A DNA stretch of 64,000 bases. It comes from Neorhizobium galegae (GTDB lineage Bacteria; Pseudomonadota; Alphaproteobacteria; Rhizobiales; Rhizobiaceae). Every line of letters begins with the position of its first letter. Position 1 is the first letter of the stretch. Location: NCBI RefSeq assembly GCF_017877135.1, contig NZ_JAGIPH010000004.1:62001-126000 (forward strand). Direction: 5' to 3'. The position numbers and the translations under genes were made by a program. Positions 1 to 64,000 of this stretch are shown piece by piece. The notes under the pieces were generated by a model. It was not told the origin of the DNA and did no database searches. It saw only the letters and a program-made list of their open reading frames with translations.

Positions 1-252
1 GTGTCGTTCACCCGTTGCAACGGGCCAGTGTGGCCGGAGCTCGTTGTAGTATCTACGCCAATCCTCAATCTTTGCCCGCGCGGCTTCAAGGTCATGAACC
101 AGTGGGCGTTCAGGCACTCGGCGCCGAACTTGCCAAGAGACACTCGATGGCCAGCCGTCCCGCTTGAGCAGCACGTGGCCACGCCTGTAGCCGTAGCGCA
201 CCCGCGTCTGGCAGATGTCCTTGATCTTCAGTTGCAGTTCGGCCTGCTCGCC
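1..252 (-). pseudogene. IS3-family transposase (orfB) remnant
   Basis: Read on the minus strand, this stretch gives a broken IS3-type DDE transposase. One frame carries DICQTRVRYGYRRGHVLL followed by KRDGW, typical of the region before the catalytic core. The similarity then jumps to KFGAECLNAHWFMT in a second frame, and on to AKIEDWRRYYNELRPH back in the first frame. The catalytic core between these blocks is missing and at least two frame changes are needed, so it cannot be active. The fragment may continue past the left edge. No terminal inverted repeat was recognised. Bases 253-388 hold nothing I can assign. Confidence 0.75.
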
Positions 253-388
253 ACCATTTCCCTGTGGCACAGAGGGTTTGCTACCGTTCTGAAATCAAGA
301 GCCTCTGCGCCTTGGCGAACAATCTGGTCGCCGGTTCGTATTCCTTCAGGAAAGACATTACACCCACAACCGGCAACATTATCATTGG

Positions 389-1306
389 TCAGCTCGAAGC
401 GCGGGCGATGCCGTCCGAATGGGTCCGGACGAAATGGGTGATGAGATCCCGCGCCCTGTCGGCTTCCGGAAGCGGCAGGATCGTATAGACATGCATGAGG
501 CCCGGCGCCTCATGGTATATCAACTGGTGCCTCTCGATCTTTGCCTTTTCTGCAAGACGTCGAGAATCCGTCACCAGCACGTCGCGGCTTCCCGAAATGA
601 TCTGGATGGGCGGCAGGCCGGCGAGTGAGCCGTATAGGGGGCTCGGTAAAGGATCGTTCGTTGCGCGCTTTCCGGCATAGAGCTGGCCAGCCGACATGAG
701 GCCGGGCAGCATCAACATTGGATCGCTGACGGCAATCTTCACCTGCTCCGGGGCTGACATCGACACATCGAGCCAGGGTGACAGGAGGATAACGCCCGTT
801 GCCGGTGGAATTGCCTGTCTGGCAGTCTGCATCGCAACCGACAGTGTCAGCCCGCCCCCGGCAGAATCCCCCATCAGAAAGAGCGATCCTTCTCCGACTT
901 GAGCGCGCACTTCGCGATAGATGGCAAGCGCAAAATGGACTGTCGCTGTACAATCGACCTCGGGAACTTTGGGGTAAAGAGGAATGATGATCCGTGCCTT
1001 CAGGCGCACGGCCATGTCGGCCAGGAACGTCCAATGCTGCGCCATGATCGGCCTGATATAGGCGCCGCCGTGAAAATAAAGCACCGTTGTGCAGATATCC
1101 TGACCCAATGGCGAGATCGTGTAGATATCCCGGCCTTCACGGGAGGCTTGCTCGACATGGCATTTCCCACGCACGGCCGATCCCGGTTTCGCCGGCGCAG
1201 GGCTCTCGTTGCGAAGGCCCTCTGGTGTAAAGGGCCTGGCATAGACCAGGCGACGGCCGGACAGCTTGAGAAAAGCCACCATCAGATGCGCACGAAAACT
1301 GACCAT
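389..1306 (-). CDS. alpha/beta hydrolase, HSL-type esterase
   Basis: A 305-residue cytoplasmic esterase/lipase of the hormone-sensitive-lipase family. The oxyanion-hole motif is visible in YFHGGAYIRP and the nucleophile elbow in GDSAGGGLT. An acid residue (SGSRDVLVTD) and a late histidine (GLMHVYTIL) complete the expected Ser-Asp-His triad. No signal peptide is evident. Length fits the family. It is separated from the upstream dehydrogenase gene by about 200 bp with no recognisable feature, and it flanks a transposase scrap, so its neighbours give no clue to substrate. Family-level call is firm; the natural ester is unknown. Confidence 0.85.
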   Translation of the reverse strand: MVSFRAHLMVAFLKLSGRRLVYARPFTPEGLRNESPAPAKPGSAVRGKCHVEQASREGRDIYTISPLGQDICTTVLYFHGGAYIRPIMAQHWTFLADMAVRLKARIIIPLYPKVPEVDCTATVHFALAIYREVRAQVGEGSLFLMGDSAGGGLTLSVAMQTARQAIPPATGVILLSPWLDVSMSAPEQVKIAVSDPMLMLPGLMSAGQLYAGKRATNDPLPSPLYGSLAGLPPIQIISGSRDVLVTDSRRLAEKAKIERHQLIYHEAPGLMHVYTILPLPEADRARDLITHFVRTHSDGIARASS

Positions 1307-1503
1307 TTTATTCTCGCAATAAATTCAGATGAAGCTGGAATACAATGCTGGATATTGGCGGGCCGCCTTCTTCGGGTGGGCCTATCCCCCGCCTGGAAGC
1401 ATGCCTGTGAGAAGTCGGAGGCGTCGGTCTCAGCGCATGGATTTGTCAGAAGGATGCGGACGCGCTTGTCTGCGCAAGCGCCCGCATTTGCTGCGCCAGA
1501 GCA

Positions 1504-4461
1504 TCACGTTTGCTGGATGAGTTCGGTTTCCACCGGTCGGCTCAGTTCCTCCAGAAGGAAGACAAACGACTCGTAGGGATATCCGGTGGCATGCCGCAGG
1601 CCCATCTCGCAGGTGCGGTTGGCTGACACATAAACGTCCGCGGGCTCGGCATCGAGAACCGCCTTGATCTCGCGCGATGCCGATCTCACCAGTTCAGGAT
1701 GCAATAGTCCGCGATCCCCGGCCGTGCCGCAGCACGTCGTTCCGATGGGGATCTCAACATCGACGGCGAGGTGATCCGCGATATCTTTCAGTTTTCTGTC
1801 GAGCCCCAGATGGACCGCAGAACAATTGGGATGAACGGCCACGCGGTTGATTTTTCGCGTGATCGAAAGCTCGGGGAGCAGGTCGTGGCACCATGCGATC
1901 GAATCAATGATGGTGAGCTTGGCGTATCTCGCTTTCGCTTCCTCCGTAAGGTTTGGTGGTATGTCTTCGATCAGGCTGAGTGAACAAGACGCCGCATCCA
2001 CAACGATCGGCAGAGTGCCACCGTCGCTCCAGTCCCAGAGAGCCTCGGCCGTCGCGCGGGCCATAAACGCATAAGCATCACCAAAAGCCTTTGATTTCCA
2101 CGGTGATGAGCAGCAGAGGCCACCGCAGTCGGGCGGGATCCATAGCTTTTTTCCGGCGCGAGCGGACAGCTTCACCAAAGCTTCTGGCAGGGAGGGCGCT
2201 GCCGGTCCCGCCGGATCGCGTCCGAAGATGCGATTGATGCAGGCCGAGAAATAAACCGCAGCAGCACCCTCTCTCCTCGTCCGAGGCAGAGGCCTTGCGG
2301 GTCGTGGCATGGGTCCGGGGATAGAGGGAATGAGATCGGGACTGACGACTGTTCGGGCGAGACCAGTCAGAGCCGTCAGCGGTTTGGTCCCGACGGCACT
2401 GGTCATGACATGGGTGCCCGCGAGCGCGACCCGTGACAAGCCTTCAAACGTTTTCCAGTTTTTGGCGATACGCAGTGCCACCCTGTTGGAGGTCGGGCTG
2501 TTTTCCTTCGCCCGCAATTCCTTGATCACGTCGCCCGTATTGATGCCGATCGGGCACGCGATAGAGCACGTGCCGTCGCCAGCACATGTTTCAACCCCAT
2601 CGTATTGGTATTCGGACTGTAGCTGCGCCAGCATGGCCGAGTCTGGCCGTTGACGGGCCATTTCGCGCCGCAGCACGATGCGCTGGCGCGGTGTCATCGT
2701 GACATTGCGGCTTGGGCAGACCGGTTCGCAGAAGCCGCATTCGATACAATGCGAAGAACCTGCGACGCCCTCGATCTGAGGGACCGACTTCAGGTTTTCC
2801 ATATGGAGGTTAGGATTGTGCGTCAGGATCACATTTGGTGCGAGCACGCCAAGAGGATCGGCGAGTTGCTTGATCCGCCACATCATGGCTGTCGCTTTCT
2901 CACCCCATTCGGCGGCGAGGAACGGAGCCATGTTGAGGCCCGTGCCGTGCTCTGCCTTCAAAGAGCCGTCGTGTTTTCGAACAACCAGATCCACAAGCTC
3001 CGCGATGAAAGCGCCGTATCGTGTCACTTGGTCCGGATTCGTGAAGTTCGCGACGAGGGTAAAGTGCAGATTGCCGTGTCCGGCATGGCCGGCGACCCCT
3101 CCGGGAAAACCGTGCTTGGCCAAAAGTGCCTGAACGTCATGTGCACCTTGAGCGAGCCTGGCTGGCGGAAAACAGACATCCTCGGTGATGAGTGTCGAAC
3201 CTTCCTCACGGTTCTTGCCGATCAGGCCAAGCAGACCTTCGCGCACATGCCAGGCGAGCTCGATGGCTTCCTCGACACTGGTGAATTCGACCGGTCGAAC
3301 CAGATTGGCTTTGCCGACGAGTTCCAGCACCTCGGCCTGCTTTGCCGTGAGAGAGGCCTCGTTCTCTGCGCCGAACTCGACAAGCAGCGCCGCCGCCTTC
3401 GGATCAAGCGTCTTCCAGTAAGACGGCGTTTCGGGAAATGCGTTGCCGGCCGCCGTGAGGGCCGGAGCGACCATGAGTTCGACGGCAGAGGCGCCAAGCC
3501 CGACTAGCCCGGGAACAAGCGATACCGCCTCGTCGATCGATGGCACGGGCACCCATGCGACGCTTGTGACCTTTGCGACGGGAACGGTTTCAAGAGTGGC
3601 CTCGGCCACGAAGGCGAGCGTCCCTTCCGATCCAACCAGCAGTCGGCGGAATATCTCGAGCGGCGTTTCGCCATCAAGCAGCGCGCAGAGGCGATAGCCA
3701 TGGGTGTTTCTAATCTCGAATTTCCGGCGGATCCGCGCCGCCAGATCAGCGTCCGCGAGCAGTTCACCTCTGAGATCGAGGAGGCCTTGAGCCAGCTCCG
3801 GCTCGGCCTCGGCGAATGCCGCCTCGGCTCCAGGCGCCTGGGTGTCGATGATGGTGCCGGACGGCATGATGAATTTAAGGGCTGAAACAGTACTATAGGC
3901 GTCTCGCGTGACTGTGCAGCGCATGCCGCCCGCATTGTTTGCGATCACACCGCCGATCGTGGCGGCGTGTGCGCTTGCGGGATCTGGACCCAGTCGCCTG
4001 CCATGTTTTGCCAACATGGAGTTGACATGTCCGAGGATCGTACCCGGACGGGCACGGACGCTTGCGCCGCCTTTCTCGATCGTCGCGCCGTACCAGTGCC
4101 GGCGGACGTCGATCAGGATATCGTCCGATTGCGACTGGCCGTTGAGACTGGTTCCGGCGGCGCGGAACGTCGCATGCCGACCCTTTTCGCGGCAATACCG
4201 GAAGAGCTTCACGATGTCTTCTGCCGATCTCGGCATCACCACCACCTGAGGCATCAGCCGGTACGGGCTTGCGTCGGAGGCGTAGCGCACCAGATCGATC
4301 GCGCGGTGTTTCACGCGATCGGCTCCAAGAAGCGAAACGAGATCCGATTTAAGGTCCTGCGGCGTTCCGTTGACAAGCCTGCCAGGAGCCGCGTCCGCGA
4401 CGGGCGCGCATTCAAATCGCCCGATGCGGGCCGGGTTGGCAGCGAACAGCTTTCTGACCAC
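1504..4461 (-). CDS. FAD- and Fe-S-binding D-lactate/2-hydroxyacid dehydrogenase (GlcD-GlcF fusion type)
   Basis: A long fusion oxidoreductase (985 residues from the GTG at 4461). The N-terminal half is a PCMH-type FAD-binding domain with its FAD-oxidase C domain; AATIGGVIANNAGG is a typical FAD contact. Two ferredoxin-like cysteine motifs follow at about residues 570 (CIECGFCEPVCP) and 625 (CAGDGTCSIACP). Two CCG-type domains follow at about 780 (PDCGGLCCS) and 910 (CCGTAGDRG). Enzymes of this plan oxidise D-lactate or related 2-hydroxyacids at the membrane and pass electrons to quinone or cytochrome c. I chose GTG 4461 because GAAGGAG sits 7 bases before it; a TTG at 4476 is in frame but would place that ribosome site inside the gene. 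The divergent cytochrome/oxidase block is a plausible electron outlet. Exact substrate not provable here. Confidence 0.85.
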   Translation of the reverse strand: MVRKLFAANPARIGRFECAPVADAAPGRLVNGTPQDLKSDLVSLLGADRVKHRAIDLVRYASDASPYRLMPQVVVMPRSAEDIVKLFRYCREKGRHATFRAAGTSLNGQSQSDDILIDVRRHWYGATIEKGGASVRARPGTILGHVNSMLAKHGRRLGPDPASAHAATIGGVIANNAGGMRCTVTRDAYSTVSALKFIMPSGTIIDTQAPGAEAAFAEAEPELAQGLLDLRGELLADADLAARIRRKFEIRNTHGYRLCALLDGETPLEIFRRLLVGSEGTLAFVAEATLETVPVAKVTSVAWVPVPSIDEAVSLVPGLVGLGASAVELMVAPALTAAGNAFPETPSYWKTLDPKAAALLVEFGAENEASLTAKQAEVLELVGKANLVRPVEFTSVEEAIELAWHVREGLLGLIGKNREEGSTLITEDVCFPPARLAQGAHDVQALLAKHGFPGGVAGHAGHGNLHFTLVANFTNPDQVTRYGAFIAELVDLVVRKHDGSLKAEHGTGLNMAPFLAAEWGEKATAMMWRIKQLADPLGVLAPNVILTHNPNLHMENLKSVPQIEGVAGSSHCIECGFCEPVCPSRNVTMTPRQRIVLRREMARQRPDSAMLAQLQSEYQYDGVETCAGDGTCSIACPIGINTGDVIKELRAKENSPTSNRVALRIAKNWKTFEGLSRVALAGTHVMTSAVGTKPLTALTGLARTVVSPDLIPSIPGPMPRPARPLPRTRREGAAAVYFSACINRIFGRDPAGPAAPSLPEALVKLSARAGKKLWIPPDCGGLCCSSPWKSKAFGDAYAFMARATAEALWDWSDGGTLPIVVDAASCSLSLIEDIPPNLTEEAKARYAKLTIIDSIAWCHDLLPELSITRKINRVAVHPNCSAVHLGLDRKLKDIADHLAVDVEIPIGTTCCGTAGDRGLLHPELVRSASREIKAVLDAEPADVYVSANRTCEMGLRHATGYPYESFVFLLEELSRPVETELIQQT

Positions 4462-4491
4462 GTGGGTCTCCTTCAAACAGTTTGAGGTGAA

Positions 4492-4512
4492 GCGGTACTA
4501 AGGCCGTACCGC
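4492..4512. promoter_or_regulatory. inverted repeat upstream of the dehydrogenase gene
   Basis: GCGGTAC, a seven-base spacer, then GTACCGC: a perfect 7-bp inverted repeat 31 bp upstream of the GTG start at 4461. It may be an operator or a leader hairpin. No regulator is encoded next to it, so its role is unassigned. Confidence 0.35.
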
Positions 4513-5556
4513 CAACCAGGGCAGGGGAACCCACAATGATCATCTCCCCGAGGTAACAGGCCGTGCCGGGGAACTCGAAGTCTTGAACCTCGTCGCAGTC
4601 GCGCCGGGTACGCCGGGTGCCCCGTGCGCCGGCTGGACTGTGCGCCTTCGCAACCTCTCACAGCAATCCAGAGCAGGTGGCGAGGGTGAGCCAGGACCGA
4701 ACGGCCGGGAGTGCGATACGGGCGACGGGCATTCTTAGCGCCAGACTTACTTGCTCTTATCCAAACCTGTTGGATGTCACGGATCTGATGGGTGTCTGCA
4801 GAACCGTTGCCGCCGACGCCAGACAGGACCGATCGTCTTGCAATCTCGGCGACCCTTGCTGTCCAGACAGTGAGGCAAGGGGATCAACATTGAAAAATAT
4901 TTCCTGAGACCGGGAAAGATTACTTTGCAAATGGAAATACCGGCTGCTCCTCGTGATCGATTGACTTCAGATCGGGGCCGGGCATTTTTTTCATCGTTCT
5001 GCTGGCGGCATCGACAGGTTGATTTCGATCATTAGTAATATTTTTGTGCGGCAACGAAAGTTAGCTCGCCGTGAGTCAGCACGCTGACCGCTTCAGCCCT
5101 TCCCAACTCACCGTGAGTTAAGAGTTACATCACTTCCGACGGCGGTCGCGTGCCGTTAAAAAAGTTCAGGTCACCTGCAGCATGTCTGGCGCGGTGGTTG
5201 ACCTCAGCCCGACGTTGACGTCGTCCGCTATGTGAGACGAGACGCCTGACCTGAAGGTGATGACGCCGCGTGCTGGTGCGTCGACATGGTGAACATGGCT
5301 GTTTGCCGAGGCCAGGGTCAATCGTGGGCAGGCTCGCTTTGGACGACGGATTGCCACTGCGGCGAACGGAAGGACATGCATCTTGATCTCGTATTTTCCG
5401 ACCGTCGAACGTCACAAAGCACAGGTCAGCCTTCTCATGATGATCTCACGGCGGCTCATCCAAGGATCGCAGAGTCCGAGGCAATGCGGTCGTTCCGACG
5501 AAGTTTGCGCCAGTGGGCACAGGGGCTATGGGATTAAGGCTTGGGGCCGGCTCACG
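4513..5556. other. 1-kb intergenic region between divergent dehydrogenase and cytochrome genes
   Basis: This unusually long spacer contains no convincing gene on either strand. Short reading frames are present but show no family resemblance and lack good ribosome sites. It must hold promoters for both divergent units. The only structures I can point to are the inverted repeat at 4492-4512 and the two operator-like copies at 5063-5119. An AT-richer patch spans about 4880-5060. Part may be eroded former genes. Confidence 0.5.
5063..5119. promoter_or_regulatory. paired operator-like sites (CTCRCCGTGAGT)
   Basis: AACTCACCGTGAGTT at 5105-5119 is a palindrome with 7-bp arms around one base. AGCTCGCCGTGAGTCA at 5063-5078 is an imperfect copy in the same orientation. 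The shared 12-mers start at 5065 and 5107, 42 bp apart, close to four helical turns, which would put two bound dimers on the same DNA face. They lie about 440 bp before the first cytochrome gene. The regulator is not identified. Confidence 0.5.
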
Positions 5557-6270
5557 ATGATGTCAAAGCGGGCTCACATCATCGGTCTTCTGATCGGTGT
5601 CGGCTGCATGGCCGGGGTGGTGCGCGCTCAGGACGTCATGGATATGAGCGCCCGCGTGCAGGCATGTGCTCCATGCCACGGAGCCAATGGTGAGGGCACG
5701 AAAGATCCCTATTTCCCAAGGCTCGCAGGCAAGCCTTCAGGCTATCTCTACAATCAACTCCTCGCTTTCAGGAGCGGTCGTCGACACTACCCACCGATGA
5801 ACTATCTTCTACACTACCTCCCGGATTCGTACCTGCGCCAGATCGCCGACCATTTCGCGGCACAGCAGCCGCCCCTTCCTGACAATTCCGCCGCCCCCGC
5901 CGTGAGCGAAGCACTCCTGCAGCGAGGCGAGCAAATCGTCACAGGTGGCGACACCGACCGTGGTGTGCCTGCCTGTGTCAGTTGTCATGGCTTGTCTCTC
6001 ACCGGGCAGGAGCCGGGCATCCCCGGATTGCTCGGGCTCAAGGCGGCCTATCTGAGCGCCCAGCTTGGAGGATGGCGTTACGGGACCCGCACCGCCATCG
6101 CGCCCGATTGCATGCAGATCGTTGCGGGGCACCTGACGGAAGACGACGTCAGGGCTGTCTCGGATTTTCTTGCCGGACGCCCACTTCCAGCAAACCCCGC
6201 CCCCTCTCCCGCAGGGAGCTTTGCGCTTCCATTCGCGTGCGGCAGCCAGCCATCGGAGGCCGCACGATGA
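5557..6270 (+). CDS. periplasmic diheme cytochrome c (c4-like)
   Basis: A 237-residue secreted cytochrome with a signal peptide ending near VVRAQD and two haem c sites, CAPCH at residue 37 and CVSCH at 140. The halves repeat the same class I fold, each with a Met-type distal region, as in cytochrome c4 proteins that carry electrons between respiratory complexes. I start at the ATG at 5557 because it opens a proper signal sequence; the frame is open farther upstream but that part is not protein-like. The stop overlaps the next start (ATGA). First gene of a six-gene respiratory operon ending at 10676. Confidence 0.85.
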   Translation: MMSKRAHIIGLLIGVGCMAGVVRAQDVMDMSARVQACAPCHGANGEGTKDPYFPRLAGKPSGYLYNQLLAFRSGRRHYPPMNYLLHYLPDSYLRQIADHFAAQQPPLPDNSAAPAVSEALLQRGEQIVTGGDTDRGVPACVSCHGLSLTGQEPGIPGLLGLKAAYLSAQLGGWRYGTRTAIAPDCMQIVAGHLTEDDVRAVSDFLAGRPLPANPAPSPAGSFALPFACGSQPSEAAR

Positions 6271-7526
6271 AATACCCAGCAGTGTATGCGACCATTCTGG
6301 CTGCGGGATTTGCCATGGCGGCAGCCTTGCCACTTTCCGCGCAGGACAAGAAGGCACCAGTCGACCCGGCGATCATCAAAAAGGGCGAATACCTCGCGCG
6401 GGCAGGAGATTGCATCGCGTGCCACACGGCTCCCGAGGGGGAACCGTTCGCGGGCGGCCTTCCGATGGTAACCCCCTTTGGTACCCTCTATACATCGAAC
6501 ATCACGCCGGATCCGGAAAACGGCATCGGCAAATGGTCGGCCGACGACTTTTACCGCACCATGCACGAGGGGCGCTTTCCCGATGGGGGGCTGCTCTATC
6601 CGGCAATGCCTTTTGCGTCCTACACCAAGGTGTCACGCGAAGACAGCGATGCCATCTATGCCTATCTTCAGAGCATCGCCCCCGTCTCGAAGAGGAACAA
6701 ACCGCACGAGCTGAAATTTCCTTACAACAACCGCTCGCTCGTTCTGGGTTGGCGCACGCTTTTTTTCCGCGAGGGCGCATTCACCCCGGACAAGACGAAG
6801 TCTGACGAGTGGAACCGCGGAGCCTATCTCGTCGAAGGGTTGGGGCACTGCGGAATGTGCCACACCCCGATCAATGCGCTCGGGGGCAATTCCCAGGCCG
6901 ATGCCTTCAAGGGCGGTCTGATCCCGATGCAAGACTGGTACGCACCTTCGCTGACCTCCAACAAGGAAGCGGGACTGGGCGACTGGAGCATCGAAGACAT
7001 CACCGACCTTCTCCAGAAGGGTGTGTCCAAGCGAGGCGCGGTCTACGGGCCGATGGCCGACGTGGTCTATAACAGCCTCCAGTATCTGAGCGATGACGAT
7101 ACCAAGGCTATGGCGGTTTATCTGAAGGGCATCTCGACGGATTCCCCGGCTCCTCCCGTTTCACATCTCTCCCACGCCGAAAGCAGTCTGCTGCTGAACC
7201 TCGGCAAGACTGTCTACGACCGTCAATGTGCAAGTTGCCATGGCGTGAACGGCGAGGGCCGGGCGCCAGACTATCCGCCGCTTGCCGGCAATCAGTCCAT
7301 CCAGATGGAATCTGCGGTCAATCCCATTCGTATGGTTCTGAATGGCGGCTATCCCCCCGGAACCCGAGGGAATCCAATGCCCTACGGCATGCCACCCTTC
7401 AGCGTCTCCCTGTCCGACGACGAGGTCGCCGCCGTCGTCAGCTACATCCGCACGTCCTGGGGCAACCGGGGAACGACAATCAGCGCAGCTCAAGCGAACG
7501 AACTTCGCTCAGTCCCGCTCCAGTGA
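6267..7526 (+). CDS. triheme cytochrome c (dehydrogenase cytochrome subunit-like)
   Basis: A 419-residue periplasmic protein with signal peptide (ALPLSAQD) and three CxxCH sites at about residues 49 (CIACH), 195 (CGMCH) and 321 (CASCH). The three-domain plan and motifs such as GEYLARAGDCIACHTAPEG match the cytochrome subunits of membrane alcohol, gluconate and aldehyde dehydrogenases (AdhB/PaoD-like). No catalytic dehydrogenase subunit lies beside it in this operon, so it may act as a general electron carrier from dehydrogenase to oxidase, perhaps from the divergent FAD/Fe-S enzyme. It starts within the stop codon of the preceding cytochrome gene. Confidence 0.85.
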   Translation: MKYPAVYATILAAGFAMAAALPLSAQDKKAPVDPAIIKKGEYLARAGDCIACHTAPEGEPFAGGLPMVTPFGTLYTSNITPDPENGIGKWSADDFYRTMHEGRFPDGGLLYPAMPFASYTKVSREDSDAIYAYLQSIAPVSKRNKPHELKFPYNNRSLVLGWRTLFFREGAFTPDKTKSDEWNRGAYLVEGLGHCGMCHTPINALGGNSQADAFKGGLIPMQDWYAPSLTSNKEAGLGDWSIEDITDLLQKGVSKRGAVYGPMADVVYNSLQYLSDDDTKAMAVYLKGISTDSPAPPVSHLSHAESSLLLNLGKTVYDRQCASCHGVNGEGRAPDYPPLAGNQSIQMESAVNPIRMVLNGGYPPGTRGNPMPYGMPPFSVSLSDDEVAAVVSYIRTSWGNRGTTISAAQANELRSVPLQ

Positions 7527-7533
7527 GGCTCAT

Positions 7534-7716
7534 ATGATCGAACCAGAAATCGTAACAGGGACAGTCCCGATGTCGCGCGAGGAGGAGATCGACGCGATCG
7601 TGCGAAGTGGTCCCATCGGTGCACTCACCGTGGCCGGCATTGCAACCGCGATCGTCATCGGCATCTGGTTCCTCTTTTACCTGCTCGTCTTCCTGCCGCG
7701 AGGAGCCAATCCGTGA
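7534..7716 (+). CDS. small single-span membrane protein, ba3 oxidase subunit IIa-like
   Basis: A 60-residue protein with a charged N-terminal part (SREEEIDAIV) and one transmembrane helix at about residues 28-53 (ALTVAGIATAIVIGIWF onwards). Position directly before CoxB, overlapping its GTG start, and the size match the small accessory subunit (IIa) seen with ba3-type oxidases. Sequence alone is too short for certainty; the call rests mainly on topology and location. Confidence 0.65.
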   Translation: MIEPEIVTGTVPMSREEEIDAIVRSGPIGALTVAGIATAIVIGIWFLFYLLVFLPRGANP

Positions 7717-8270
7717 GCGTCGAGAAGAGCGCAAGCGGCGATGTCGCTTTGAAAATTGAGCGGCGATGGGCTGCGGTGAGCATCCTGATCATCGCGTTTT
7801 TGACCGGGATGGCGGCCTATGCCGGCATCCACCAGGCGGTGATGCCGCAAACGACTGTCGAGATCATCAATCCCACCACGCTGCACATGACGGGTGAGTT
7901 CATTGAAAGCAATCTCGGCAGCGCTCTCGAACCAGACGGCTCGGTGACAGTACGCGCTGTGGCCCAGCAGTACTCGTTTACCCCTGCGTGCATCGTCGTC
8001 CCGAAGGATACTCCGATCACGCTTCGTGCAACCAGCGCGGACGTGGTTCACGGCCTTCTGATCCAGCAGACCAACGTCAACACCATGCTGGTGCCCGGCT
8101 ATGTCTCCGTGCAAACCGCCAAATTCGAGGAGACCGGAGAGCATCTCATGCCGTGCCAGGAGTTTTGTAGCGTCGGACATGAGGGAATGTGGGCCAAGGT
8201 GCAGGTGATCGACAAGCCGCAGTTCCTTGCAATGGCCTCCAACAAGAGGAGACTCTCCTGTGCTGAATAG
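7713..8270 (+). CDS. cytochrome c oxidase subunit II (ba3-type, CuA)
   Basis: A 185-residue subunit: one N-terminal membrane anchor (residues about 20-42) followed by a periplasmic cupredoxin domain. The binuclear CuA site is intact: CQEFCSVGHEGM with Cys148, Cys152, His156 and Met159, plus an upstream His in VVHGLLI near 113. The single anchor and compact length are those of B-family (ba3) rather than aa3 oxidases. It accepts electrons from cytochrome c, several of which are encoded in the same operon. Begins with GTG overlapping the small upstream gene; ends 11 bp inside the next gene. Confidence 0.92.
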   Translation: MSVEKSASGDVALKIERRWAAVSILIIAFLTGMAAYAGIHQAVMPQTTVEIINPTTLHMTGEFIESNLGSALEPDGSVTVRAVAQQYSFTPACIVVPKDTPITLRATSADVVHGLLIQQTNVNTMLVPGYVSVQTAKFEETGEHLMPCQEFCSVGHEGMWAKVQVIDKPQFLAMASNKRRLSCAE

Positions 8271-9885
8271 CCGCCGACTGATCATCGCCCACTTCTGGGT
8301 TGCCTTCTCAGTGTTCGGTCTGGCGCTGATCCTGGGTGCCTGGCAGATGTTCATCCGCAGCCCTCTCGCAAGCTGGCTTGGCAATCCCGAATGGTATTAT
8401 CGTTCCGTGACCGCGCACGGAACGATCATGGGGTATGTCTTTCCCACGCTTGTCGCCATGGGATTTGGTTATGCAATTACGGAAACATCCCTGAAAACAG
8501 ACCTGATCGGCAGACGATGGGCATGGGCAGGATTGGGGCTGGTGGTCCTCGGTGCCGTCACGGCCATGGTACCCGTCTCACTGGGGAAAGCTTCGGTGCT
8601 CTACACCTTCTATCCCCCGATGATCGGCAACCCCTTCTACTATATCGGCGTGGTGATGGTCGTTGTCGGATCATGGATCTGGGTCGCGCTGATGTCCGTC
8701 AATCTGATTGTCTGGAAGAAGCGCAATCCCGGTGCGGTCGTTCCGCTGGCCATGTATGCCAATGTCGCCGGCTCCTATCTTTGGGGCTGGACGGCGGTCG
8801 GCGCGGCACTTGAACTTCTGCTGCAGATCATTCCCGTCGCTCTCGGGTTACGGACCACGATCGATGCCGGGCTTGCCCGGGTGTTCTTCTCGTGGACGCT
8901 GCATGCGATTGTCTATTTTTGGCTCATGCCGACCTATATCGCCTATTATACGATCGTGCCGCGCGCCATCGGCGGACGGCTTTACAGCGACTCGATGGCG
9001 CGCATTTCCTTCAGTCTCTTCCTTGTCGTGGCGATGCCGATCGGCATTCACCACACGTTCGCGGATCCTCAGGTTGGCGCTGGCTTCAAGTTCATCCACT
9101 CTGCCTTCACGGCCGTAGTCGCATTGCCGACCCTCCTGACGGTGTTCACGATCTGCGCGTCGGTGGAGATTGCCGGACGTCTGCGGGGCGGCAAGGGACC
9201 ATTCGGCTGGCTCGCCACGCTGCCTTGGCGAAATCCTGCTATGCTGGCGATTGCCTTCTCCTTCCTGATGCTTGGTTTCGGTGGCGCAGGCGGCCTGATC
9301 AACATGAGCTATCAGCTCGACAGTTCGATCCACAACACCCAGTGGATCACCGGGCATTTCCATCTCATCTTCGGCGGCGCCATCGTGATCATGTATTTCG
9401 TGATTGCTTACGACCTTTGGCCCCACCTGACCGGACGCGCCATCGCCAGCATGTCCCTCGTGAGGCTGCAGCTCTGGCTCTGGTTCATCGGAATGATTGT
9501 GACGACGTTTCCGTGGCACTACGTCGGCATATTGGGGATGCCCCGCCGCATGGCCTATTACGATTACAGCAACCCGGCGCTTTCAGATGAGGCAGCGCCT
9601 GTGGTGATGTCGGCAATCGGGGGCTTCATTCTGCTGGCCTCCGGTCTCTTGTTTCTGTTCATCCTCGTTCGGTCGCATTTCGAGCGCCGGATCGAGCCCG
9701 GGCAGTACACCTACGCCCAAGCCGCGCACGCTGTTACTCGGGTGCCTGCAGCTCTCAACGCACACGGACTTTGGGTCGCGCTGATGGTTGCTCTGACAAT
9801 CACCAATTACGGCCTCCCGATCATGCAGCTCGCGGTTCGCGACGACACGTCAGTGCCCGCCGTCTTCGTTGGAGAGAGACGATGA
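8260..9885 (+). CDS. cytochrome c oxidase subunit I, B-type (ba3) haem-copper oxidase
   Basis: A 541-residue polytopic membrane protein, catalytic subunit of a haem-copper oxidase. Visible ligands: His near residue 53 in AHGTIMGY (low-spin haem), His near 215 in WTLHAIVYFWLMP (CuB, followed by the conserved Tyr), His-His at about 264-265 in IHHTFADPQVG (CuB), and GHFHLIFGG at about 364-368 (both haems). This pattern and the absence of A-family K-channel signatures point to a B-type, high-affinity oxidase. I use GTG 8260 because AAGAGGA lies 10-16 bases upstream; the frame is open earlier but overlaps subunit II. No CoxC, CtaG or Cox assembly genes are next to it. Confidence 0.92.
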   Translation: MLNSRRLIIAHFWVAFSVFGLALILGAWQMFIRSPLASWLGNPEWYYRSVTAHGTIMGYVFPTLVAMGFGYAITETSLKTDLIGRRWAWAGLGLVVLGAVTAMVPVSLGKASVLYTFYPPMIGNPFYYIGVVMVVVGSWIWVALMSVNLIVWKKRNPGAVVPLAMYANVAGSYLWGWTAVGAALELLLQIIPVALGLRTTIDAGLARVFFSWTLHAIVYFWLMPTYIAYYTIVPRAIGGRLYSDSMARISFSLFLVVAMPIGIHHTFADPQVGAGFKFIHSAFTAVVALPTLLTVFTICASVEIAGRLRGGKGPFGWLATLPWRNPAMLAIAFSFLMLGFGGAGGLINMSYQLDSSIHNTQWITGHFHLIFGGAIVIMYFVIAYDLWPHLTGRAIASMSLVRLQLWLWFIGMIVTTFPWHYVGILGMPRRMAYYDYSNPALSDEAAPVVMSAIGGFILLASGLLFLFILVRSHFERRIEPGQYTYAQAAHAVTRVPAALNAHGLWVALMVALTITNYGLPIMQLAVRDDTSVPAVFVGERR

Positions 9886-10676
9886 GCATAGAAAAGACGC
9901 CGGCATCAAACCGCGCCTGGGCTTCAGCCAGCATCGCGATAGCTGCGGTGCTGTTCATGTCGTCAAGTATTCTTGGGCTGGTGGTTCTTCCTTCTGTGCA
10001 AGGAACCGATCCGTTCACGAACCTTTGGGATTCCATTTGCAGCGCTGCTGGCTTGCCCCGGCGTGCATCGAGTACAGATCCGGTCGAGCCTGATCACAAG
10101 ATCAGCCGGGTGGTGCTGAGTACGATGCCCAAGGCCGAAGCCGACTCAGTCGGACGCGGCGCAACCATTGCGCTGCAATGTGCGATCTGCCACGGCCCCA
10201 CGGGGGTCAGTCGGGCGGATTCGCCGAACCTTGCCGGGCAGTATGCGGTGGCAATCTACAAGCAGCTTGAGGATTTCAGGAGCGGAGCACGGTCGAGCGC
10301 GGTGATGAGCCCGTTTGCGGCAAATCTGAGCGATCAGGACATTCGGGATGTCGCGGCTTACTATGCTTATCTGCCGAGCGTGCCGACAAACCATGCATCA
10401 ACAGCGGGTGTTCCCGCCATTGTCGCGTACGGTGCGCCACTGCGCGGCATCGCGCCTTGCGGCTCCTGCCACGGAAGTGTCGAGAACAAGGCGGGCAGCC
10501 CCTGGCTTGGTGGCCAGCCTTCAGCATATATAACCGCCCAACTCAACGCCTTCGCCGTCGGTATCCGGACGAATGATACGAGCCAGCAGATGCGCAACAT
10601 CGCACGACAAATGTCGAAGGATGAAATTGCCCAAGCGGCAGAGTACTACGCCTCGTTGAACCCGGACGGCCTGTAG
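9882..10676 (+). CDS. membrane-anchored diheme cytochrome c
   Basis: A 264-residue protein with an uncleaved-looking N-terminal hydrophobic segment (residues about 15-40) and two haem c sites, CAICH at residue 100 and CGSCH at 193. Both halves have the Pro-Asn-Leu-Ala-Gly type motif of cytochrome c4 domains (SPNLAGQ; SPWLGGQ). Being the last gene of the oxidase operon and overlapping the CoxA stop (ATGA), it is probably the direct electron donor docked to the oxidase. It is related in plan to the first gene of the operon, at 5557. Confidence 0.85.
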   Translation: MSIEKTPASNRAWASASIAIAAVLFMSSSILGLVVLPSVQGTDPFTNLWDSICSAAGLPRRASSTDPVEPDHKISRVVLSTMPKAEADSVGRGATIALQCAICHGPTGVSRADSPNLAGQYAVAIYKQLEDFRSGARSSAVMSPFAANLSDQDIRDVAAYYAYLPSVPTNHASTAGVPAIVAYGAPLRGIAPCGSCHGSVENKAGSPWLGGQPSAYITAQLNAFAVGIRTNDTSQQMRNIARQMSKDEIAQAAEYYASLNPDGL

Positions 10677-10685
10677 TTGGCCGCT

Positions 10686-10797
10686 TCAGGAGGAGCGTGG
10701 GGAGTAGCCTTGCTGCTCGTGGATTGATTCCAACACTTGGTTCCCGCGTCTGACGGCTGCGATGATGTCTTCAGGGCCCGCTTTTCAGATGAAGGGT
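10686..10797 (-). pseudogene. transposase C-terminal fragment (IS630-like)
   Basis: On the minus strand this gap encodes PFI, a stop, then KAGPEDIIAAVRRG and NQVLESIH, with a final stop at 10686. This closely resembles the last 30 residues of IS630-type transposases, where a Trp normally stands at the place of the internal stop (TGG to TGA). Nothing of the remaining transposase is present. It sits between the convergent ends of the cytochrome operon and the SDR gene. Confidence 0.55.
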
Positions 10798-10809
10798 TTA
10801 GGCTTGAGG

Positions 10810-11538
10810 TCAGACCTGGGCCATGCCGCCATCGACAACCAGTTCTGCACCTGTGGTAAAACTGCTCTCGTCGCTTGCGAGGAAGAGGGCGGCCGCGGCC
10901 ACTTCGTCGGGTCTGCCCATGCGTCCGAGAGGGATCATGCTGGACAATGCGTCACGCACCTCCTGCGAGGCGCTTGCCATCATCGCCGTGTCGGTGGGGC
11001 CGGGGCTCACGACGTTGACGCGGATGCCTTTGGGAGCAAGCTCGTTGGCCCAGGTGCGGGTGAAGGATCGGACGGAGGCTTTGGTCGCGCCATAGACACC
11101 ATAGCCTTTGGTGCCGATATCGCCGGCAATCGAGCCAATGAGCACAATCGTGGCGCCGGGAAGCATGATATCGATCGCCCCTTGGGCCGCAAAGACGAGC
11201 GACCGAACGTTGAGGCCGAATGTCCGATCGAAATGATCCTCGGAAATGTCTGCAAGCGGCGCATATTCCGACAGGCCGGCATTCACGACGAGCACATCGA
11301 GGCGGCCTTGTTCCGATCCGATCTGCTTGAAGACGCGCTGAAGATCGCTCTTGTCGCTGGCATCCGCCTGGATCGATCGAATGCTACCCGGGCCGACGGA
11401 CGCTTCGGTGCTCTCGACACCCTTCCGGCTGGTCGCGTAGACCTGCGCGCCTTCGCGGGCAAATCTCTCCGAAATGGCTCCGCCGATGCCACCGACACCG
11501 CCGACAACGAGGGCGGTTTTGTTTGCTAATCTGCTCAT
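10810..11538 (-). CDS. SDR family NAD(P)-dependent oxidoreductase
   Basis: A 242-residue short-chain dehydrogenase: nucleotide-binding glycine motif GGVGGIGG near the N-terminus, NAG-type strand (VVNAGLSEY), catalytic Ser region (VLIGSIAG) and YGATKAS with the Tyr/Lys pair. I start at ATG 11538, preceded at good spacing by GGAG; an ATG five codons earlier would bury that site. It is divergent from the HxlR regulator gene, with 95 bp between, an arrangement in which HxlR proteins usually control the neighbouring oxidoreductase. Substrate unknown. Confidence 0.85.
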   Translation of the reverse strand: MSRLANKTALVVGGVGGIGGAISERFAREGAQVYATSRKGVESTEASVGPGSIRSIQADASDKSDLQRVFKQIGSEQGRLDVLVVNAGLSEYAPLADISEDHFDRTFGLNVRSLVFAAQGAIDIMLPGATIVLIGSIAGDIGTKGYGVYGATKASVRSFTRTWANELAPKGIRVNVVSPGPTDTAMMASASQEVRDALSSMIPLGRMGRPDEVAAAALFLASDESSFTTGAELVVDGGMAQV

Positions 11539-11567
11539 GTGAACTCCATTCATGATGATGAAGCACA

Positions 11568-11632
11568 GATATACCCCCTATACCTAGGGTCAATAATGCA
11601 CTAAGAGTAAAGCAGATATCGAGGAGTATACC
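11568..11632. promoter_or_regulatory. divergent SDR/hxlR promoter with TATACC repeats (copy 1 of a duplicated element)
   Basis: The segment carries TATACC at 11570, 11579 and 11627 and TACCTAGGGTCAAT from 11581. The 52 bases 11581-11632 align without gaps to 14549-14600 with 40 identities, and the likeness extends 13 bases to the left. A likely binding region for the adjacent HxlR regulator. The hxlR ribosome site GAGGAG lies inside its right end. Confidence 0.6.
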
Positions 11633-11633
11633 T

Positions 11634-12056
11634 ATGTCCCTCAGCGATGAAGGCCTGTCACCCAAAGCCGCGGTGCCCCGAAGGCCGAAGGCCGTATCAA
11701 TCGAGGCCTTGCTCGACGTCGAGAAGGCGCGGCCTGTGCTTGAGCAGATCGCAAACAAATGGTCGATCCTGATCCTGACCGTCTTGTGCACGAGGCCGTC
11801 GCGGTTCAACGAGATCATGCGGCGCCTGGACGGGATCACGCACAAGGCGCTCGCAGACGCTTTGAAACGGCTGGAACGCAATGGGCTGATCCGCCGGGAA
11901 GTGCTGACGACGACGACGCCGGTCGGCGTCGAATATACCATCACCGCGCTCGGTCGCTCCCTTCAGCAACCGTTCGAAGCGCTTTATGCATGGTCCATGG
12001 CCTATGGCCCGGAGCTTCAGCGCGCTCAGGAAGAATACGACCGGCTGCGCGATTAG
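11634..12056 (+). CDS. HxlR-family transcriptional regulator
   Basis: A 140-residue winged-helix regulator. The HxlR signature is clear: ANKWSILILTVL, then RPSRFNEIMRRLDGITHKAL and LKRLERNGLIRR, ending with YTITALGRSL. Such dimers respond to aldehydes, quinones or oxidative signals and usually control a divergent or adjacent oxidoreductase. It is divergent from an SDR gene, and its upstream DNA is repeated in front of the lipase gene at 14407, suggesting that it controls both. GAGGAG is well placed before the ATG. Confidence 0.9.
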   Translation: MSLSDEGLSPKAAVPRRPKAVSIEALLDVEKARPVLEQIANKWSILILTVLCTRPSRFNEIMRRLDGITHKALADALKRLERNGLIRREVLTTTTPVGVEYTITALGRSLQQPFEALYAWSMAYGPELQRAQEEYDRLRD

Positions 12057-12078
12057 CCCGACCAGCATCCTTTGCGTT

Positions 12079-13107
12079 CTATGCTTCGCTCGACACCCTG
12101 ACCACCAGCTTGCCGAAATTGTGTCCGTTCAGAAGTCCGATGAATGCGGCCGGGGCCTGTTCAAGCCCGTCGACAATGTCCTCTCGCCACTTCAACCTGC
12201 CATCGCGGACCCAACCTGTCGCTTCCTCCAGGAATGCCGGTTGCTGATCCAGAAACTCCACGTTCATGAAGCCCCGGATGGTGATGCTCTTCTGCTGGAT
12301 CGTTTTCATCGAAGCGGGGAGCCGATCGATGGAGGGTTTAGCCACAGCCTCGTCGTTATAGTGGGAGATCATCCCGCAAAGCGGTATGCGCGCAAAATCG
12401 TTGAGGAGCGGCAGGACGGCATCCCAGACGGCGCCGCCGACATTTTCGAAGTAGACATCGATCCCGTCCGGGCAGGCCTCGGCCAGTTGGCGCGCAAAAT
12501 CTGGGGCGCGATGATCGATAGCGGCGTCAAATCCCAGTTCGTTCTTCACGAATGCACACTTGTCGGGACCTCCGGCTATCCCAATGGCACGCGCGCCTCC
12601 TATCCTCGCGATCTGGCCAACGACCGAGCCCACGGCGCCGCTGGCGGCAGCGACAACCACAGTCTCACCGGGCTTCGGGCGACCGATGTTGCGCAGGCCG
12701 GCATAGGCCGTAAAGCCCGTCATGCCGAGCACACCCAGTCCGGTCGAGATCGGAGCGACAGCCGGATCGATGCGCCGTAAATCGCGTCCATCGGAGAGAG
12801 CATGGGTTTGCCAGCCCGAATAGGCAACAACGATGTCGCCTTCCTTCCAATCGCGGTGACGGGATTGCCTGATCCGGGAGACCGTGGCGCCCAGCATCAC
12901 GTCGCCGATCCTGATCGGATCAGCATAGGATCTGGCGTCGCTCATGCGCCCCCGCATATAGGGGTCGAGCGAAAGATAGATGGTTTGGAGCAGAAGCTGA
13001 CCTTCCGGCACGTCCGGCATGGCTGTTTCTTCAAGTCGAAAATCGCCGGGCCTCGGCGGTCCGGCAGGCCTTGATGCAAGCACGATCCGTCTGATGGTGT
13101 CTGTCAT
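12079..13107 (-). CDS. MDR-superfamily NADP-dependent oxidoreductase (curcumin/enal reductase-like)
   Basis: A 342-residue zinc-independent medium-chain reductase. The family opening is visible (VLASRPAGPPRPGDFRLEE), followed by a Rossmann nucleotide site, AASGAVGSVVGQIA, and a NADP-type loop. Proteins of this branch reduce double bonds of enals, enones and leukotriene-like compounds. I start at ATG 13107, with GGAAGG upstream; the frame is open farther but those residues are low-complexity Arg/Pro. It converges with hxlR and lies 73 bp downstream of the lipase gene on the same strand, so the two may be cotranscribed. Confidence 0.85.
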   Translation of the reverse strand: MTDTIRRIVLASRPAGPPRPGDFRLEETAMPDVPEGQLLLQTIYLSLDPYMRGRMSDARSYADPIRIGDVMLGATVSRIRQSRHRDWKEGDIVVAYSGWQTHALSDGRDLRRIDPAVAPISTGLGVLGMTGFTAYAGLRNIGRPKPGETVVVAAASGAVGSVVGQIARIGGARAIGIAGGPDKCAFVKNELGFDAAIDHRAPDFARQLAEACPDGIDVYFENVGGAVWDAVLPLLNDFARIPLCGMISHYNDEAVAKPSIDRLPASMKTIQQKSITIRGFMNVEFLDQQPAFLEEATGWVRDGRLKWREDIVDGLEQAPAAFIGLLNGHNFGKLVVRVSSEA

Positions 13108-13180
13108 GGATGGGGTCCTTCCAATCTGTCCTGATGGACCGCCGCGCGCCTCGTCTCGTCGCGGCGGTCGCGGCTGCTCC

Positions 13181-14407
13181 TCAGTCTGCAAACCGCTGCT
13201 TCAGGAAGGCCATAGTGTCCGCCTGGGCGGCGCGGATAACGGTGAAGTGGTCCGTGCCCGGATACTCGTTGTACGTCACCGGCGTACCATCTGCCTTCAG
13301 TCGGGCAACCAGCGCCCGCGTCGTGTTCAGGAAGACAAAGGCATCGTCTGGACCGAGCGAGATGAAGGTCGGCTTCCTGAGGCGGAAGTTCGGGTTTGCT
13401 GCCGGATCATTTACGCCAAGAAACGCAGCCATCTTCGGATCGTCTGCCCAGTTTTCCTTGAAACCCTCGAACGCGACGCCTTTTGCGGTCATCGCCTTGG
13501 AGAGCCCGCCAATGGCAGGAACCGAGCACCGTGTGGTGAAGTCCTTCAGTTGCGCTGCAAGATCAGGGCCCATGACCGCCGAAGCCTCGAACGAAGGATC
13601 GATCACCTTCAGCCCGGTTGTCATGAGGGCGACGTTGAAATTCTGCAGGAGACGGAAGTCGTCCGCTTTTTGCGGGTTCGCGGCGGTTCTTTGCGCAAGC
13701 TCCTTCACGAAAGCCTCGATCGAGGTGTAGGGCGCAATAGCCACCGTGCCCTTGAATTCGAACTGCGGGGCTTCGTCGGCATAGGCTTCGACGCCGAGAA
13801 CCGCATGACCGCCGTCGGAATGCCCGACCGCGGCATATTCGTTCGACAGGTCGGCATTCACTTTATGCGCGGCAACGACGCCGCTGATCAGCGAACGGGC
13901 CAAGCTGCTGGCATTGAAATAGGGGTAGGGGACTTCCGCCACTTCGCCCAGACCTTCAAGATCCGGAGCAACGACCGCATATCCTGCGTTCACCAGCGTC
14001 GAGATTTCGAACAGGTAATCGCTGTTGAAACCGTCTTTGGTAAGCCCGCCATCGAGATCATCCGTGAGGCTCGGCGCGCATAGTTTGTTGCCGGGTGTCG
14101 TTGTCCCATGCGCCCAGGCGATCACCGGCCATCCGCCCTTCGGCGCCTGTCCCTCCGGGACGAAGAGGAGGGTGGAAGCCTTTGTCAGTTTTCCGGATAC
14201 CGACTGCATGGTGTGGACGATCAGCTCCGCACGCCCCTTGATTTGCGGTGAAATCGCGTGCGGCTTATGAGAGATGACGGATCCGGCCGTTGCCACCTCT
14301 TCCGCAGCCCCCGCCGGGACGATGGAGACCGCGGCAACCGCCGCAGAGCCGAGAATGGTGGTGACAACCACGCGCGCCACGGCTCGTTTCAATGTTGATG
14401 AATGCAT
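13181..14407 (-). CDS. secreted lipase / alpha-beta hydrolase (LIP family)
   Basis: A 408-residue exported hydrolase. A signal peptide (residues 1 to about 34, ending VPAGAAEE) is followed by an alpha/beta-hydrolase core of the secretory-lipase type. The nucleophile motif is GHSDGGHAVLG, and a late GTDHFTVI supplies the histidine. The start ATG 14407 has GGAG seven bases before it and opens the signal sequence; an upstream in-frame start would spoil it. The leader contains a GCTTTGC/GCAAAGC hairpin at 14452-14468 and, farther up, the 17-bp palindrome that is part of the duplicated HxlR-type promoter. Substrate unknown; fits a periplasmic ester or lipid hydrolase. Confidence 0.8.
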   Translation of the reverse strand: MHSSTLKRAVARVVVTTILGSAAVAAVSIVPAGAAEEVATAGSVISHKPHAISPQIKGRAELIVHTMQSVSGKLTKASTLLFVPEGQAPKGGWPVIAWAHGTTTPGNKLCAPSLTDDLDGGLTKDGFNSDYLFEISTLVNAGYAVVAPDLEGLGEVAEVPYPYFNASSLARSLISGVVAAHKVNADLSNEYAAVGHSDGGHAVLGVEAYADEAPQFEFKGTVAIAPYTSIEAFVKELAQRTAANPQKADDFRLLQNFNVALMTTGLKVIDPSFEASAVMGPDLAAQLKDFTTRCSVPAIGGLSKAMTAKGVAFEGFKENWADDPKMAAFLGVNDPAANPNFRLRKPTFISLGPDDAFVFLNTTRALVARLKADGTPVTYNEYPGTDHFTVIRAAQADTMAFLKQRFAD

Positions 14408-14535
14408 AAGACACTCCAGTCGTTCATTAAACAGCGCCCACGCGCAGTGGTGCTTTGCACAGCAAAGCCGCCTGGGAAGCTTTCGAGAATTGCGATCGGC
14501 TGTGCTCACGGAGAGACGCTCGATCTGCCGCCTAA

Positions 14536-14600
14536 GATATAACGGTTATATCTAGGGTCAATTGCGCACCGCAAGTAAAGCAGATTTCGGGGCGTATATC
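14536..14600. promoter_or_regulatory. HxlR-type operator palindrome and duplicated promoter segment (copy 2)
   Basis: GATATAACGGTTATATC at 14536-14552 is a palindrome with 8-bp arms and one central base. From 14549 the sequence (TATCTAGGGTCAATTGC onwards) matches the hxlR promoter at 11581-11632 at 40 of 52 positions, including AAGTAAAGCAGAT-like and GTATAC/GTATAT blocks. Unlike copy 1, no gene starts at its right end, so it may be the relic of a duplicated hxlR promoter kept to control the lipase. Confidence 0.6.
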
Positions 14601-14650
14601 GGCTTGGCTAAAAAGCAGAAGCCTCCTGCAACCAAAACAGCCTCCGTGAA

Positions 14651-14686
14651 TTGACAGTCTGTTGTCGTATCGACGTTAGGCTGTCA
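14651..14686 (+). promoter_or_regulatory. marR promoter with inverted repeat
   Basis: A TTGACA box at 14651-14656 stands about 18 bp before a weak -10 (GTTAGG). TGACAGTCT at 14652 and AGGCTGTCA ending at 14686 form an imperfect inverted repeat (8 of 9) spanning the promoter right up to the ATG. Its placement suits autorepression by the MarR protein. The leader is almost absent. Confidence 0.45.
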
Positions 14687-15180
14687 TGAAACCGATCGAA
14701 ACGCAGGAAACCGTCCGAAATCTCGTCCTTCAGGTTTTCGAGACCAATGGTCGGCTGTCGGATGCCGGCAATGCACTGGTGAAGCCGCTCGGCCTCACCA
14801 CCGCCTGGTGGCAGGTGCTGGGAGCACTTGGCTATTCGAGCGTGCCGCTGCCGGTGGCCCATATTGCCCGCAACATGGGCCTTACCCGTCAGGCTGTGCA
14901 GCGCGTGACTGATCTGTTGGTCACGCAGGGTTTCGTGCGGCTGGAGCCCAATCCCCATCACCGACGCGCCAAGCTCGTGGTGCTGACCTCAGCCGGACAT
15001 GCGGTGCTGAAGCAGGCCGAAACCGCCGTGCGTCCCCTCGACCAGCGCATCCTGGCGCGCATCGGCGAACAGCGACTTGCGATCGCCATGGAGGTCCTGC
15101 GCGAAATGAGTGCGGTGCTCGACGAAACCTTCGGTCTGGCGGCGCATGCCGGCGAACCCCATCATCATAACGAGGAATGA
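14686..15180 (+). CDS. MarR-family transcriptional regulator
   Basis: A 164-residue winged-helix regulator with the MarR plan: N-terminal dimer helix, recognition region HIARNMGLTRQAVQRVTD, and wing LEPNPHHRRAKLVVLT followed by SAGHAVLKQAE. It overlaps by 4 bp the FAD monooxygenase gene and most likely controls it and itself, responding to an aromatic or phenolic ligand as is common for such pairs. The inverted repeat covering its own promoter supports autoregulation. Ligand unknown. Confidence 0.88.
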   Translation: MKPIETQETVRNLVLQVFETNGRLSDAGNALVKPLGLTTAWWQVLGALGYSSVPLPVAHIARNMGLTRQAVQRVTDLLVTQGFVRLEPNPHHRRAKLVVLTSAGHAVLKQAETAVRPLDQRILARIGEQRLAIAMEVLREMSAVLDETFGLAAHAGEPHHHNEE

Positions 15181-16889
15181 TAGAGATTATGTCCCATAGA
15201 AATGACGGCTTTGATGCCGATGTCATCATTATAGGCGCAGGTCCCATCGGTCTCACCACGGCCTGTGCGCTCGCTCATCATGGCGTCGATTTCCGCCTGT
15301 TCGAAAGGCGCAAAACGCCGCGTACCCACTCGCGCGCCAATAATGTCTGGGCGCGTCCGCAGGAGCTTCTGGCAAGCATCGGCGTGCGCGATGCGCTTGC
15401 GGAAAAATCCTACCGCATCACCAAGGTGAACACGCTTCTGAACGGTCGTCCCGTCGATCCGGTCGATGTCGCGGGCGTGCCGAGCCCTTATGGTCCGGTG
15501 CTTTACAGCGGCCAGAACGTCATCGAGGAAACGCTTTCGGCAGAGATCGAAAAGGCGGGCCGCCATGTCGAGCGCGGTCGCCAGGTCCTGTCTTTCGTGC
15601 AGGACGCAGACGGTGTGCTGGTCACCATTGGAACCGCCAGCGACGACGAAAACCATTCCATCATCGAACCCGTCGAGACGCTGCGCTGCCGCTACCTGAT
15701 CGGCGCCGATGGCAATTCCGGTTTCGTGCGCAAGGAACTGGGTCTCGAGTTCGAGCACGAGACGTTGCCGAATGTCATCAGCCGCCAGATCGATGCAAAG
15801 CTCTCCTGGCGTCGCTCCACCGATCAGGACCGTATCTGGCTGTTCTACTTTCACCGCGGCTTCGCCGGCGTGCTGCCGGTGTGGGAGGGCTATCACCGCA
15901 TGTTCTTCCTGTCCGACGACACCGGCATTCTTGACCGGGACCCGACGCTTGAAGAGTTGCAGGCTGCTGCCCGGGAGGTGACGGAAGACGAGACGCTCAC
16001 CTTCAGCGATCCGATCTGGATCAATCACACCCGATTTCAGCATGGCGCCGCAGAGCACTATGCAAAAGACCGCGTGTTCCTCGTCGGCGATTCCGGCCAT
16101 GAGTCGCTGCCGACCGGCGGCCAGGGCATGAATTCCGGCTTCCACGACGCTGTCGCCATCGCCTGGCGATTGGCCATGGTGCTGAACGGCAATGCCGGCA
16201 AAGCAGCGCTTGATTCCTATGATGCGGAGCGGGGTGGAGAGCATCGTCGTCTCGATGACCAGCAGCTGCGTGGCTTCAAGAACAGCATCTATCGCGGCTC
16301 CCTCAAAGACGCCGCCATGGATCTCGCCGCCCGTGTCATTCCTGACATCGGAACCCTGATCCAGGGCACCGACGACCTGCAGCAATTGTCGGTCACCTAT
16401 CCGGACAGCCCGCTGAACGAGGACCACCTCACCGGTCTCACCGATAAGATCACGGGCGGCGATCCCAAGGCGGGCGACCGTGCTCCCGATGCCCCGGTGA
16501 TTGCGAGGGATGGCAGCTCGACATCCTTGTTCCGGCAGATCTACAACCCCGACGGCTTGAGCTGGGGCTGGTCGCTTCTGGCTTTTGACGGACGCGACCA
16601 GAATGCGCTTCCTCTCCTCCGCGACGCTTGCGCCGAGGTGAAGGACTGGGATTTCGTGCGCCCGCGGCTTGTCCTCGCCGCGGCCGTGCCGGAGGAGAGC
16701 GACCCGACCTCGTTCTCCGATCTGGACCATGAGGCACACGCTGCCTATGGGCTCAACAAGCCTTCCCTGGTGCTGGTGCGGCCCGACGGGCATATCGCCT
16801 TTCGTGGCGGCGCCGATAGGCCCGAAAGGCTTCGCGCCTATTGCCAGAGGGTCTTTGGTGATCCCGCAATACGGGCAAAGCTTGCTTGA
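15177..16889 (+). CDS. FAD-dependent aromatic hydroxylase (PheA/TfdB-like monooxygenase)
   Basis: A 570-residue class A flavin monooxygenase. The dinucleotide site IIIGAGPIGLTTA is near residue 20, the second FAD motif is GADGNSGFVRKELG, and the ribityl-binding GD motif is GDSGHESLPTGGQGMNSGF. The last 150 residues form the thioredoxin-like domain typical of phenol hydroxylases and TfdB. It adds one oxygen to an aromatic ring using NAD(P)H. ATG 15177 overlaps the marR stop; an alternative ATG at 15189 is possible. The partner regulator and the neighbouring reductases suggest a role in detoxifying a phenolic compound. Confidence 0.85.
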   Translation: MIEIMSHRNDGFDADVIIIGAGPIGLTTACALAHHGVDFRLFERRKTPRTHSRANNVWARPQELLASIGVRDALAEKSYRITKVNTLLNGRPVDPVDVAGVPSPYGPVLYSGQNVIEETLSAEIEKAGRHVERGRQVLSFVQDADGVLVTIGTASDDENHSIIEPVETLRCRYLIGADGNSGFVRKELGLEFEHETLPNVISRQIDAKLSWRRSTDQDRIWLFYFHRGFAGVLPVWEGYHRMFFLSDDTGILDRDPTLEELQAAAREVTEDETLTFSDPIWINHTRFQHGAAEHYAKDRVFLVGDSGHESLPTGGQGMNSGFHDAVAIAWRLAMVLNGNAGKAALDSYDAERGGEHRRLDDQQLRGFKNSIYRGSLKDAAMDLAARVIPDIGTLIQGTDDLQQLSVTYPDSPLNEDHLTGLTDKITGGDPKAGDRAPDAPVIARDGSSTSLFRQIYNPDGLSWGWSLLAFDGRDQNALPLLRDACAEVKDWDFVRPRLVLAAAVPEESDPTSFSDLDHEAHAAYGLNKPSLVLVRPDGHIAFRGGADRPERLRAYCQRVFGDPAIRAKLA

Positions 16890-16894
16890 TGCAA

Positions 16895-17142
16895 CGCACC
16901 CCCGGTGGTGATGGTCTTCAGCTCCGACAGGGCTTGCGTGAGAAGTTCGATCGGGGCTGGAGCGGGGTTCTGCCGGAGATGCGCCATATGCAGCAGGCTG
17001 AATTCGACGCCACGAGATGCCGGCAAGGGAATGACGGCGACCTTGAACAAGACCGCACTCACGCCTTCGGCTCAGGATCGAAGGGCCGGCATCACCGCAA
17101 TCAGATCGTGCTGTCTCCCAGACACCCGCCTTCGCAGCTACC
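16895..17142 (-). pseudogene. LysR-type regulator C-terminal remnant
   Basis: Between the monooxygenase and the NTF2-like gene the minus strand encodes GRQHDLIAVMPALRS, a stop, then about 45 residues including VAVIPLPASRGVEFSLL and HLRQNPAP. This is the usual ending of LysR effector domains. The first two thirds of a LysR gene, including the helix-turn-helix, are absent and a stop interrupts the remaining frame. It is therefore a dead tail, probably of a regulator that once served this cluster. Confidence 0.55.
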
Positions 17143-17527
17143 GCCTGATCTGCTGAAGCTGCCTGTCGAAATCCGTCGGGTCGAAATAATCGCGCCACAC
17201 GGTGATTTGGCCGCCCTCCACGGTGAGCGTTCCCATCACCGGCAAGCTGATCGTGCCGCCATTTTCGTGCGTGAAGACGTCGATGCGTTCGTTGAGGACC
17301 AGCTTGCCAGAGGCGGCAATCTGGGTGACCTTCCAATCCACCTTGAAGGTTTTGCCGATACCGAAGTCGGCATGGAATTTGCGCACGCCTTCGCGTCCAA
17401 GGATGTCGGGAAACGGAACGTTGTCATAGAGCACATCGTCGGAGAGCATCGCCAGGGCCTCGTCGATGCGGTTGGCGCTCCAGTGGCCGAAAAACGTGTG
17501 GGCGATTTCAATGGGGGAAGCAGACAT
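17138..17527 (-). CDS. NTF2-like protein, limonene-epoxide-hydrolase family
   Basis: A 129-residue cone-shaped NTF2-fold protein. N-terminal IEIAHTFFGHWSANRIDEAL and the C-terminal WRDYFDPTDF match the limonene-1,2-epoxide hydrolase / SnoaL-like group, in which the Arg and Asp of the WRDYFD segment belong to the catalytic set. It may hydrolyse an epoxide or serve as a small ligand-binding enzyme. It is first in its group on this strand only in position; the genes upstream (F420-like reductase and SDR) run the same way with short gaps, suggesting one transcript of three genes. Confidence 0.75.
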   Translation of the reverse strand: MSASPIEIAHTFFGHWSANRIDEALAMLSDDVLYDNVPFPDILGREGVRKFHADFGIGKTFKVDWKVTQIAASGKLVLNERIDVFTHENGGTISLPVMGTLTVEGGQITVWRDYFDPTDFDRQLQQIRR

Positions 17528-17554
17528 CGTGTTTGACCTTTCGGGTGAGGGGTT

Positions 17555-18157
17555 TTAACCGATTTTCACGAGATTGAGGGCGGGCAGGGGGCCACCTGGA
17601 AACTGGGCGAGACGCGCGCCGAGAGACAGCGGGCCGAGATCGATACCGAAGAAACCCAGTGTCTCGATCAAAGCACCGACCTCCGCCTTGGCGCCGGCAT
17701 CGTCGCCCGAGTAGAAGAGGACACGCCTGCCGCCGTCGCTGGCCGGATCTCCCGCAACAAGCTGCGGCTGAAGGTGATTGAAGGCCTTCACGACGCGCGC
17801 GCCGGGTACCAAGCCTTCGAACACTTCCGAGGAAGCGCGGCCGTTGAGGTCGACCGGCTTGAACAGCGGGGCCTCTATCGGATTGTTGGTGTCGATGACG
17901 ATGCGACCGCCGAAATCCGGCAGGTCTGCGAGCGCAGCCGGCAGTTTCGACCAGTTGACCGCAACGAAGACGATGTCTTTCGAAGCGGCCTCCTGCCGGG
18001 TTCCCGCAGTGATGGTCGGCCCGAGCCTGGCTGCGGTGTCCGCCAGCGTTTCCGGTCCCCTGCTGTTGGAAAGGGTCGCAGCAATGCCGTGACGAGCGAG
18101 TGCCGTTGCAATGGCCAGGCCAATCTGCCCAGCGCCGATAATACCGATAGTAGACAT
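17555..18157 (-). CDS. NADPH-dependent F420-reductase-like oxidoreductase
   Basis: A 200-residue Rossmann protein of the NAD(P)-binding, F420-oxidoreductase-like family. The nucleotide motif is GIIGAGQIGLAIA at the extreme N-terminus, followed by NSRGPETL, which suits NADPH, and VVKAFNHLQPQL later, a family hallmark. Such proteins in bacteria without F420 act as NADPH-dependent reductases of unknown acceptors. It lies 27 bp upstream of the NTF2-like gene and 28 bp downstream of an SDR gene, in one apparent operon. Confidence 0.8.
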   Translation of the reverse strand: MSTIGIIGAGQIGLAIATALARHGIAATLSNSRGPETLADTAARLGPTITAGTRQEAASKDIVFVAVNWSKLPAALADLPDFGGRIVIDTNNPIEAPLFKPVDLNGRASSEVFEGLVPGARVVKAFNHLQPQLVAGDPASDGGRRVLFYSGDDAGAKAEVGALIETLGFFGIDLGPLSLGARLAQFPGGPLPALNLVKIG

Positions 18158-18185
18158 GTTCGTTCTCCGATTGTGACTGGAAAGG

Positions 18186-18938
18186 TCAGGCTGTCAGGCC
18201 ACCATCGGCGACGATGTCGGCACCGGTAATGAAGGCCGCCTCGGGGCTGGCGAGATAGGCGACGAGGCTTGCGATCTCCACGGGTTGCCCATAACGGCCA
18301 ATGGCCATTCCTGGGCCGACAATGGCCGCGACCGCGCCGTCCGCAGGGTTCATGTCGGTGTCGGTCGGGCCGGGATGCACGGTGTTGACCGTGATGCCCT
18401 TTGGTCCAAGATCGCGCACGAGACTGCGGTTGAAGCCCGTGATCGCGCCTTTGGTGAGCGTGTAGACGGAGGCGGTCGGGAAGGCTGCGTAGCGCGTCAT
18501 CGACGAGCCGATGTAGATGATGCGCCCACCCGGCTTCATATGGCGAACCGCTTCCTGGGTGGCGACGAAGACGCCTGTCACGTTGACGGCAATCATCCGC
18601 TCGTAGTCTTCGAACCTGTAGTCCTCGATCGGCGCGTTGACGGCAATGCCGGCATTGTTGACGAGAACGTCAAGCCCGCCGAAGGCTTCGACCGTGCGGG
18701 TGACCGCCGCCCGGACGGCCGCTGGGACACCTGCATCGGCTTCGATGGCGATCGCCTTGCCGCCGGCCGCCTCGATCTCAAGCACCACCTTGTTCGCACG
18801 CTCCGCAGACGCGCTGTAGGTCAGCGCCACCAAAGCGCCATCGGCGGCCAGGCGCTTGGCAATCGCCGCGCCGATCGAACGGGATCCGCCGGTAACAAGT
18901 GCAACTTTTCCGGAAAGGGGGTTGGATATCGCGGCCAT
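18186..18938 (-). CDS. SDR family NAD(P)-dependent oxidoreductase
   Basis: A 250-residue classical short-chain dehydrogenase/reductase: TGGSRSIGAAIAKRL cofactor site, NNAGIAVN, catalytic Ser in IYIGSS, and YTLTKGA with Tyr and Lys. GGAG precedes the ATG. It is the first gene of a three-gene minus-strand unit and is divergent from a LysR regulator gene with 108 bp between, so LysR control is likely. Substrate cannot be told. Confidence 0.87.
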   Translation of the reverse strand: MAAISNPLSGKVALVTGGSRSIGAAIAKRLAADGALVALTYSASAERANKVVLEIEAAGGKAIAIEADAGVPAAVRAAVTRTVEAFGGLDVLVNNAGIAVNAPIEDYRFEDYERMIAVNVTGVFVATQEAVRHMKPGGRIIYIGSSMTRYAAFPTASVYTLTKGAITGFNRSLVRDLGPKGITVNTVHPGPTDTDMNPADGAVAAIVGPGMAIGRYGQPVEIASLVAYLASPEAAFITGADIVADGGLTA

Positions 18939-19046
18939 GTCTTTTCACTCCATGAGGTCGTTGGATCTCACAATGGCGCACTTATTCCTTCTTGATTAGC
19001 GGGGTATGGCTTGTATGATTTTCAATGATTGCTTGAAGGGGCTGGA

Positions 19047-19991
19047 ATGGAAACGCTTGCCAATCTCGAATCCTTTGTTCGTAGCGCCGAGCACGGCAGC
19101 TTTTCGGGTGCCGCGCGTCGTCTGTCGCTGACGCCTGCAGCCGTCAGCCGCAATGTCGCGATGCTGGAGCGAAATCTGGGGGTCAGACTCTTTCACCGCT
19201 CGACCCGGCAACTCACGCTGACAGAGGCCGGAGAAAAGTTTCAGCTGTCGATTGCCGACAATCTGGAGGGCATTCAGGCGGCTATCGCCGCTCTCGCGAC
19301 AGATCGGGGAGAGCCGGGGGGCACGTTGAAGGTCAGCCTTGCACCCACATTCGGCGTTGCCCATATCCTGCCGCTGTTGCCCGGTTTCATGGAGCGGTAT
19401 CCGCGCATCCGGCCCGAATGGCATTTCGAGAACCGTCAGGTGGATCTCATCGCAGAAGGCTATGACGCCGCGATCGTCGGCGGCTTCGATCTGTCATCGG
19501 GCCTTGTCTCGCGCGCCTTGGCGCCCGCCCATATCATCCCCGTCGCCTCGCCATCCTATATGGCCAAACGGACATTCCCGCTCGATCCCTCCGGCCTGAA
19601 AGCGCTGGACGGCATCGTCATGCGCTCCTTGCAATCGGGCCGAACCCGGCACTGGACGATGCGGGACGTGACCGGTCGGGAAATGGCTGCACCGCTCTCC
19701 GAGACCATTGTCGTGAACGATCCAAATGCAATGCAGGAAGCGGCTCTTCTCGGCCTCGGCGTGGCCATGCTGGCGACGGCTGACGCGCATCCTGCACTGG
19801 AAGCCGGCAAACTGCTTCGTCTGGTGCCGCGGTGGTATTCCGACGCCGGCGCGATCTCCATTTATTATGGGTCACGCACGCTGATCCCTGCAAAGACACG
19901 CGTGTTTGTCGATTGGGTCGTTTCGGCCTTCAAGGAACAAAGGCTGGCGGAACGCTTTGCCGGAAGCCTCACGCCATCCAGTGGAGGGTGA
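19047..19991 (+). CDS. LysR-family transcriptional regulator
   Basis: A 314-residue LysR regulator. The helix-turn-helix is at residues about 1-60 (FVRSAEHGSFSGAARRL, then TPAAVSRNVAMLE and RLFHRSTRQLTLTEAG), followed by the periplasmic-binding-protein-like effector domain. Start ATG 19047 gives the standard N-terminus and has GAAGGGG upstream; a TTG six codons earlier is less likely. Divergent from the SDR unit, which it probably activates in response to a small ligand. Confidence 0.92.
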   Translation: METLANLESFVRSAEHGSFSGAARRLSLTPAAVSRNVAMLERNLGVRLFHRSTRQLTLTEAGEKFQLSIADNLEGIQAAIAALATDRGEPGGTLKVSLAPTFGVAHILPLLPGFMERYPRIRPEWHFENRQVDLIAEGYDAAIVGGFDLSSGLVSRALAPAHIIPVASPSYMAKRTFPLDPSGLKALDGIVMRSLQSGRTRHWTMRDVTGREMAAPLSETIVVNDPNAMQEAALLGLGVAMLATADAHPALEAGKLLRLVPRWYSDAGAISIYYGSRTLIPAKTRVFVDWVVSAFKEQRLAERFAGSLTPSSGG

Positions 19992-20195
19992 TGGTCGACG
20001 TCAGTGTCGCGACATCCCGGTCAAATCGTTGGTCTTTAATGCCTACGATGCCAACTGCGTCTGGGCACGCACTTGCCAGGTTTTTTGTCGAGCATCTCCG
20101 GCACCTGATCCGGAAGGTCTCGTTGGTGTCGAATCTGGGATGAAGGAATGTGCATTCAGCACTGTTTCTGTTCATTGCGCTCGTTCGCCATTTGA

Positions 20196-20213
20196 ATACA
20201 ATCATACAGGATG
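20196..20213. promoter_or_regulatory. GntR-type operator candidate upstream of the GntR gene
   Basis: ATACAATCATACAGGATG lies 49 bp before the GntR start at 20262. It matches the sites at 21477 and 35139 (shared pattern ATACAA, two or three variable bases, then AYACARRAT-like). Consistent with autoregulation. Confidence 0.55.
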
Positions 20214-20261
20214 CTAAGCGCTGCGGCAAAAGCAAACACAGGCATCATTGGGGGAAACACC

Positions 20262-20978
20262 ATGAATCAGGACGGACCGGACATCGGAGCCGTGGAAACC
20301 CTGAGGCAGCCCAAGCGGATCTCTCTGTCCGAGGGCGTGGCCGATTCCATTGCCGAAGCCATTTCCACGCGCGTCATCCAGCCGGGTGAGCGGGTGGTCG
20401 AAACGACGCTTGCGGAAAAGCTCGGCGTCAGCCGCGTTCCGATCCGCGAGGCCCTCAAGGTGCTGCATGCGCAGGGCATCCTCAGCGGCGGCGGGCACAA
20501 GGGCTATCGCATTGCGGCCTTCGATCCGCAAGTGACCCAGCAGGTGATGGAAGCCCGGCTTGCGCTGGAATCCATCCTCCTGCGCGACGCGATCGAGAAC
20601 TGGCGCAGCGGCGTGGAAGACGTCGGTGTGCTGCAGAAGGCGATCGACGAGATGCGCACCTCCGCAAGGGCCGGCAATGTCAGGGCTTCGCTGCTGGCGG
20701 ATCTGGAGTTTCACCGAAGCATCCGCCTTGCCGCCCGCAACACGATTGTCGGCACCCTCTGGGATACGATTGCCCGGCACGTGATGATCGTCTTCAATCT
20801 CGACCGCTACCGCGACAATGATCTCGAGGCGATCCCGAAGCAGCACGAGGAATTTCGCCAGTTCATTCTGGCGGAGGTCGCCAAGCCGTCCTCGCGCTTC
20901 GGCGATATTGCCAAGGCGCTCGAGGATCACATGCTGCTGATCGAGCGGACCAAGCGCCGCAACGGGCAATTTTCCTGA
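20262..20978 (+). CDS. GntR-family regulator, FadR/FCD type
   Basis: A 238-residue regulator. The N-terminal winged helix shows AISTRVIQPGERVVETTLAEKLG and SRVPIREALKVLHAQGIL; the C-terminal all-helical FCD domain (residues about 95-230, with DLEFHRSIRLAARNTIV) binds a small carboxylate, usually with a metal. Start ATG 20262 has GGGGGAA upstream. A motif in its own promoter recurs at the RidA/SDR promoter and at the central divergent promoter of the 23-50 kb locus, so it is the best candidate for the master regulator of that locus. A second GntR at 40926 is the alternative. Confidence 0.9.
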   Translation: MNQDGPDIGAVETLRQPKRISLSEGVADSIAEAISTRVIQPGERVVETTLAEKLGVSRVPIREALKVLHAQGILSGGGHKGYRIAAFDPQVTQQVMEARLALESILLRDAIENWRSGVEDVGVLQKAIDEMRTSARAGNVRASLLADLEFHRSIRLAARNTIVGTLWDTIARHVMIVFNLDRYRDNDLEAIPKQHEEFRQFILAEVAKPSSRFGDIAKALEDHMLLIERTKRRNGQFS

Positions 20979-20983
20979 TCGAC

Positions 20984-21012
20984 GTGCGCGGGCGGCACCA
21001 GTCCTGCCCGTG
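20984..21012. terminator. possible bidirectional terminator hairpin
   Basis: GCGCGGGC and GCCCGTGC can pair (one wobble) across a short loop in the 37-bp gap between the convergent GntR and RidA-like genes. No clear T-run follows, so this is a weak call. Confidence 0.35.
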
Positions 21013-21015
21013 CCG

Positions 21016-21420
21016 TCACGCTGTCGCCGCCGGCCCTACGTAGACTGTAATCTCCACCTCGACCTTGACATGGGCGGAGCCGAGGCCGGCCACGATCATG
21101 CCGGTGTGCGGCGGGCGATGGGCCCCGAAGAAGGCCAGCCGCTCGCGCGTCACCGCCGGCGCATCCTCCCGGTTGACCAGCAGGGTGCTGATCCGGACAA
21201 CCTCTTCGCGGCGGGCGCCGATATGGGCGAGGATGCGGTCGATGTTGCGATAGATCTGCGCCGCCTGAGCACCCGCATCCTCGCCGCCCACCCAGTTGCC
21301 ATCGACATCCCGTGCCACCTGTCCCGCCACGAAGGCAAAACCTCCGGCCAGCGCCACATGTTCGTATCCTGCCACGCGGTTGACATCCGCCGGGCTGGTC
21401 AGGGTCACTCCCTCATGCAT
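21016..21420 (-). CDS. RidA/YjgF-family protein lacking the catalytic Arg
   Basis: A 134-residue Rid protein: GGFAFVAGQVARD, QIYRNIDRILA, and the C-terminal VKVEVEITVYV strand. True RidA enamine/imine deaminases carry Arg in the segment P-A-R before that strand; here the equivalent segment reads RPPHTGMIV, with His in its place, so it probably belongs to a Rid subgroup without standard 2-aminoacrylate deaminase activity. It is divergent from the SDR pair and shares their promoter region with a GntR-type site. It may process an imine produced by the locus's amino-acid chemistry. Confidence 0.8.
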   Translation of the reverse strand: MHEGVTLTSPADVNRVAGYEHVALAGGFAFVAGQVARDVDGNWVGGEDAGAQAAQIYRNIDRILAHIGARREEVVRISTLLVNREDAPAVTRERLAFFGAHRPPHTGMIVAGLGSAHVKVEVEITVYVGPAATA

Positions 21421-21471
21421 CCCATGCTCCTCCCCCGTCTCTCTCGTGAGAGCAAGCTTACGAAAAATATA

Positions 21472-21494
21472 TTGTAATACAAGTATACAAAAAT
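21472..21494. promoter_or_regulatory. GntR-type operator candidate in the RidA/SDR promoter
   Basis: TTGTAATACAA (21472-21482) is a palindrome around one A. It overlaps ATACAAGTATACAAAAAT at 21477-21494, which matches the sites at 20196 and 35139. It lies in an AT-rich 111-bp space between RidA-like (start 21420) and SDR (start 21532) genes, where TATACT- and TACAAT-like -10 elements for both directions overlap it. Confidence 0.6.
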
Positions 21495-21531
21495 TATGGT
21501 GACTGCATCACAAAACACAAGGAGTAGACCG

Positions 21532-22296
21532 GTGAGACTGGAAGGAATGGTGGCCGTCATTACGGGTGGCGCCGGCGGCATGGGGCGCGATACGGCGCTG
21601 CTGTTTGCCCGCGAAGGTGCCGCGGTGGTGGTGGGCGATGTCAATGACGCGGCGGGTCAGGCCCTTGCCGGCGAAGTGGCCGCCGCGGGCGGGCGGCTTG
21701 CCTATGTTCACTGCGATGTTTCGAAGGAAAAGGATGTCGTCGATCTGATTGCCACAGCCGAAACCCGGTTCGGCAAGCTGGACACCATCTTCAACAATGC
21801 CGGTGTGGAGCAGCCGGTCACGCCCTCCACGGAGGTGTCGGAAGACCTCTTCGACCGGGTCACCTCGATCAACCTCAAGGGGACCTTCTTCGGCTGCAAG
21901 CATGCGCTGCCGGCGCTTTTGCGCAATGGCGGCGGCACCATCGTCAACAATTCCTCCGTCAGCGCCTTTGCCAATGTGGGCGGCAACCTTTCCTATGCGG
22001 CATCGAAGGGCGGCATCATGTCGATGACGCGCGTGATCGCCATCGAATATGCCGGGCGCAACATCCGCTGCAACGCGATCAATCCGGGCGTCATCGATAC
22101 CGACATGAACCGTCGCAACAAGGCGCTTGCCAGCGACCCGGATGCCGTCGAGCAGACGTGGCGTAGCATCACGCCGATGGGCCGCATGGGCACGGGCAAC
22201 GAGATCGGCGAGGCCGTGCTGTTTCTCGCCTCTGCCCAGTCCTCCTTCGTCACGGGGATCGGTCTCGTCATCGATGGTGGGAGGATTGCCACGTGA
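21532..22296 (+). CDS. SDR family oxidoreductase
   Basis: A 254-residue short-chain dehydrogenase: ITGGAGGMGRDTALLF cofactor motif, NNAGVEQP, catalytic Ser in NNSSVSAF and YAASKGG. I use GTG 21532, which has AAGGAG upstream and gives the standard N-terminus; an ATG at 21496 is in frame but would start inside the promoter and overlap the operator. It overlaps the next SDR gene by 4 bp, so the two are translated together. Both probably oxidise hydroxyl groups in the same pathway. Confidence 0.88.
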   Translation: MRLEGMVAVITGGAGGMGRDTALLFAREGAAVVVGDVNDAAGQALAGEVAAAGGRLAYVHCDVSKEKDVVDLIATAETRFGKLDTIFNNAGVEQPVTPSTEVSEDLFDRVTSINLKGTFFGCKHALPALLRNGGGTIVNNSSVSAFANVGGNLSYAASKGGIMSMTRVIAIEYAGRNIRCNAINPGVIDTDMNRRNKALASDPDAVEQTWRSITPMGRMGTGNEIGEAVLFLASAQSSFVTGIGLVIDGGRIAT

Positions 22297-23021
22297 GCGG
22301 GGTTCTTCAGGGAAAGGTGACGGTCGTCACCGGTGCTGCCCGCGGCCTCGGCCGCGCAATCGCCAGGGCCTATGCGGCGGAGGGCGCGATCGTCTACGCG
22401 CTCGATGTGCTGGAGGACGAAGTGGCGACGCTGAGGGCCGAGCCGGGGGATCTGCGTCCCGGTCGTCTCGATCTGGCCGATCCTGCCGATATCGAGCAGG
22501 TGATGGCGGCGATCGAGGCGGAGGCGGGTCGGATCGACGTGCTCGTCAACAATGCCGGCATCATCTTCTTCAAGCCGGTGGAAGAGGTGTCGCTCGCCGA
22601 TTGGGACCTGTTGATGAACATCAACCTGCGCGGGGCCTTTCTCTGCTGCCGGGCGGTGGCGCCGGGCATGAAGGCACGGCGCAGCGGCGCCATCATCAAC
22701 GTGTCGAGCAATGCCGGCATCAAGGGCGATACGGACGAAAGCGCCTACTGCGCCTCGAAATTCGGGCTGGAAGGTCTGTCGCGGGCGCTGGCCGTGGAGT
22801 TTGCCCCCTACAATGTCTCGGTCAATTCGATCACGCCCGGCCATCCCATGCATACGGCGATGAGCGAGATCACCTACAGCGCAGAACTGCGCAAGATCTG
22901 GAAGGACCCGATCGAGCTGACGCCGGCCTTCGTCCATCTGGCGCTGCAGGATGCCTCCGGCATCACCGACCAGCGCATCCGTGCCTGGGACATGGTGGTG
23001 GAGCTTGGCAAGGGCGGGTGA
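22293..23021 (+). CDS. SDR family oxidoreductase
   Basis: A 242-residue short-chain dehydrogenase: VTGAARGLGRAIARAY, NNAGIIFF, INVSSNAG, and YCASKFG. It begins with a GTG inside the stop of the preceding SDR gene. The two neighbours are only moderately alike, so they probably do different steps. It converges with the M14 peptidase gene, with a strong hairpin in the gap. Confidence 0.87.
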   Translation: MSGVLQGKVTVVTGAARGLGRAIARAYAAEGAIVYALDVLEDEVATLRAEPGDLRPGRLDLADPADIEQVMAAIEAEAGRIDVLVNNAGIIFFKPVEEVSLADWDLLMNINLRGAFLCCRAVAPGMKARRSGAIINVSSNAGIKGDTDESAYCASKFGLEGLSRALAVEFAPYNVSVNSITPGHPMHTAMSEITYSAELRKIWKDPIELTPAFVHLALQDASGITDQRIRAWDMVVELGKGG

Positions 23022-23070
23022 TCCGCCCGCCCGTCTTTTGTCTCTTGTCTTTCGCCTTCGGAAACGGGCA

Positions 23071-23096
23071 GGGCGGTGGGTATCGACCCACCGCCC
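23071..23096. terminator. terminator hairpin between convergent genes
   Basis: GGGCGGTGGGT, loop ATCG, ACCCACCGCCC: an 11-bp perfect GC-rich stem in the gap between the SDR gene and the M14 peptidase gene. There is no long T-run, but its place at two converging gene ends suggests it stops both transcripts. Confidence 0.6.
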
Positions 23097-23102
23097 TCAA
23101 GC

Positions 23103-24776
23103 CTATCCGATGCTCGTTTCGACGCGGTGCGTGCCGCCTTTTTCCGATTGGGCGATCACGGTGACGCGGCCCTTGCCTTCGATGCGCACCAGCCATTCCA
23201 CGGGCTTTGCCGTGGCAGACCACTGCTGGCCCCAGGGCGACCACGGATAAAGTCGTTCGTTGCGGCCGGCGAGGTGGCCGAGATCGGTGCGAAGCGGGTT
23301 CATCACCAGTTCGCCGCCCTCGATTTCAACGGTGGCGATGACAGGTTTTGCCACGTTGTTGGCAATGGCGACGCTGGAGAGGTTGGTCGGCAGATAGCCG
23401 TGATTGCTGATCTCGGCGCGGATCTTGTAGAGGCCGGCGCCCAGCGGCTCCACCGCGACGTGATCGATCTTCACGCGGGGGGCTGCGGCTGCATGCTTCA
23501 GGTTGAACAGCACGTTGGTGCGGCAGATCTCTTCCAGCAGGAAACCCGGCGGATTGCGGTAGGTCCAGATATTGACCATGCCGCCGATTTCGATGGGCCC
23601 GAGCTGCGGATGGTCGAAGGGCTTCCAGTCGCGCCAGCCTTTGTCCGCCATGTGGGTCTTCACATAGTCATAGACCTTCTGCTGGACGGCCTCGTTGCGG
23701 GGATAGAGATTGTAATAGCCTTCCTTCGGCACCCCGGCCGTCCGTTCGAGATCCCAGAGTTCGGTGCCGAAGCTGATGATCCCCATCTCCTCATAGGTCC
23801 AGTCCATCAGCCCGCCGCGCCTAACCTTGGTCTTGTCGGGGGTAAAATCCTCGTAGATCGAGACGGTCGGATAGCCGGTGAGTTCGGTGCCCACCTTGCC
23901 GATCTCCTTGTAGAGGTTGATATCGGCGGCACTCATGGCGCTGTCCGGCTTGGTCATCGAGGGGCGCATGATGATGCCGCCATGGGTGTGATAGGCGCAC
24001 ATGCCGCAAATATTGGGATGGTCGAGGATCAGCTTCGCCATGGCCGCCGCTTCCGGTTCGGAGAGCGGATGCGTACCGGCGCCATATTCCTGCGGTGACC
24101 AGTTGGTGGGGAAGTTGCGGTTCATGTTGCCATCGAAGGGTTTTTCGATCGGCACGTTCACGCCGTCGAAATTGCGGATCGTGCCCTCCGGGTAGAGACG
24201 GTAATACTGGCCGCCTTCCTCGCCGGGGCGCCGCTGCACCATGATGTCGGGATTGCTTTCGCTCTTCTTCCATTCGCCCCGGCTGTCGGGAACGCGCATC
24301 CAGACCAGAAAGCCGTCGCCGTCGATATCGTCGGGGATCAGGCCCTCGATCCGGTCGAAGCCGGGCAGGAAGCGTCCGTTGCCGCACCAGTTGTAATAGG
24401 GTGGCTGCAGCGACAGTTCCGCCCCATCCGGATTGATGCGCGGCAGAATGTAGAAGGCCTGGCTGTCGACCAGCCTTGTCACCTCCTCGTCCCGACCATA
24501 CTGCGTCAGCAGATGCCAGATGGCGTAGAGTGCTGTGGCGCTGGTTGCGTGTTCTTCCGCGTGGATCTGGGCGTCGATGTAATAGCCCGGCTTTTCGAGC
24601 GCCGGTCCCGTCTTCGGATTGCCGATCTCCATCAGCCAGACATCGCGGCCCTGCAGGCTCTTTCCGATGGAGGAGAGGGTTGCAAGCTCGGGATAGGCGG
24701 CGGCGAGCGCCTTCAGGCGCTCCGTCATCTCGTCATAGGTATAGTAGCGGTCAAAGGCGATATCGGGCAGGCTCAT
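23103..24776 (-). CDS. M14-family zinc carboxypeptidase
   Basis: A 557-residue peptidase. The zinc motif HAEE appears at about residue 72 (DAQIHAEEHATSA), followed later by the substrate- and zinc-binding CAYHTHGGIIMRPS segment. The catalytic domain fills the first two thirds; the last 180 residues look like a beta-rich accessory domain. No signal peptide is evident, so it probably acts in the cytoplasm on imported peptide-like substrates. It is the last gene of the 12-kb left arm, 37 bp behind the two transporter ATPases. Not a standard family member in length. Confidence 0.82.
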   Translation of the reverse strand: MSLPDIAFDRYYTYDEMTERLKALAAAYPELATLSSIGKSLQGRDVWLMEIGNPKTGPALEKPGYYIDAQIHAEEHATSATALYAIWHLLTQYGRDEEVTRLVDSQAFYILPRINPDGAELSLQPPYYNWCGNGRFLPGFDRIEGLIPDDIDGDGFLVWMRVPDSRGEWKKSESNPDIMVQRRPGEEGGQYYRLYPEGTIRNFDGVNVPIEKPFDGNMNRNFPTNWSPQEYGAGTHPLSEPEAAAMAKLILDHPNICGMCAYHTHGGIIMRPSMTKPDSAMSAADINLYKEIGKVGTELTGYPTVSIYEDFTPDKTKVRRGGLMDWTYEEMGIISFGTELWDLERTAGVPKEGYYNLYPRNEAVQQKVYDYVKTHMADKGWRDWKPFDHPQLGPIEIGGMVNIWTYRNPPGFLLEEICRTNVLFNLKHAAAAPRVKIDHVAVEPLGAGLYKIRAEISNHGYLPTNLSSVAIANNVAKPVIATVEIEGGELVMNPLRTDLGHLAGRNERLYPWSPWGQQWSATAKPVEWLVRIEGKGRVTVIAQSEKGGTHRVETSIG

Positions 24777-24812
24777 GATGTCGTGTCCATCCGGAAACTG
24801 TGTTGCAGGGCG

Positions 24813-25807
24813 TCAGGGGGCGGTGCGGATGCAGGCGCTGAAATGGCCGGGGGCAATCTCGTTGAGGGCGGGGATCACCTTGGCGCAATCGGCAATCGCC
24901 ATCGGGCAGCGGGTGCGGAAGACGCAGCCGCTCGGCGGGTTCAGCGGGCTCGGAATATCGCCCTTCAGGATGATGCGGTTCTTCGGCGCATCCGGATCCG
25001 GCTTCGGAACGGCCGACAGCAGCGCCTGGGTATAGGGATTGTTCGGACGGCTGTAGAGCGCCCTGGTGGGCGCTACCTCCATGATCCGCCCGAGATACAT
25101 CACGATCACCCGGTCGCAGATGTGCTCCACGACCGCCAGATCATGCGCGATGAACAGCATGGTCAGGTTGAACTGTTCCTTGAGGTCATCGAGAAGGTTG
25201 ATCACCTGGGCCTGGATCGAAACGTCGAGCGCCGAAACCGGCTCGTCCGCGACGATGAAATCGGGCTCGACGGCAAGCGCGCGCGCAATGCCGATGCGCT
25301 GCCTCTGGCCGCCCGAGAATTCGTGCGGGAAACGGTCCTGATAGTCCGCCGAGAGGCCCACCTGTTCGAGAAGCGCCACGACGCGGTCCTGCCGCTCGCT
25401 GGGGGCGCCGATCCCGTGCACCGAAAGGGCATGCGACAGGATGGTGCGGACCTTCTCGCGCGGATTGAGGCTGGCATAAGGGTCCTGGAAGACGATCTGC
25501 ATCCTCTTCCGAAAGCGTCGCATCTCCGGGCGCGACAGGAGGTTGAGATTGGTGCCGTCGAAGTCCACCGTCCCGGAGGTCGGTTCGAGAAGCCGAAGGA
25601 TGGTGCGGCCGACCGTGCTCTTGCCGGAGCCGGATTCCCCGACCAGCCCGACGACCTCGCCACGGTCCACACGAAAGCTGACATCATTGACGGCGTGCAC
25701 CGAACGGACGACGCGGTTGAGGATGCCGCCCCGCAGAGGGAAGACCTTTCTCAGGTTTTGGACGATCAACAGGGCTTCGGATCGATCCGGCACGTTTGCA
25801 GCCTGCA

Positions 25808-25808
<1 letters not shown>
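24813..25808 (-). CDS. peptide ABC transporter ATP-binding protein (OppF/DppF type)
   Basis: A 331-residue ATPase: Walker [10 protein letters not shown], signature [14 protein letters not shown], Walker [13 protein letters not shown] and the C-terminal oligopeptide-transporter extension with Cys-rich [10 protein letters not shown]. Start ATG 25808 overlaps the OppD stop (TGATG). No permease or binding protein gene is in this arm; those are at 43563-48733 in the opposite arm, which in turn lacks ATPases. The two sets very likely form one importer. Confidence 0.92.
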
Positions 25809-26845
<1,037 letters not shown>

Positions 26846-26867
26846 CGTCGCGTCTCCTGTCTGCCTG

Positions 26868-28274
26868 TCATGCCACGGCCCTCGCCGCTATTGCGCCCGT
26901 CGGAACCGTGTAACGGCCCCAGCCGGGGTCTGTGCTGATCTTTCCGTCCTCGAACACGGTGCGTCCGCGCACCAGGGTGCGGCGGATGGCGCCTTCGAAT
27001 TCGGCGTTCTGGTAGAGGTGTGAAATGTCGCGTGCGTGGGTGAAGAGCGTCTGCGGGGTAATGCGCGTGCGGCCCTTCAGATCCACGAGCACCAGATCGG
27101 CATCGCCACCGACGCGGATTGCACCCTTGTCCGGCAGGTTGAAGCGGCGGGCGGCATTGCCGGACAGCAGTTCCACCATGCGCGGCAGATCCAACCTTTT
27201 CCTGCAGACCGCATCCAGCATGGCCGGCAGCATGGTTTCGAGCCCGGGCGAGCCGGGAGGCGCCTTCGGGAAATTGCCGAGATGGGCCTGCTTTTCCGCA
27301 AAGGCGAAGGCGGCATGGTCCGTCGTCACGTGATCGATGGTGCCATCGGCAAGCGCTTCCCACAGCGCATCCTGATCGACCTTGCTGCGCACCGGCGGAT
27401 TGATTTTTGCAAACACGCCCGCCGCCTGCACATCTTCCACGGTTCGCACGAGATAATGCGGGCAGGTCTCCGCCGAAAAGTCGGAGGTTCCCTTGAAGCG
27501 GCGCAGCACGTCGACGGTGAGTGCGCTGGTGACGTGCGCGATATGCAGGCGGGCCCCGGCCTGCATGTTCATCAAAAGCAGCTTGGCAACGGCGACGGCC
27601 TCACAGATCTCGGGCCGAAGCGCACAATGGGTTGTGGCAAGCGAGGGGTCGAGACCGGCCGCCTCCGCGGCATAATGGGCCAGCAATTGTTCGCTTTCGG
27701 CATGCACCACCACCGGCAGGCCGGTGCGTGCCAGCGCCTCAAGCGTTGCAAGCTGGCTTCCCTCGTCTGGAAAGGACAGGCCGGCGAACTCGTCATCGCG
27801 TCCGGGCGGGGCGGCGGTCGTGAAGATCTTGAAGGCGATGGCGCCGGCGCTCGCGCTTGCCTCCAGCGCCTTCGCCGAGAGATCTCCCGGCGCGGCATAG
27901 AGCGCAAAATCCACCAGCGCCCGGTCTGCGAAATGATCGCGCCGGATCATCACGCGCTCGGCGCTGTTGCAGCAGGGTTTCGAGATCGGCATCTCGAACA
28001 GCGTGGTGATGCCACCGGCTGCTGCTGCCCGGGTTTCGCTTTCCACGCTGCCGCGCTCGGGAAAGGCCGGCGCCCGCACATGGCAGTGAATGTCGATCAC
28101 ACCCGGCAGGAGATGCAGTCCGGTGGCATCGATCACGTGGTCTGCTGCAACGGGGGTGCCGGGTGCCACCATGGCTGCGATCTTGCCATGCGCGAGCGCG
28201 ACGTCGGCGGCTGCGATGCCATCGGAAGACACGATTTGGGCATTGCGGATCAGGGTCTCGTATGCAGCCGTCAT
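26868..28274 (-). CDS. hydantoinase / dihydropyrimidinase / dihydroorotase-type amidohydrolase
   Basis: A 468-residue cyclic-amide hydrolase. Metal ligands appear as DIHCHVR (about residue 61), a lysine likely carbamylated in FKIFTT (about 148), HAES, HIAHVTS and the late Asp in TTDHAAF. This is the binuclear amidohydrolase site that opens hydantoins, dihydropyrimidines, allantoin or dihydroorotate. Which ring it opens cannot be decided; NCNSAE-type substrate-loop residues were not diagnostic. Overlaps the upstream gene by 4 bp. The PuuE- and AllA-like genes in the other arm suggest that ureido chemistry is a theme here. Confidence 0.85.
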
Positions 28275-29698
28275 TTCAGACCCAGTTCCGTCAATGCCTT
28301 GGCCACGCCATCCAGGTTGGTCAGCTTCATGCTGGCATAATTGGGAGCAAGAACGATGCCATCTCCGCCGGCCCGGTAGGTCGCCATCACGCTGCGATAG
28401 GCGATGTCGGGCGTGCATTGTGCCTGATCGGCGCGGGTGCGGGGGGCATCCACGCCGATCCCCATGAACACCTTCGCCTTGCCGTTCACCCCGCGCACCG
28501 CATCGGCGCACTGGCCCTCCACATAGGTATCGGGATCCATGCCCGTCTGGATGACGCTCGCATAGGGCGCCTCCTTGAGGCCGAGCAGCCGGTAGAGCAC
28601 GGCGGTTGCCTCGTCTGGCGAGAAATCGCGCAGGATGGTCTTCTGGAAGAAGCCGAGTTCCTTGGCGAACACCTCGCCGGCCTGATGCTGGTAGGTGATG
28701 GGTTTCACCCAGTCCGCATAGAGCGTCTGCTCTTCCCAGGGCCACTGCGCCTTGCGGAAGATGTTGAAATGGTTGCGGTTCCAGACATTGAGCCCGAAGG
28801 GCAGCGATGGCTTGCACCATTTGACGAGGCCATAAAGCTCGCGATCCAGATCCTTGTTGCGCTCCAGCCAGAAGCGCTCCCAGATCAGCGCCTCGGGATT
28901 GGCAAGTAGGGTGCGCAGGAAGGTGATGAAGGCGCCGTCCGCAAAACTCTTGCCGGCCTTCGCCTCCTGCATGAAGTCATAGAGGTTGAGGAGGGCCTTG
29001 CGGCAGGCCTCCACGTCGATGCCGCGTTCCATCGCCTCGCGTCGGGCATGGCTGGAAAAATCGCCGGGTGCACCGCCCTGGATCAGCGTGTCGAGCGGCG
29101 AGTTGCGCTCGTTGCACCACATCACGCCGTCGATCGGATGGTTTCGCACCTGATCCTCGATCATCGAGAGAATCCAGTTGCGATAGCCGGGATGGCTGGT
29201 CGAGGGATCGGAGCCGATGCGACCGAAGATGTCGATTTCCATCGCCTGGGCGAGGTTGGGAATATCGACGGTGTTAACGGAGCCGTGGCCGGTATATTTG
29301 AAGAAGGGCTCCATCAGTTCGATATAGACCTTCATGCCGCGTGCATGGGCCGCCGGCAGGACCATCTTCAGGATGTCCTTGCCGTCGAATTGCGGGTCGC
29401 GGGTGCGATAATCCTTCATGAAGGTGCCGCCATAATAGGCAGGGTCGGGGTCGAAATAGGCGCCGCCCGTCATCGCGAAGGGCTCCGGCACGCCATGGTC
29501 CGGCCAGCCGTCGAGCTGCCAGGAAATCGAGCGACCGGTCTTCAGACCGAGCCACGAGACGGTGCCGAGCATCAGCACGTTGACGCCCACCCGGTTCTGC
29601 AGCGTATCGAGAACGGCCTCGACGCCCTCGTCGAGAAAGCTGATCGGGCTGATCTGGATGCCGACGAATTTTTGGCTCGGATCGGGTTTTCCGGTCAT
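28271..29698 (-). CDS. uncharacterised TIM-barrel, glycoside-hydrolase-like protein
   Basis: A 475-residue protein without signal peptide. Alternating strands and helices with GVNVLMLGTVSW, ARGMKVYIELMEPF, DGVMWCNERNSPLD and PITYQHQAGE look like a (beta/alpha)8 barrel of the hypothetical glycoside-hydrolase kind, with Glu/Asp residues at strand ends. I do not recognise a characterised family. It starts in the stop codon of the aminotransferase gene and ends in the start of the hydantoinase-like gene, so translation is tightly linked. It may cleave a sugar-containing part of the imported compound, or it may be a barrel with another chemistry. Confidence 0.55.
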   Translation of the reverse strand: MTGKPDPSQKFVGIQISPISFLDEGVEAVLDTLQNRVGVNVLMLGTVSWLGLKTGRSISWQLDGWPDHGVPEPFAMTGGAYFDPDPAYYGGTFMKDYRTRDPQFDGKDILKMVLPAAHARGMKVYIELMEPFFKYTGHGSVNTVDIPNLAQAMEIDIFGRIGSDPSTSHPGYRNWILSMIEDQVRNHPIDGVMWCNERNSPLDTLIQGGAPGDFSSHARREAMERGIDVEACRKALLNLYDFMQEAKAGKSFADGAFITFLRTLLANPEALIWERFWLERNKDLDRELYGLVKWCKPSLPFGLNVWNRNHFNIFRKAQWPWEEQTLYADWVKPITYQHQAGEVFAKELGFFQKTILRDFSPDEATAVLYRLLGLKEAPYASVIQTGMDPDTYVEGQCADAVRGVNGKAKVFMGIGVDAPRTRADQAQCTPDIAYRSVMATYRAGGDGIVLAPNYASMKLTNLDGVAKALTELGLK

Positions 29699-30876
29699 GC
29701 CGCGGCCTTTCCATGGCTGGCGATGAAGGTTTTCATGCGGGAGACGGCTTCCTTGATGCGCGGCAGCGGCTGGAGGAAGGAGATGCGGATGTAATCCGGG
29801 TTCGCATCGCCGAACATGGTGCCGGGAAAGAGCATCACGCCCGTTTCGCGCAGCAGCTTCTCGCAGAATTCCGGCGTCGGCATGCCGGTGGAGGAAACGT
29901 TGGTATAGACGTAGAAGGCGCCGCCCGGATCTCCGTAGGTCAAACCCATCTCGTCGAGCGCCGGCAGAAGATAGGCGCGTCGCGCGGCATATTCGGCAAT
30001 CATCGCCTCGATCGGCTCCTGCGGACCGGTCAACGCGGCAAGGGCCGCATGCTGCGAGATGGTGCAGGTATTGATCGAGAGCGTGTGGCGCACTTCCACG
30101 ATCCTTGCAACATAATCGGAGGGGGCCGCCAGATAGCCGACTCGCCAGCCGGTCATCGCATAGGTCTTGGAGAAGCCGTTGAGGGTGATCGTCCGGTCCT
30201 TCATGCCGGGCAGGCTTGCGATCGCCAGATGCGCGTGGCCCTCGTAGATGATGCGGGCATAGATCTCGTCGGAAACGATGAGGAGATTGTGCCTGACAGC
30301 GAGATCGGCGATCTCCCGGATCACGGCGGGCGGCGTCACCGCCCCTGTCGGGTTGTTGGGGGAGACCAGCACGAACATTTTCGTGCGCGGCGTGATGCGC
30401 TTTTCGATCTCGGCAACGTCGAGCGCGAAATCGTTTTTCTCGTAGGTCGGAACCGGAACCGGCACGCCCCCCGCCAGCCGCACGGCCGTGTCATAGGTGG
30501 TGAAGCGCGGCGAGGTGATCAGAACCTCGTCGCCCGCGCCGATCAGCGTCAGCATGATCAGCGTGATCGATTCCTGCACGCCGGCGGTGACGACGATGTC
30601 GTCGGCGCCGTAGGCAAGCCCGTATTGCCGGTTGAGATCGGCAGCGATTGCCTCGCGCAGCGCCGGAATGCCGGTCGGGCCGGTGTAATGGTGCTGGTTG
30701 TCGTGGATTGCGCGGATCGCGGCCTCGGCAATATGGGCGGGGGTGTGAAAATCCGGGTCGCCGCGACCCATGGCAATCACATCCGGCAGGCCGGCGGCGA
30801 TGGCGAGCATCTTGCTGCGAAAGGCACCATCTTCCTCGGTGATGCGGTCGGTGAGGCAGTCTGTGACGAAACTCAT
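29695..30876 (-). CDS. PLP-dependent aminotransferase, class I/II (AspC-like fold)
   Basis: A 393-residue fold-type I aminotransferase. SPNNPTGAVTPP and SDEIYARIIYEG carry the PLP-contacting Asn and Asp/Tyr; the PLP lysine is in LNGFSKTYAMTGWRVGY. Start ATG 30876 lies just after the upstream stop; a TTG at 30903 is in frame but less likely. A paralogue with the same opening (GRGDPD) is at 36781 in the other arm. Probably transfers the amino group of an amino acid released from the substrate. Confidence 0.88.
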   Translation of the reverse strand: MSFVTDCLTDRITEEDGAFRSKMLAIAAGLPDVIAMGRGDPDFHTPAHIAEAAIRAIHDNQHHYTGPTGIPALREAIAADLNRQYGLAYGADDIVVTAGVQESITLIMLTLIGAGDEVLITSPRFTTYDTAVRLAGGVPVPVPTYEKNDFALDVAEIEKRITPRTKMFVLVSPNNPTGAVTPPAVIREIADLAVRHNLLIVSDEIYARIIYEGHAHLAIASLPGMKDRTITLNGFSKTYAMTGWRVGYLAAPSDYVARIVEVRHTLSINTCTISQHAALAALTGPQEPIEAMIAEYAARRAYLLPALDEMGLTYGDPGGAFYVYTNVSSTGMPTPEFCEKLLRETGVMLFPGTMFGDANPDYIRISFLQPLPRIKEAVSRMKTFIASHGKAAA

Positions 30877-30880
30877 GGGA

Positions 30881-32116
30881 TCAATGCATCCGTTTTCCGG
30901 CAATGAAGGTCATGGCGATCTTTTCCAGCGCAAACAGGTCCTCGTCCGGCTTGCCGTCAACGACGATCAGGTCCGCGTCCTTGCCCGTCTCCACGGTGCC
31001 GATCAGGTGGTCCATCTTCGACAGTTTTGCGCCGCGGATGGTGATGGCCCTCAGGGCATCCAGACGGTCGGGGCAGACGCCGACCTCGACCATGAAATCA
31101 AGTTCCGGCGCAATCGAGCTGTGTTCCACGGCGGGGCTTCCGGCATCGGTGCCGAAGACGATCGGAACGCCGGCCTTTGCCGCGCGCACCAGCCCGCCGA
31201 AGCGCGACTTGTCGGCCACCGCCTTCTGCCGCTCGAGGATCTTCCATTCCGGGATGCCGAATTTTCGGGCGATCTCCGGCTTCGACTGCATGACCAGCGC
31301 CGAAAAGGTGGTGACGATGGGTATCTTCTTGTCGAGGAGGATCTGGATCGTCTCGTCGCTCATCGAGCCGCCATGCTCGACGCAGTCCACGCCGAATTCT
31401 GCAACGCGGCGGATGCAGGCGTCATAGGTCGCGTGCGCCGTGACCGGCAGGCGGTGCCGGTGCGCTTCGTCGATCAGCGCCTCCAGCTCGGCATCGGTGA
31501 ATTCCAGCGTGTCGTGGCAGGCCATGATCTTGATGAGATCGGCGCCGCCCTTCAGCTGGTCGCGCACGGCGCGGCGCATCTCGTCGGCACCGCTCGCCTC
31601 CCGGCAGACCCAGTAGGTGTGGCCGCCGGTCTGGATGATGGCCTCACCGCTCACCTTGAGGCGCGGGCCGGGAAAGATGCCCTGTGCGACCGCCTGCTTG
31701 GTGAAGAGATTGGCGTTGTGGACGCCGAGATCGCGCACCAGCGTGATGCCCGATTGCAGGCTGCGCAGCATGTTGCCGGCCGCCTTGTAGGCGCGGATTT
31801 CCGGGCTGTCATACATGGACTGGAAGGAGAGTTCGTGGATGCCGTCCCAGGAGAGATGCGCATGGGAATTGATCATGCCGGGCATGATTGTCTTGCCCCC
31901 GGTGTCGATCACCTCGGCACCCTCCGGCATTGCGGTGAGATCCGCGCGCTGCCCGACCGCCGTGATGCGGCCGCCCTGCACCTCGACGAAACCGTCCTCG
32001 ATGATCTCGTCATCGACGGCGGTGATGATGCGCCCCAGAAGCACCCGGTGCGGGGCAGGGATGTCGAACATCGGCTTGATGATCTTGGTATAGTGCCAGG
32101 CTGCGGGTTCGGGCAT
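30881..32116 (-). CDS. metal-dependent amidohydrolase (imidazolonepropionase/prolidase-like)
   Basis: A 411-residue amidohydrolase-superfamily enzyme. First metal motif NSHAHLSWDG near residue 84, a Lys in the middle (the QLKGGADLIKIMACHD segment), ACEHGG-like CVEHGGSMS, and the final Asp in FGTDAGSP. The group hydrolyses imidazolones, Xaa-Pro and other amide bonds. I chose ATG 32116 because GGAGG stands before it; the open frame upstream overlaps the preceding gene. Gap of 85 bp to the Ldh2-type gene. Confidence 0.87.
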   Translation of the reverse strand: MPEPAAWHYTKIIKPMFDIPAPHRVLLGRIITAVDDEIIEDGFVEVQGGRITAVGQRADLTAMPEGAEVIDTGGKTIMPGMINSHAHLSWDGIHELSFQSMYDSPEIRAYKAAGNMLRSLQSGITLVRDLGVHNANLFTKQAVAQGIFPGPRLKVSGEAIIQTGGHTYWVCREASGADEMRRAVRDQLKGGADLIKIMACHDTLEFTDAELEALIDEAHRHRLPVTAHATYDACIRRVAEFGVDCVEHGGSMSDETIQILLDKKIPIVTTFSALVMQSKPEIARKFGIPEWKILERQKAVADKSRFGGLVRAAKAGVPIVFGTDAGSPAVEHSSIAPELDFMVEVGVCPDRLDALRAITIRGAKLSKMDHLIGTVETGKDADLIVVDGKPDEDLFALEKIAMTFIAGKRMH

Positions 32117-32201
32117 GGTCAAAACCTCCGGAAGGGTGGGAATGCGCGATTGCGCGCGTTGTGTTGGGGCGCCTTGGCGGGCGCGGCCTGTGCGGGCGCG
32201 C

Positions 32202-33284
32202 TCACAGCACGTGCTCGTGGTAGGGGCCGATGACGTCGATGCGGGAAGAGACGCCGAGTTCGCGGCCGAGCGCCAGAAGGTCGGCCAGCACCTCGTCATC
32301 CAGCGGCACGCCGTCCGCGGATTTGCGAGCGACGCGGCGCGCCTCCTGTTCGCCGGGCAGCAGGATTTCGGAAAAGCCCGGCCGTGTCTTGCGGCTCTTC
32401 ACCATGCCGGCGAACTCGTCCATGCGCGCCCGAAAAGTGTCGAGCGGCATGAACCATTCGATGTCGATGGCGGTCAGCGCATGGGAGACGTCAAGGCGTG
32501 CCGGATCGGCATAGGGAGTGAGCCCGAAGCCGCCGCCACCGATCACGCCGGTCAAAACGTCGGTCATGAAGGCAAGGCCGTAGCCCTTGTATTCGCCGAT
32601 GGCGAGCAGCGCGCCCTTCATGGCGGCATCGGGATCGTCGGTCACCTCGCCGTCCGGGGTCAGTGCCCAGTCGAGCGGCATTTTCCGGCCCTCGCGTGAG
32701 CGCCACAGCATCATGCCCTTGCCGGCGGTCGTCAGGGCAAAGTCCATCACGACAGGAAAGCCGAGGCCGGTCGGCGCGGCAATCCCCCAGGGATTGGTGC
32801 CGACGGCGCCCTCGCGGGCACCCCAGGGGGCCATTTCTGGTCCCGCGTTCGTATAGGCGATGCCGATGCAGCCGGCTTCTTCTGCCTGACAGGCATGCAC
32901 GGCGGACGAACCGTAATGCGTGGAATTGCGCACGATCACCTGGCCGATGCCGCAGGTCTTCGATTTCTCGATGGCAAGTTTCATGGCGCGCGCCGCCGCC
33001 ACGGTGCCGATGCCGTTATGCGCATCCACCAAAGCAAGCGCCGGACTTTCCTTGACGACTTCGAAGAGCGCACGCGGATCGACCAGCTTCTGGCTGATGC
33101 GTTCCTGATAGCGGCGCAGGCGCCGCACGCCCTGTCCGTGGCCCGGATGGAAGCGCAGTTCGGAAAAGATCAGCGCATCGGCAAAGATCCGGGCATCCTC
33201 AGCGCTGAGCCCCAGAACCTCGAAACCCTCGGTCATGAAGCCGGACAGGCTTTGTCTGTCGACGCTGGTCATGGAAATCGGCAT
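32202..33284 (-). CDS. Ldh2-family NAD(P)-dependent dehydrogenase (malate/ureidoglycolate dehydrogenase type)
   Basis: A 360-residue member of the malate/L-lactate dehydrogenase (Ldh_2) family, whose members include ureidoglycolate dehydrogenase AllD, malate and sulfolactate dehydrogenases. Typical pieces: SELRFHPGHGQGVRRL, NSTHYGSSAVHACQAEEAG, GTNPWGIAAP and VMDFALTTAGKG. It oxidises a 2-hydroxy acid. It begins right after the DUF4438 gene. With an AllA-like and a PuuE-like protein in the right arm, a 2-hydroxy-ureido or similar acid is an attractive but unproven substrate. Confidence 0.87.
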   Translation of the reverse strand: MPISMTSVDRQSLSGFMTEGFEVLGLSAEDARIFADALIFSELRFHPGHGQGVRRLRRYQERISQKLVDPRALFEVVKESPALALVDAHNGIGTVAAARAMKLAIEKSKTCGIGQVIVRNSTHYGSSAVHACQAEEAGCIGIAYTNAGPEMAPWGAREGAVGTNPWGIAAPTGLGFPVVMDFALTTAGKGMMLWRSREGRKMPLDWALTPDGEVTDDPDAAMKGALLAIGEYKGYGLAFMTDVLTGVIGGGGFGLTPYADPARLDVSHALTAIDIEWFMPLDTFRARMDEFAGMVKSRKTRPGFSEILLPGEQEARRVARKSADGVPLDDEVLADLLALGRELGVSSRIDVIGPYHEHVL

Positions 33285-33286
33285 CG

Positions 33287-34165
33287 TCAGGGCTCCAGCG
33301 CAAGAAGGGTTGCAATATTGGTGCCGGGCGCTGCAAACGACCCGAGTTCGCCCTTCGGCGCCGTCATGATGACGGTGAGCCCCGGGCCGTAGCCGGCGCG
33401 CGGACCGTCGGTCTGGCCAACGACGCCGATGCCGAGTGCGCCGCGCAGATAGCCGTGATTGTAGCGGCTGTCGGTGTTCTCGATCGCCACCACGTCGCCG
33501 AGCCGCAGCGAAGAAAGCCCGGCCTTTTCCACCTCGGCGCGATCCGTCGTCTGGATGTGCAGGCTGCCGCCTTCACTGGTGAGACCGGCGCCAGCACCAA
33601 CGAGATGGGCCGGAACGGTCGCGACGACGCCGATCTTCAACACGCCGTCTTCCACCGTCTTCGGCAGCGCCTTCAAAAGCGCCGGAGAGAGGCCCTTGCA
33701 GGCAACCGCCGCATGACCACGGATCTCCATGCCGGTGCCGAGCGCGCGCACCACGATCTGGTCACCGACCGCCATCTTGCGGCGAACCTCGACCGGGAAA
33801 TGCACGATCACCTGTTCGGAGAAGCGCCCGGACTTGCCGGTGACCACACCCTTGGCGCCCTGCGCCTGCCCGGTCATCACCATGGCGGTGTTGCCGAGGC
33901 AGGCAAACACGTTCAGCCCGCGGTTCTTGAGGTCATCCGTGCCCTTGATCGAAATACCGGGATGGATGCAGTCGGCCGCCCAGCCGAAGGCGCGATCCCC
34001 GACGGAGACGTTGTAGACGATGCCGCCGAAGGTCGGTAGCAGGAAGGGCGTGCCGTCGGCTGCAAGCCTATAAGGTTCGGCCGGAAGCCCGGGAAAGCCC
34101 GGATGCGCGATGGCGCCGCCAACCGAGACGGAAACCAGATCGGCCTCGTTCAACTCAATGCTCAT
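33287..34165 (-). CDS. DUF4438 family protein (second of a tandem pair)
   Basis: A 292-residue protein of a family with no known function, recognised by VGDRAFGWAADC, NVFACLGNTAMV, KGVVTGKSG and the closing GPGLTVIMT. Glycine-rich, with alternating short strands and no signal peptide or membrane segment, so cytoplasmic. It overlaps its paralogue by 4 bp and shares the VGDRAFGWA core and overall order of motifs. Pairing suggests a hetero-oligomer. I assign no reaction. Confidence 0.75.
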   Translation of the reverse strand: MSIELNEADLVSVSVGGAIAHPGFPGLPAEPYRLAADGTPFLLPTFGGIVYNVSVGDRAFGWAADCIHPGISIKGTDDLKNRGLNVFACLGNTAMVMTGQAQGAKGVVTGKSGRFSEQVIVHFPVEVRRKMAVGDQIVVRALGTGMEIRGHAAVACKGLSPALLKALPKTVEDGVLKIGVVATVPAHLVGAGAGLTSEGGSLHIQTTDRAEVEKAGLSSLRLGDVVAIENTDSRYNHGYLRGALGIGVVGQTDGPRAGYGPGLTVIMTAPKGELGSFAAPGTNIATLLALEP

Positions 34166-35031
34166 GCGCGGGCTCCGATCGAGAAATAGTCGGCAATGTT
34201 GGCGGTGGGATCGATGTGGAAGGTGATGCCGCCGATGGCTGCGGTCATCAGGGTCAGAATGCCGGGACCGTGGCCGGTCATGACGGAATCGCCGTGGATG
34301 CAGAGCGCGATCGACACCGCGCCTTCGCGGTAGGATCGGCCGAAATGGTGATCGGCATGGTGGATGGCGATGAGATCGCCGAGCCGCATCCGGTCGATGC
34401 CGAGATCGGCCATCAGCTGGCGGTCGCCGCTCATCAGGTCCTGGTCGACATATTCGGAATTCAGTTCGGCGCCCGATCCCATGATGTCGATCGGCAGTTC
34501 CATGGCAACCGGCACATGCAGGGTGCCGTCCTTGCCGCGCGTCAGGCGCAGCGCCTGCAGCAGGCGCGGACTGGTCTTCTTGAATTCGACATAGGGAAAA
34601 TCGGCAAGCGCAATGCCACGCCCCTTGGCCATGATCTGGATCTGGTCGCCGATGTTGAGCTTCTCGTTCACCTCGTCCGGGAAATCGACCAGCAGCCGCG
34701 CATGTTCGCCGGTCACCACGCCGCGTGCCCCCTTGGCAAGGCCCGAGGTCACCATGGCTTCGTTGCCGATGCAGGTGAGATAGTGCAGGGCGAAATCGGA
34801 TTTCTCGTCTGGGTGGGCAATGGAGACGCCGGGCTCGACATGGTCGCCCGCCCAGCCGAAGGCACGGTCGCCGACGCGGGCATTGTAGGTCACCCCGTAC
34901 ATGCCGGGCAGCATGACGCCGCGGCCGTCGGGATGGTGGAGATAGCCTCCGGGCCGCAGCGCCGGCTGGCTGACATAGCCGCACACGGCCATCTCCACGA
35001 GGCTGTCCTCGTTGCTCTTCAGGTCACTCAA
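34162..35031 (-). CDS. DUF4438 family protein (first of a tandem pair)
   Basis: A 289-residue paralogue of the downstream protein: VGDRAFGWAGDH, YLTCIGNEAMVT, RGVVTGEHA, IHHADHHFG and GPGILTLMT. Begins with TTG 35031, supported by AAGGGGAA at proper spacing. The His-rich IHHADHHFG segment (about residues 225-233) could bind a metal. It is the first gene of the 12-kb left arm, so it is probably important to the pathway. Function unknown; the link to transporter and amidohydrolases is the main clue. Confidence 0.75.
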   Translation of the reverse strand: MSDLKSNEDSLVEMAVCGYVSQPALRPGGYLHHPDGRGVMLPGMYGVTYNARVGDRAFGWAGDHVEPGVSIAHPDEKSDFALHYLTCIGNEAMVTSGLAKGARGVVTGEHARLLVDFPDEVNEKLNIGDQIQIMAKGRGIALADFPYVEFKKTSPRLLQALRLTRGKDGTLHVPVAMELPIDIMGSGAELNSEYVDQDLMSGDRQLMADLGIDRMRLGDLIAIHHADHHFGRSYREGAVSIALCIHGDSVMTGHGPGILTLMTAAIGGITFHIDPTANIADYFSIGARA

Positions 35032-35086
35032 TTTCCGTTCCCCTTCGGCTGTTTTCCGCCGTTCGAAAAAGTTCCGGAGCGCTCGC

Positions 35087-35116
35087 TTGACAGCTGGTGA
35101 TTTTCCGGATCAGTAT
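35087..35116 (+). promoter_or_regulatory. candidate promoter of the right arm
   Basis: TTGACA at 35087-35092 with CAGTAT at 35111-35116, an 18-bp spacer, pointing towards the M32 peptidase gene. The GntR-type site at 35139 would lie just after the transcription start, a good position for repression. Confidence 0.4.
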
Positions 35117-35138
35117 CTGCGCATCGATTGTCGACTGT

Positions 35139-35156
35139 ATACAAGCACACAGAATG
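35139..35156. promoter_or_regulatory. GntR-type operator candidate in the central divergent promoter
   Basis: ATACAAGCACACAGAATG lies 108 bp from the DUF4438 start and 92 bp from the M32 start. It matches the sites at 20196 and 21477 in at least 12 of 18 positions each. The preceding ACTGTATACAA contains the TGTATACA core often seen in FCD-type GntR operators. Confidence 0.6.
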
Positions 35157-35247
35157 CATATTGAAATTTAGACGTCAAGCGTCCAGTTGGCCACGATAAA
35201 GAAATGCAAATAACAGAGGGGTGCGAGGCGATCGTCTCGTAGAAACA

Positions 35248-36768
35248 ATGAGTTATGCGGATTTTATGGACGCGATGGGCCAGGTCAACGACCTGCTGAA
35301 CGCGGAATCGATCCTGAAGTGGGACGCCCGGACCATGATGCCGCCCGGCGGCGCCGTGACACGCGGCAAGCAGGTCTCGACGCTCGCGGTCCTCGCCCGC
35401 GACCTGCTGGTGTCAGACGATACCCGACGCAAACTCGACGCGGCCGCACGGGAGATGGCGGCCAAGCCGGAGGATGCCGTCGAGCAGGTGATGATCGCCC
35501 AGGCCCGCGCGGCGATCGACTACCATCTCGCCATTCCCGCAAGCCTTCTGCAGCGGCGCACCGAACTCGGCTCCATCGGCCAGGTTGTCTGGGCGAAGGC
35601 GCGGGCGGAGAACGATTTTGCCTCCTTCGCGCCGATCCTCGAGCAGACGGTGGCGCTGAACCGCGAGATGGCCGAGGTGATCGGCTATTCGGAGCATCCC
35701 TATGATGCACTGATGTTTCGCTTTGAGCCGGGCGAGACGGTGGCGACGCTGAAGACGCTGTTTGGCCGCCTGCGCGAGGCGCTTCTGCCGCTGGTCCGCG
35801 CCATCGGCGAGAAGCCGGAGCCGCGCTTCGATTTCCTGAGGCGCCACTACCCCATCGACCGGCAGCACCAGTTTGCCCTGAAGATGGCGGAGACGGTGGG
35901 CTATGATCTGAACCGTGGTCGCCTCGACACCACTGTCCACCCGTTCGAGGTGTCCTTCACCCGCAACGACGTGCGCATCACCACGCGATTCAATCCGACC
36001 TACATGCCGGCAAGCCTGTTCGGCGCGCTGCATGAGGCAGGCCACGGGCTTTACGAGCAGGGCGTCGACGAGGCCTATACGCGCACTCCGTTCGCCACGG
36101 ATCTCGTGGGCCTCTATGCGGTGGGCGGCGTCTCCTTCGGCGCGCATGAAAGCCAGTCGCGCCTCTGGGAGAACCATGTCGGCCGCGCCCGCGCTTTCTG
36201 GAACATCCATTTTGCAACAGCGCAGGAATTCTATCCCGAGCAGCTTGGCGATGTCACGGCCGAGGAATTCTACCGGGCCATCAACCGCTGCAAGCCGGGC
36301 TTTATCCGGGTCGAGGCGGATGAACTGACCTATGATTTCCACGTGATGCTGCGCACCGACATCGAGGCGGCGCTGATCGACGGTTCGCTGAAGGTAAAGG
36401 ACCTGCCGGAGGCCTGGAACGCCAAGATCAAGGAGTACCTGGGTCTTGATGTGCCCAATGATACGCTGGGCGTGCTGCAGGACGTGCACTGGTCGTCCGG
36501 GCAGATCGGCACCTTCTGCAACTATACGATCGGCAATGTGATGGCCGGCCAGCTGTTCGAGACGGCAAGCCGCGATCCCGTCATCGCCGAAGGGCTCTCC
36601 AGCGGCAATTACGATCCGCTGCGCGCCTTCATGGTGGAGCATGTGCACCAGCACGGCCGCCGCTATTCGCGCGACACGCTGCTCGTCAAGGCAACCGGCC
36701 GGCCGCTCGATCCGGAACCCTACATCGCCCACCTCACGCGCAAATATTCCGAGCTTTACGAACTGTAA
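35248..36768 (+). CDS. M32-family metallocarboxypeptidase (Taq type)
   Basis: A 506-residue cytoplasmic carboxypeptidase. HEAGH at about residue 262 is the zinc-binding HExxH, followed by the third ligand Glu in [13 protein letters not shown]. The opening [15 protein letters not shown] and [15 protein letters not shown] are typical. Full length for the family. ATG 35248 fits the family N-terminus although no strong ribosome site precedes it; a GTG at 35221 is the alternative but has AGAGGG too close. First gene of the right arm; trims C-terminal residues from imported peptides. Confidence 0.9.
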
Positions 36769-36780
36769 GGGAGGGCAGCC

Positions 36781-37983
36781 ATGTCCGAGAACCAGCCACT
36801 GTCCGGACGCCTTGCCGACCGCGTGAAGCTTCGGGAAGAGCATGTCATTACCCGCATGGCCGATATTGCGGAAAAGCTGACGGATGTGATCCGCCTTGGC
36901 CGAGGCGATCCCGATCTCGACACACCCGCCCATATCGTCAAGGCGGGGCAGGATGCGCTCGGGCGGGGCGAGACCCATTACGGCCATCCACTCGGCTTGC
37001 CGGCGCTGCGCCAGGCGATTGCCGAAAACATCAGGGCGCATGGCGGCGCCGATTACGCGCCGGACGAGATCGTCGTCACCCCCGGTGGTCAGCACGCGAT
37101 GTTCGTCATCGCGCTTGCCCTTTTGAACCCCGGCGACGAGATCATCGTGCCGTGCCCGGGCTACAATCCCTATAGCCAGGCCGCCGAACTCTCTTCGGCG
37201 GAGGTGGTGCCGGTGCGCATGAGCATGGACACCAATTTCACACTGACGGCGGCGATGATCGAGGCGCATATCACGCCGCGCAGCAAGGTTCTGGTGCTGA
37301 TCAATCCGAACAACCCGACCGGCACGGTGACGCCGCCGGACGAGGTGGAACGGATCGCCAAACTCGCCATCAAGCATGACCTGATCGTCATTTCCGACGA
37401 AATCTATGCCCGCCTCGTCTATGGCAACCAGCGCATCCAGCCGGTGGCGGCGCTACCGGGCATGCGCGAGCGGACAATTACGCTCTCGGGCTTTTCCAAG
37501 GCCTATGCCATGACCGGCTGGCGCGTCGGCTATTTCGCCGGGCCGAAGGCGCTGATCACGGCGATGGCCGAGATCAACCATGCCTTTGCCATTTCGACGG
37601 CATCCGTCAGCCAGCACGCGGCACTCGCAGCCCTCACTGGCCCGCAGGACTGCGTCGAGGAGATGCGCCTGATCTATGACGAGCGCCGCAAGGCGCTCTG
37701 CGAGGGCCTTGATCGCATCGGCATTCCCTATGCCGAGCCGCAGGGTGCCTTCTATGTCTATGCCAATGTCTCGGTGGTGGGCATCCCGGCCAGTCTCTTC
37801 TGCGAGCGCCTGCTCGCCGAAGGCCGGGTAATGATCTATCCCGGCCGCATTTACGGCGACTACACGGATGATTTCGTCCGCATGTCGCTGACCCAGCCCG
37901 TGGAACGCATCCGCGAGGCAATGACCCGCATCCAGACCGTCGTCCATGCCATCCGGTCCGAGCGCTCCGCGCCAGCCGCCTGA
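36781..37983 (+). CDS. PLP-dependent aminotransferase, class I/II
   Basis: A 400-residue fold-type I aminotransferase: NPNNPTGTVTPPDE, SDEIYARLVYGN, and the PLP lysine in SGFSKAYAMTGWRVGY. Clearly paralogous to the enzyme at 29695-30876 (shared GRGDPD-TPAHI opening, AALAALTGPQ and the C-terminal YPGRIYGD region). The two arms thus each carry one copy, which may act on two different amino donors or on successive intermediates. It lies 12 bp after the peptidase gene. Confidence 0.88.
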   Translation: MSENQPLSGRLADRVKLREEHVITRMADIAEKLTDVIRLGRGDPDLDTPAHIVKAGQDALGRGETHYGHPLGLPALRQAIAENIRAHGGADYAPDEIVVTPGGQHAMFVIALALLNPGDEIIVPCPGYNPYSQAAELSSAEVVPVRMSMDTNFTLTAAMIEAHITPRSKVLVLINPNNPTGTVTPPDEVERIAKLAIKHDLIVISDEIYARLVYGNQRIQPVAALPGMRERTITLSGFSKAYAMTGWRVGYFAGPKALITAMAEINHAFAISTASVSQHAALAALTGPQDCVEEMRLIYDERRKALCEGLDRIGIPYAEPQGAFYVYANVSVVGIPASLFCERLLAEGRVMIYPGRIYGDYTDDFVRMSLTQPVERIREAMTRIQTVVHAIRSERSAPAA

Positions 37984-37995
37984 AGAGAGGTTCTC

Positions 37996-38481
37996 ATGTC
38001 CGTCAAGTCAGACAATCCCAACGTCAAGTCCATCAAGCACATGGCCTTTGCCGTGCGTGACGCCAAGGCCGCGCTGGAAAACTATGCCAAGTTCCTCGAC
38101 GTGCCCGCCGAGACGGCGCTGATCGACTACCCGAAGTCGAAGAACCGCGTCGCGCTCTTCAATCTCGGCGGAATCGAATACCAGCTCTGCCAGTCGCTGG
38201 AGGAGGGCGGTCGCTTCGATGCGTGGATCAAGGAGCGCGGCGCCGAGGGCCTGCATCACATCTGCTACGAGGTGGAGAACATCGACCAGGCGCTCGACCA
38301 CGCCAAGGAACAGGGCGCGGAACTGCGCATCTGCAAGGCCTGCGGCGTCTATGGCTCGCACCCGCACCCGGAAGGCTATGTCGCCTTCCTCGACAATGAT
38401 GCCGGCGGCATCGAGATCGAGTTCATGCAGGTCTACACGCCCGAAGAGCTTGAAAAGTATAATCAGTACAAGGGTATCTGA
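37996..38481 (+). CDS. VOC-family (glyoxalase/epimerase-type) metalloprotein
   Basis: A 161-residue vicinal-oxygen-chelate protein made of two beta-alpha-beta-beta-beta units. Likely metal ligands: His in IKHMAFAV, His in GLHHICYEV, and Glu in GIEIEFMQV, the pattern of methylmalonyl-CoA epimerase and related isomerases. It could epimerise or isomerise a 2-carbon centre next to a carbonyl. In the same transcript as the aminotransferase and the deacylase. Substrate unknown. Confidence 0.82.
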   Translation: MSVKSDNPNVKSIKHMAFAVRDAKAALENYAKFLDVPAETALIDYPKSKNRVALFNLGGIEYQLCQSLEEGGRFDAWIKERGAEGLHHICYEVENIDQALDHAKEQGAELRICKACGVYGSHPHPEGYVAFLDNDAGGIEIEFMQVYTPEELEKYNQYKGI

Positions 38482-38483
38482 GC

Positions 38484-39485
38484 ATGTCGGAAGCCAAGAC
38501 CGTTACCGTTGGTACTGCAACCGCAAGGCCCGGCGAAGTGGTGCGCGGGTTCATTCCCGTCACCGAGCTTGCCGGCGGCTCGAAGGTTGAAATCCCGCTG
38601 GTCATCGTCAACGGCGTCAAGCCCGGCCCGGTATTCTGGGTGGATGGCGCGATCCATGGCGACGAGCCGGAAGGACCGCTTGCCTGCGCCATTGCGCTGA
38701 AGGAAGTCGATCCGCAGCAACTGTCCGGCACGCTCGTGATGGTGCCGGTCATGAACGTGATGGCGTTCGAGAACGCCAATCGCGGCAATCCGCTCGACAC
38801 CTTCTCCTTCGACATGAACCGTATCTATCCCGGTCGTGCCAACGGTTATCTCTCCGAACGGGTGGCCTGGGCGCATTCGCAATGGATGAGCAAGGTCGCC
38901 GATTTCGAGATCTCCATCCATTCCGGCGGCGCGCATTCCTTCCTCGCCAAGGCGATCTTCGTGGACGAAAGCCCGGCCTCGGTCGAACTGGCCATGGCCA
39001 TGGGCGAGGGCTGGGGCTGCATCATGTCCAACTTCCTGCCCAAGGGCTCGCCCATGGCGCAGATGAAGGAGATCGGCAAGACGGGCATCACCGTCGAGCT
39101 TGGCGGACGCTCCGCCACCTCGCCGGAACGCTTTGCCCATGTCGCCCGCGAACTGGCGAACTCGATCCTCAACATCCTCAGGCACTACAAGATGTATCCG
39201 GGGACCGCGACCTATCCGACGGATGCGACGAAGGGCCAGCAGGAGGCGCTGCTGGCGCCTGCCTCCGGCATCTTCATTCCGACGCCCGGCGTGGATTTCC
39301 TCAAGCCCATGACCAAGGGGCAGTCGATTGCCCGGATCGTCAACATCTTCGGGGATGAACTTGCCGAACTCGTGGCGCCTGCCGATGGCATGATCTTTGG
39401 TCTGAGAGCCCTGCCGAACGTCAACACCGGCGACTGGTGCTGCTTCTTCAACAAGGTCGAGGGAGCGCGCGTCTGGCCGGCGTGA
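38484..39485 (+). CDS. succinylglutamate desuccinylase / aspartoacylase family deacylase
   Basis: A 333-residue M14-like zinc deacylase. HGDE at about residue 58 (AIHGDEPEGPLA) is the zinc motif; DMNRIYPG and ISIHSGG add the usual Arg and third ligand; GITVELGG holds the catalytic Glu. The C-terminal part (LLAPASGIFIPTPGV onwards) is the beta-barrel domain of this family. It removes an acyl group from an N-acyl amino acid. It begins 2 bp after the VOC stop. Fits release of a free amino acid for the adjacent aminotransferases. Confidence 0.88.
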   Translation: MSEAKTVTVGTATARPGEVVRGFIPVTELAGGSKVEIPLVIVNGVKPGPVFWVDGAIHGDEPEGPLACAIALKEVDPQQLSGTLVMVPVMNVMAFENANRGNPLDTFSFDMNRIYPGRANGYLSERVAWAHSQWMSKVADFEISIHSGGAHSFLAKAIFVDESPASVELAMAMGEGWGCIMSNFLPKGSPMAQMKEIGKTGITVELGGRSATSPERFAHVARELANSILNILRHYKMYPGTATYPTDATKGQQEALLAPASGIFIPTPGVDFLKPMTKGQSIARIVNIFGDELAELVAPADGMIFGLRALPNVNTGDWCCFFNKVEGARVWPA

Positions 39486-39509
39486 GCCGGCAGGGCGTCA
39501 GGGGGCACC

Positions 39510-40427
39510 ATGCGAGATTTCATCGGATATGCCAATCGACCTCCTCAGTTCCGCTGGCCGGGTGACAGCGGCCTCGCGGTCAACATCGTCCTGAACTACG
39601 AGGAGGGATCGGAATATTCGGTCGCGGACGGTGATGGCCGTTCGGAAACCGCGCTGCTGGAGATCAACCAGCCGCGCGTGCCCCCCGGCGATCGCGATCT
39701 CGCATCCGAAAGCATGTATGAATATGGCAGCCGTGTCGGCTTCTGGCGTCTGCACCGGCTGTTTACCGAGCGCAATCTGCCGCTGACGGTGTTTGCCAGC
39801 GCCCAGGCGCTGGAGCGCAATGCAGAGGTGGCAGCGGCCATTGCCCGCACCGACTGGGACATTGCCTGCCACGGATGGCGGTGGGTGGAGCATTACCGGC
39901 TGGACGAGGCGACCGAGCGCGAGCATATCGCCCGCGCCTTCGACAGTATCGTTGCAACCGTGGGCCGTCCGCCCGCCGGCTGGTATTCCCGCTACAGCCG
40001 CAGTGCCGCGACCCGGCGGCTGGTGGTCGAGCATGGCGGCTATGACTATGACAGCGATGCCTATAATGACGAGGTGCCCTACTGGGTCCGCGTCGATGGA
40101 CGCCCGCATCTTGTCGTTCCCTATTCTCTCGTCACCAATGACGCCAAGTTCGTACAGGGCGGCTGGGTCACAGGCCGCAGCTATGCGGAATTCCTGATCG
40201 AAACCTTCGACATGCTGCTGAAGGAAAGCCGGTCGCAGCCGCGCATGATGTCGGTCGGCCTGCATCCGCGGGTGATCGGTCATCCCGGCCGCGCCTCCGG
40301 TCTCGAACGTTTTCTCGATCACGTGGCGGGCTGTGAGGGCGTCTGGATGGCGCGGCGGCAGGATATCGCCCGCCACTGCAAGGCCGAAATGCCCTTCGAC
40401 GCGCTGGCTGCAAAGGAGAGCACATGA
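39510..40427 (+). CDS. polysaccharide-deacetylase-fold hydrolase, allantoinase PuuE-like
   Basis: A 305-residue NodB/polysaccharide-deacetylase-fold protein of the PuuE branch: VNIVLNYEEGSE, YEYGSRVGFWRLHRLF, TVFASAQALERN, DIACHGWRW and the C-terminal SVGLHPRVIGHPGR. PuuE enzymes are metal-independent allantoinases, but the branch also contains other amidases. No urate oxidase, hydroxyisourate hydrolase or allantoicase gene is in the window, so allantoin itself is not assured as substrate. Overlaps the AllA-like gene by 4 bp. Confidence 0.75.
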   Translation: MRDFIGYANRPPQFRWPGDSGLAVNIVLNYEEGSEYSVADGDGRSETALLEINQPRVPPGDRDLASESMYEYGSRVGFWRLHRLFTERNLPLTVFASAQALERNAEVAAAIARTDWDIACHGWRWVEHYRLDEATEREHIARAFDSIVATVGRPPAGWYSRYSRSAATRRLVVEHGGYDYDSDAYNDEVPYWVRVDGRPHLVVPYSLVTNDAKFVQGGWVTGRSYAEFLIETFDMLLKESRSQPRMMSVGLHPRVIGHPGRASGLERFLDHVAGCEGVWMARRQDIARHCKAEMPFDALAAKEST

Positions 40428-40933
40428 ATTTCGTGCCTCTGGAGCAGGGACTATCCGCGCAGGATTTTGCGCCGTTCGGCGGCTTCATAGACAGGCCGGG
40501 CGTGATCGGCGATCGGCGGTTCTATTCGGACTGGCTGGGTGCGGCCCGCCCGGACTGCGCACCGGTGCTGCACACCAACCGCATTGCTCCCAGCGAATGC
40601 CCGGTCGCGCTCGACAGCCTGGAACATCACCCGCACGCGGCCCAGGTTTTTCTGCCTCTCGATGTATCGCGCTATCTGGTGATGGTGGCGCCCTCCGATG
40701 CGGACGGTCGGCCCCTGATCAGCGCGCTCAGGGCCTTCGTGATGCCGGGCTCCCTCGGCGTCGTCTACCGGCCCGGCATCTGGCATGCGGGCGCCCGTGT
40801 TCTGGATCGCGAGGGCAGTTTTGCCGTGCTGATGTGGCGCGGTTCGCAAAACGACGACGTGCATCTGCCGATCGCGCGGCTTCTCGTCGGCCCGGACCCG
40901 GAGAAGGCGATGGTAGGAGGCGCGCATGGTTGA
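40424..40933 (+). CDS. ureidoglycolate lyase (AllA)-like protein
   Basis: A 169-residue cupin-fold enzyme of the AllA family: EHHPHAAQVFLPL, YLVMVAPSDADGRP, GVVYRPGIWHAGARV and SFAVLMW. AllA splits ureidoglycolate into glyoxylate and urea. The translational coupling with a PuuE-like gene echoes the purine-ureide pathway, but the other steps are missing, so a related carbamoyl substrate is possible. Its end overlaps the next gene by 8 bp. Confidence 0.78.
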   Translation: MNFVPLEQGLSAQDFAPFGGFIDRPGVIGDRRFYSDWLGAARPDCAPVLHTNRIAPSECPVALDSLEHHPHAAQVFLPLDVSRYLVMVAPSDADGRPLISALRAFVMPGSLGVVYRPGIWHAGARVLDREGSFAVLMWRGSQNDDVHLPIARLLVGPDPEKAMVGGAHG

Positions 40934-41597
40934 GCCACAGGCCGATATCGCCCGTATCGAAAGCCTGCCGCTGAGGCTGGTGGTGGCCGACATGCTGCGC
41001 ACCGGCATCGTGGAGGGCCGGTTGCGGCCCGGCACGCCGATCGTCGAGGCGGCGCTAGCGGAGCAGCTGAACGTGTCGCGCGCGCCGGTGCGCGAAGCGA
41101 TCCAGATCCTCGAAGCCGACGGGCTGATCGACAACCTTCCCTACAAGGGCAAGCGGGTAAAGCCGCTGACGGCCAAATCCGTCGAGGAAATCTACAGCAT
41201 CCGCGAGCAGTTCGAGGCCTTCGCCGTCCGGCGTATCATCGAGAGCGGCGCGGATGTTAGCCCGCTGAGCGAGCATGTGTCGGCGATGTTTGCCGCAGCC
41301 GATGCGGCCGATCTCGTGGCCCTGATTGCCGCCGATGCCGCCTTTCATCGCACCCTCATCCGGCTTGCCGATCACGGCCTGCTGCTGACGCTCTGGGATC
41401 ATCTGGCGCTGCGCATCCGGCAGATCATGGCTCTGCGCAATCGCGCCAATGCGGACCTGCGCCAGGTTGCGGCCAATCATCCGCCGATCGTGGAGGCACT
41501 TACCGCCCGCGACCTGGACCGTGTGCTCTCTCTTGTGTCGCAGCACAGCCGATCCGCCTCGGAAATCGACCTGAAATGGCTGGAGGTCGCGCCATGA
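40926..41597 (+). CDS. GntR-family regulator, FCD type (second)
   Basis: A 223-residue regulator with an N-terminal winged helix (GIVEGRLRPGTPIVEAALAEQL, then SRAPVREAIQILEADGLI) and a C-terminal FCD ligand domain (DAAFHRTLIRLADHGLL). It is embedded in the right arm, overlapping its neighbours at both ends, so it is made together with the pathway enzymes. It may sense an intermediate and control this arm or an internal promoter. The relation to the GntR at 20262, only distantly similar, is not resolved. Confidence 0.9.
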   Translation: MVEPQADIARIESLPLRLVVADMLRTGIVEGRLRPGTPIVEAALAEQLNVSRAPVREAIQILEADGLIDNLPYKGKRVKPLTAKSVEEIYSIREQFEAFAVRRIIESGADVSPLSEHVSAMFAAADAADLVALIAADAAFHRTLIRLADHGLLLTLWDHLALRIRQIMALRNRANADLRQVAANHPPIVEALTARDLDRVLSLVSQHSRSASEIDLKWLEVAP

Positions 41598-42487
41598 CCC
41601 GGCCCGGTATTCTCATCACCGGTGGCGGCGGTTTCGTCGGCTCGCATCTGGCCGAGGGGTTTTGGGCGCTGGGCTATCCGGTCACGGCGCTCGATCGCGC
41701 CTTCGATGCCGCGACGCGAAGCCGGCTTGCCGGCATCCGGTTGATCGAGGCGGAGTTGACCGCTGAGACACTGCGGGCCGCGATGGACGAGACCATCGGC
41801 ATCGTCATCCATGGTGCGGCGCTGACAACGCCGCCGGAATGCCTCGGGATCTCCGAGATTGCCCATGTGCGGGACAACGTCACCCTGCTGATCGATTGCC
41901 TCGATCAGGCCGTGGCGCGGGGGATCGGCTGCTTCATCTTTCTGTCCTCGTCCGGTGTCTTCGCCTTTGATGAGGCCGAACTGCTGGATGAGGCCGTCGC
42001 GCCGCAGGGCACGTCCGCCTATGCGCTGGCAAAGCGTGCCGGCGAAGTGATCGCCCTGGCGCGGCCGGAAACGCTCGTGCTGCGGCTTGGGCCGCTCTAC
42101 GGACCGCACGAGGAAAGCCGCCCGACACGTCGCTTCGTCTCGCCGGTCCGCCAATGGCTCGACGCTGCGCAGAAGGGAATGCCGCTTGACGTCGCTAGTC
42201 CGCAATCGCGGCGCGACTGGACCTTCCTGCCGGATCTTTCCGCAGCGATCGACCGCCTGATCCGCGCAGAGGCGCGCGGCCTCATGCATCTGACATCCGG
42301 GGAGATCATCTCCGATCTCGCACTTGCCGAAACGATTGCCGCGCGCACGCCCGGCCTAGTCGCGGAGCGTGCAGACGAAACCGGGCCAAGGCGGGTGCCG
42401 ATGGTCTCGCGCCGCCCGGATCTTAAGGGCTTTGCCTGGACGCCGCTGGAGCGCGGCCTGCACCTGATGTCGGAGGTTCGCTCATGA
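41594..42487 (+). CDS. NAD-dependent epimerase/dehydratase (extended SDR)
   Basis: A 297-residue extended short-chain dehydrogenase: ITGGGGFVGSHLAEGF cofactor site, SSSGVF active-site strand and YALAKRAGE with the Tyr/Lys pair. These enzymes usually epimerise or dehydrogenate sugars or sugar acids. ATG 41594 overlaps the GntR stop; the open frame slightly upstream is not used. The following Gfo/Idh gene overlaps it, and together they suggest that a sugar or polyol part is processed. Confidence 0.85.
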   Translation: MTRPGILITGGGGFVGSHLAEGFWALGYPVTALDRAFDAATRSRLAGIRLIEAELTAETLRAAMDETIGIVIHGAALTTPPECLGISEIAHVRDNVTLLIDCLDQAVARGIGCFIFLSSSGVFAFDEAELLDEAVAPQGTSAYALAKRAGEVIALARPETLVLRLGPLYGPHEESRPTRRFVSPVRQWLDAAQKGMPLDVASPQSRRDWTFLPDLSAAIDRLIRAEARGLMHLTSGEIISDLALAETIAARTPGLVAERADETGPRRVPMVSRRPDLKGFAWTPLERGLHLMSEVRS

Positions 42488-43497
42488 CGCCGCTGCGTTT
42501 CATCATCGTCGGCCTCGGCGCCCGCGCCCAGTACTGGATCAAGGTCCTGCAGGCCAATGCCGATTGCCGGATCGTCGGCCTCATCGACCCGCTGGAGGCC
42601 AACCGCACCCGCGCCGCAGACCAGTGCCCGGATGCGGTGACCGGCGCGGATCTGACGCTGATCGACCATCTTCCGGCCGATGCGGTGCTGCTCTGCACGC
42701 CGCCTACCGGGCGTGAAGCGCAGATCGAGGCCTGCTGCCGTGCAGGCCTGCCGATCCTTGCCGAAAAACCGCTGGCGGACAGCGTGCCTCGCGCTCGCGA
42801 TTATGTCGCCATGGCGGAATCCGCCGGCGTGCCGCTGATGGTGGTGCTCAACTTCCGCTATCTGCCGGTTACGCGCCAGGCGCTGCGTCTGTTTGCCGAC
42901 GAGGTCGGGCAACCCGCATTCTCGCGCTTCACCTACGAGCGCTGGCGGGATGGTTACCTGCCGCATCTCAACAAGTACCCGCTCACCATGCAGCATCCGA
43001 TGCTCTGGGAGCAGTCGATCCATCATTTCGACCTGATGCGTTTCGTCTATGGTGCGGAGCCCGTGTCGATCTATGCCCGCACCTTCAATCCGCCGTGGTC
43101 GATGTATGCCGATGACGCCAATGTCAGCGCCATCATCACCTTCGCCAATGGTGTCGTCACCGAATACCAGGGCACATGGCAGGGCAACTGGAGCGTACCC
43201 GGCTTCGAATGGCGTCATGATTGCGCAGAAGGCGTAGTCATCCAGAAGGATCAGTTCGGATCGCTGGGTTTTGCCCGGCGTGCAGAGGGCGCCCTGACCG
43301 AGGTGCCGCTGCCGGCCTACCGGCAGTGGATCGACGATGCCTCCGCACTCCTCATCCGTTTCGTCGCAGCCCTTCGGGGCGAGGGCCCGCTCGAGTGTTC
43401 GGGCCGCGACCATCTCCATTCGCTCCAGATGGTGGAAGCCTGCATTCAGTCCTCCCGGACAGGGCAAGCCATCCAGATTGCCGATCTCATGACGTGA
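42484..43497 (+). CDS. Gfo/Idh/MocA-family oxidoreductase
   Basis: A 337-residue NAD(P)-dependent sugar-type dehydrogenase: N-terminal Rossmann domain (IIVGLGARAQYWIKVL), AEKPLADSV, with the catalytic Lys of the E-K-P motif, and the alpha/beta C-terminal domain with EQSIHHFDLMRFVYG. A His-Asp pair in that segment is typical of the active site. Substrates in this family are cyclic sugars, inositols or their derivatives. Ends 65 bp before the first binding-protein gene. Confidence 0.88.
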   Translation: MTPLRFIIVGLGARAQYWIKVLQANADCRIVGLIDPLEANRTRAADQCPDAVTGADLTLIDHLPADAVLLCTPPTGREAQIEACCRAGLPILAEKPLADSVPRARDYVAMAESAGVPLMVVLNFRYLPVTRQALRLFADEVGQPAFSRFTYERWRDGYLPHLNKYPLTMQHPMLWEQSIHHFDLMRFVYGAEPVSIYARTFNPPWSMYADDANVSAIITFANGVVTEYQGTWQGNWSVPGFEWRHDCAEGVVIQKDQFGSLGFARRAEGALTEVPLPAYRQWIDDASALLIRFVAALRGEGPLECSGRDHLHSLQMVEACIQSSRTGQAIQIADLMT

Positions 43498-43562
43498 CGG
43501 GGCGATCGATCGGCCAAAGCAGACAAGCCAAGAATAACCACAGAGGGCAAGGAACTTCAGAA

Positions 43563-45116
43563 ATGGGAAAGAACGGTCTTTTCATTGCCGGGTTGGCGGC
43601 CCTTATGGCCTCCGCCAGCATCGCCTCCGCCGCGCCGCCGGATGACACGCTCGTCCTCGGCATTTCCGCGGACGCAACCACCTTCGATCCGGCCGCCATC
43701 AGCAGCCGCGACAATTCCAACATCGCCAAGCATATCTTCGGCACGCTCTATGAGGTGAGCGCGACCGGCGAAATCGTGCCGCAGATGGCCGAATCCTACA
43801 AGGAAGCGCCGGACGGTCTGTCCTATACCTACAAGCTGAAACCCGGCCTCACCTGCGAGGACGGCGAGGCCTTCACCGCCGAGGATGCCGCCTATTCCTT
43901 CAACCGCGCTGCAGACCCCGCCAACAAGTTCACCGGCAACACGCCGGGCTTCGTCTATTCCTCCATCGCCTTCAAGGGCGCGGAAGCGGTGTCGGACCTC
44001 GAGGTCAAGGTCAAGCTCGGCCAGAAGAACCCGGTCTCCTTCGGCCTGATCGCCGAAGTCTTCATGCACTGCAAGAACAGCTACGAGAAGATGAGCCTGC
44101 AGGATGCCGCCACCAAGCCGGTGGCATCCGGTCCCTATCGTCTCGTTTCCTGGGATCGCGGCTCCAAGATCGTGCTGGAGAAGCGCCAGGAGCCGGCAAC
44201 CTTCAAGACGATCGTCTGGCGGGTCATTCCGGAAGCCTCGACGCGCACCGCCGAACTGATGGCGGGTAATGTCGACATCATCACCAATGTCGCGCCCGAT
44301 CAGGTCGAGACGATCAACAAGTCCGGCGTCGCCGAGGTGAAGAGCGTTGCCGGCACGCGCCGCATCTATGTGGGCTTCAACCTGCGCGACGATTTTGCCA
44401 AAACCCCGGCCGGTGCGGCCATCCAGAAGACGGATGTCCGCAAGGCGCTTCAATACGCGATCGATGTGCCGGCGATCTGCAAGCAACTCTTGAACTTCGA
44501 GTGCACCCGCGCCACCGGCCTCGTCAATCCGCCGAATGCCAATCCGGCGCTAAAACCCTATCCCTATGATCCCGACCAGGCGGAAAAGCTGCTGGATGCC
44601 GCAGGCTATCCGCGGGGCGCCGATGGCACCCGTTTCACGATCAAGATGCAGGCGCCGCGCGGCCGCTATCTGAACGATGCCAATGTGGCGCTCGCCATCG
44701 GTCAGTATCTGAGCGATGTCGGCGTCAAGACGGATGTCGAACTGCTGGAGTGGTCGTCGGTATACGTGCCGCTGATTTCCAAGCACGATGCAGGCCCGCT
44801 GTTCCTCCTCGGCAGCGGCGGTGCCACCTGGTCGGCGCTCTACGACATGACCGATCTATCAACGCCGACCGCCGGCACGAACTACACCTCCTGGAGCAAT
44901 CCGGCCTGGTTCGACGGCTGGGCCAAGATTGCGGCCGCCGGCTCGGCTGCCGACCAGCGCAAGATCATCGACCAGATGCTGGACGTTTTCTACAACGACC
45001 CGCCGTGGCTGATGCTCTACTTTCAGCCGGATTTCTACGGCGTTTCCAAGCGCGTCGCCTTTGCGCCGCGGCGCGACGAGAAGGTCTATCTCTTCGACGC
45101 CAAGCTGAACAAGTGA
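43563..45116 (+). CDS. peptide ABC transporter substrate-binding protein (family 5), copy 1
   Basis: A 517-residue periplasmic binding protein (SBP_bac_5, DppA/OppA-like). Signal peptide MGKNGLFIAGLAALM... ending ASIASAAPPDDT. Hallmarks: LAESYK-type MAESYKEAPDGLSYTYKLKP, then FTAEDAAYSFNRA and AASGPYRLVSWDRG-like text. It delivers the substrate to the permeases at 46833 and 47819. A close tandem paralogue follows, well over half identical by eye, suggesting two related ligands for one transporter. ATG 43563 is the only start giving a proper signal peptide. Confidence 0.92.
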   Translation: MGKNGLFIAGLAALMASASIASAAPPDDTLVLGISADATTFDPAAISSRDNSNIAKHIFGTLYEVSATGEIVPQMAESYKEAPDGLSYTYKLKPGLTCEDGEAFTAEDAAYSFNRAADPANKFTGNTPGFVYSSIAFKGAEAVSDLEVKVKLGQKNPVSFGLIAEVFMHCKNSYEKMSLQDAATKPVASGPYRLVSWDRGSKIVLEKRQEPATFKTIVWRVIPEASTRTAELMAGNVDIITNVAPDQVETINKSGVAEVKSVAGTRRIYVGFNLRDDFAKTPAGAAIQKTDVRKALQYAIDVPAICKQLLNFECTRATGLVNPPNANPALKPYPYDPDQAEKLLDAAGYPRGADGTRFTIKMQAPRGRYLNDANVALAIGQYLSDVGVKTDVELLEWSSVYVPLISKHDAGPLFLLGSGGATWSALYDMTDLSTPTAGTNYTSWSNPAWFDGWAKIAAAGSAADQRKIIDQMLDVFYNDPPWLMLYFQPDFYGVSKRVAFAPRRDEKVYLFDAKLNK

Positions 45117-45127
45117 TCGGATGACAG

Positions 45128-45161
45128 TCGCCGCCGCTCTTTTCGTCAGGGGCGGCGGCGA
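45128..45161 (+). promoter_or_regulatory. intercistronic hairpin between the two binding-protein genes
   Basis: TCGCCGCCGC and GCGGCGGCGA form a 10-bp stem around a 14-base loop just after the copy 1 stop. No T-run follows, so it more likely stabilises the upstream message end or attenuates than fully terminates. Confidence 0.5.
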
Positions 45162-45215
45162 TCGGGACTGCATGGGCATAATCAAAGACAAAAACGTCTT
45201 GAAGGGGAACCCACG

Positions 45216-46766
45216 ATGACAAGCCTGATCCGCATCCTGGCAACGGGCTGCGCCTTGCTCTGCGGCCTTGCCGCCGCGCAGGCCGCACCGCCGCCAGACA
45301 CACTGGTGGTCGGCCTCAGCGCCGACGCTTCCACATTCGATCCCGCCCAGATTTCCAGCCGGGATAACGCCAATATCGCCAAGCACATTTTCGCAACGCT
45401 CTACACCGTCAACTTCGAGGGCGAGATCAAGCCGTATCTTGCGGAGAAAACCGATGTGAGTGCCGACGGCCTCTCCTATCTCGTCAAGATCAAGCCGAAC
45501 CTCACCTGCGACAACGGCGAGGCGCTGACAGCAGAGGATGTCGCCTATTCTTTCAACCGGCCGGCGGACAAGTCCAAGAAGTTCACCGGCAATTCGGCAG
45601 GCTTCGTGTTTCCGACGCTCGGCTTCAAGTCCGCCGAGGTGGTGGACGATCTGACGGTGCGTATCAACCTGTCGGCGAGGACGACGCTCGCGCTTGGTAT
45701 GATGGCGCAGATCTACATCCACTGTAAGGATGCCTACGAGGCGATGACGCTGGAGCAGGCGTCCACGAACCCGGTCGGCTCCGGGTCCTACCGGCTGGTG
45801 TCCTGGCAACGCGGCGCGCAGATCGTTCTGGAAAAGGTCAAGGATCCCGGCCGTTTCAAGAGGATCGTCTGGCGGATCATTCCCGAGGCATCAACCCGCA
45901 CGGCCGAACTGATCGCCGGCAATGTCGACATCATCACCAACGTGTCGCCCGACCAGATCGGCGCCATCGATGCGTCCGGCACGGCAGCGGTGGAAAAGGT
46001 GAGCGGCACGCGCCGCATGCAGGTGGGCTACAACCTCAGTCCCAATGCCGCCGGCATGCCGGGTGCGGCCGAAATCCAGAACCCCAAGGTGCGCTTTGCC
46101 CTGCAATATGCGGTGGATGTGCCGGGCATCTGCAGCCAGTTGCTCGGCACCACCTGCGAGCGGGCCACAAGCCTCGTCAATCCGCCGAACGGCAATCCGG
46201 ACCTGAAGCCGGTGCCCTATGATCCGGCCATGGCCGAAAAGCTTCTGGACGAGGCCGGCTATCCGCGTGGCGCCGATGGCGTGCGGTTTCACATCCGCCT
46301 GCAGGGTCCGCGCGGCCGCTATCTCAACGACGCCAATGTCGTGCAGGCCATCGGTCAATATCTGACGGATGTGGGCGTCCAGACGGATGTCGAGCTTCTC
46401 GAATGGGCCTCCGTCTACTCGCCGCTGCTGCGGGCCAAGAAAATGGCGCCGCTGTTCTTTCTGGGGCAGGGGGGCGTCACCTGGAACCCGCTCTACGACA
46501 TGAGCCTGTTTTCGACGCCGGACGCCACCACCAACTACCAGAGCTGGACAGATCCGCGCTGGTTCGACGACTGGAAGCTGGCGCTGGCCGCCCCCTCGGT
46601 GGCCGAAGCCCGGCCGGTCATCAATCGCATGCTGAAACTCTTCTACGAGGAAGGCCCCTGGCTGCAACTCTATTTCCAGCCGGATTTCTACGGCGTGTCG
46701 AAGCGCGTCGCCTGGAAGCCTCGGCGTGACGAGGAAATCGATCTCTTCGACGCCTCCCTGAAATAG
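45216..46766 (+). CDS. peptide ABC transporter substrate-binding protein (family 5), copy 2
   Basis: A 516-residue periplasmic binding protein with signal peptide ending LAAAQAAPPPDT. It aligns end to end with copy 1 (shared DTLVxGLSADA-STFDPA opening, RGADGVRFHIRLQGPRGRY, and YFQPDFYGVSKRVAWKPRRDE), so it arose by tandem duplication. Differences cluster in the binding-cleft half, which may mean different ligand range. Followed by a 12-bp hairpin and the permease genes. Confidence 0.92.
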   Translation: MTSLIRILATGCALLCGLAAAQAAPPPDTLVVGLSADASTFDPAQISSRDNANIAKHIFATLYTVNFEGEIKPYLAEKTDVSADGLSYLVKIKPNLTCDNGEALTAEDVAYSFNRPADKSKKFTGNSAGFVFPTLGFKSAEVVDDLTVRINLSARTTLALGMMAQIYIHCKDAYEAMTLEQASTNPVGSGSYRLVSWQRGAQIVLEKVKDPGRFKRIVWRIIPEASTRTAELIAGNVDIITNVSPDQIGAIDASGTAAVEKVSGTRRMQVGYNLSPNAAGMPGAAEIQNPKVRFALQYAVDVPGICSQLLGTTCERATSLVNPPNGNPDLKPVPYDPAMAEKLLDEAGYPRGADGVRFHIRLQGPRGRYLNDANVVQAIGQYLTDVGVQTDVELLEWASVYSPLLRAKKMAPLFFLGQGGVTWNPLYDMSLFSTPDATTNYQSWTDPRWFDDWKLALAAPSVAEARPVINRMLKLFYEEGPWLQLYFQPDFYGVSKRVAWKPRRDEEIDLFDASLK

Positions 46767-46774
46767 CAGCCCCC

Positions 46775-46803
46775 GCGCTGCGCAGGATCAGCCTGCGCAG
46801 CGC
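46775..46803 (+). promoter_or_regulatory. 12-bp intercistronic hairpin after the binding-protein gene
   Basis: GCGCTGCGCAGG, loop ATCAG, CCTGCGCAGCGC: a perfect 12-bp stem 9 bp after the copy 2 stop and 30 bp before the permease start. Stems in this position commonly protect the abundant binding-protein message and lower permease expression. Confidence 0.65.
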
Positions 46804-46832
46804 AAGCCATCACAGACGAGACAGGACGTGGC

Positions 46833-47807
46833 ATGTGGACTTTCATCATTCGCCGGTTGCTTCAGAGCATCATCGTGATTTTGGGCGTGACTGCGATCAG
46901 CTTCGTCGCGTTGCAGATCGGCGGCGATCCGACGTATCTTTATGTGTCGGAGCGTGCGACGGCAGAAGAGATCCAGCAGACGCGCGTGGCGCTCGGCTTC
47001 GACCGTCCATTGTACGAGCAGTATTTCACGTTCGTCGGTCACTTGGTCCAGGGCGATTTCGGAACGTCGCTCTCCTATAAACGCCCGGCTCTCGAAGCGG
47101 TCCTGGAGGCCCTGCCAGCCACCATCGAGCTGACGCTGTTTGCCATGATCTTTGCGATCGTGCTCGCCATTCCGCTCGGCGTGTTTGCGGCGCTCTATCG
47201 TGGCTCGGCGCTCGACGGGTCGATCATGACCATGGGCATGCTGGGACAGTCGATCCCGAGCTTCTGGCTCGGCATCATGATGATCATGTTCTTCGGGCTT
47301 TATCTCCGCTGGTTGCCGATCTCGGGCCATGTGCCGTTCCTGGTGCCCCTGCTGCAGGGCCATGTGGTGGAGGCCTTCAGCCAGTTGCCGATGGCGCTCT
47401 ATTATCTCGTGATGCCGGGTGTCGCGGTGGGCTTCTATTCGCTCTCGCGCAATGCACGGCTGGTGCGCTCTTCCATGCTGGAAGTGCTGGGGCAGGATTT
47501 CGTCAGAACCGCCCGCTCCAAGGGCATTCCGGAAGCCGCCGTGGTCATTCATCACGCGCTGCGCAATGCCTGGTTGCCGGTCGTTACCATGGTCGGGCTG
47601 GAATTCGGCTTCCTGCTTGGCGGTGTCGTGGTCGTCGAGATGATCTTCTCCTGGCCCGGCATCGGCCGGCTGGTGTTCAACGCGATCAACCAGCGCGACA
47701 TTCCCGTCGTGCAGGCCTGCGTGATCATGCTCTCGGTCATCTTCATCAGCCTCAATCTCCTTGTCGATCTGATCTATGTGCGGATCGATCCGCGCGTGAA
47801 ACTGTAA
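46833..47807 (+). CDS. peptide ABC transporter permease (DppB type)
   Basis: A 324-residue inner-membrane permease with six expected transmembrane segments. N-terminal MWTFIIRRLLQSIIVILGV is the classic DppB opening, and the EAA-like loop contacting the ATPases is RSKGIPEAAVVIHHALRNA. Pairs with the next gene to form the channel. No ATPase gene is adjacent; OppD- and OppF-like proteins at 24813-26845 are the natural partners. Confidence 0.93.
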   Translation: MWTFIIRRLLQSIIVILGVTAISFVALQIGGDPTYLYVSERATAEEIQQTRVALGFDRPLYEQYFTFVGHLVQGDFGTSLSYKRPALEAVLEALPATIELTLFAMIFAIVLAIPLGVFAALYRGSALDGSIMTMGMLGQSIPSFWLGIMMIMFFGLYLRWLPISGHVPFLVPLLQGHVVEAFSQLPMALYYLVMPGVAVGFYSLSRNARLVRSSMLEVLGQDFVRTARSKGIPEAAVVIHHALRNAWLPVVTMVGLEFGFLLGGVVVVEMIFSWPGIGRLVFNAINQRDIPVVQACVIMLSVIFISLNLLVDLIYVRIDPRVKL

Positions 47808-47818
47808 GGGTCCGAACC

Positions 47819-48733
47819 ATGGCTTCAGCAACCCAAGGCCTCCCACAACCGGCCATGAATTATCGACGCCGGGAATTCAGGCGCGCCTGGCGCAGCATGG
47901 TCGCGGCGAAATGGCCGCTTCTGGCCTTGCTCATCCTCGTCTGCGTCATCTTCGCCGCCCTCTTCGGTCCGCAGATCGCGCCGCTCGATCCCAACCGCCA
48001 GAACATCATGCTGCGGCTCGCCGGCCCCATGACCGAGGGCCGGGGCAAGACGCTCTTCCTGCTTGGCACCGACGGGCTCGGGCGCGATGTCTTCTCGCGG
48101 CTCCTTTACGGTGCGCGTGTTTCGCTGCTGGTCGGCATCAGCGCCATCCTGGTTGGCGGCACCATCGGCGTCGTGGCGGGGCTGGTGTCGGGCTATTTCG
48201 GCGGCTGGATCGATGACGTGATCATGCGGCTCGGCGATATCCAGCTCGCCTTTCCCTTCATCCTCTTCGCCATCATGTTCCTCGTCATTCTGGGGCCGGG
48301 GCTTGCCAACATCATTCTGGTGCTGGGCGTCGGACAATGGGTAACCTATGCCCGCATCGTCCGGGCCCAGACCTTGTCGCTGCGCGAAAAGGAATATGTG
48401 GAGGCGGCCCGTGCGCTGGGCGACAGCACGGTGTCTGTCATCTTCCGCACCATCCTGCCCAATATCATGGCGCCGCTCACCGTCATTGCCTCCTTCAACG
48501 TGGCAAGCGTCATCCTGTCGGAAGCATCGCTCTCTTTTCTCGGCCTCGGTGTGCCGCCGTCTGTTCCCACCTGGGGATCGATGCTGGCGGAGAGCCGCGA
48601 CCAGCTTCTGGCCAACAAGTGGTGGTTGGCCTTCTATCCCGGCATCGCCATCGTCATGACGGTGCTTTCCTTCAACATTCTGGGCGACTGGCTGCGCGAT
48701 TTCCTCGATCCGCGCCTGAAGACGCTCGGCTGA
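47819..48733 (+). CDS. peptide ABC transporter permease (DppC type)
   Basis: A 304-residue inner-membrane permease. FRRAWRSMVAAKWPLLALLI opens the first span, FLLGTDGLGRDVFSRLLYG is a family hallmark, and the EAA loop is VEAARALGDSTVSVIFRTIL. It lies 11 bp after the DppB-like gene. Complements it to form the transmembrane heterodimer of the importer. Confidence 0.93.
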   Translation: MASATQGLPQPAMNYRRREFRRAWRSMVAAKWPLLALLILVCVIFAALFGPQIAPLDPNRQNIMLRLAGPMTEGRGKTLFLLGTDGLGRDVFSRLLYGARVSLLVGISAILVGGTIGVVAGLVSGYFGGWIDDVIMRLGDIQLAFPFILFAIMFLVILGPGLANIILVLGVGQWVTYARIVRAQTLSLREKEYVEAARALGDSTVSVIFRTILPNIMAPLTVIASFNVASVILSEASLSFLGLGVPPSVPTWGSMLAESRDQLLANKWWLAFYPGIAIVMTVLSFNILGDWLRDFLDPRLKTLG

Positions 48734-48750
48734 CCCCAAGGACATCCCTC

Positions 48751-49836
48751 ATGAAAGTTGGAATCATCGGCGCAAGTTTCGCCCGCGCTGCCTATCTGCC
48801 GGCGCTTCGCCACGTGGAAGGGGCCGAAGTGGTGGCGATTGCCGCAAGCCGGATCGAAAGCGCTCGTGATGCCGCAGACGCTTTTGCGGTCCCGCATGCC
48901 TATGACGACTGGCGCGCCATGCTTGCCGCCCACCACCTCGACCTTGTGCTAATCTCGACGCCGACCGACACGCATCACCCGATGACGCTTGCCGCACTGG
49001 ATGCTGGCGCGCATGTGGTCTGCGAAAAGCCGACAGCGATGAATGCCACGCAAGCGGCCGCCATGCTGGAAAAGGCGGAAGCGCTCGGACGCGTTCACAT
49101 GATCGACCACGAGCTGCGCTTTAACCCGAACCGCCAGCGGATGGCGGAACTGATCGGCGAGGGCGCGCTCGGCGAGATTCGTCACGTCAATATCGCCAAT
49201 ATCGGCTCGTCCTGGGCCGATCCGGCCTCGCGGCCTAAGGGTGACTGGTGGTCGCTGGCGGAAAAGGGCGGCGGGCGGCTGGGCGCCAATGGCAGCCATC
49301 AGGTGGATCTCGTGCGCTGGTGGCTGGGGCCCGTCGCCTCGGTGATCGGACAGGCGCTGACCATGGTTCCCGACCGGACCGACAAGCGGACCGGCGAAAG
49401 CTGGACGGCGACCGCCGACGATCTTGCCCACCTGACGCTGCAGATGCAAAGCGGGGCGCTGGCGCAGATATTCATGAGCGGCGTTGCCGCCCACAACATG
49501 GGCAATGTCACACAGGTCTTCGGCTCCCGCGGCACGCTCCTTCTCGACAACGAGACTGAAAGGTTGATGTACGCGCCCGCCGGACAGTCGTTCGAGGACA
49601 TTTCCGTGGAGGATCCGAACGCCGCGCTGCCGGGGCTGAACAAGGGCATCTGGAACGTTTCCGTCGTCGCGGCGCTGCGGGAAGTGACGGCGGCCATCGC
49701 CGGCGGGCGGCGGCTGGCAAAGGGGGCGACCTTCTTCGACGGACTGGCGAACCAGCGGGTGCTGGACGCGGTCCTTGAAGCGACGGCATCGCGCCACTGG
49801 ATCGATCTGCCACCCGAGGAGAAGGCGCCCGCCTGA
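48751..49836 (+). CDS. Gfo/Idh/MocA-family oxidoreductase (second)
   Basis: A 361-residue NAD(P)-dependent dehydrogenase: GIIGASFARAAYLPAL Rossmann start, CEKPTAMN with the catalytic Lys, and GANGSHQVDLVRWWLG in the C-terminal domain. It differs clearly from the protein at 42484, which lies upstream of the transporter genes. The ATG 48751 is 17 bp after the permease stop. The last gene of the right arm; substrate probably a sugar- or polyol-like part of the imported compound. Confidence 0.88.
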   Translation: MKVGIIGASFARAAYLPALRHVEGAEVVAIAASRIESARDAADAFAVPHAYDDWRAMLAAHHLDLVLISTPTDTHHPMTLAALDAGAHVVCEKPTAMNATQAAAMLEKAEALGRVHMIDHELRFNPNRQRMAELIGEGALGEIRHVNIANIGSSWADPASRPKGDWWSLAEKGGGRLGANGSHQVDLVRWWLGPVASVIGQALTMVPDRTDKRTGESWTATADDLAHLTLQMQSGALAQIFMSGVAAHNMGNVTQVFGSRGTLLLDNETERLMYAPAGQSFEDISVEDPNAALPGLNKGIWNVSVVAALREVTAAIAGGRRLAKGATFFDGLANQRVLDAVLEATASRHWIDLPPEEKAPA

Positions 49837-49888
49837 CATGCACGGCGGTAGGCCTTCATCGTCGCTCCTGATGCCGCGAGCAGGCTGA

Positions 49889-51214
49889 TTATTCTGCGGG
49901 AAAGAACTGGTTGGCAGGCCGGGGCAGGCCAAGGTGCTCACGCAGGGTCGTGCCCTCATAATCCGTTCGAAACAGGCCACGCCGCTGCAGTTCAGGCACC
50001 AGCTTCTCGGTGACGTCCTCCAGCCCTTGCGGCAGAAACGGGAAGACGCAGGTGAAGCCATCGGCGGCCTCTTCGTTCAGCCAGTTTTCCATCTCGTCGG
50101 CGATTGTCTGGGGTGTGCCTATGAAGGCGAGGCCGGCATAGCCGCCATAGCGTTGCGCAAGCTGGCGAACGGTTAATTTCTCCTGCTCCGCCAGTCGCAG
50201 TACCTGTGCCCGCCCGCTCTTGCTGGCATTGGTTTCCGGGATCTCCGGCAGGGCGGCATCCGGATCAAAGCCGGAGGCGTCGTGACCGAGCGCGATGGAG
50301 AGCGAGGCAATGGCGCTGTCGTAGTGAACGAGGCTGTCGAGCCTGGCGCGTTTGGCTTTGGCTTCCTCCACGCTGTCGCCGATGACGATCATGGCCGCGG
50401 GCAGGATTTTCAGGTGTTTCGGGTCACGGCCGACGGCCGGCATGCGGCCCTTGATATCGGCATAGAGCGACTTTGCGGTGGCAAGATCGCGCGGGGCGGC
50501 AAAGACAACCTCCGCCGTCTCGGCGGCCAGTTGCTTGCCCGGTTCCGACTGGCCAGCCTGTACGATGACCGGCCAGCCCTGGACGGGGCGGGCGATGTTC
50601 AGCGGCCCGCGGACGCTGAATTCCTCACCCTTGTGATCCAGCACGTGCAGTCTCTCCGGATTGAAGAAGATGCCGCTTTCCTGATTGCGGATGATGGCAT
50701 CGTCGGCAAAGCTGTCCCAGAGGCCCGTGACGACGTCGAAGAATTCGCGGGCGCGCTTGTAGCGCTCGCCATGCTCCACATGCTCGGAAAGGCCGAAATT
50801 GCGGGCGCTATCCGGGTTGGAGGTGGTGACGATGTTCCAGGCGGCGCGTCCGCCGCTGATATGGTCGAGCGAGGCGAACCGGCGTGCCACGTGATAGGGC
50901 TCGTCGAATGTGGTGGAGGCGGTGGCGGCAAGGCCGATCTTGTCGGTGACGGCCGCAAGCGCCGAGAGAAGCGTGAACGGCTCGAAGGAGGTCACCGTAT
51001 GGCTGCGCTTCAAGGCTTCCACCGGCATATTGAGAACGGCGAGATGATCGGCCATGAAGAAGGCATCGAACTTCGCCCGCTCCAGCGTCTGGATAAAGGA
51101 TTTCAGATGGCCGAAGTTGAAATTGGCATCCGCATAGGCACCTGGATAGCGCCAGGCGCCGGTATGAAGGCTGACGGGACGCATGAAGGCGGTAAGGTGA
51201 AGCGACTTGGCCAT
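49889..51214 (-). CDS. LLM-class flavin-dependent monooxygenase (NtaA/SnaA/DszA type)
   Basis: A 441-residue FMN-dependent monooxygenase of the bacterial-luciferase-like group: LHLTAFMRPVSLHTGAWRYP opening, FDAFFMADHLAVLN, SGGRAAWNIVTTSNPDSARN and PVIVQAGQSEPGKQLAAETAE. Relatives cleave nitrilotriacetate, EDTA or sulfur compounds with FMNH2 from a separate reductase. ATG 51214 gives the family N-terminus; a TTG 20 codons earlier is unlikely. It converges with the right arm and may join its chemistry, but no reductase partner is adjacent. Confidence 0.87.
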   Translation of the reverse strand: MAKSLHLTAFMRPVSLHTGAWRYPGAYADANFNFGHLKSFIQTLERAKFDAFFMADHLAVLNMPVEALKRSHTVTSFEPFTLLSALAAVTDKIGLAATASTTFDEPYHVARRFASLDHISGGRAAWNIVTTSNPDSARNFGLSEHVEHGERYKRAREFFDVVTGLWDSFADDAIIRNQESGIFFNPERLHVLDHKGEEFSVRGPLNIARPVQGWPVIVQAGQSEPGKQLAAETAEVVFAAPRDLATAKSLYADIKGRMPAVGRDPKHLKILPAAMIVIGDSVEEAKAKRARLDSLVHYDSAIASLSIALGHDASGFDPDAALPEIPETNASKSGRAQVLRLAEQEKLTVRQLAQRYGGYAGLAFIGTPQTIADEMENWLNEEAADGFTCVFPFLPQGLEDVTEKLVPELQRRGLFRTDYEGTTLREHLGLPRPANQFFPAE

Positions 51215-51504
51215 TAGGATGTCTCGCTGGACGAAGATTGAGCCGCCGACAGAGTGATGACGGTGGAGAGACAATTCATATTGAGACGGGCAGGCAACCT
51301 TGCAAGGGGCTGCCCTTATCCGGCATGGCTTGTCTGCCGGCTTTGTCGCTGTCCGGCCGGATGCGCCGCCGCCCCTTGGCGGGCGGCGGGTGAACGACGC
51401 TGTCTTGCGCGCCCGGCAGCGGCGGTTGGCTACCAGGCGCTTGAGGCGGACGTGAAGATTGCAGTATCGCCGGCGCGCAATGAGGGTGCTGGTGGCGCGA
51501 ACGG
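51215..51504. other. intergenic region without recognised feature
   Basis: About 290 bp between the monooxygenase gene and the end of the Sel1-repeat gene. Must contain the monooxygenase promoter on the minus strand. No gene, repeat or clear operator was found. Confidence 0.4.
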
Positions 51505-52440
51505 CTACTTTTGCAGTGCTTTTATGCGTGCAGACACCCAGGCAGGGCCGCCATTGGCCGCCGATTGCTTGTAAAGACGCAGCGCTTCTTCCCGGTTGGC
51601 GGCCGTCCCCTGGCCGTTTTCCAGCATCCGGCCCATATTGGCCTGTGCCAGAGCATTGCCCTGAGCTGCAGCCTTCTTGTAGGAGGCAAAGGCGGCGGGG
51701 AGATCAGCGGGCACATCCGTTGCGCCTTCCAGCAGTACGCCGAGCTTGTACTGGCTCCAGGCATTGCCCTGATCGGCGGATTTCCGGTACCATTCGACGG
51801 CGGTCTTGTTGTTGAGCGCGACACCATCGCCAGCTGCATATTTGTCGCCCAGCGTGTACTGTGCCCAGGCGTTTCCGAGCTCTGCGGCCTTTTGATAAAG
51901 CTGCAGGCTTTTTGCGATGTCCTTCTGGCCACCGAAGCCGAGTTCAAGCGCGCGCGCGTGATTGTAGAGCCCCCAGGGGTTTCCCTGTTCGGCAGAGCGC
52001 GCATAAAGGTCCGCTGCCTTGACGGCGTCCTTGGCGACGCCACGGCCCTCTTCATACATCGATCCCAGGCTGTTCATGGCCCAGGGATTTCCATGCTGCG
52101 CGGATTTTGCATACCAATCGGCGGCGGCGGCATCGTCCTTTGGCACGCCCTGACCATTCTCGTAGATTTTCGCAACGTTCAGTTCGCCCCAGGAATCATT
52201 GCGCTCTGCCGCTTTCATGTAGGAGCGCAGGGCCGAGGCATATTGCTTGTGCGCCATTGCGGCGTCGCCGGCATTCACCATGTCCGGATAGGTTGATTGG
52301 GCCGTAACGCATCCGCAGGCTGCAAGAGAGACTGTCGTCACGATCAAGAAGCGTAAGCGCAGATGGGAGTGCAGATGGTGGAATATCCCGCGCAAAGCGG
52401 GAATTAGATCGTTGTTTTGGCGGAAATTCAAGGTCTGCAC
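51505..52440 (-). CDS. Sel1-repeat lipoprotein
   Basis: A 311-residue envelope protein. A long N-terminal signal with lipobox LAAC (residues 39-42) suggests a lipid-anchored protein. Six or seven Sel1-like repeats of about 36 residues follow (for example AADWYAKSAQHGNPWAMNSLG, read as helix pairs with A-x-x-L-G-x-x-Y-x-x-G). Such solenoids mediate protein contacts and often regulate surface polysaccharide or signalling. Begins with GTG 52440. It is divergent from the glycosyltransferase gene with an AT-rich 157-bp spacer, so the two may be linked in control. Confidence 0.85.
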   Translation of the reverse strand: MQTLNFRQNNDLIPALRGIFHHLHSHLRLRFLIVTTVSLAACGCVTAQSTYPDMVNAGDAAMAHKQYASALRSYMKAAERNDSWGELNVAKIYENGQGVPKDDAAAADWYAKSAQHGNPWAMNSLGSMYEEGRGVAKDAVKAADLYARSAEQGNPWGLYNHARALELGFGGQKDIAKSLQLYQKAAELGNAWAQYTLGDKYAAGDGVALNNKTAVEWYRKSADQGNAWSQYKLGVLLEGATDVPADLPAAFASYKKAAAQGNALAQANMGRMLENGQGTAANREEALRLYKQSAANGGPAWVSARIKALQK

Positions 52441-52597
52441 AGTGCGCTGGCTCCGAGTTATATTTATTACTGGTGATCAGATTTTTTTGTTTCCATGAAA
52501 AATATCTTAAATGTAAGGGGTTTTCTACATTGAAGTTGCCTTTTATGTGGTTGATGTACTAAATCTCGGCATCTTGTGAATCGGTCGGGAAATAATA
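52441..52597. promoter_or_regulatory. AT-rich divergent promoter region
   Basis: The spacer between the Sel1 lipoprotein and the glycosyltransferase genes is strikingly AT-rich against the GC-rich window (for example TTTTTTTGTTTCCATG, and AAATAATATTGATTTTG near the right end). The richness continues into the first 200 bases of the glycosyltransferase gene. A target for a xenogeneic silencer or MucR/Ros-type regulator is possible. Confidence 0.45.
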
Positions 52598-55003
52598 TTG
52601 ATTTTGGGAAAACTAATATACAGGCCGATCCATTTTGGAGGATATGGTCGCAAAGAAACGGCGTTTTCCGCCGCTGTTTCTCTGTGTTCCCTCGCTTTGT
52701 TCTTTTGGTTTGTTTATTTTGTGATCTTTGTTGCCGATATACCGTTATTTCAACGGGTTGCGTATGCGGTTATTCTTATTTGCCTTGTATTTTGCTGCTT
52801 CTCCTACGAATTAAGCCGTTACGGGCTGGCGCGGCGCAGCCGGCGCCAAGCTGCTCCGGATTGTGCTGAATCCGACTATCTCTTCGGCGACAAAGCGCCG
52901 TCGATCACCATCCTCATTCCCTCCTATCGGGAAGAGCGGCGCGTTATCGCCATGACGCTGCTTTCGGCCGCTGTCGCGCGTTATCGCAACCGCCGGATCG
53001 TACTCCTGATCGATGATCCGGCCTCCGACGTTCAGTCGCTGGCGCGCTCGCGTGCAGCTGCCGCAGACGTTGTGAAGGAAATCGAGGCGGTCATGGCGCC
53101 CATGTGCAAGGCCGCTGATGCCTGGCGGGCGCGAAAGGTGAGTACCTTCCCCAATCGCGCCTGGGAAACGCGGCAGATCGCCATGCTCTACGCCGACGCA
53201 AGCGGCTGGCTGGAAAAGCTCGCGCTGGAATTCGTCGCGCAGATCTCGGCGGAGTTCCGCCATGTGGATACGTTTTTCGTGGAGCGCGTTCTGCGCGATC
53301 TGGCACGGCTTTATCGCGGCACCGAAGCCGCGCTTGCGCAGACGGTCCTCGATGAAGACGGGATCGATCATCATTACCGCGTTCTGGAAACGCTGTTCTG
53401 CCGCGACATCAACGTTTTCGAGCGCAAGAGTTTTTCCAATTTGTCGCACGCGCCCAACAAGGCGATGAACCTCAATTCCTATATCGGCCTGATGGGCAAG
53501 CGCCTGAAGATCAAGCCGCGAGGCGGCGGCCGTGTTCTTGTGCCGGCATCGGGTGCGAAGGTCGATATGGTCGTGGAGCAGCCGGACTTTGTGCTGACGC
53601 TCGATGCCGACAGTCTCATCCTGGGCGACTATATGCTGCGCCTCACGCATGTCCTCAACGAGGAGCCGGAGGCGGCCGTTGCCCAGACACCTTATCTGAG
53701 CTTCCCCGGCAGCACGTCGCTTGTGGAGCGCATTGCGGGGGCCACGACAGACATCCAGTACCTGGCGCATCAGGGAAGCACGTATTTCCGCGCGGCTTAC
53801 TGGGTCGGTGCGAATGCCCTGATCCGCTTCAAAGCCCTCAAAATGATCGCCCGTGATGAGAGGGAAGGGCACAAGACCTGCACGGTGTTCATTCAGGATG
53901 AAACTGTCATCGAGGATACCGGATCGACCATCGATCTTCTCGATGCGGGCTGGCATGTCCATAACTACCTGACGCCGCTCGCCTATAGTGCCACGCCTGC
54001 CGATTTCGGTGCGCTTGCCATTCAGCGAAAGCGCTGGAGCAATGGTGGCCTCATCATTTTCCCGGCCTTGCTGCGCAATTATCTGCGCATGCCGGGACGT
54101 CTTCGTCGGTTGCCGGAACTGCTGCTGCGGACAAATTATCTCCTGTCGCCACTTCTCGGCAATATCGCCGTCTTCGTCCTGATGATCTGGTCCCCGGCCG
54201 ACAGCAAGGCGCTCATGTGGACGCCGCTTGCGATTGCGCCCTACTTCATCCTCTATGCCAGCGATCTGAAGCGCCTGGGCTATCGCTTCACCGATCTCTT
54301 CCACGTCTGCGCCTTGAACCTGATGCTGCTGCCAGTCAGCTTTGCCGGTATCCTGTCATCGGTCAGGCAGATGGTAACGGGCCGAAAGGCAAGCTTCACC
54401 CGAACGCCAAAAGTCGCAGACCGCACCTTCATCCCGCCTTACAGCTTTGTCTTCAACTGTCTGATGCTGTTTTTGATGGCAGTTTACGTCGTGCAGGGAC
54501 TGTTGTCGCACGAGTATCTCGGCACGATCATCCCGGCGATCAACACGACGTTGTACAGCTATGGGCTTTACCGGTTTGTCGGGGTTCGCGACGGCCTTTC
54601 CGATATCGCACTGTCTCTCCGGGAACGCATCGAAGGCGCAGGCGCTGCCCTGGCGCGGCGCCGGCCGGGCCGCCTTCAAGGCCGGCGCGCGAACAAGACG
54701 GCGCAGCAACAGGTGCGCCGTCCTGCGATCGTCTTGCGCAACCTGGCTGCGGCCCTCGCTTTCCTTGCGGTGTTGCTGGGACCCTCGAAATTCGTCACCT
54801 GGCCGCCCGATAGCGACGCCGTGGCGGGCTTCAGACGGGTGGGTCCGTTTCTGGCCGTCGAGGAAGATCGGCCACCACTCATCCCGGCGGCTGACGGCGG
54901 GAAATCAAGGCAAAAGCCTGAACGGGCGATTGATGAATCAAGGGCTGCCGGTGCGGCGCAGGCGGTGAAAATCCGCGATGGCGCCGAACAGGCGGACCGA
55001 TAA
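52598..55003 (+). CDS. membrane GT2 glycosyltransferase (cellulose/curdlan-synthase-like)
   Basis: An 801-residue processive-type glycosyltransferase. Two transmembrane segments (about 25-70) precede a cytoplasmic GT2 domain with LLIDD at 139-140, LDAD at 336-338, an acidic IED at about 438-440 and QRKRW at 476-480, followed by four or five further membrane helices. About 195 residues separate the first Asp pair from LDAD, far more than the usual spacing, so an extra helical module is inserted in the catalytic domain. It starts with TTG (GGGAAATAATA upstream). The C-terminal 100 residues are Arg- and Ala-rich and disordered. It precedes the autotransporter gene by 41 bp. Product unknown. Confidence 0.82.
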   Translation: MILGKLIYRPIHFGGYGRKETAFSAAVSLCSLALFFWFVYFVIFVADIPLFQRVAYAVILICLVFCCFSYELSRYGLARRSRRQAAPDCAESDYLFGDKAPSITILIPSYREERRVIAMTLLSAAVARYRNRRIVLLIDDPASDVQSLARSRAAAADVVKEIEAVMAPMCKAADAWRARKVSTFPNRAWETRQIAMLYADASGWLEKLALEFVAQISAEFRHVDTFFVERVLRDLARLYRGTEAALAQTVLDEDGIDHHYRVLETLFCRDINVFERKSFSNLSHAPNKAMNLNSYIGLMGKRLKIKPRGGGRVLVPASGAKVDMVVEQPDFVLTLDADSLILGDYMLRLTHVLNEEPEAAVAQTPYLSFPGSTSLVERIAGATTDIQYLAHQGSTYFRAAYWVGANALIRFKALKMIARDEREGHKTCTVFIQDETVIEDTGSTIDLLDAGWHVHNYLTPLAYSATPADFGALAIQRKRWSNGGLIIFPALLRNYLRMPGRLRRLPELLLRTNYLLSPLLGNIAVFVLMIWSPADSKALMWTPLAIAPYFILYASDLKRLGYRFTDLFHVCALNLMLLPVSFAGILSSVRQMVTGRKASFTRTPKVADRTFIPPYSFVFNCLMLFLMAVYVVQGLLSHEYLGTIIPAINTTLYSYGLYRFVGVRDGLSDIALSLRERIEGAGAALARRRPGRLQGRRANKTAQQQVRRPAIVLRNLAAALAFLAVLLGPSKFVTWPPDSDAVAGFRRVGPFLAVEEDRPPLIPAADGGKSRQKPERAIDESRAAGAAQAVKIRDGAEQADR

Positions 55004-55044
55004 CAGACCGGAATTTGGCCGAACAACGATTTGAGGGAGGGTAC

Positions 55045-58000
55045 ATGATGAGCCCGAAACGACATGGGGAATTGCTCGCAGGAAAGCGCGGACCGGTGAA
55101 AGCCGCCGACGCTCGCCGTGCCCCAAGCCGCGCGCTGGCCGGCCTTATGGCGGGAACAGCAATCAGCGTGCTGTGGGTTGCAGCCGCCGGCCAGGCCGAG
55201 GCTGCCTGCACGCAGGTCGGCAGCATATTGACCTGCAGCGGCGCAGTCAGCAGTTTCCAGCCCGTTACCGATCCCACCACAATGCTATCCATCACCGGGC
55301 TGACGGCGGATGTGACGGCAACGCCTGGCAATGATGTCGTCAATTTCGTGTCGACCAACGGCCCGATTGCGATCAATCTCGCGACCACGCAGACGCTGTC
55401 TGCAAGTGGTGCGGATGCCGATGTCATCGAGGCCCGCAGCCTGGGAGGACAAGCGATCAGCCTTGATGCCACCGGCAATCTGGTATCGGCTGCGGCGCAT
55501 GGCATCTATGTGGATACGGCAGGCGATATCGACGTGACGATGAAGGGGACCACCAATGCCGGTCTTGATGCCATCACCGCGCATGGCCAGTCGACCGGCA
55601 CGATCGACCTTAATGTCGCAGGCAGCCTTACCTCGACGTCTGGCTCCGGCATCGTCGCCGATACCGGCATTGATCCCGGCCAGCCGGGAGCGATCAAACT
55701 GGTCAATACTGCAACGATCAATGCTGCGGTCGATGGCATAAATCTCTCGTCGAACGGCTCGGGTCTCCTGAACATTCAAAGCGATGCCGACATCACCGGC
55801 ACAGCCGGCTATGGCATCTATGGCTTCAGCAACGGTTCCGTTCTTTCCGCAACGACAGGCAATATCGTTGCCGGCACGCAGGGTCTTCACCTGGAAAGCC
55901 ATGGCGACAGCGGCACGGTTCTGGCCACGCACACGGGCAATATCACCACGACGAGCGACGACGGCGTCTGGGCCGAAGCGCGTGGGGCCGTGTCTGTGAC
56001 GGTCACCGGCGATATCGATGCCGGCGGCACCGGCATCCATGCCCAGTCGGCGGAAGACACGGCAACGACGGTGGTGAGTGTCGTCCACACCGGTTCGCTG
56101 ACGACCCACGATGGGTACGGGATCGAAGCCATTGGCCTGAATGGCGGCGTCATCGTCACCAATATCGGTTCCATCACGTCCACCGGCGATGCCATCAATG
56201 CCTATGCGGCCGGTGGCAACGTGACCGTCGATCAGTCGGGGACGATCAATGCCAGCCAGGGCGCCGGCATCGTCGGCCATTCGACGACGGGAACCGTCTC
56301 GATCCTTGGAACGGGCACGATCACCGCATCGGGCAACGGTGTCGATGTCCTCGCCAATAGCGGCGCGGTTTCGGTCGCGCAGTCTGGCGATATCGGGTCG
56401 GGCGCGATCGGCGTTAGCCTGAGCTCGCTTGTCGGCAATGCCACATTGACGGGTTCCGGCGCGGTGACGGCCACCGGCTCGGCAATCGTCATTTCCAGCC
56501 GTGGCAGTGGTTCCTCATCCGTCAACCGCGATGGCGCCATCTCCTCGCTCAACGGTATCGGCATCGACGCGAGTTCGACGAACGGCTCGGTCACGATTAC
56601 CAACGCCGGCACAATCGAGGCGAGCGGCCCCGGCATCAAGGGGGCGGCCAACAATTCCACTGTGTCGATCAACCAGACCGGCAACGTCACCTCGCACAAC
56701 GACGCCGCCATTTCGGCCACATCAGCCAACGGCGCTGTTTCGGTCACGTCTTCGGGCAATCTCTCCGGTGAGACCTCCGGCGTTTATGCGCATTCGCAAT
56801 ATGGCGATGTGACGGTCGATCAAACAGGAACAGTTACCGTCTCTGCCGGGGCCGGCATCGATGCCTATGCGGCAAATGGCACAATTTCGGTGACGGCAGA
56901 CGGCTTGATCACCTCCGACGCGGACGGGATCCACGCCGTCCAGTCGGGCGGCGGCACGCTCCACATCACCGCGTCCGGCGGCATCCGGTCGGCCAGCGCC
57001 AACGGGATTCTGGCAAGTTCCACTGATAGCAATGTGACGATCGACAACACTGGCGCGATACAGGCCAACAGCGACGGCATTAACGTTGACGCAAACAGCG
57101 GCAACATTCTGATCACGCAGGTCGGCAATGTCACCTCCGACACGGGCGCCGCCATTTCGGCAGACGCTCCGGCCGGCAGCATCGGCATTACGTCGACCGG
57201 TGACATTTCGGCCAAGACCTACGGCCTTTACGCCTATTCCACGGGTGGGGACGTCTCGATCAATCAGACCGGCAGCGTTTACACCTGGGCCGGAGAGGGC
57301 ATCCTGGCCTATTCAGCCACTGGAGCCGCCTCGGTTACGGTCGATGGTGCCGTAACGGCCAAGACCGATGCTATCACCGTGCGCAATGCCGGCTATTCGA
57401 ATGTTACGGTCAATGCAACCGGCGGCGTCGAATCCTATGACGGCGCGGGCATCATTGCTTATTCGCCGAACGGAGCCGTCGAGGTCACGCAGAAGGGCAA
57501 TTTGATTTCCAAGACGAACGGCATCGATGCCAGTAATTTGAGCGGTCAGGACGTGACCGTCACGCATCGCGACGGAAGCCTCACTTCCAACAGCGGCAGC
57601 GGCATCGTGGCCTCGTCCAGCTCCGGTAATGTGACCGTGACCTCCACCGGCAAGCTTGTTGCCGAGCTTTATGGTATCAATGCCACCAACACCGGCTATG
57701 GCTCGGTCAAGGTCACGCAGAACGGTGATCTGACGGCCAACAAGAATGACGGCATCCTGGCCTCGTCCAGCAACGGCGATGTGACTGTGAATTCAACCGG
57801 CAAGCTTGTTGCCGAACTTTATGGTATCAATGCCACCAACACCGGCTATGGCTCGGTCACTGTCACACAGAACGGTGACCTGACGGCCAACAAGCGTGAC
57901 GGCATCGTGGCCTCGTCCAGCAACGGCGACGTGACTGTAAATTCAACCGGCAAGCTTGTCGCTGATCTCTACGGCATCAATGCCACCAACACCGACTATG

Positions 58001-60468
58001 GCTCGGTCACTGTCACGCAGACTGGCGACCTGACGGCCTATAATCGTGATGGCATCCTGGCTTCATCCAGCAACGGCAACGTGTCTGTGACTTCCACGGG
58101 CACGGTCCTTGCCGATCTCTACGGGATCAATGCCAGCAATACCGGCAATGGATGGGTCAACGTCACGCAGACCGGTGACCTGACGGCCTATAATCGCGAC
58201 GGCATCCTGGCGTCCTCTGCCACGGGCTACATCTACGTCACCGGTGGGGGCATCATCACCGCCGACGGTGTTGGCATCAACGCCTCCAACACCAGCAACT
58301 CCAACGATGTTGAGGTCTACTGGCAAGGTGCCATCACGGCCTCTAATGGAAGTGGTATCCTTGCATCTTCCGCACAGGCAGACGTCTATGTTGAGCAATA
58401 CGGGGATATCAACGCTGCCCTTGACGGCGTCAATGCGTCAAACCTGAGCGACGACCAAGGCGTGCATGTGGCCGTCAAGGGCGATATTGTTGCCCAGAAC
58501 GGGCTTGTGGCGTCTTCGGCGCGGGGTGAGGTCTATGTCGGGCATTTGGGGGGCATCACGGCCAGCCAATATGGCATCAACGCCACCAACCTGAGTGACG
58601 ACAACGATGTTGAAGTCGAAAGCTGGGGCAATATCACCGCAGCCGGCAATGATGCGATTTATGCCTCCTCGGCCAATGCAGCTGTGTTCGTCAGGAGCTA
58701 TGGCGGTGACCTCACCGGTAACCAGAGCGGTATCCATCTGGAAGGCTGGGGCAGCCTCTCGGCGCAGGTCGATGACGGCACGGTGAAGGGCGGCGCAAGC
58801 GGAGCAGCAGTGACGTTCGTCAATGGCGCTTCCAGCTCCCTTCTCAACTATGGCACGCTTGCCAACACCTCCGGCATCGACGGTCTTGCCGTCTCCGGTG
58901 TCGATACGAACACGTCCATCGACAACTACGGGACGATCCGTGGCAATATCGATCTGACCGATCTTGCGTCCAACAGTTTTGAGAACCGGTTCGGCGCGGT
59001 GTTCGAAACCGGGTCCTCGGTTGATCTCGGAAGCGGCAACTGGCTCACCAATGCCGGCATCGTTTCCCCCGGCGGCGAGGGCGTGATCAAGGCGACCAGC
59101 CTCACCGGCTCGTTCGAGAATACCTCGACCGGGACGCTGCTGATCGATATCGACGGCGCAAACGCGGCGACCGACACGCTGGCGGTTTCCGGCCAGGCCA
59201 AGTTGAACGGCGCATTGTCGGTGAACCTGATGTCGCTGGGGAGCAGTTCCAACAGCTATGTCTTCCTGTCGGCCGGCGCCGGCATCACGGAGGAGGCCAT
59301 GGCCATTTCGAACCCCGCGATCCTGGGTTCCGTTACCAGCGACGGCACCAATGCCACGGTAACGATCGACGGCGTCAACTTCTCGCCTGTGAGTGGAACG
59401 CCCAACAGTCGGACGCTCGGGGATTATTTCAACCGCTCGATCGCGGCCTCGAACAGTCTTGAGCCCATCCTGCTCAGCCTTGCCAACCTCAGTACCGATG
59501 AAGAGTACAATGCGGCTCTACAGCAGTTGTCGCCGGAAGTGCTTCTGGCGGAAACGGATGCGGCCCGCGTGGCCAACATCAACTTCACCAACAACCTGAT
59601 GAGCTGCCGCGTTGCAGACGGCGTCAATTTCTTCGGCGCCGAAGGCGAATGCGGCTGGGTGAAGGTGGAAAATCGCCGCGTAACGCGCGACGGTGATTCC
59701 GAGACGATCGGATCGCACAGCGACAGCTGGAGCTTCACCGGCGGCGCTCAGTTCGCGCTCGCCCCGGACTGGCGCCTCGGCTTCGGCGCCGGCGGCTCGA
59801 CGGAGAACACCGACAGCACCTATGGCAGCAGCGATGGCAGCACCGCCTACCTCGGCGCCGTCGTGAAATACACCCCCGGTGCGGCCCTGTTTTCTGCCGC
59901 GGTATCGGGAAGCTACGGTTGGTATGACAGCACCCGTCAGGTCGATTTCGGCACCATTACCGATACGTTGACCGGGAGCCCAGAGGTCGCGACCATCAAT
60001 GCCCGTCTGCGCGCGGCCTATACGTTCCAGAACGATAGTGCTTACCTCCGCCCGATCCTCGATCTGGATATGATCTACACGCGCCAGCGTGCCGTCACGG
60101 AAACCGGTGGCATTGCAGCACTCAGCATGGATGCCAGCGATCAGACGGTGTTCAGCGTGACGCCGTCGCTGGAGGCGGGCACCCAGGTTGCGCTCGGCGA
60201 CGACATGCTGCTGCGTCCCTATGTCAGCGGTGGGGTCAGCCTCTATTCGGATAACAGCATCGCGATGGCCGGCATCTTCTCGTCGGATACCGGCGGCGTA
60301 GCACCGTTCAACGTCAGCACGACCACCGACCGCACGCTGTGGCGCGCCTCGGCGGGTGTGGATGTGTTTGCCGGCGAAACCGGGACGCTGCGTCTCTATT
60401 ATGACGGCGCCTTCGGTTCGACCACCACATCGCAGGTCTTCGGCGGCAAGTTCAGCCTGAAGTTCTAA
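55045..60468 (+). CDS. autotransporter adhesin with beta-helix repeats
   Basis: An 1807-residue type V secreted protein. A long signal sequence (residues 1 to about 53, ending GQAEA) is followed by a passenger of about 1450 residues built of Gly/Asn/Thr/Ser-rich turns typical of a right-handed beta-helix (GIxASSSNGDVTVxSTGKLVAELYGINATN pattern, given in parts). The last roughly 285 residues are the outer-membrane beta-barrel, from about CRVADGVNFF at residue 1520 to the terminal FSLKF with a C-terminal Phe. ATG 55045 follows GAGGGAGG. The passenger contains near-identical 150-bp repeats at 57601-58350. Probably a surface adhesin; the preceding glycosyltransferase could modify it. Confidence 0.88.
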   Translation: MMSPKRHGELLAGKRGPVKAADARRAPSRALAGLMAGTAISVLWVAAAGQAEAACTQVGSILTCSGAVSSFQPVTDPTTMLSITGLTADVTATPGNDVVNFVSTNGPIAINLATTQTLSASGADADVIEARSLGGQAISLDATGNLVSAAAHGIYVDTAGDIDVTMKGTTNAGLDAITAHGQSTGTIDLNVAGSLTSTSGSGIVADTGIDPGQPGAIKLVNTATINAAVDGINLSSNGSGLLNIQSDADITGTAGYGIYGFSNGSVLSATTGNIVAGTQGLHLESHGDSGTVLATHTGNITTTSDDGVWAEARGAVSVTVTGDIDAGGTGIHAQSAEDTATTVVSVVHTGSLTTHDGYGIEAIGLNGGVIVTNIGSITSTGDAINAYAAGGNVTVDQSGTINASQGAGIVGHSTTGTVSILGTGTITASGNGVDVLANSGAVSVAQSGDIGSGAIGVSLSSLVGNATLTGSGAVTATGSAIVISSRGSGSSSVNRDGAISSLNGIGIDASSTNGSVTITNAGTIEASGPGIKGAANNSTVSINQTGNVTSHNDAAISATSANGAVSVTSSGNLSGETSGVYAHSQYGDVTVDQTGTVTVSAGAGIDAYAANGTISVTADGLITSDADGIHAVQSGGGTLHITASGGIRSASANGILASSTDSNVTIDNTGAIQANSDGINVDANSGNILITQVGNVTSDTGAAISADAPAGSIGITSTGDISAKTYGLYAYSTGGDVSINQTGSVYTWAGEGILAYSATGAASVTVDGAVTAKTDAITVRNAGYSNVTVNATGGVESYDGAGIIAYSPNGAVEVTQKGNLISKTNGIDASNLSGQDVTVTHRDGSLTSNSGSGIVASSSSGNVTVTSTGKLVAELYGINATNTGYGSVKVTQNGDLTANKNDGILASSSNGDVTVNSTGKLVAELYGINATNTGYGSVTVTQNGDLTANKRDGIVASSSNGDVTVNSTGKLVADLYGINATNTDYGSVTVTQTGDLTAYNRDGILASSSNGNVSVTSTGTVLADLYGINASNTGNGWVNVTQTGDLTAYNRDGILASSATGYIYVTGGGIITADGVGINASNTSNSNDVEVYWQGAITASNGSGILASSAQADVYVEQYGDINAALDGVNASNLSDDQGVHVAVKGDIVAQNGLVASSARGEVYVGHLGGITASQYGINATNLSDDNDVEVESWGNITAAGNDAIYASSANAAVFVRSYGGDLTGNQSGIHLEGWGSLSAQVDDGTVKGGASGAAVTFVNGASSSLLNYGTLANTSGIDGLAVSGVDTNTSIDNYGTIRGNIDLTDLASNSFENRFGAVFETGSSVDLGSGNWLTNAGIVSPGGEGVIKATSLTGSFENTSTGTLLIDIDGANAATDTLAVSGQAKLNGALSVNLMSLGSSSNSYVFLSAGAGITEEAMAISNPAILGSVTSDGTNATVTIDGVNFSPVSGTPNSRTLGDYFNRSIAASNSLEPILLSLANLSTDEEYNAALQQLSPEVLLAETDAARVANINFTNNLMSCRVADGVNFFGAEGECGWVKVENRRVTRDGDSETIGSHSDSWSFTGGAQFALAPDWRLGFGAGGSTENTDSTYGSSDGSTAYLGAVVKYTPGAALFSAAVSGSYGWYDSTRQVDFGTITDTLTGSPEVATINARLRAAYTFQNDSAYLRPILDLDMIYTRQRAVTETGGIAALSMDASDQTVFSVTPSLEAGTQVALGDDMLLRPYVSGGVSLYSDNSIAMAGIFSSDTGGVAPFNVSTTTDRTLWRASAGVDVFAGETGTLRLYYDGAFGSTTTSQVFGGKFSLKF
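57601..58500 (+). repeat. 150-bp tandem repeats inside the autotransporter passenger
   Basis: Units starting at 57601, 57751, 57901, 58051 and 58201 each begin GGCATCSTGGC and encode 50 residues; the first four are very alike, then drift, with further units near 58354 and 58501. Each unit is two beta-helix turns. Long identical blocks (for example around GGCAAGCTTGTTGC) favour slippage or recombination that adds or removes whole units in frame. Confidence 0.85.
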
Positions 60469-60520
60469 GCCGATCAGTTCGACCGCTTGCGGTTCTGGAA
60501 GACAGGACAGATGACAATCG

Positions 60521-60546
60521 ACACGGCGCCTTTCGAGGCGCCGTGT
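60521..60546 (+). terminator. terminator after the autotransporter gene
   Basis: ACACGGCGCC, loop TTTCGA, GGCGCCGTGT, then CTGTTT: a perfect 10-bp stem with a short T-containing tail, 53 bp after the autotransporter stop. It also separates the plus-strand operon from the converging liv genes. Confidence 0.75.
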
Positions 60547-60584
60547 CTGTTTAGATGGAGGTTTGCAGCTTCAGGTCGTTTCCA

Positions 60585-61283
60585 TCAGATCGCCAGCAGG
60601 GCATCCAGTTGCGCCGGGTTTTCCAAAAGCGCCTTGGCGGAGGCGGCAAGGGCGATGCTGCCGCGGTTGAGCACGATCGCCTCATCCGTCAGCGGCAGGA
60701 TTTTTCGAGCCTTCTGCTCCACGATGATGGCGGCGAGCCCCTCTTCCGTCACGATGCGTCGCAGTGCGGCCAGAAGTTCATCGACGATGATCGGAGCAAG
60801 ACCCTCCAGCGGCTCATCGAGGAGAAGAAGTTTCGGGTTGAGCATCAGGGCGCGCCCCACCGCCAGCATCTGCTGTTCGCCGCCGGAAAGCTGGTTTCCG
60901 AGGTTGCGGCGGCGCTCCTGGAGGCGCGGAAACATCGTGTAGACGGCCGAAACATCCCAGCGACCGGGGCGAGCGGAGGCGGTGAGGTTTTCCTCGACCG
61001 TCAGCGACCGGAAGATGTTGCGCTCCTGCGGCACCCAGCCGATGCCACGGGCAGCGCGCTGTTCGGGGCGAAGCCGTGTTATGTCCTCGCCCTTCAGGTG
61101 AATAGTTCCGTGATGATGGGTGGTGACGCCGACAATGCTGTTGATCAACGTGGTCTTGCCGGCGCCGTTGCGGCCAAGCAGGGCCAGCGACTGGCCCTGC
61201 GCCAGCGACAGATCGATGCGGGCGAGAACTTGTGCCTCGTCATAACCGCAGATCAGCTGCTCAATGCGAAGCAGATCGCTCAT
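60585..61283 (-). CDS. livF: branched-chain amino acid ABC transporter ATPase LivF
   Basis: A 232-residue ATPase: Walker A LGRNGAGKTTLINS, signature LSGGEQQMLAVGRAL, Walker B LLLLDEPLEGL. IEQLICGYDEAQVL and the short length are those of LivF. It overlaps livG by 4 bp and completes the F-G-M-H order of a high-affinity branched-chain amino acid or related importer. Substrate range may include amides or urea in this family. Confidence 0.92.
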   Translation of the reverse strand: MSDLLRIEQLICGYDEAQVLARIDLSLAQGQSLALLGRNGAGKTTLINSIVGVTTHHHGTIHLKGEDITRLRPEQRAARGIGWVPQERNIFRSLTVEENLTASARPGRWDVSAVYTMFPRLQERRRNLGNQLSGGEQQMLAVGRALMLNPKLLLLDEPLEGLAPIIVDELLAALRRIVTEEGLAAIIVEQKARKILPLTDEAIVLNRGSIALAASAKALLENPAQLDALLAI

Positions 61284-62026
61284 GCGGCGTCTCCCAGATA
61301 GATGGCCTTGACCTCGGGATCGCGGGAAATCTCCGCAACGCTGCCCTCGGCAAACAGCCGGCCGGCCGCCAGAACCGAAATCCGGTCGGCAAAGGAGAAG
61401 ACGAGGTCCATGTCATGCTCGATCAGCACCACCGTGACGTCGGAGGGCAGGTCGCGCACGATGGCAAGCACCTCGTGGCGGTCTTCCTCCGGCACGCCCG
61501 CTGCCGGTTCGTCGAGCAGCAGCACCTTCGGCTTCAGCGCGATGGCAAGGGCGATTTCTAGCAGGCGTTGCTTGCCATAGGGCAGGCCGCGCGTCGGCAG
61601 GCACATGACGTCGGCAAGGCGAAAGCGTTCGAGAATATCGGCAGCCTCCGCGGCCGCCTGACTGTCGGATGCAAGCGAACGCCAGAAGCGGGTGCCATGC
61701 CCCAGCCGCTCGCCAACCGCCAGCACCATGGATTCGAGCGGCGTCAGATCGTCAAACAGCTGGTTGATCTGGAAGGTGCGGGCCATGCCCTTTTTCACCC
61801 GCGCAAACGGGCTTGCCTCGGTGATGTCTTCGCCGCCGATCAGGATCCGGCCGCTGCTGGGGGTGAGCGCCCCGGTCAGAAGGTTGATGATGGTGGTCTT
61901 GCCCGCGCCATTGGGGCCGATCAGTGCATGGCGGGCGCCGGGCCGGATGGAGAGCGACACGTCATTGGTAACGACAAGGCCGCCGAAGCGCTTCACCAGC
62001 GCGCGGGTTTCAAGGGCGGGTGTCAT
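61280..62026 (-). CDS. livG: branched-chain amino acid ABC transporter ATPase LivG
   Basis: A 248-residue ATPase: Walker A GPNGAGKTTIINL, family motif FARVKKGMARTFQINQLF, signature-like LPYGKQRLLEIALAI, Walker B LLLDEPAAGV, and the C-terminal VIYLGDAA-like LivG extension. ATG 62026 overlaps the livM stop; the frame is open far upstream but that belongs to livM in another frame. Confidence 0.92.
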   Translation of the reverse strand: MTPALETRALVKRFGGLVVTNDVSLSIRPGARHALIGPNGAGKTTIINLLTGALTPSSGRILIGGEDITEASPFARVKKGMARTFQINQLFDDLTPLESMVLAVGERLGHGTRFWRSLASDSQAAAEAADILERFRLADVMCLPTRGLPYGKQRLLEIALAIALKPKVLLLDEPAAGVPEEDRHEVLAIVRDLPSDVTVVLIEHDMDLVFSFADRISVLAAGRLFAEGSVAEISRDPEVKAIYLGDAA

Positions 62027-63054
62027 GCCTCCTCCTTCGCAAGGGGTGCTGCACTGGGCGCCGCGCGACCGGTTTTCGTCCTTACCCATGCCGTCAGGCG
62101 GGCGGGGTTGATGCGATCGCGTCCGACAAGCACAAGCGCAACCAGAACGAGCCCGATCCAGAACATCCAGTATTGCGGTGTGACGACCGACAGCCAGGCA
62201 CGCAGCACCGTAAAGATCACCGCGCCGATCACGCCGCCATAGAGGTAGCCGACGCCGCCCAGGACCAGAACCAGCAGCACGTCGGCCGAGCGGTGAAAGG
62301 CCAGCACATCCGGCGAGACGAAACTGGTGGTCTGCGTGAGGAGCGCACCGGCAAAGCCGGCATAGACGGCTGAGAGCGTGTAGATGACGACGATGCGGCG
62401 ATTGGGCGAAATGCCGAGCATGGCGGCGCGGCGGCTGTTGCGCTTGATGGCCTTCAGCGACAGGCCGAAGGGCGCATGGACGATGCGGCGCGCGATGACC
62501 AGCGCGGCAAACAGCACGGTGAGGCAATAGAGATAGCCAGTCTGCCCGAACAGGTCGAATTCGAACAGGCCGGCAATCGGATCGATCAGGATACCGCTCA
62601 GCCCATCGGCGCCACCGGTCAGCCAGGCTGCCTGGTTTGCCGCTTCCGAGATGAGCATGCTGACGCCGAAGGTCGTCATCAGCTTGGTGAGGTCGCTGCC
62701 CCGCAGCACCAGATAGCTGGTGGCAAGGCCGAGCAGACCGGCAATCGCACCCGACAGGATAAGGCCGGTGAGCGGTTCTGCGGTGAGATGCAGGCTGAGG
62801 AGGCCCGCCGCATAGGCTCCGACGCCAAAGAAGGCGGCGTGGCCGAGCGACAGGATGCCGGCATAGCCGACGATCAGATCGAGGGACATGGCAAAGAGGG
62901 CGAGAATGGCGATCTCGCTCAGCAGCAATTGTTGCGATGGAAGCGCGAAGGCAGCGCCAAGCGCCAGGATCCAGAAGCCATATTCCAACGGCTTCCAGCG
63001 GGCCTTGCGGCGAAGGAAGGCGCTGGCGAGCGCCTGTCGGGGCAGCGGGCTCAT
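62023..63054 (-). CDS. livM: branched-chain amino acid ABC transporter permease LivM
   Basis: A 343-residue inner-membrane permease with about nine hydrophobic segments. LIVGYAGILSLGHAAFFGVGAY is given in part here as the LivM hallmark; RRAAMLGISPNRRIVVIY contains the cytoplasmic coupling loop. It overlaps livH and livG by 4 bp on either side. Pairs with LivH. Confidence 0.93.
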   Translation of the reverse strand: MSPLPRQALASAFLRRKARWKPLEYGFWILALGAAFALPSQQLLLSEIAILALFAMSLDLIVGYAGILSLGHAAFFGVGAYAAGLLSLHLTAEPLTGLILSGAIAGLLGLATSYLVLRGSDLTKLMTTFGVSMLISEAANQAAWLTGGADGLSGILIDPIAGLFEFDLFGQTGYLYCLTVLFAALVIARRIVHAPFGLSLKAIKRNSRRAAMLGISPNRRIVVIYTLSAVYAGFAGALLTQTTSFVSPDVLAFHRSADVLLVLVLGGVGYLYGGVIGAVIFTVLRAWLSVVTPQYWMFWIGLVLVALVLVGRDRINPARLTAWVRTKTGRAAPSAAPLAKEEA

Positions 63055-63911
63055 CGTCCTCCCTCCCGGAAAAACAGCCCGTTGGGGCGCAGGATGAGAA
63101 AGGCGATCATCACCGCATAGATGATGAAGGCCCCGAGCGAAGGAAGATAATATTTGCCCGCCACATCGGCGATGCCGAGCAAAAGGGCAGCCAGAAACGG
63201 CCCGGTGATGGAGGAGGTGCCGCCGATCGTCACCACGATCATGAAATAGATGAGGTATTTCAACGGGAAGTTCGGATCGAGCCCGAGCAGTTCCACGCCG
63301 AGCGCACCGCCCAATCCGGCAAGGCCCGAACCAAGCGCGAAGGTGAGCACGAAGATCACCGATACATTGATGCCAAGCCCGCGCGCTACCCGCCCATCAT
63401 CCACGGCCGCGCGCAACTGGCTGCCGATGCGGGTGCGGGTAAGCGTCGTTTGCAGCGCAATGGTCAGCAGCGCGCACAAAACGATGATGAAAAGCCGGTA
63501 GCGGCCGATATCGGCGCCGAGCAGGTTGAAGCGTCCGGAGAGCTCTGGCGGCAGCGAGATCAGCTGTTGCTGTCCGCCCATGAAAAAATCCACGCCCGCC
63601 ACGGCCATGAAGACGAGGCCGATGGAAAACAGCACCTGGTCGAGATGGGATGCGGCATAGAGCCGTCGATAAAGCGTCACTTCCAGCACAGCACCCAGCG
63701 CGGCCGAAAACAGGAAGGCCGCGGGAAGGCACCAGTAGAAGGAGATGCCATAGCGGTTCATCAGCACCACGGTCACGTAACCGCCCGCCATGGCAAAGGC
63801 GCCGTGGGCAAGATTGACGAAGTTCATAAGGCCGAGCGTCACGGCAAGCCCGCAGGCGAGAACGAAAAGCAGCATGCCATAGGCAATGCCGTCGAACAGG
63901 ATTGTCAGCAT
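63051..63911 (-). CDS. livH: branched-chain amino acid ABC transporter permease LivH
   Basis: A 286-residue inner-membrane permease: FDGIAYGMLLFVLACGLAV opening, LGLMNFVNLAHGAFAMAGGY hallmark and SSITGPFLAALLLGIADVAG near the end. GGGAGG precedes the ATG. It is the first liv gene in the window; a binding-protein gene is expected just upstream, beyond 64000. Confidence 0.93.
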   Translation of the reverse strand: MLTILFDGIAYGMLLFVLACGLAVTLGLMNFVNLAHGAFAMAGGYVTVVLMNRYGISFYWCLPAAFLFSAALGAVLEVTLYRRLYAASHLDQVLFSIGLVFMAVAGVDFFMGGQQQLISLPPELSGRFNLLGADIGRYRLFIIVLCALLTIALQTTLTRTRIGSQLRAAVDDGRVARGLGINVSVIFVLTFALGSGLAGLGGALGVELLGLDPNFPLKYLIYFMIVVTIGGTSSITGPFLAALLLGIADVAGKYYLPSLGAFIIYAVMIAFLILRPNGLFFREGGR

Positions 63912-63971
63912 CGTTCCTCCCGGGGATGGCGGGGAATGACAGAAAGCGGGTCAGGCGCAGGCGTGTGGTGG

Positions 63972-63997
63972 GTGCCGGAACGCGCACGTTCCGGCAC
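63972..63997 (-). promoter_or_regulatory. 11-bp hairpin upstream of livH
   Basis: GTGCCGGAACG, loop CGCA, CGTTCCGGCAC: a perfect 11-bp stem 60 bp before livH with no T-run. Its place matches the hairpin at 46775-46803 after a binding-protein gene, so it is probably the intercistronic stem following an SBP gene that lies just outside the window. Confidence 0.55.
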
Positions 63998-64000
63998 ACC

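Follow-up and report, generated by a model that had tools for sequence, protein, structure and literature searches.

Introduction

The closest described relative of the proteins considered here is TM1086 of Thermotoga maritima, a member of the DUF4438 family whose structure has been solved since 2008 (PDB 3dcl and 3n99) and for which, as for DUF4438 itself, no function was found in the open-access literature searched. In the accessible portion of PMC2661377, TM1086 appears as a structural-genomics target whose crystals contain more than 1 MDa per asymmetric unit. As for regulators of the GntR/FCD type, the accessible text of PMC9765439 describes PrpR (PA0797), a repressor of Pseudomonas aeruginosa with ATTGTCGACAAT as its predicted operator, and reports EMSA in which PrpR binds the prpR upstream region. 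Here we describe a locus of Neorhizobium galegae in which two diverged DUF4438 genes stand side by side in a cluster of catabolic genes.

Two overlapping DUF4438 genes lead the leftward arm

In the window, by which we mean the whole stretch of 64,000 nucleotides that was analysed, two intact reading frames on the minus strand encode DUF4438 proteins, designated A (nt 34162–35031, 289 aa, canonical residues) and B (nt 33287–34165, 292 aa, remodelled residues) according to their Pfam domains, residues and AlphaFold models. A starts with TTG and B with ATG, the two genes overlap by the 4 bp ATGA (nt 34162–34165), and the proteins are 38% identical. Both Pfam domains of DUF4438 cover most of the length of each protein with values above gathering score, namely 163.1 bits in A and 162.4 bits in B for PF14505 (cut-off 24.9), and 147.1 and 132.5 bits, respectively, for PF20999 (cut-off 27). 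The initial annotation had placed two overlapping proteins of this family at the head of a catabolic operon, and this description holds, as the frames are intact, the Pfam matches are full-length, and the leftward arm opens with A and B, which are transcribed divergently from the M32 carboxypeptidase gene at nt 35221. The motifs VGDRAFGWA, C-I/L-GN and GVVTG were found in A and B alike, as it had stated; GPGxTxxMT, also assigned to both, is present in B (GPGLTVIMT) and not in A (GPGILTLMT).

Distribution and pairing of the two copies

PF14505 was detected in 1/247 genomes drawn from the taxonomic family of the window and in 1/385 drawn from its class, in both cases the window's own genome, and in 4/297 drawn from its order, namely the window's genome, G424, which holds a pair, and two genomes with one copy each, G469 (of the same taxonomic family as the window) and G468. 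Among 14 control genomes, only Thermotoga maritima was positive. No match was retrieved by tblastn of A against PLSDB, searched for a plasmid origin.

Related loci were collected with an alignment of six proteins as query against genome contigs, and the best 80 of 398 relatives, 63–98% identical to A, were retained, so that the sample leans to close relatives. Judging from their titles, these 80 loci span Alphaproteobacteria, Gemmatimonadetes, Acidobacteria, Chloroflexi and relatives of Truepera. In 79/80 of them, A is followed on its own strand by a match to B; in the lone exception (L066) the sequence ends 104 bp past A, and in two others B is incomplete, owing to a contig end inside B (L070) or to a run of N after its beginning (L089). 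The gap between A and B, measured from the start codon nearest to the stop of A, a choice that favours short gaps, is at most 30 bp in 76 of the 77 loci judged (loci without enough B were left out of the 80), with overlaps in 48. Median identity to the window proteins is comparable, 69% for A and 70% for B. Whole-genome search of 11 genomes with pair loci retrieved exactly two copies in 10 and one in G916, the genome of L089.

Draws around other centres each included the centre genome and were named after the title of its locus. Positives were 2/150 around the Gemmatimonadota centre, with two copies each; 8/101 around the Deinococcota centre, with two copies in 6, the others being G916 and G1617 (match near a contig end); 3/149 around the Acidobacteriota centre, corresponding to one pair, one fusion and one single; and 11/251 around the Chloroflexota centre, with two copies in 5 and one in 6 (that of G987 near a contig end). 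Around G919 about every fourth genome was positive (49/200), the positive genomes being small, a pattern from which Zetaproteobacteria may be guessed, with one match in 46 (a short fragment in G1484) and two in 3 (the second match of G1504 being a contig-edge fragment). Most DUF4438 copies in these wider draws are thus single.

Phylogenetic relationships were inferred with IQ-TREE from 54 proteins chosen among 227 aligned rows. First and second copies branch as mirror images, in both cases in the order G1068-type, G978-type and then A or B, with support of 100/100 for A, 100/98 for B and 96/95 for the wider B side; support is weaker where the G1068-type first copies join A (85/55). Midpoint rooting served the drawing alone and does not tell whether the duplication or the single copies came first. 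Such branching fits a single old A/B duplication that would have preceded all pairs and been inherited as a pair thereafter. The two halves of a natural fusion (see below) form a group of their own (support 95/96, flagged for long branches), a hint that the two-unit design originated a second time. The mirrored trees were also considered as a proof of a complex and discarded for this purpose, since the distance-matrix correlation over 47 loci is 0.920 for A–B against 0.905 for A–M32, hardly higher, and co-inheritance may therefore reflect the whole cluster.

Two different sets of fixed residues

The structure alignments comprised 53 and 48 selected sequences. Residues H64, E66, C87, N90, H110, D198, H246 and H254 (numbering of A) are kept in every tabulated single copy and canonical member, and D196 likewise, except for an N in G1068-type first copies. 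The A protein of the window carries H64, E66, H110, D198, H246 and H254, here defined as the canonical set. The 78 B proteins compared differ at these positions: H64 is replaced by C (74) or T (4), E66 by H, H110 by S and D198 by H (78/78 each), H246 mostly by Q (55) and H254 mostly by Y (72); in addition, D196 and R232 are S and H, respectively, in 78/78. In the B protein of the window C66, H68, S112, S201, H203 and H237 take the place of A's residues. Counterparts of D63, C87, N90, D129, D219 and D227 are retained in B. A and B share 41 columns at a threshold of 97%, and another 68 columns are fixed solely in A and 32 solely in B; the residue counts omit the A of L068, which has a stop in the stretch, and B stretches below 240 aa (L070 and L089). 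A and B are both conserved, with two fixed and different residue sets. The second copies of L117 (partial) and L119–L121 are remodelled differently from B, those of the L119 type retaining H110, H246 and H254, and the same applies to the first half of the fusion.

This natural fusion was found at L195:6838–8847 (and also at L182), where two DUF4438 units are joined in one chain of 669 aa with a hydrophobic, signal peptide-like N-terminus. Its first half is remodelled, with S in place of C87, and its second half is canonical, so that the fusion repeats the design of one canonical and one remodelled unit.

Our preferred reading, held with middling confidence, is that one cytoplasmic enzyme, a hetero-oligomer belonging to a GntR-controlled catabolic regulon, has A and B as its two subunits. 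A would carry the canonical active site and perform the catalysis, where by site we mean a set of conserved residues rather than a measured pocket, and B, as a remodelled partner, would complete or shape the site of A or the assembly. The pairing and the fusion suggest, indirectly, that A and B may associate physically. One enzyme with a canonical and a remodelled subunit would most simply explain the pairing, the mirrored branching, the equal conservation, the residue sets and the fusion; since some genomes hold a single copy with no partner, A may be sufficient by itself.

As a tentative possibility, A and B might instead be separate homo-oligomeric enzymes of the same pathway, B having been duplicated from A and re-specialised for another substrate or reaction, with the gene order serving equal expression. 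The changed positions of B are as fixed as those of A (78/78 at several), as would be expected if B had its own working site; six conserved A residues listed above have their counterparts in B, and both TM1086 entries contain one kind of chain. Separate enzymes are less easily reconciled with B following A in 79/80 loci, the 80th ending after A, and with a fusion that unites canonical and remodelled units in one chain.

Fold of A and B

AlphaFold models of A and B were obtained with pLDDT of 91.8 and 93.9, respectively. Superposition on TM1086 (3dcl) gave Z 40.3 and rmsd 1.6 over 278 residues with 41% identity for A, and Z 42.7 and rmsd 1.4 over 281 residues with 37% identity for B. The next structural matches were F1-ATPase-type chains, over about 68 residues, with Z of about 8–9 and rmsd of about 2; at such values the match may reflect a common arrangement of a small barrel in the models. 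No nucleotide-binding ATPase domain was found in A or B, for which the Pfam scan (E ≤ 0.001) lists DUF4438 domains only, and a BFVD search gave no match at E ≤ 0.001. Reading a function from the fold was attempted with Foldseek and VIA-align and abandoned, as TM1086 was the sole full-length match among those listed, followed by the F1-ATPase barrels.

These results bear on the unlikely case of a non-catalytic pair, which would bind or protect a metabolite of the cluster, or act as a sensor or scaffold for the neighbouring enzymes. In its favour, TM1086 matches over the full length, the other matches are mainly to the F1-ATPase-like barrel of about 68 residues, and no known enzyme covers the whole chain among the matches listed; against it, the conserved polar residues D63, H64, E66, C87, N90, H110, D198, H246 and H254 would resemble a site for chemistry.

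A conserved catabolic cluster

On the leftward arm (minus strand), B is followed by genes for an Ldh2-type dehydrogenase (nt 32202–33284; PF02615, 345 bits), an amidohydrolase related to Xaa-Pro dipeptidase and arginine carboxypeptidase (nt 30884–32116; PF01979, with PDB relatives including 3mtw and 3be7), the class I/II aminotransferase AT1 (nt 29695–30903; PF00155), the conserved protein P475 (nt 28271–29698), which shows weak GHL10 similarity below cut-off and no useful PDB relative, an AllB-like amidohydrolase (nt 26868–28274) and OppD- and OppF-like ATPases (nt 24813–26845, with frames at 25808–26845 and 24813–25931), recognised by the ABC ATPase motifs in their translations; an M14 protein is encoded beyond them. 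The rightward arm (plus strand) opens with the M32 carboxypeptidase (nt 35221–36768; PF02074, 561.7 bits) and continues with AT2, a paralogue of AT1, and VOC, AstE/DoeB-like, PuuE-like and AllA-like genes (nt 36781–40933, family scans), and, after the regulator described below, with an epimerase, a Gfo/Idh oxidoreductase, two solute-binding proteins and OppB- and OppC-like permeases (nt 41576–48733). The latter were named from scans and translations, the Pfam scan covering SBP2 of the solute-binding proteins and OppB and OppC being named from translations and homologues. Elsewhere in the window, nt 55015–60468 hold a repetitive ORF of 1817 aa, autotransporter-like by eye.

Neighbours were counted, as a query match anywhere in the locus, in the 55 loci whose flanks exceed 9.5 kb on each side. 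The most frequent were Ldh2 (53), AT1 and AT2 (51 each), P475 and Oxr1 (50 each), VOC (48), AllA (47), the amidohydrolase AmdH and M32 (46 each), PuuE and the epimerase (45 each), AllB (44) and AstE (41), followed by OppD and OppF (33 each), SBP (30), GntR2 (28), OppC and Oxr2 (20 each), OppB (19), M14 (5) and LLM (0); distal genes such as Opp are undercounted in these figures because flanks stop at 10 kb. The gene directly after B is Ldh2 in 59/74 loci, and VOC in 10 of the 15 exceptions. About 15 cluster genes thus recur around the pair in several phyla among the best 80 of 398 loci, and the context of aminotransferase, amidohydrolase and Opp-type importer proposed in the initial annotation is borne out for the A+B subfamily. 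In 45/80 loci an ORF cluster of the M24 metallopeptidase type (one member scanned) lies downstream of A on the same strand, from about 2.6 kb. In the window, no gene of this type occurs between Ldh2 and the amidohydrolase, where nt 32117–32201 leave no room for it.

From the peptidases, the deacylase-like and allantoinase-like proteins and the Opp importer, a peptide-like or ureido compound can be proposed as substrate, and the cluster looks built for uptake and breakdown of a peptide-like compound, which the Opp-type transporter would import. The A:B pair would then act on a 2-oxo-acid or 2-hydroxy-acid intermediate near the aminotransferases and the Ldh2-type dehydrogenase; this step is the weakest of our inferences, being based on neighbours only.

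A putative operator and its proposed regulator

The rightward arm includes a gene (nt 40926–41597, plus strand) whose product matches PF00392 and PF07729 at 56.7 bits (cut-off 27) and 72.8 bits (cut-off 24.3), respectively, and is thus a GntR winged-helix protein with an FCD domain. In the divergent intergenic region, nt 35127–35138 read ATTGTCGACTGT, with 2 mismatches to the palindrome ATTGTCGACAAT. With up to 2 mismatches, this palindrome occurs within 300 bp upstream of A in 65/78 loci, compared with a mean of 1.5 and a maximum of 3 per 80 control windows. Parts of ATTGTCGACAAT rank first in 8-mer enrichment over the 300 bp upstream of A, with GTCGACAA in 64/78 regions (2.2 expected). The best box has at most 3 mismatches in 71/80 loci, at a median position of -109, and 9/80 loci have no box upstream of A at this threshold. 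A different candidate operator, TGTATACA, was rejected, as it is found in 5/78 upstream regions and GTCGAC is preferred (68/78, shuffled mean 6.69).

Further copies were searched for in the window and in related genomes. The window holds 5 matches with 2 mismatches (1.71 expected), a number reached in 7/100 shuffles. In the differently built pair operons L132–L134, boxes with 2 mismatches precede the called start of the leading gene by about 55–65 bp. In G923 boxes precede Opp/SBP genes and, as in G915, GntR2-like genes. Other boxes outside the cluster lack a fitting neighbour or position: an exact one (G923:C16:32832) adjoins no window-like gene, and another exact one (G1164:C191:1460) falls within a called GntR-like frame. 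Around single-copy DUF4438 genes (29 loci, up to 3.4 kb), a box at 2 mismatches occurs in 2. Boxes with at most 1 mismatch number 26 in G000, 16 in G921, 9 in G915, 4 in G917, 10 in G923 and 3 in G1164, against 6 in G000, 5 in G923 and 0 in the other four genomes in the reversed control; many of these matches are therefore not operators.

A second exact box was observed in G915 (L218:6952–12781), where it precedes the called start of a GntR2 homologue by 45 bp. AT1-, SDR-, Ldh2- and AstE-like genes follow, and DUF4438 is absent from this paralogous operon.

By analogy with PrpR and from the positions of the boxes, we infer that the encoded GntR/FCD protein would control the cluster by acting on the ATTGTCGACAAT boxes.

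DUF4438 genes outside the main cluster

Two other settings of the pair were found. In L132–L134, mutually close relatives, a more distant pair lies with Gfo/Idh genes and a D-2-hydroxyacid dehydrogenase (L132 scanned), and in L135 a pair lies with Ldh2, two aminotransferase-like frames and a D-2-hydroxyacid dehydrogenase. Each of the three settings thus places a dehydrogenase for 2-oxo or 2-hydroxy acids next to the pair, namely Ldh2 in the main cluster and D-2-hydroxyacid dehydrogenase in L132 and L135.

Single copies have other neighbours, as in the six single-copy genomes of the Chloroflexota-centred draw. Those read adjoin xanthine dehydrogenase-type, HdrA-type or unrelated genes. In the loci read from the G919 draw, a nitrilase-superfamily gene cluster lies downstream in 10/10 (with another ORF between in L186), and two of its genes, when scanned, had deaminated glutathione amidase as best match at 216.5 and 199.4 bits (cut-off 500). 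In this arrangement (L184–L193), the single DUF4438 gene lies upstream of the nitrilase-superfamily gene, often with an aat-like gene nearby. In L007:7111–12026 and L008:7213–11872, a single DUF4438 is part of a similar small module with a trypsin-like protein, the remaining scanned proteins of which gave no Pfam match. Neither the singles of the Chloroflexota draw nor L007 and L008 have neighbours with a 2-oxo-acid theme.

It is very improbable that, as first proposed, A is a metal enzyme by virtue of its IHHADHHFG loop and DUF4438 a family that marks M14/aminotransferase/Opp loci: the motif is in A and absent from B, as claimed, and the surroundings of the pair often include aminotransferase and Opp genes, but the motif's His-rich character is not conserved among 80 A proteins (H224 in 1/80, the window protein itself, H225 in 47/80, H229 in 38/80, and only H228 in 80/80), M14 occurs in 5/55 loci, and single-copy DUF4438 genes lack such neighbours in the loci read, the outcome set beforehand as a refutation. 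Within positions 223–232 of A, only I223, D227, H228, G231 and R232 are invariant. The motif and M14 claims are thus largely refuted, A may bind a metal elsewhere, and the link to a catabolic setting is to be restated for the A+B subfamily rather than for DUF4438 as such.

Discussion

The computation shows that A and B occur in tandem, form separate clades that branch as mirror images, hold different fixed residues, adopt the same fold and share a box. The residues that separate canonical from remodelled DUF4438 copies are named here, and two DUF4438 copies are seen to accompany each other across several phyla. The cluster offers about 15 genes together with a DNA box and a regulator, so that its substrate can be sought by induction, which makes testable the question of DUF4438 function for a family whose solved structure dates to 2008.

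As regards known pathways, AllB-, PuuE-, AllA-, Ldh2- and DoeB/DoeA-like families also occur in clusters for allantoin/ureide and ectoine (doe) degradation. Identity with either pathway could not be established, as the genes remain below the curated NCBIfam equivalog cut-offs, both for allantoin (AllB 298.6/357.85, PuuE 361.7/424.6, best AllA-type 75.7/160, AllD 147.2/496.2) and for ectoine (DoeB 97.7/402.7 in the window, DoeA 42.9/613 for the M24 protein of L012). A literature search on the combined features of the pathway found no paper. The site predicted for PrpR is, in the accessible text of PMC9765439, the same 12-mer as the box found here, and PrpR has the 2-methylcitrate operon as its target, and not the DUF4438 cluster.

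At the level of the proteins, the fold of TM1086 is common to A and B over nearly the whole chain. The TM1086 entries, with 5 and 30 chains, each contain a single type of chain, in contrast to the pairing of two diverged copies, A and B. The N-terminal barrel of F1-ATPase alpha and beta superposes on about 68 residues of A and of B, without a full-length match to either. F1 pairs a catalytic subunit with a non-catalytic paralogue. A speculative and rather doubtful extension of our preferred reading would make A:B a hetero-oligomeric enzyme of a new class. Canonical subunits and their remodelled paralogues would take turns in the assembly, perhaps arranged as a ring via the F1-like barrels, and the enzyme would stand at the entry to a widespread route for an abundant compound, peptide-like or ureido, in Alphaproteobacteria, Gemmatimonadota, Acidobacteriota, Chloroflexota and Deinococcota; the design of one active and one remodelled unit would then have arisen at least 2 times, the second time as a fused chain.
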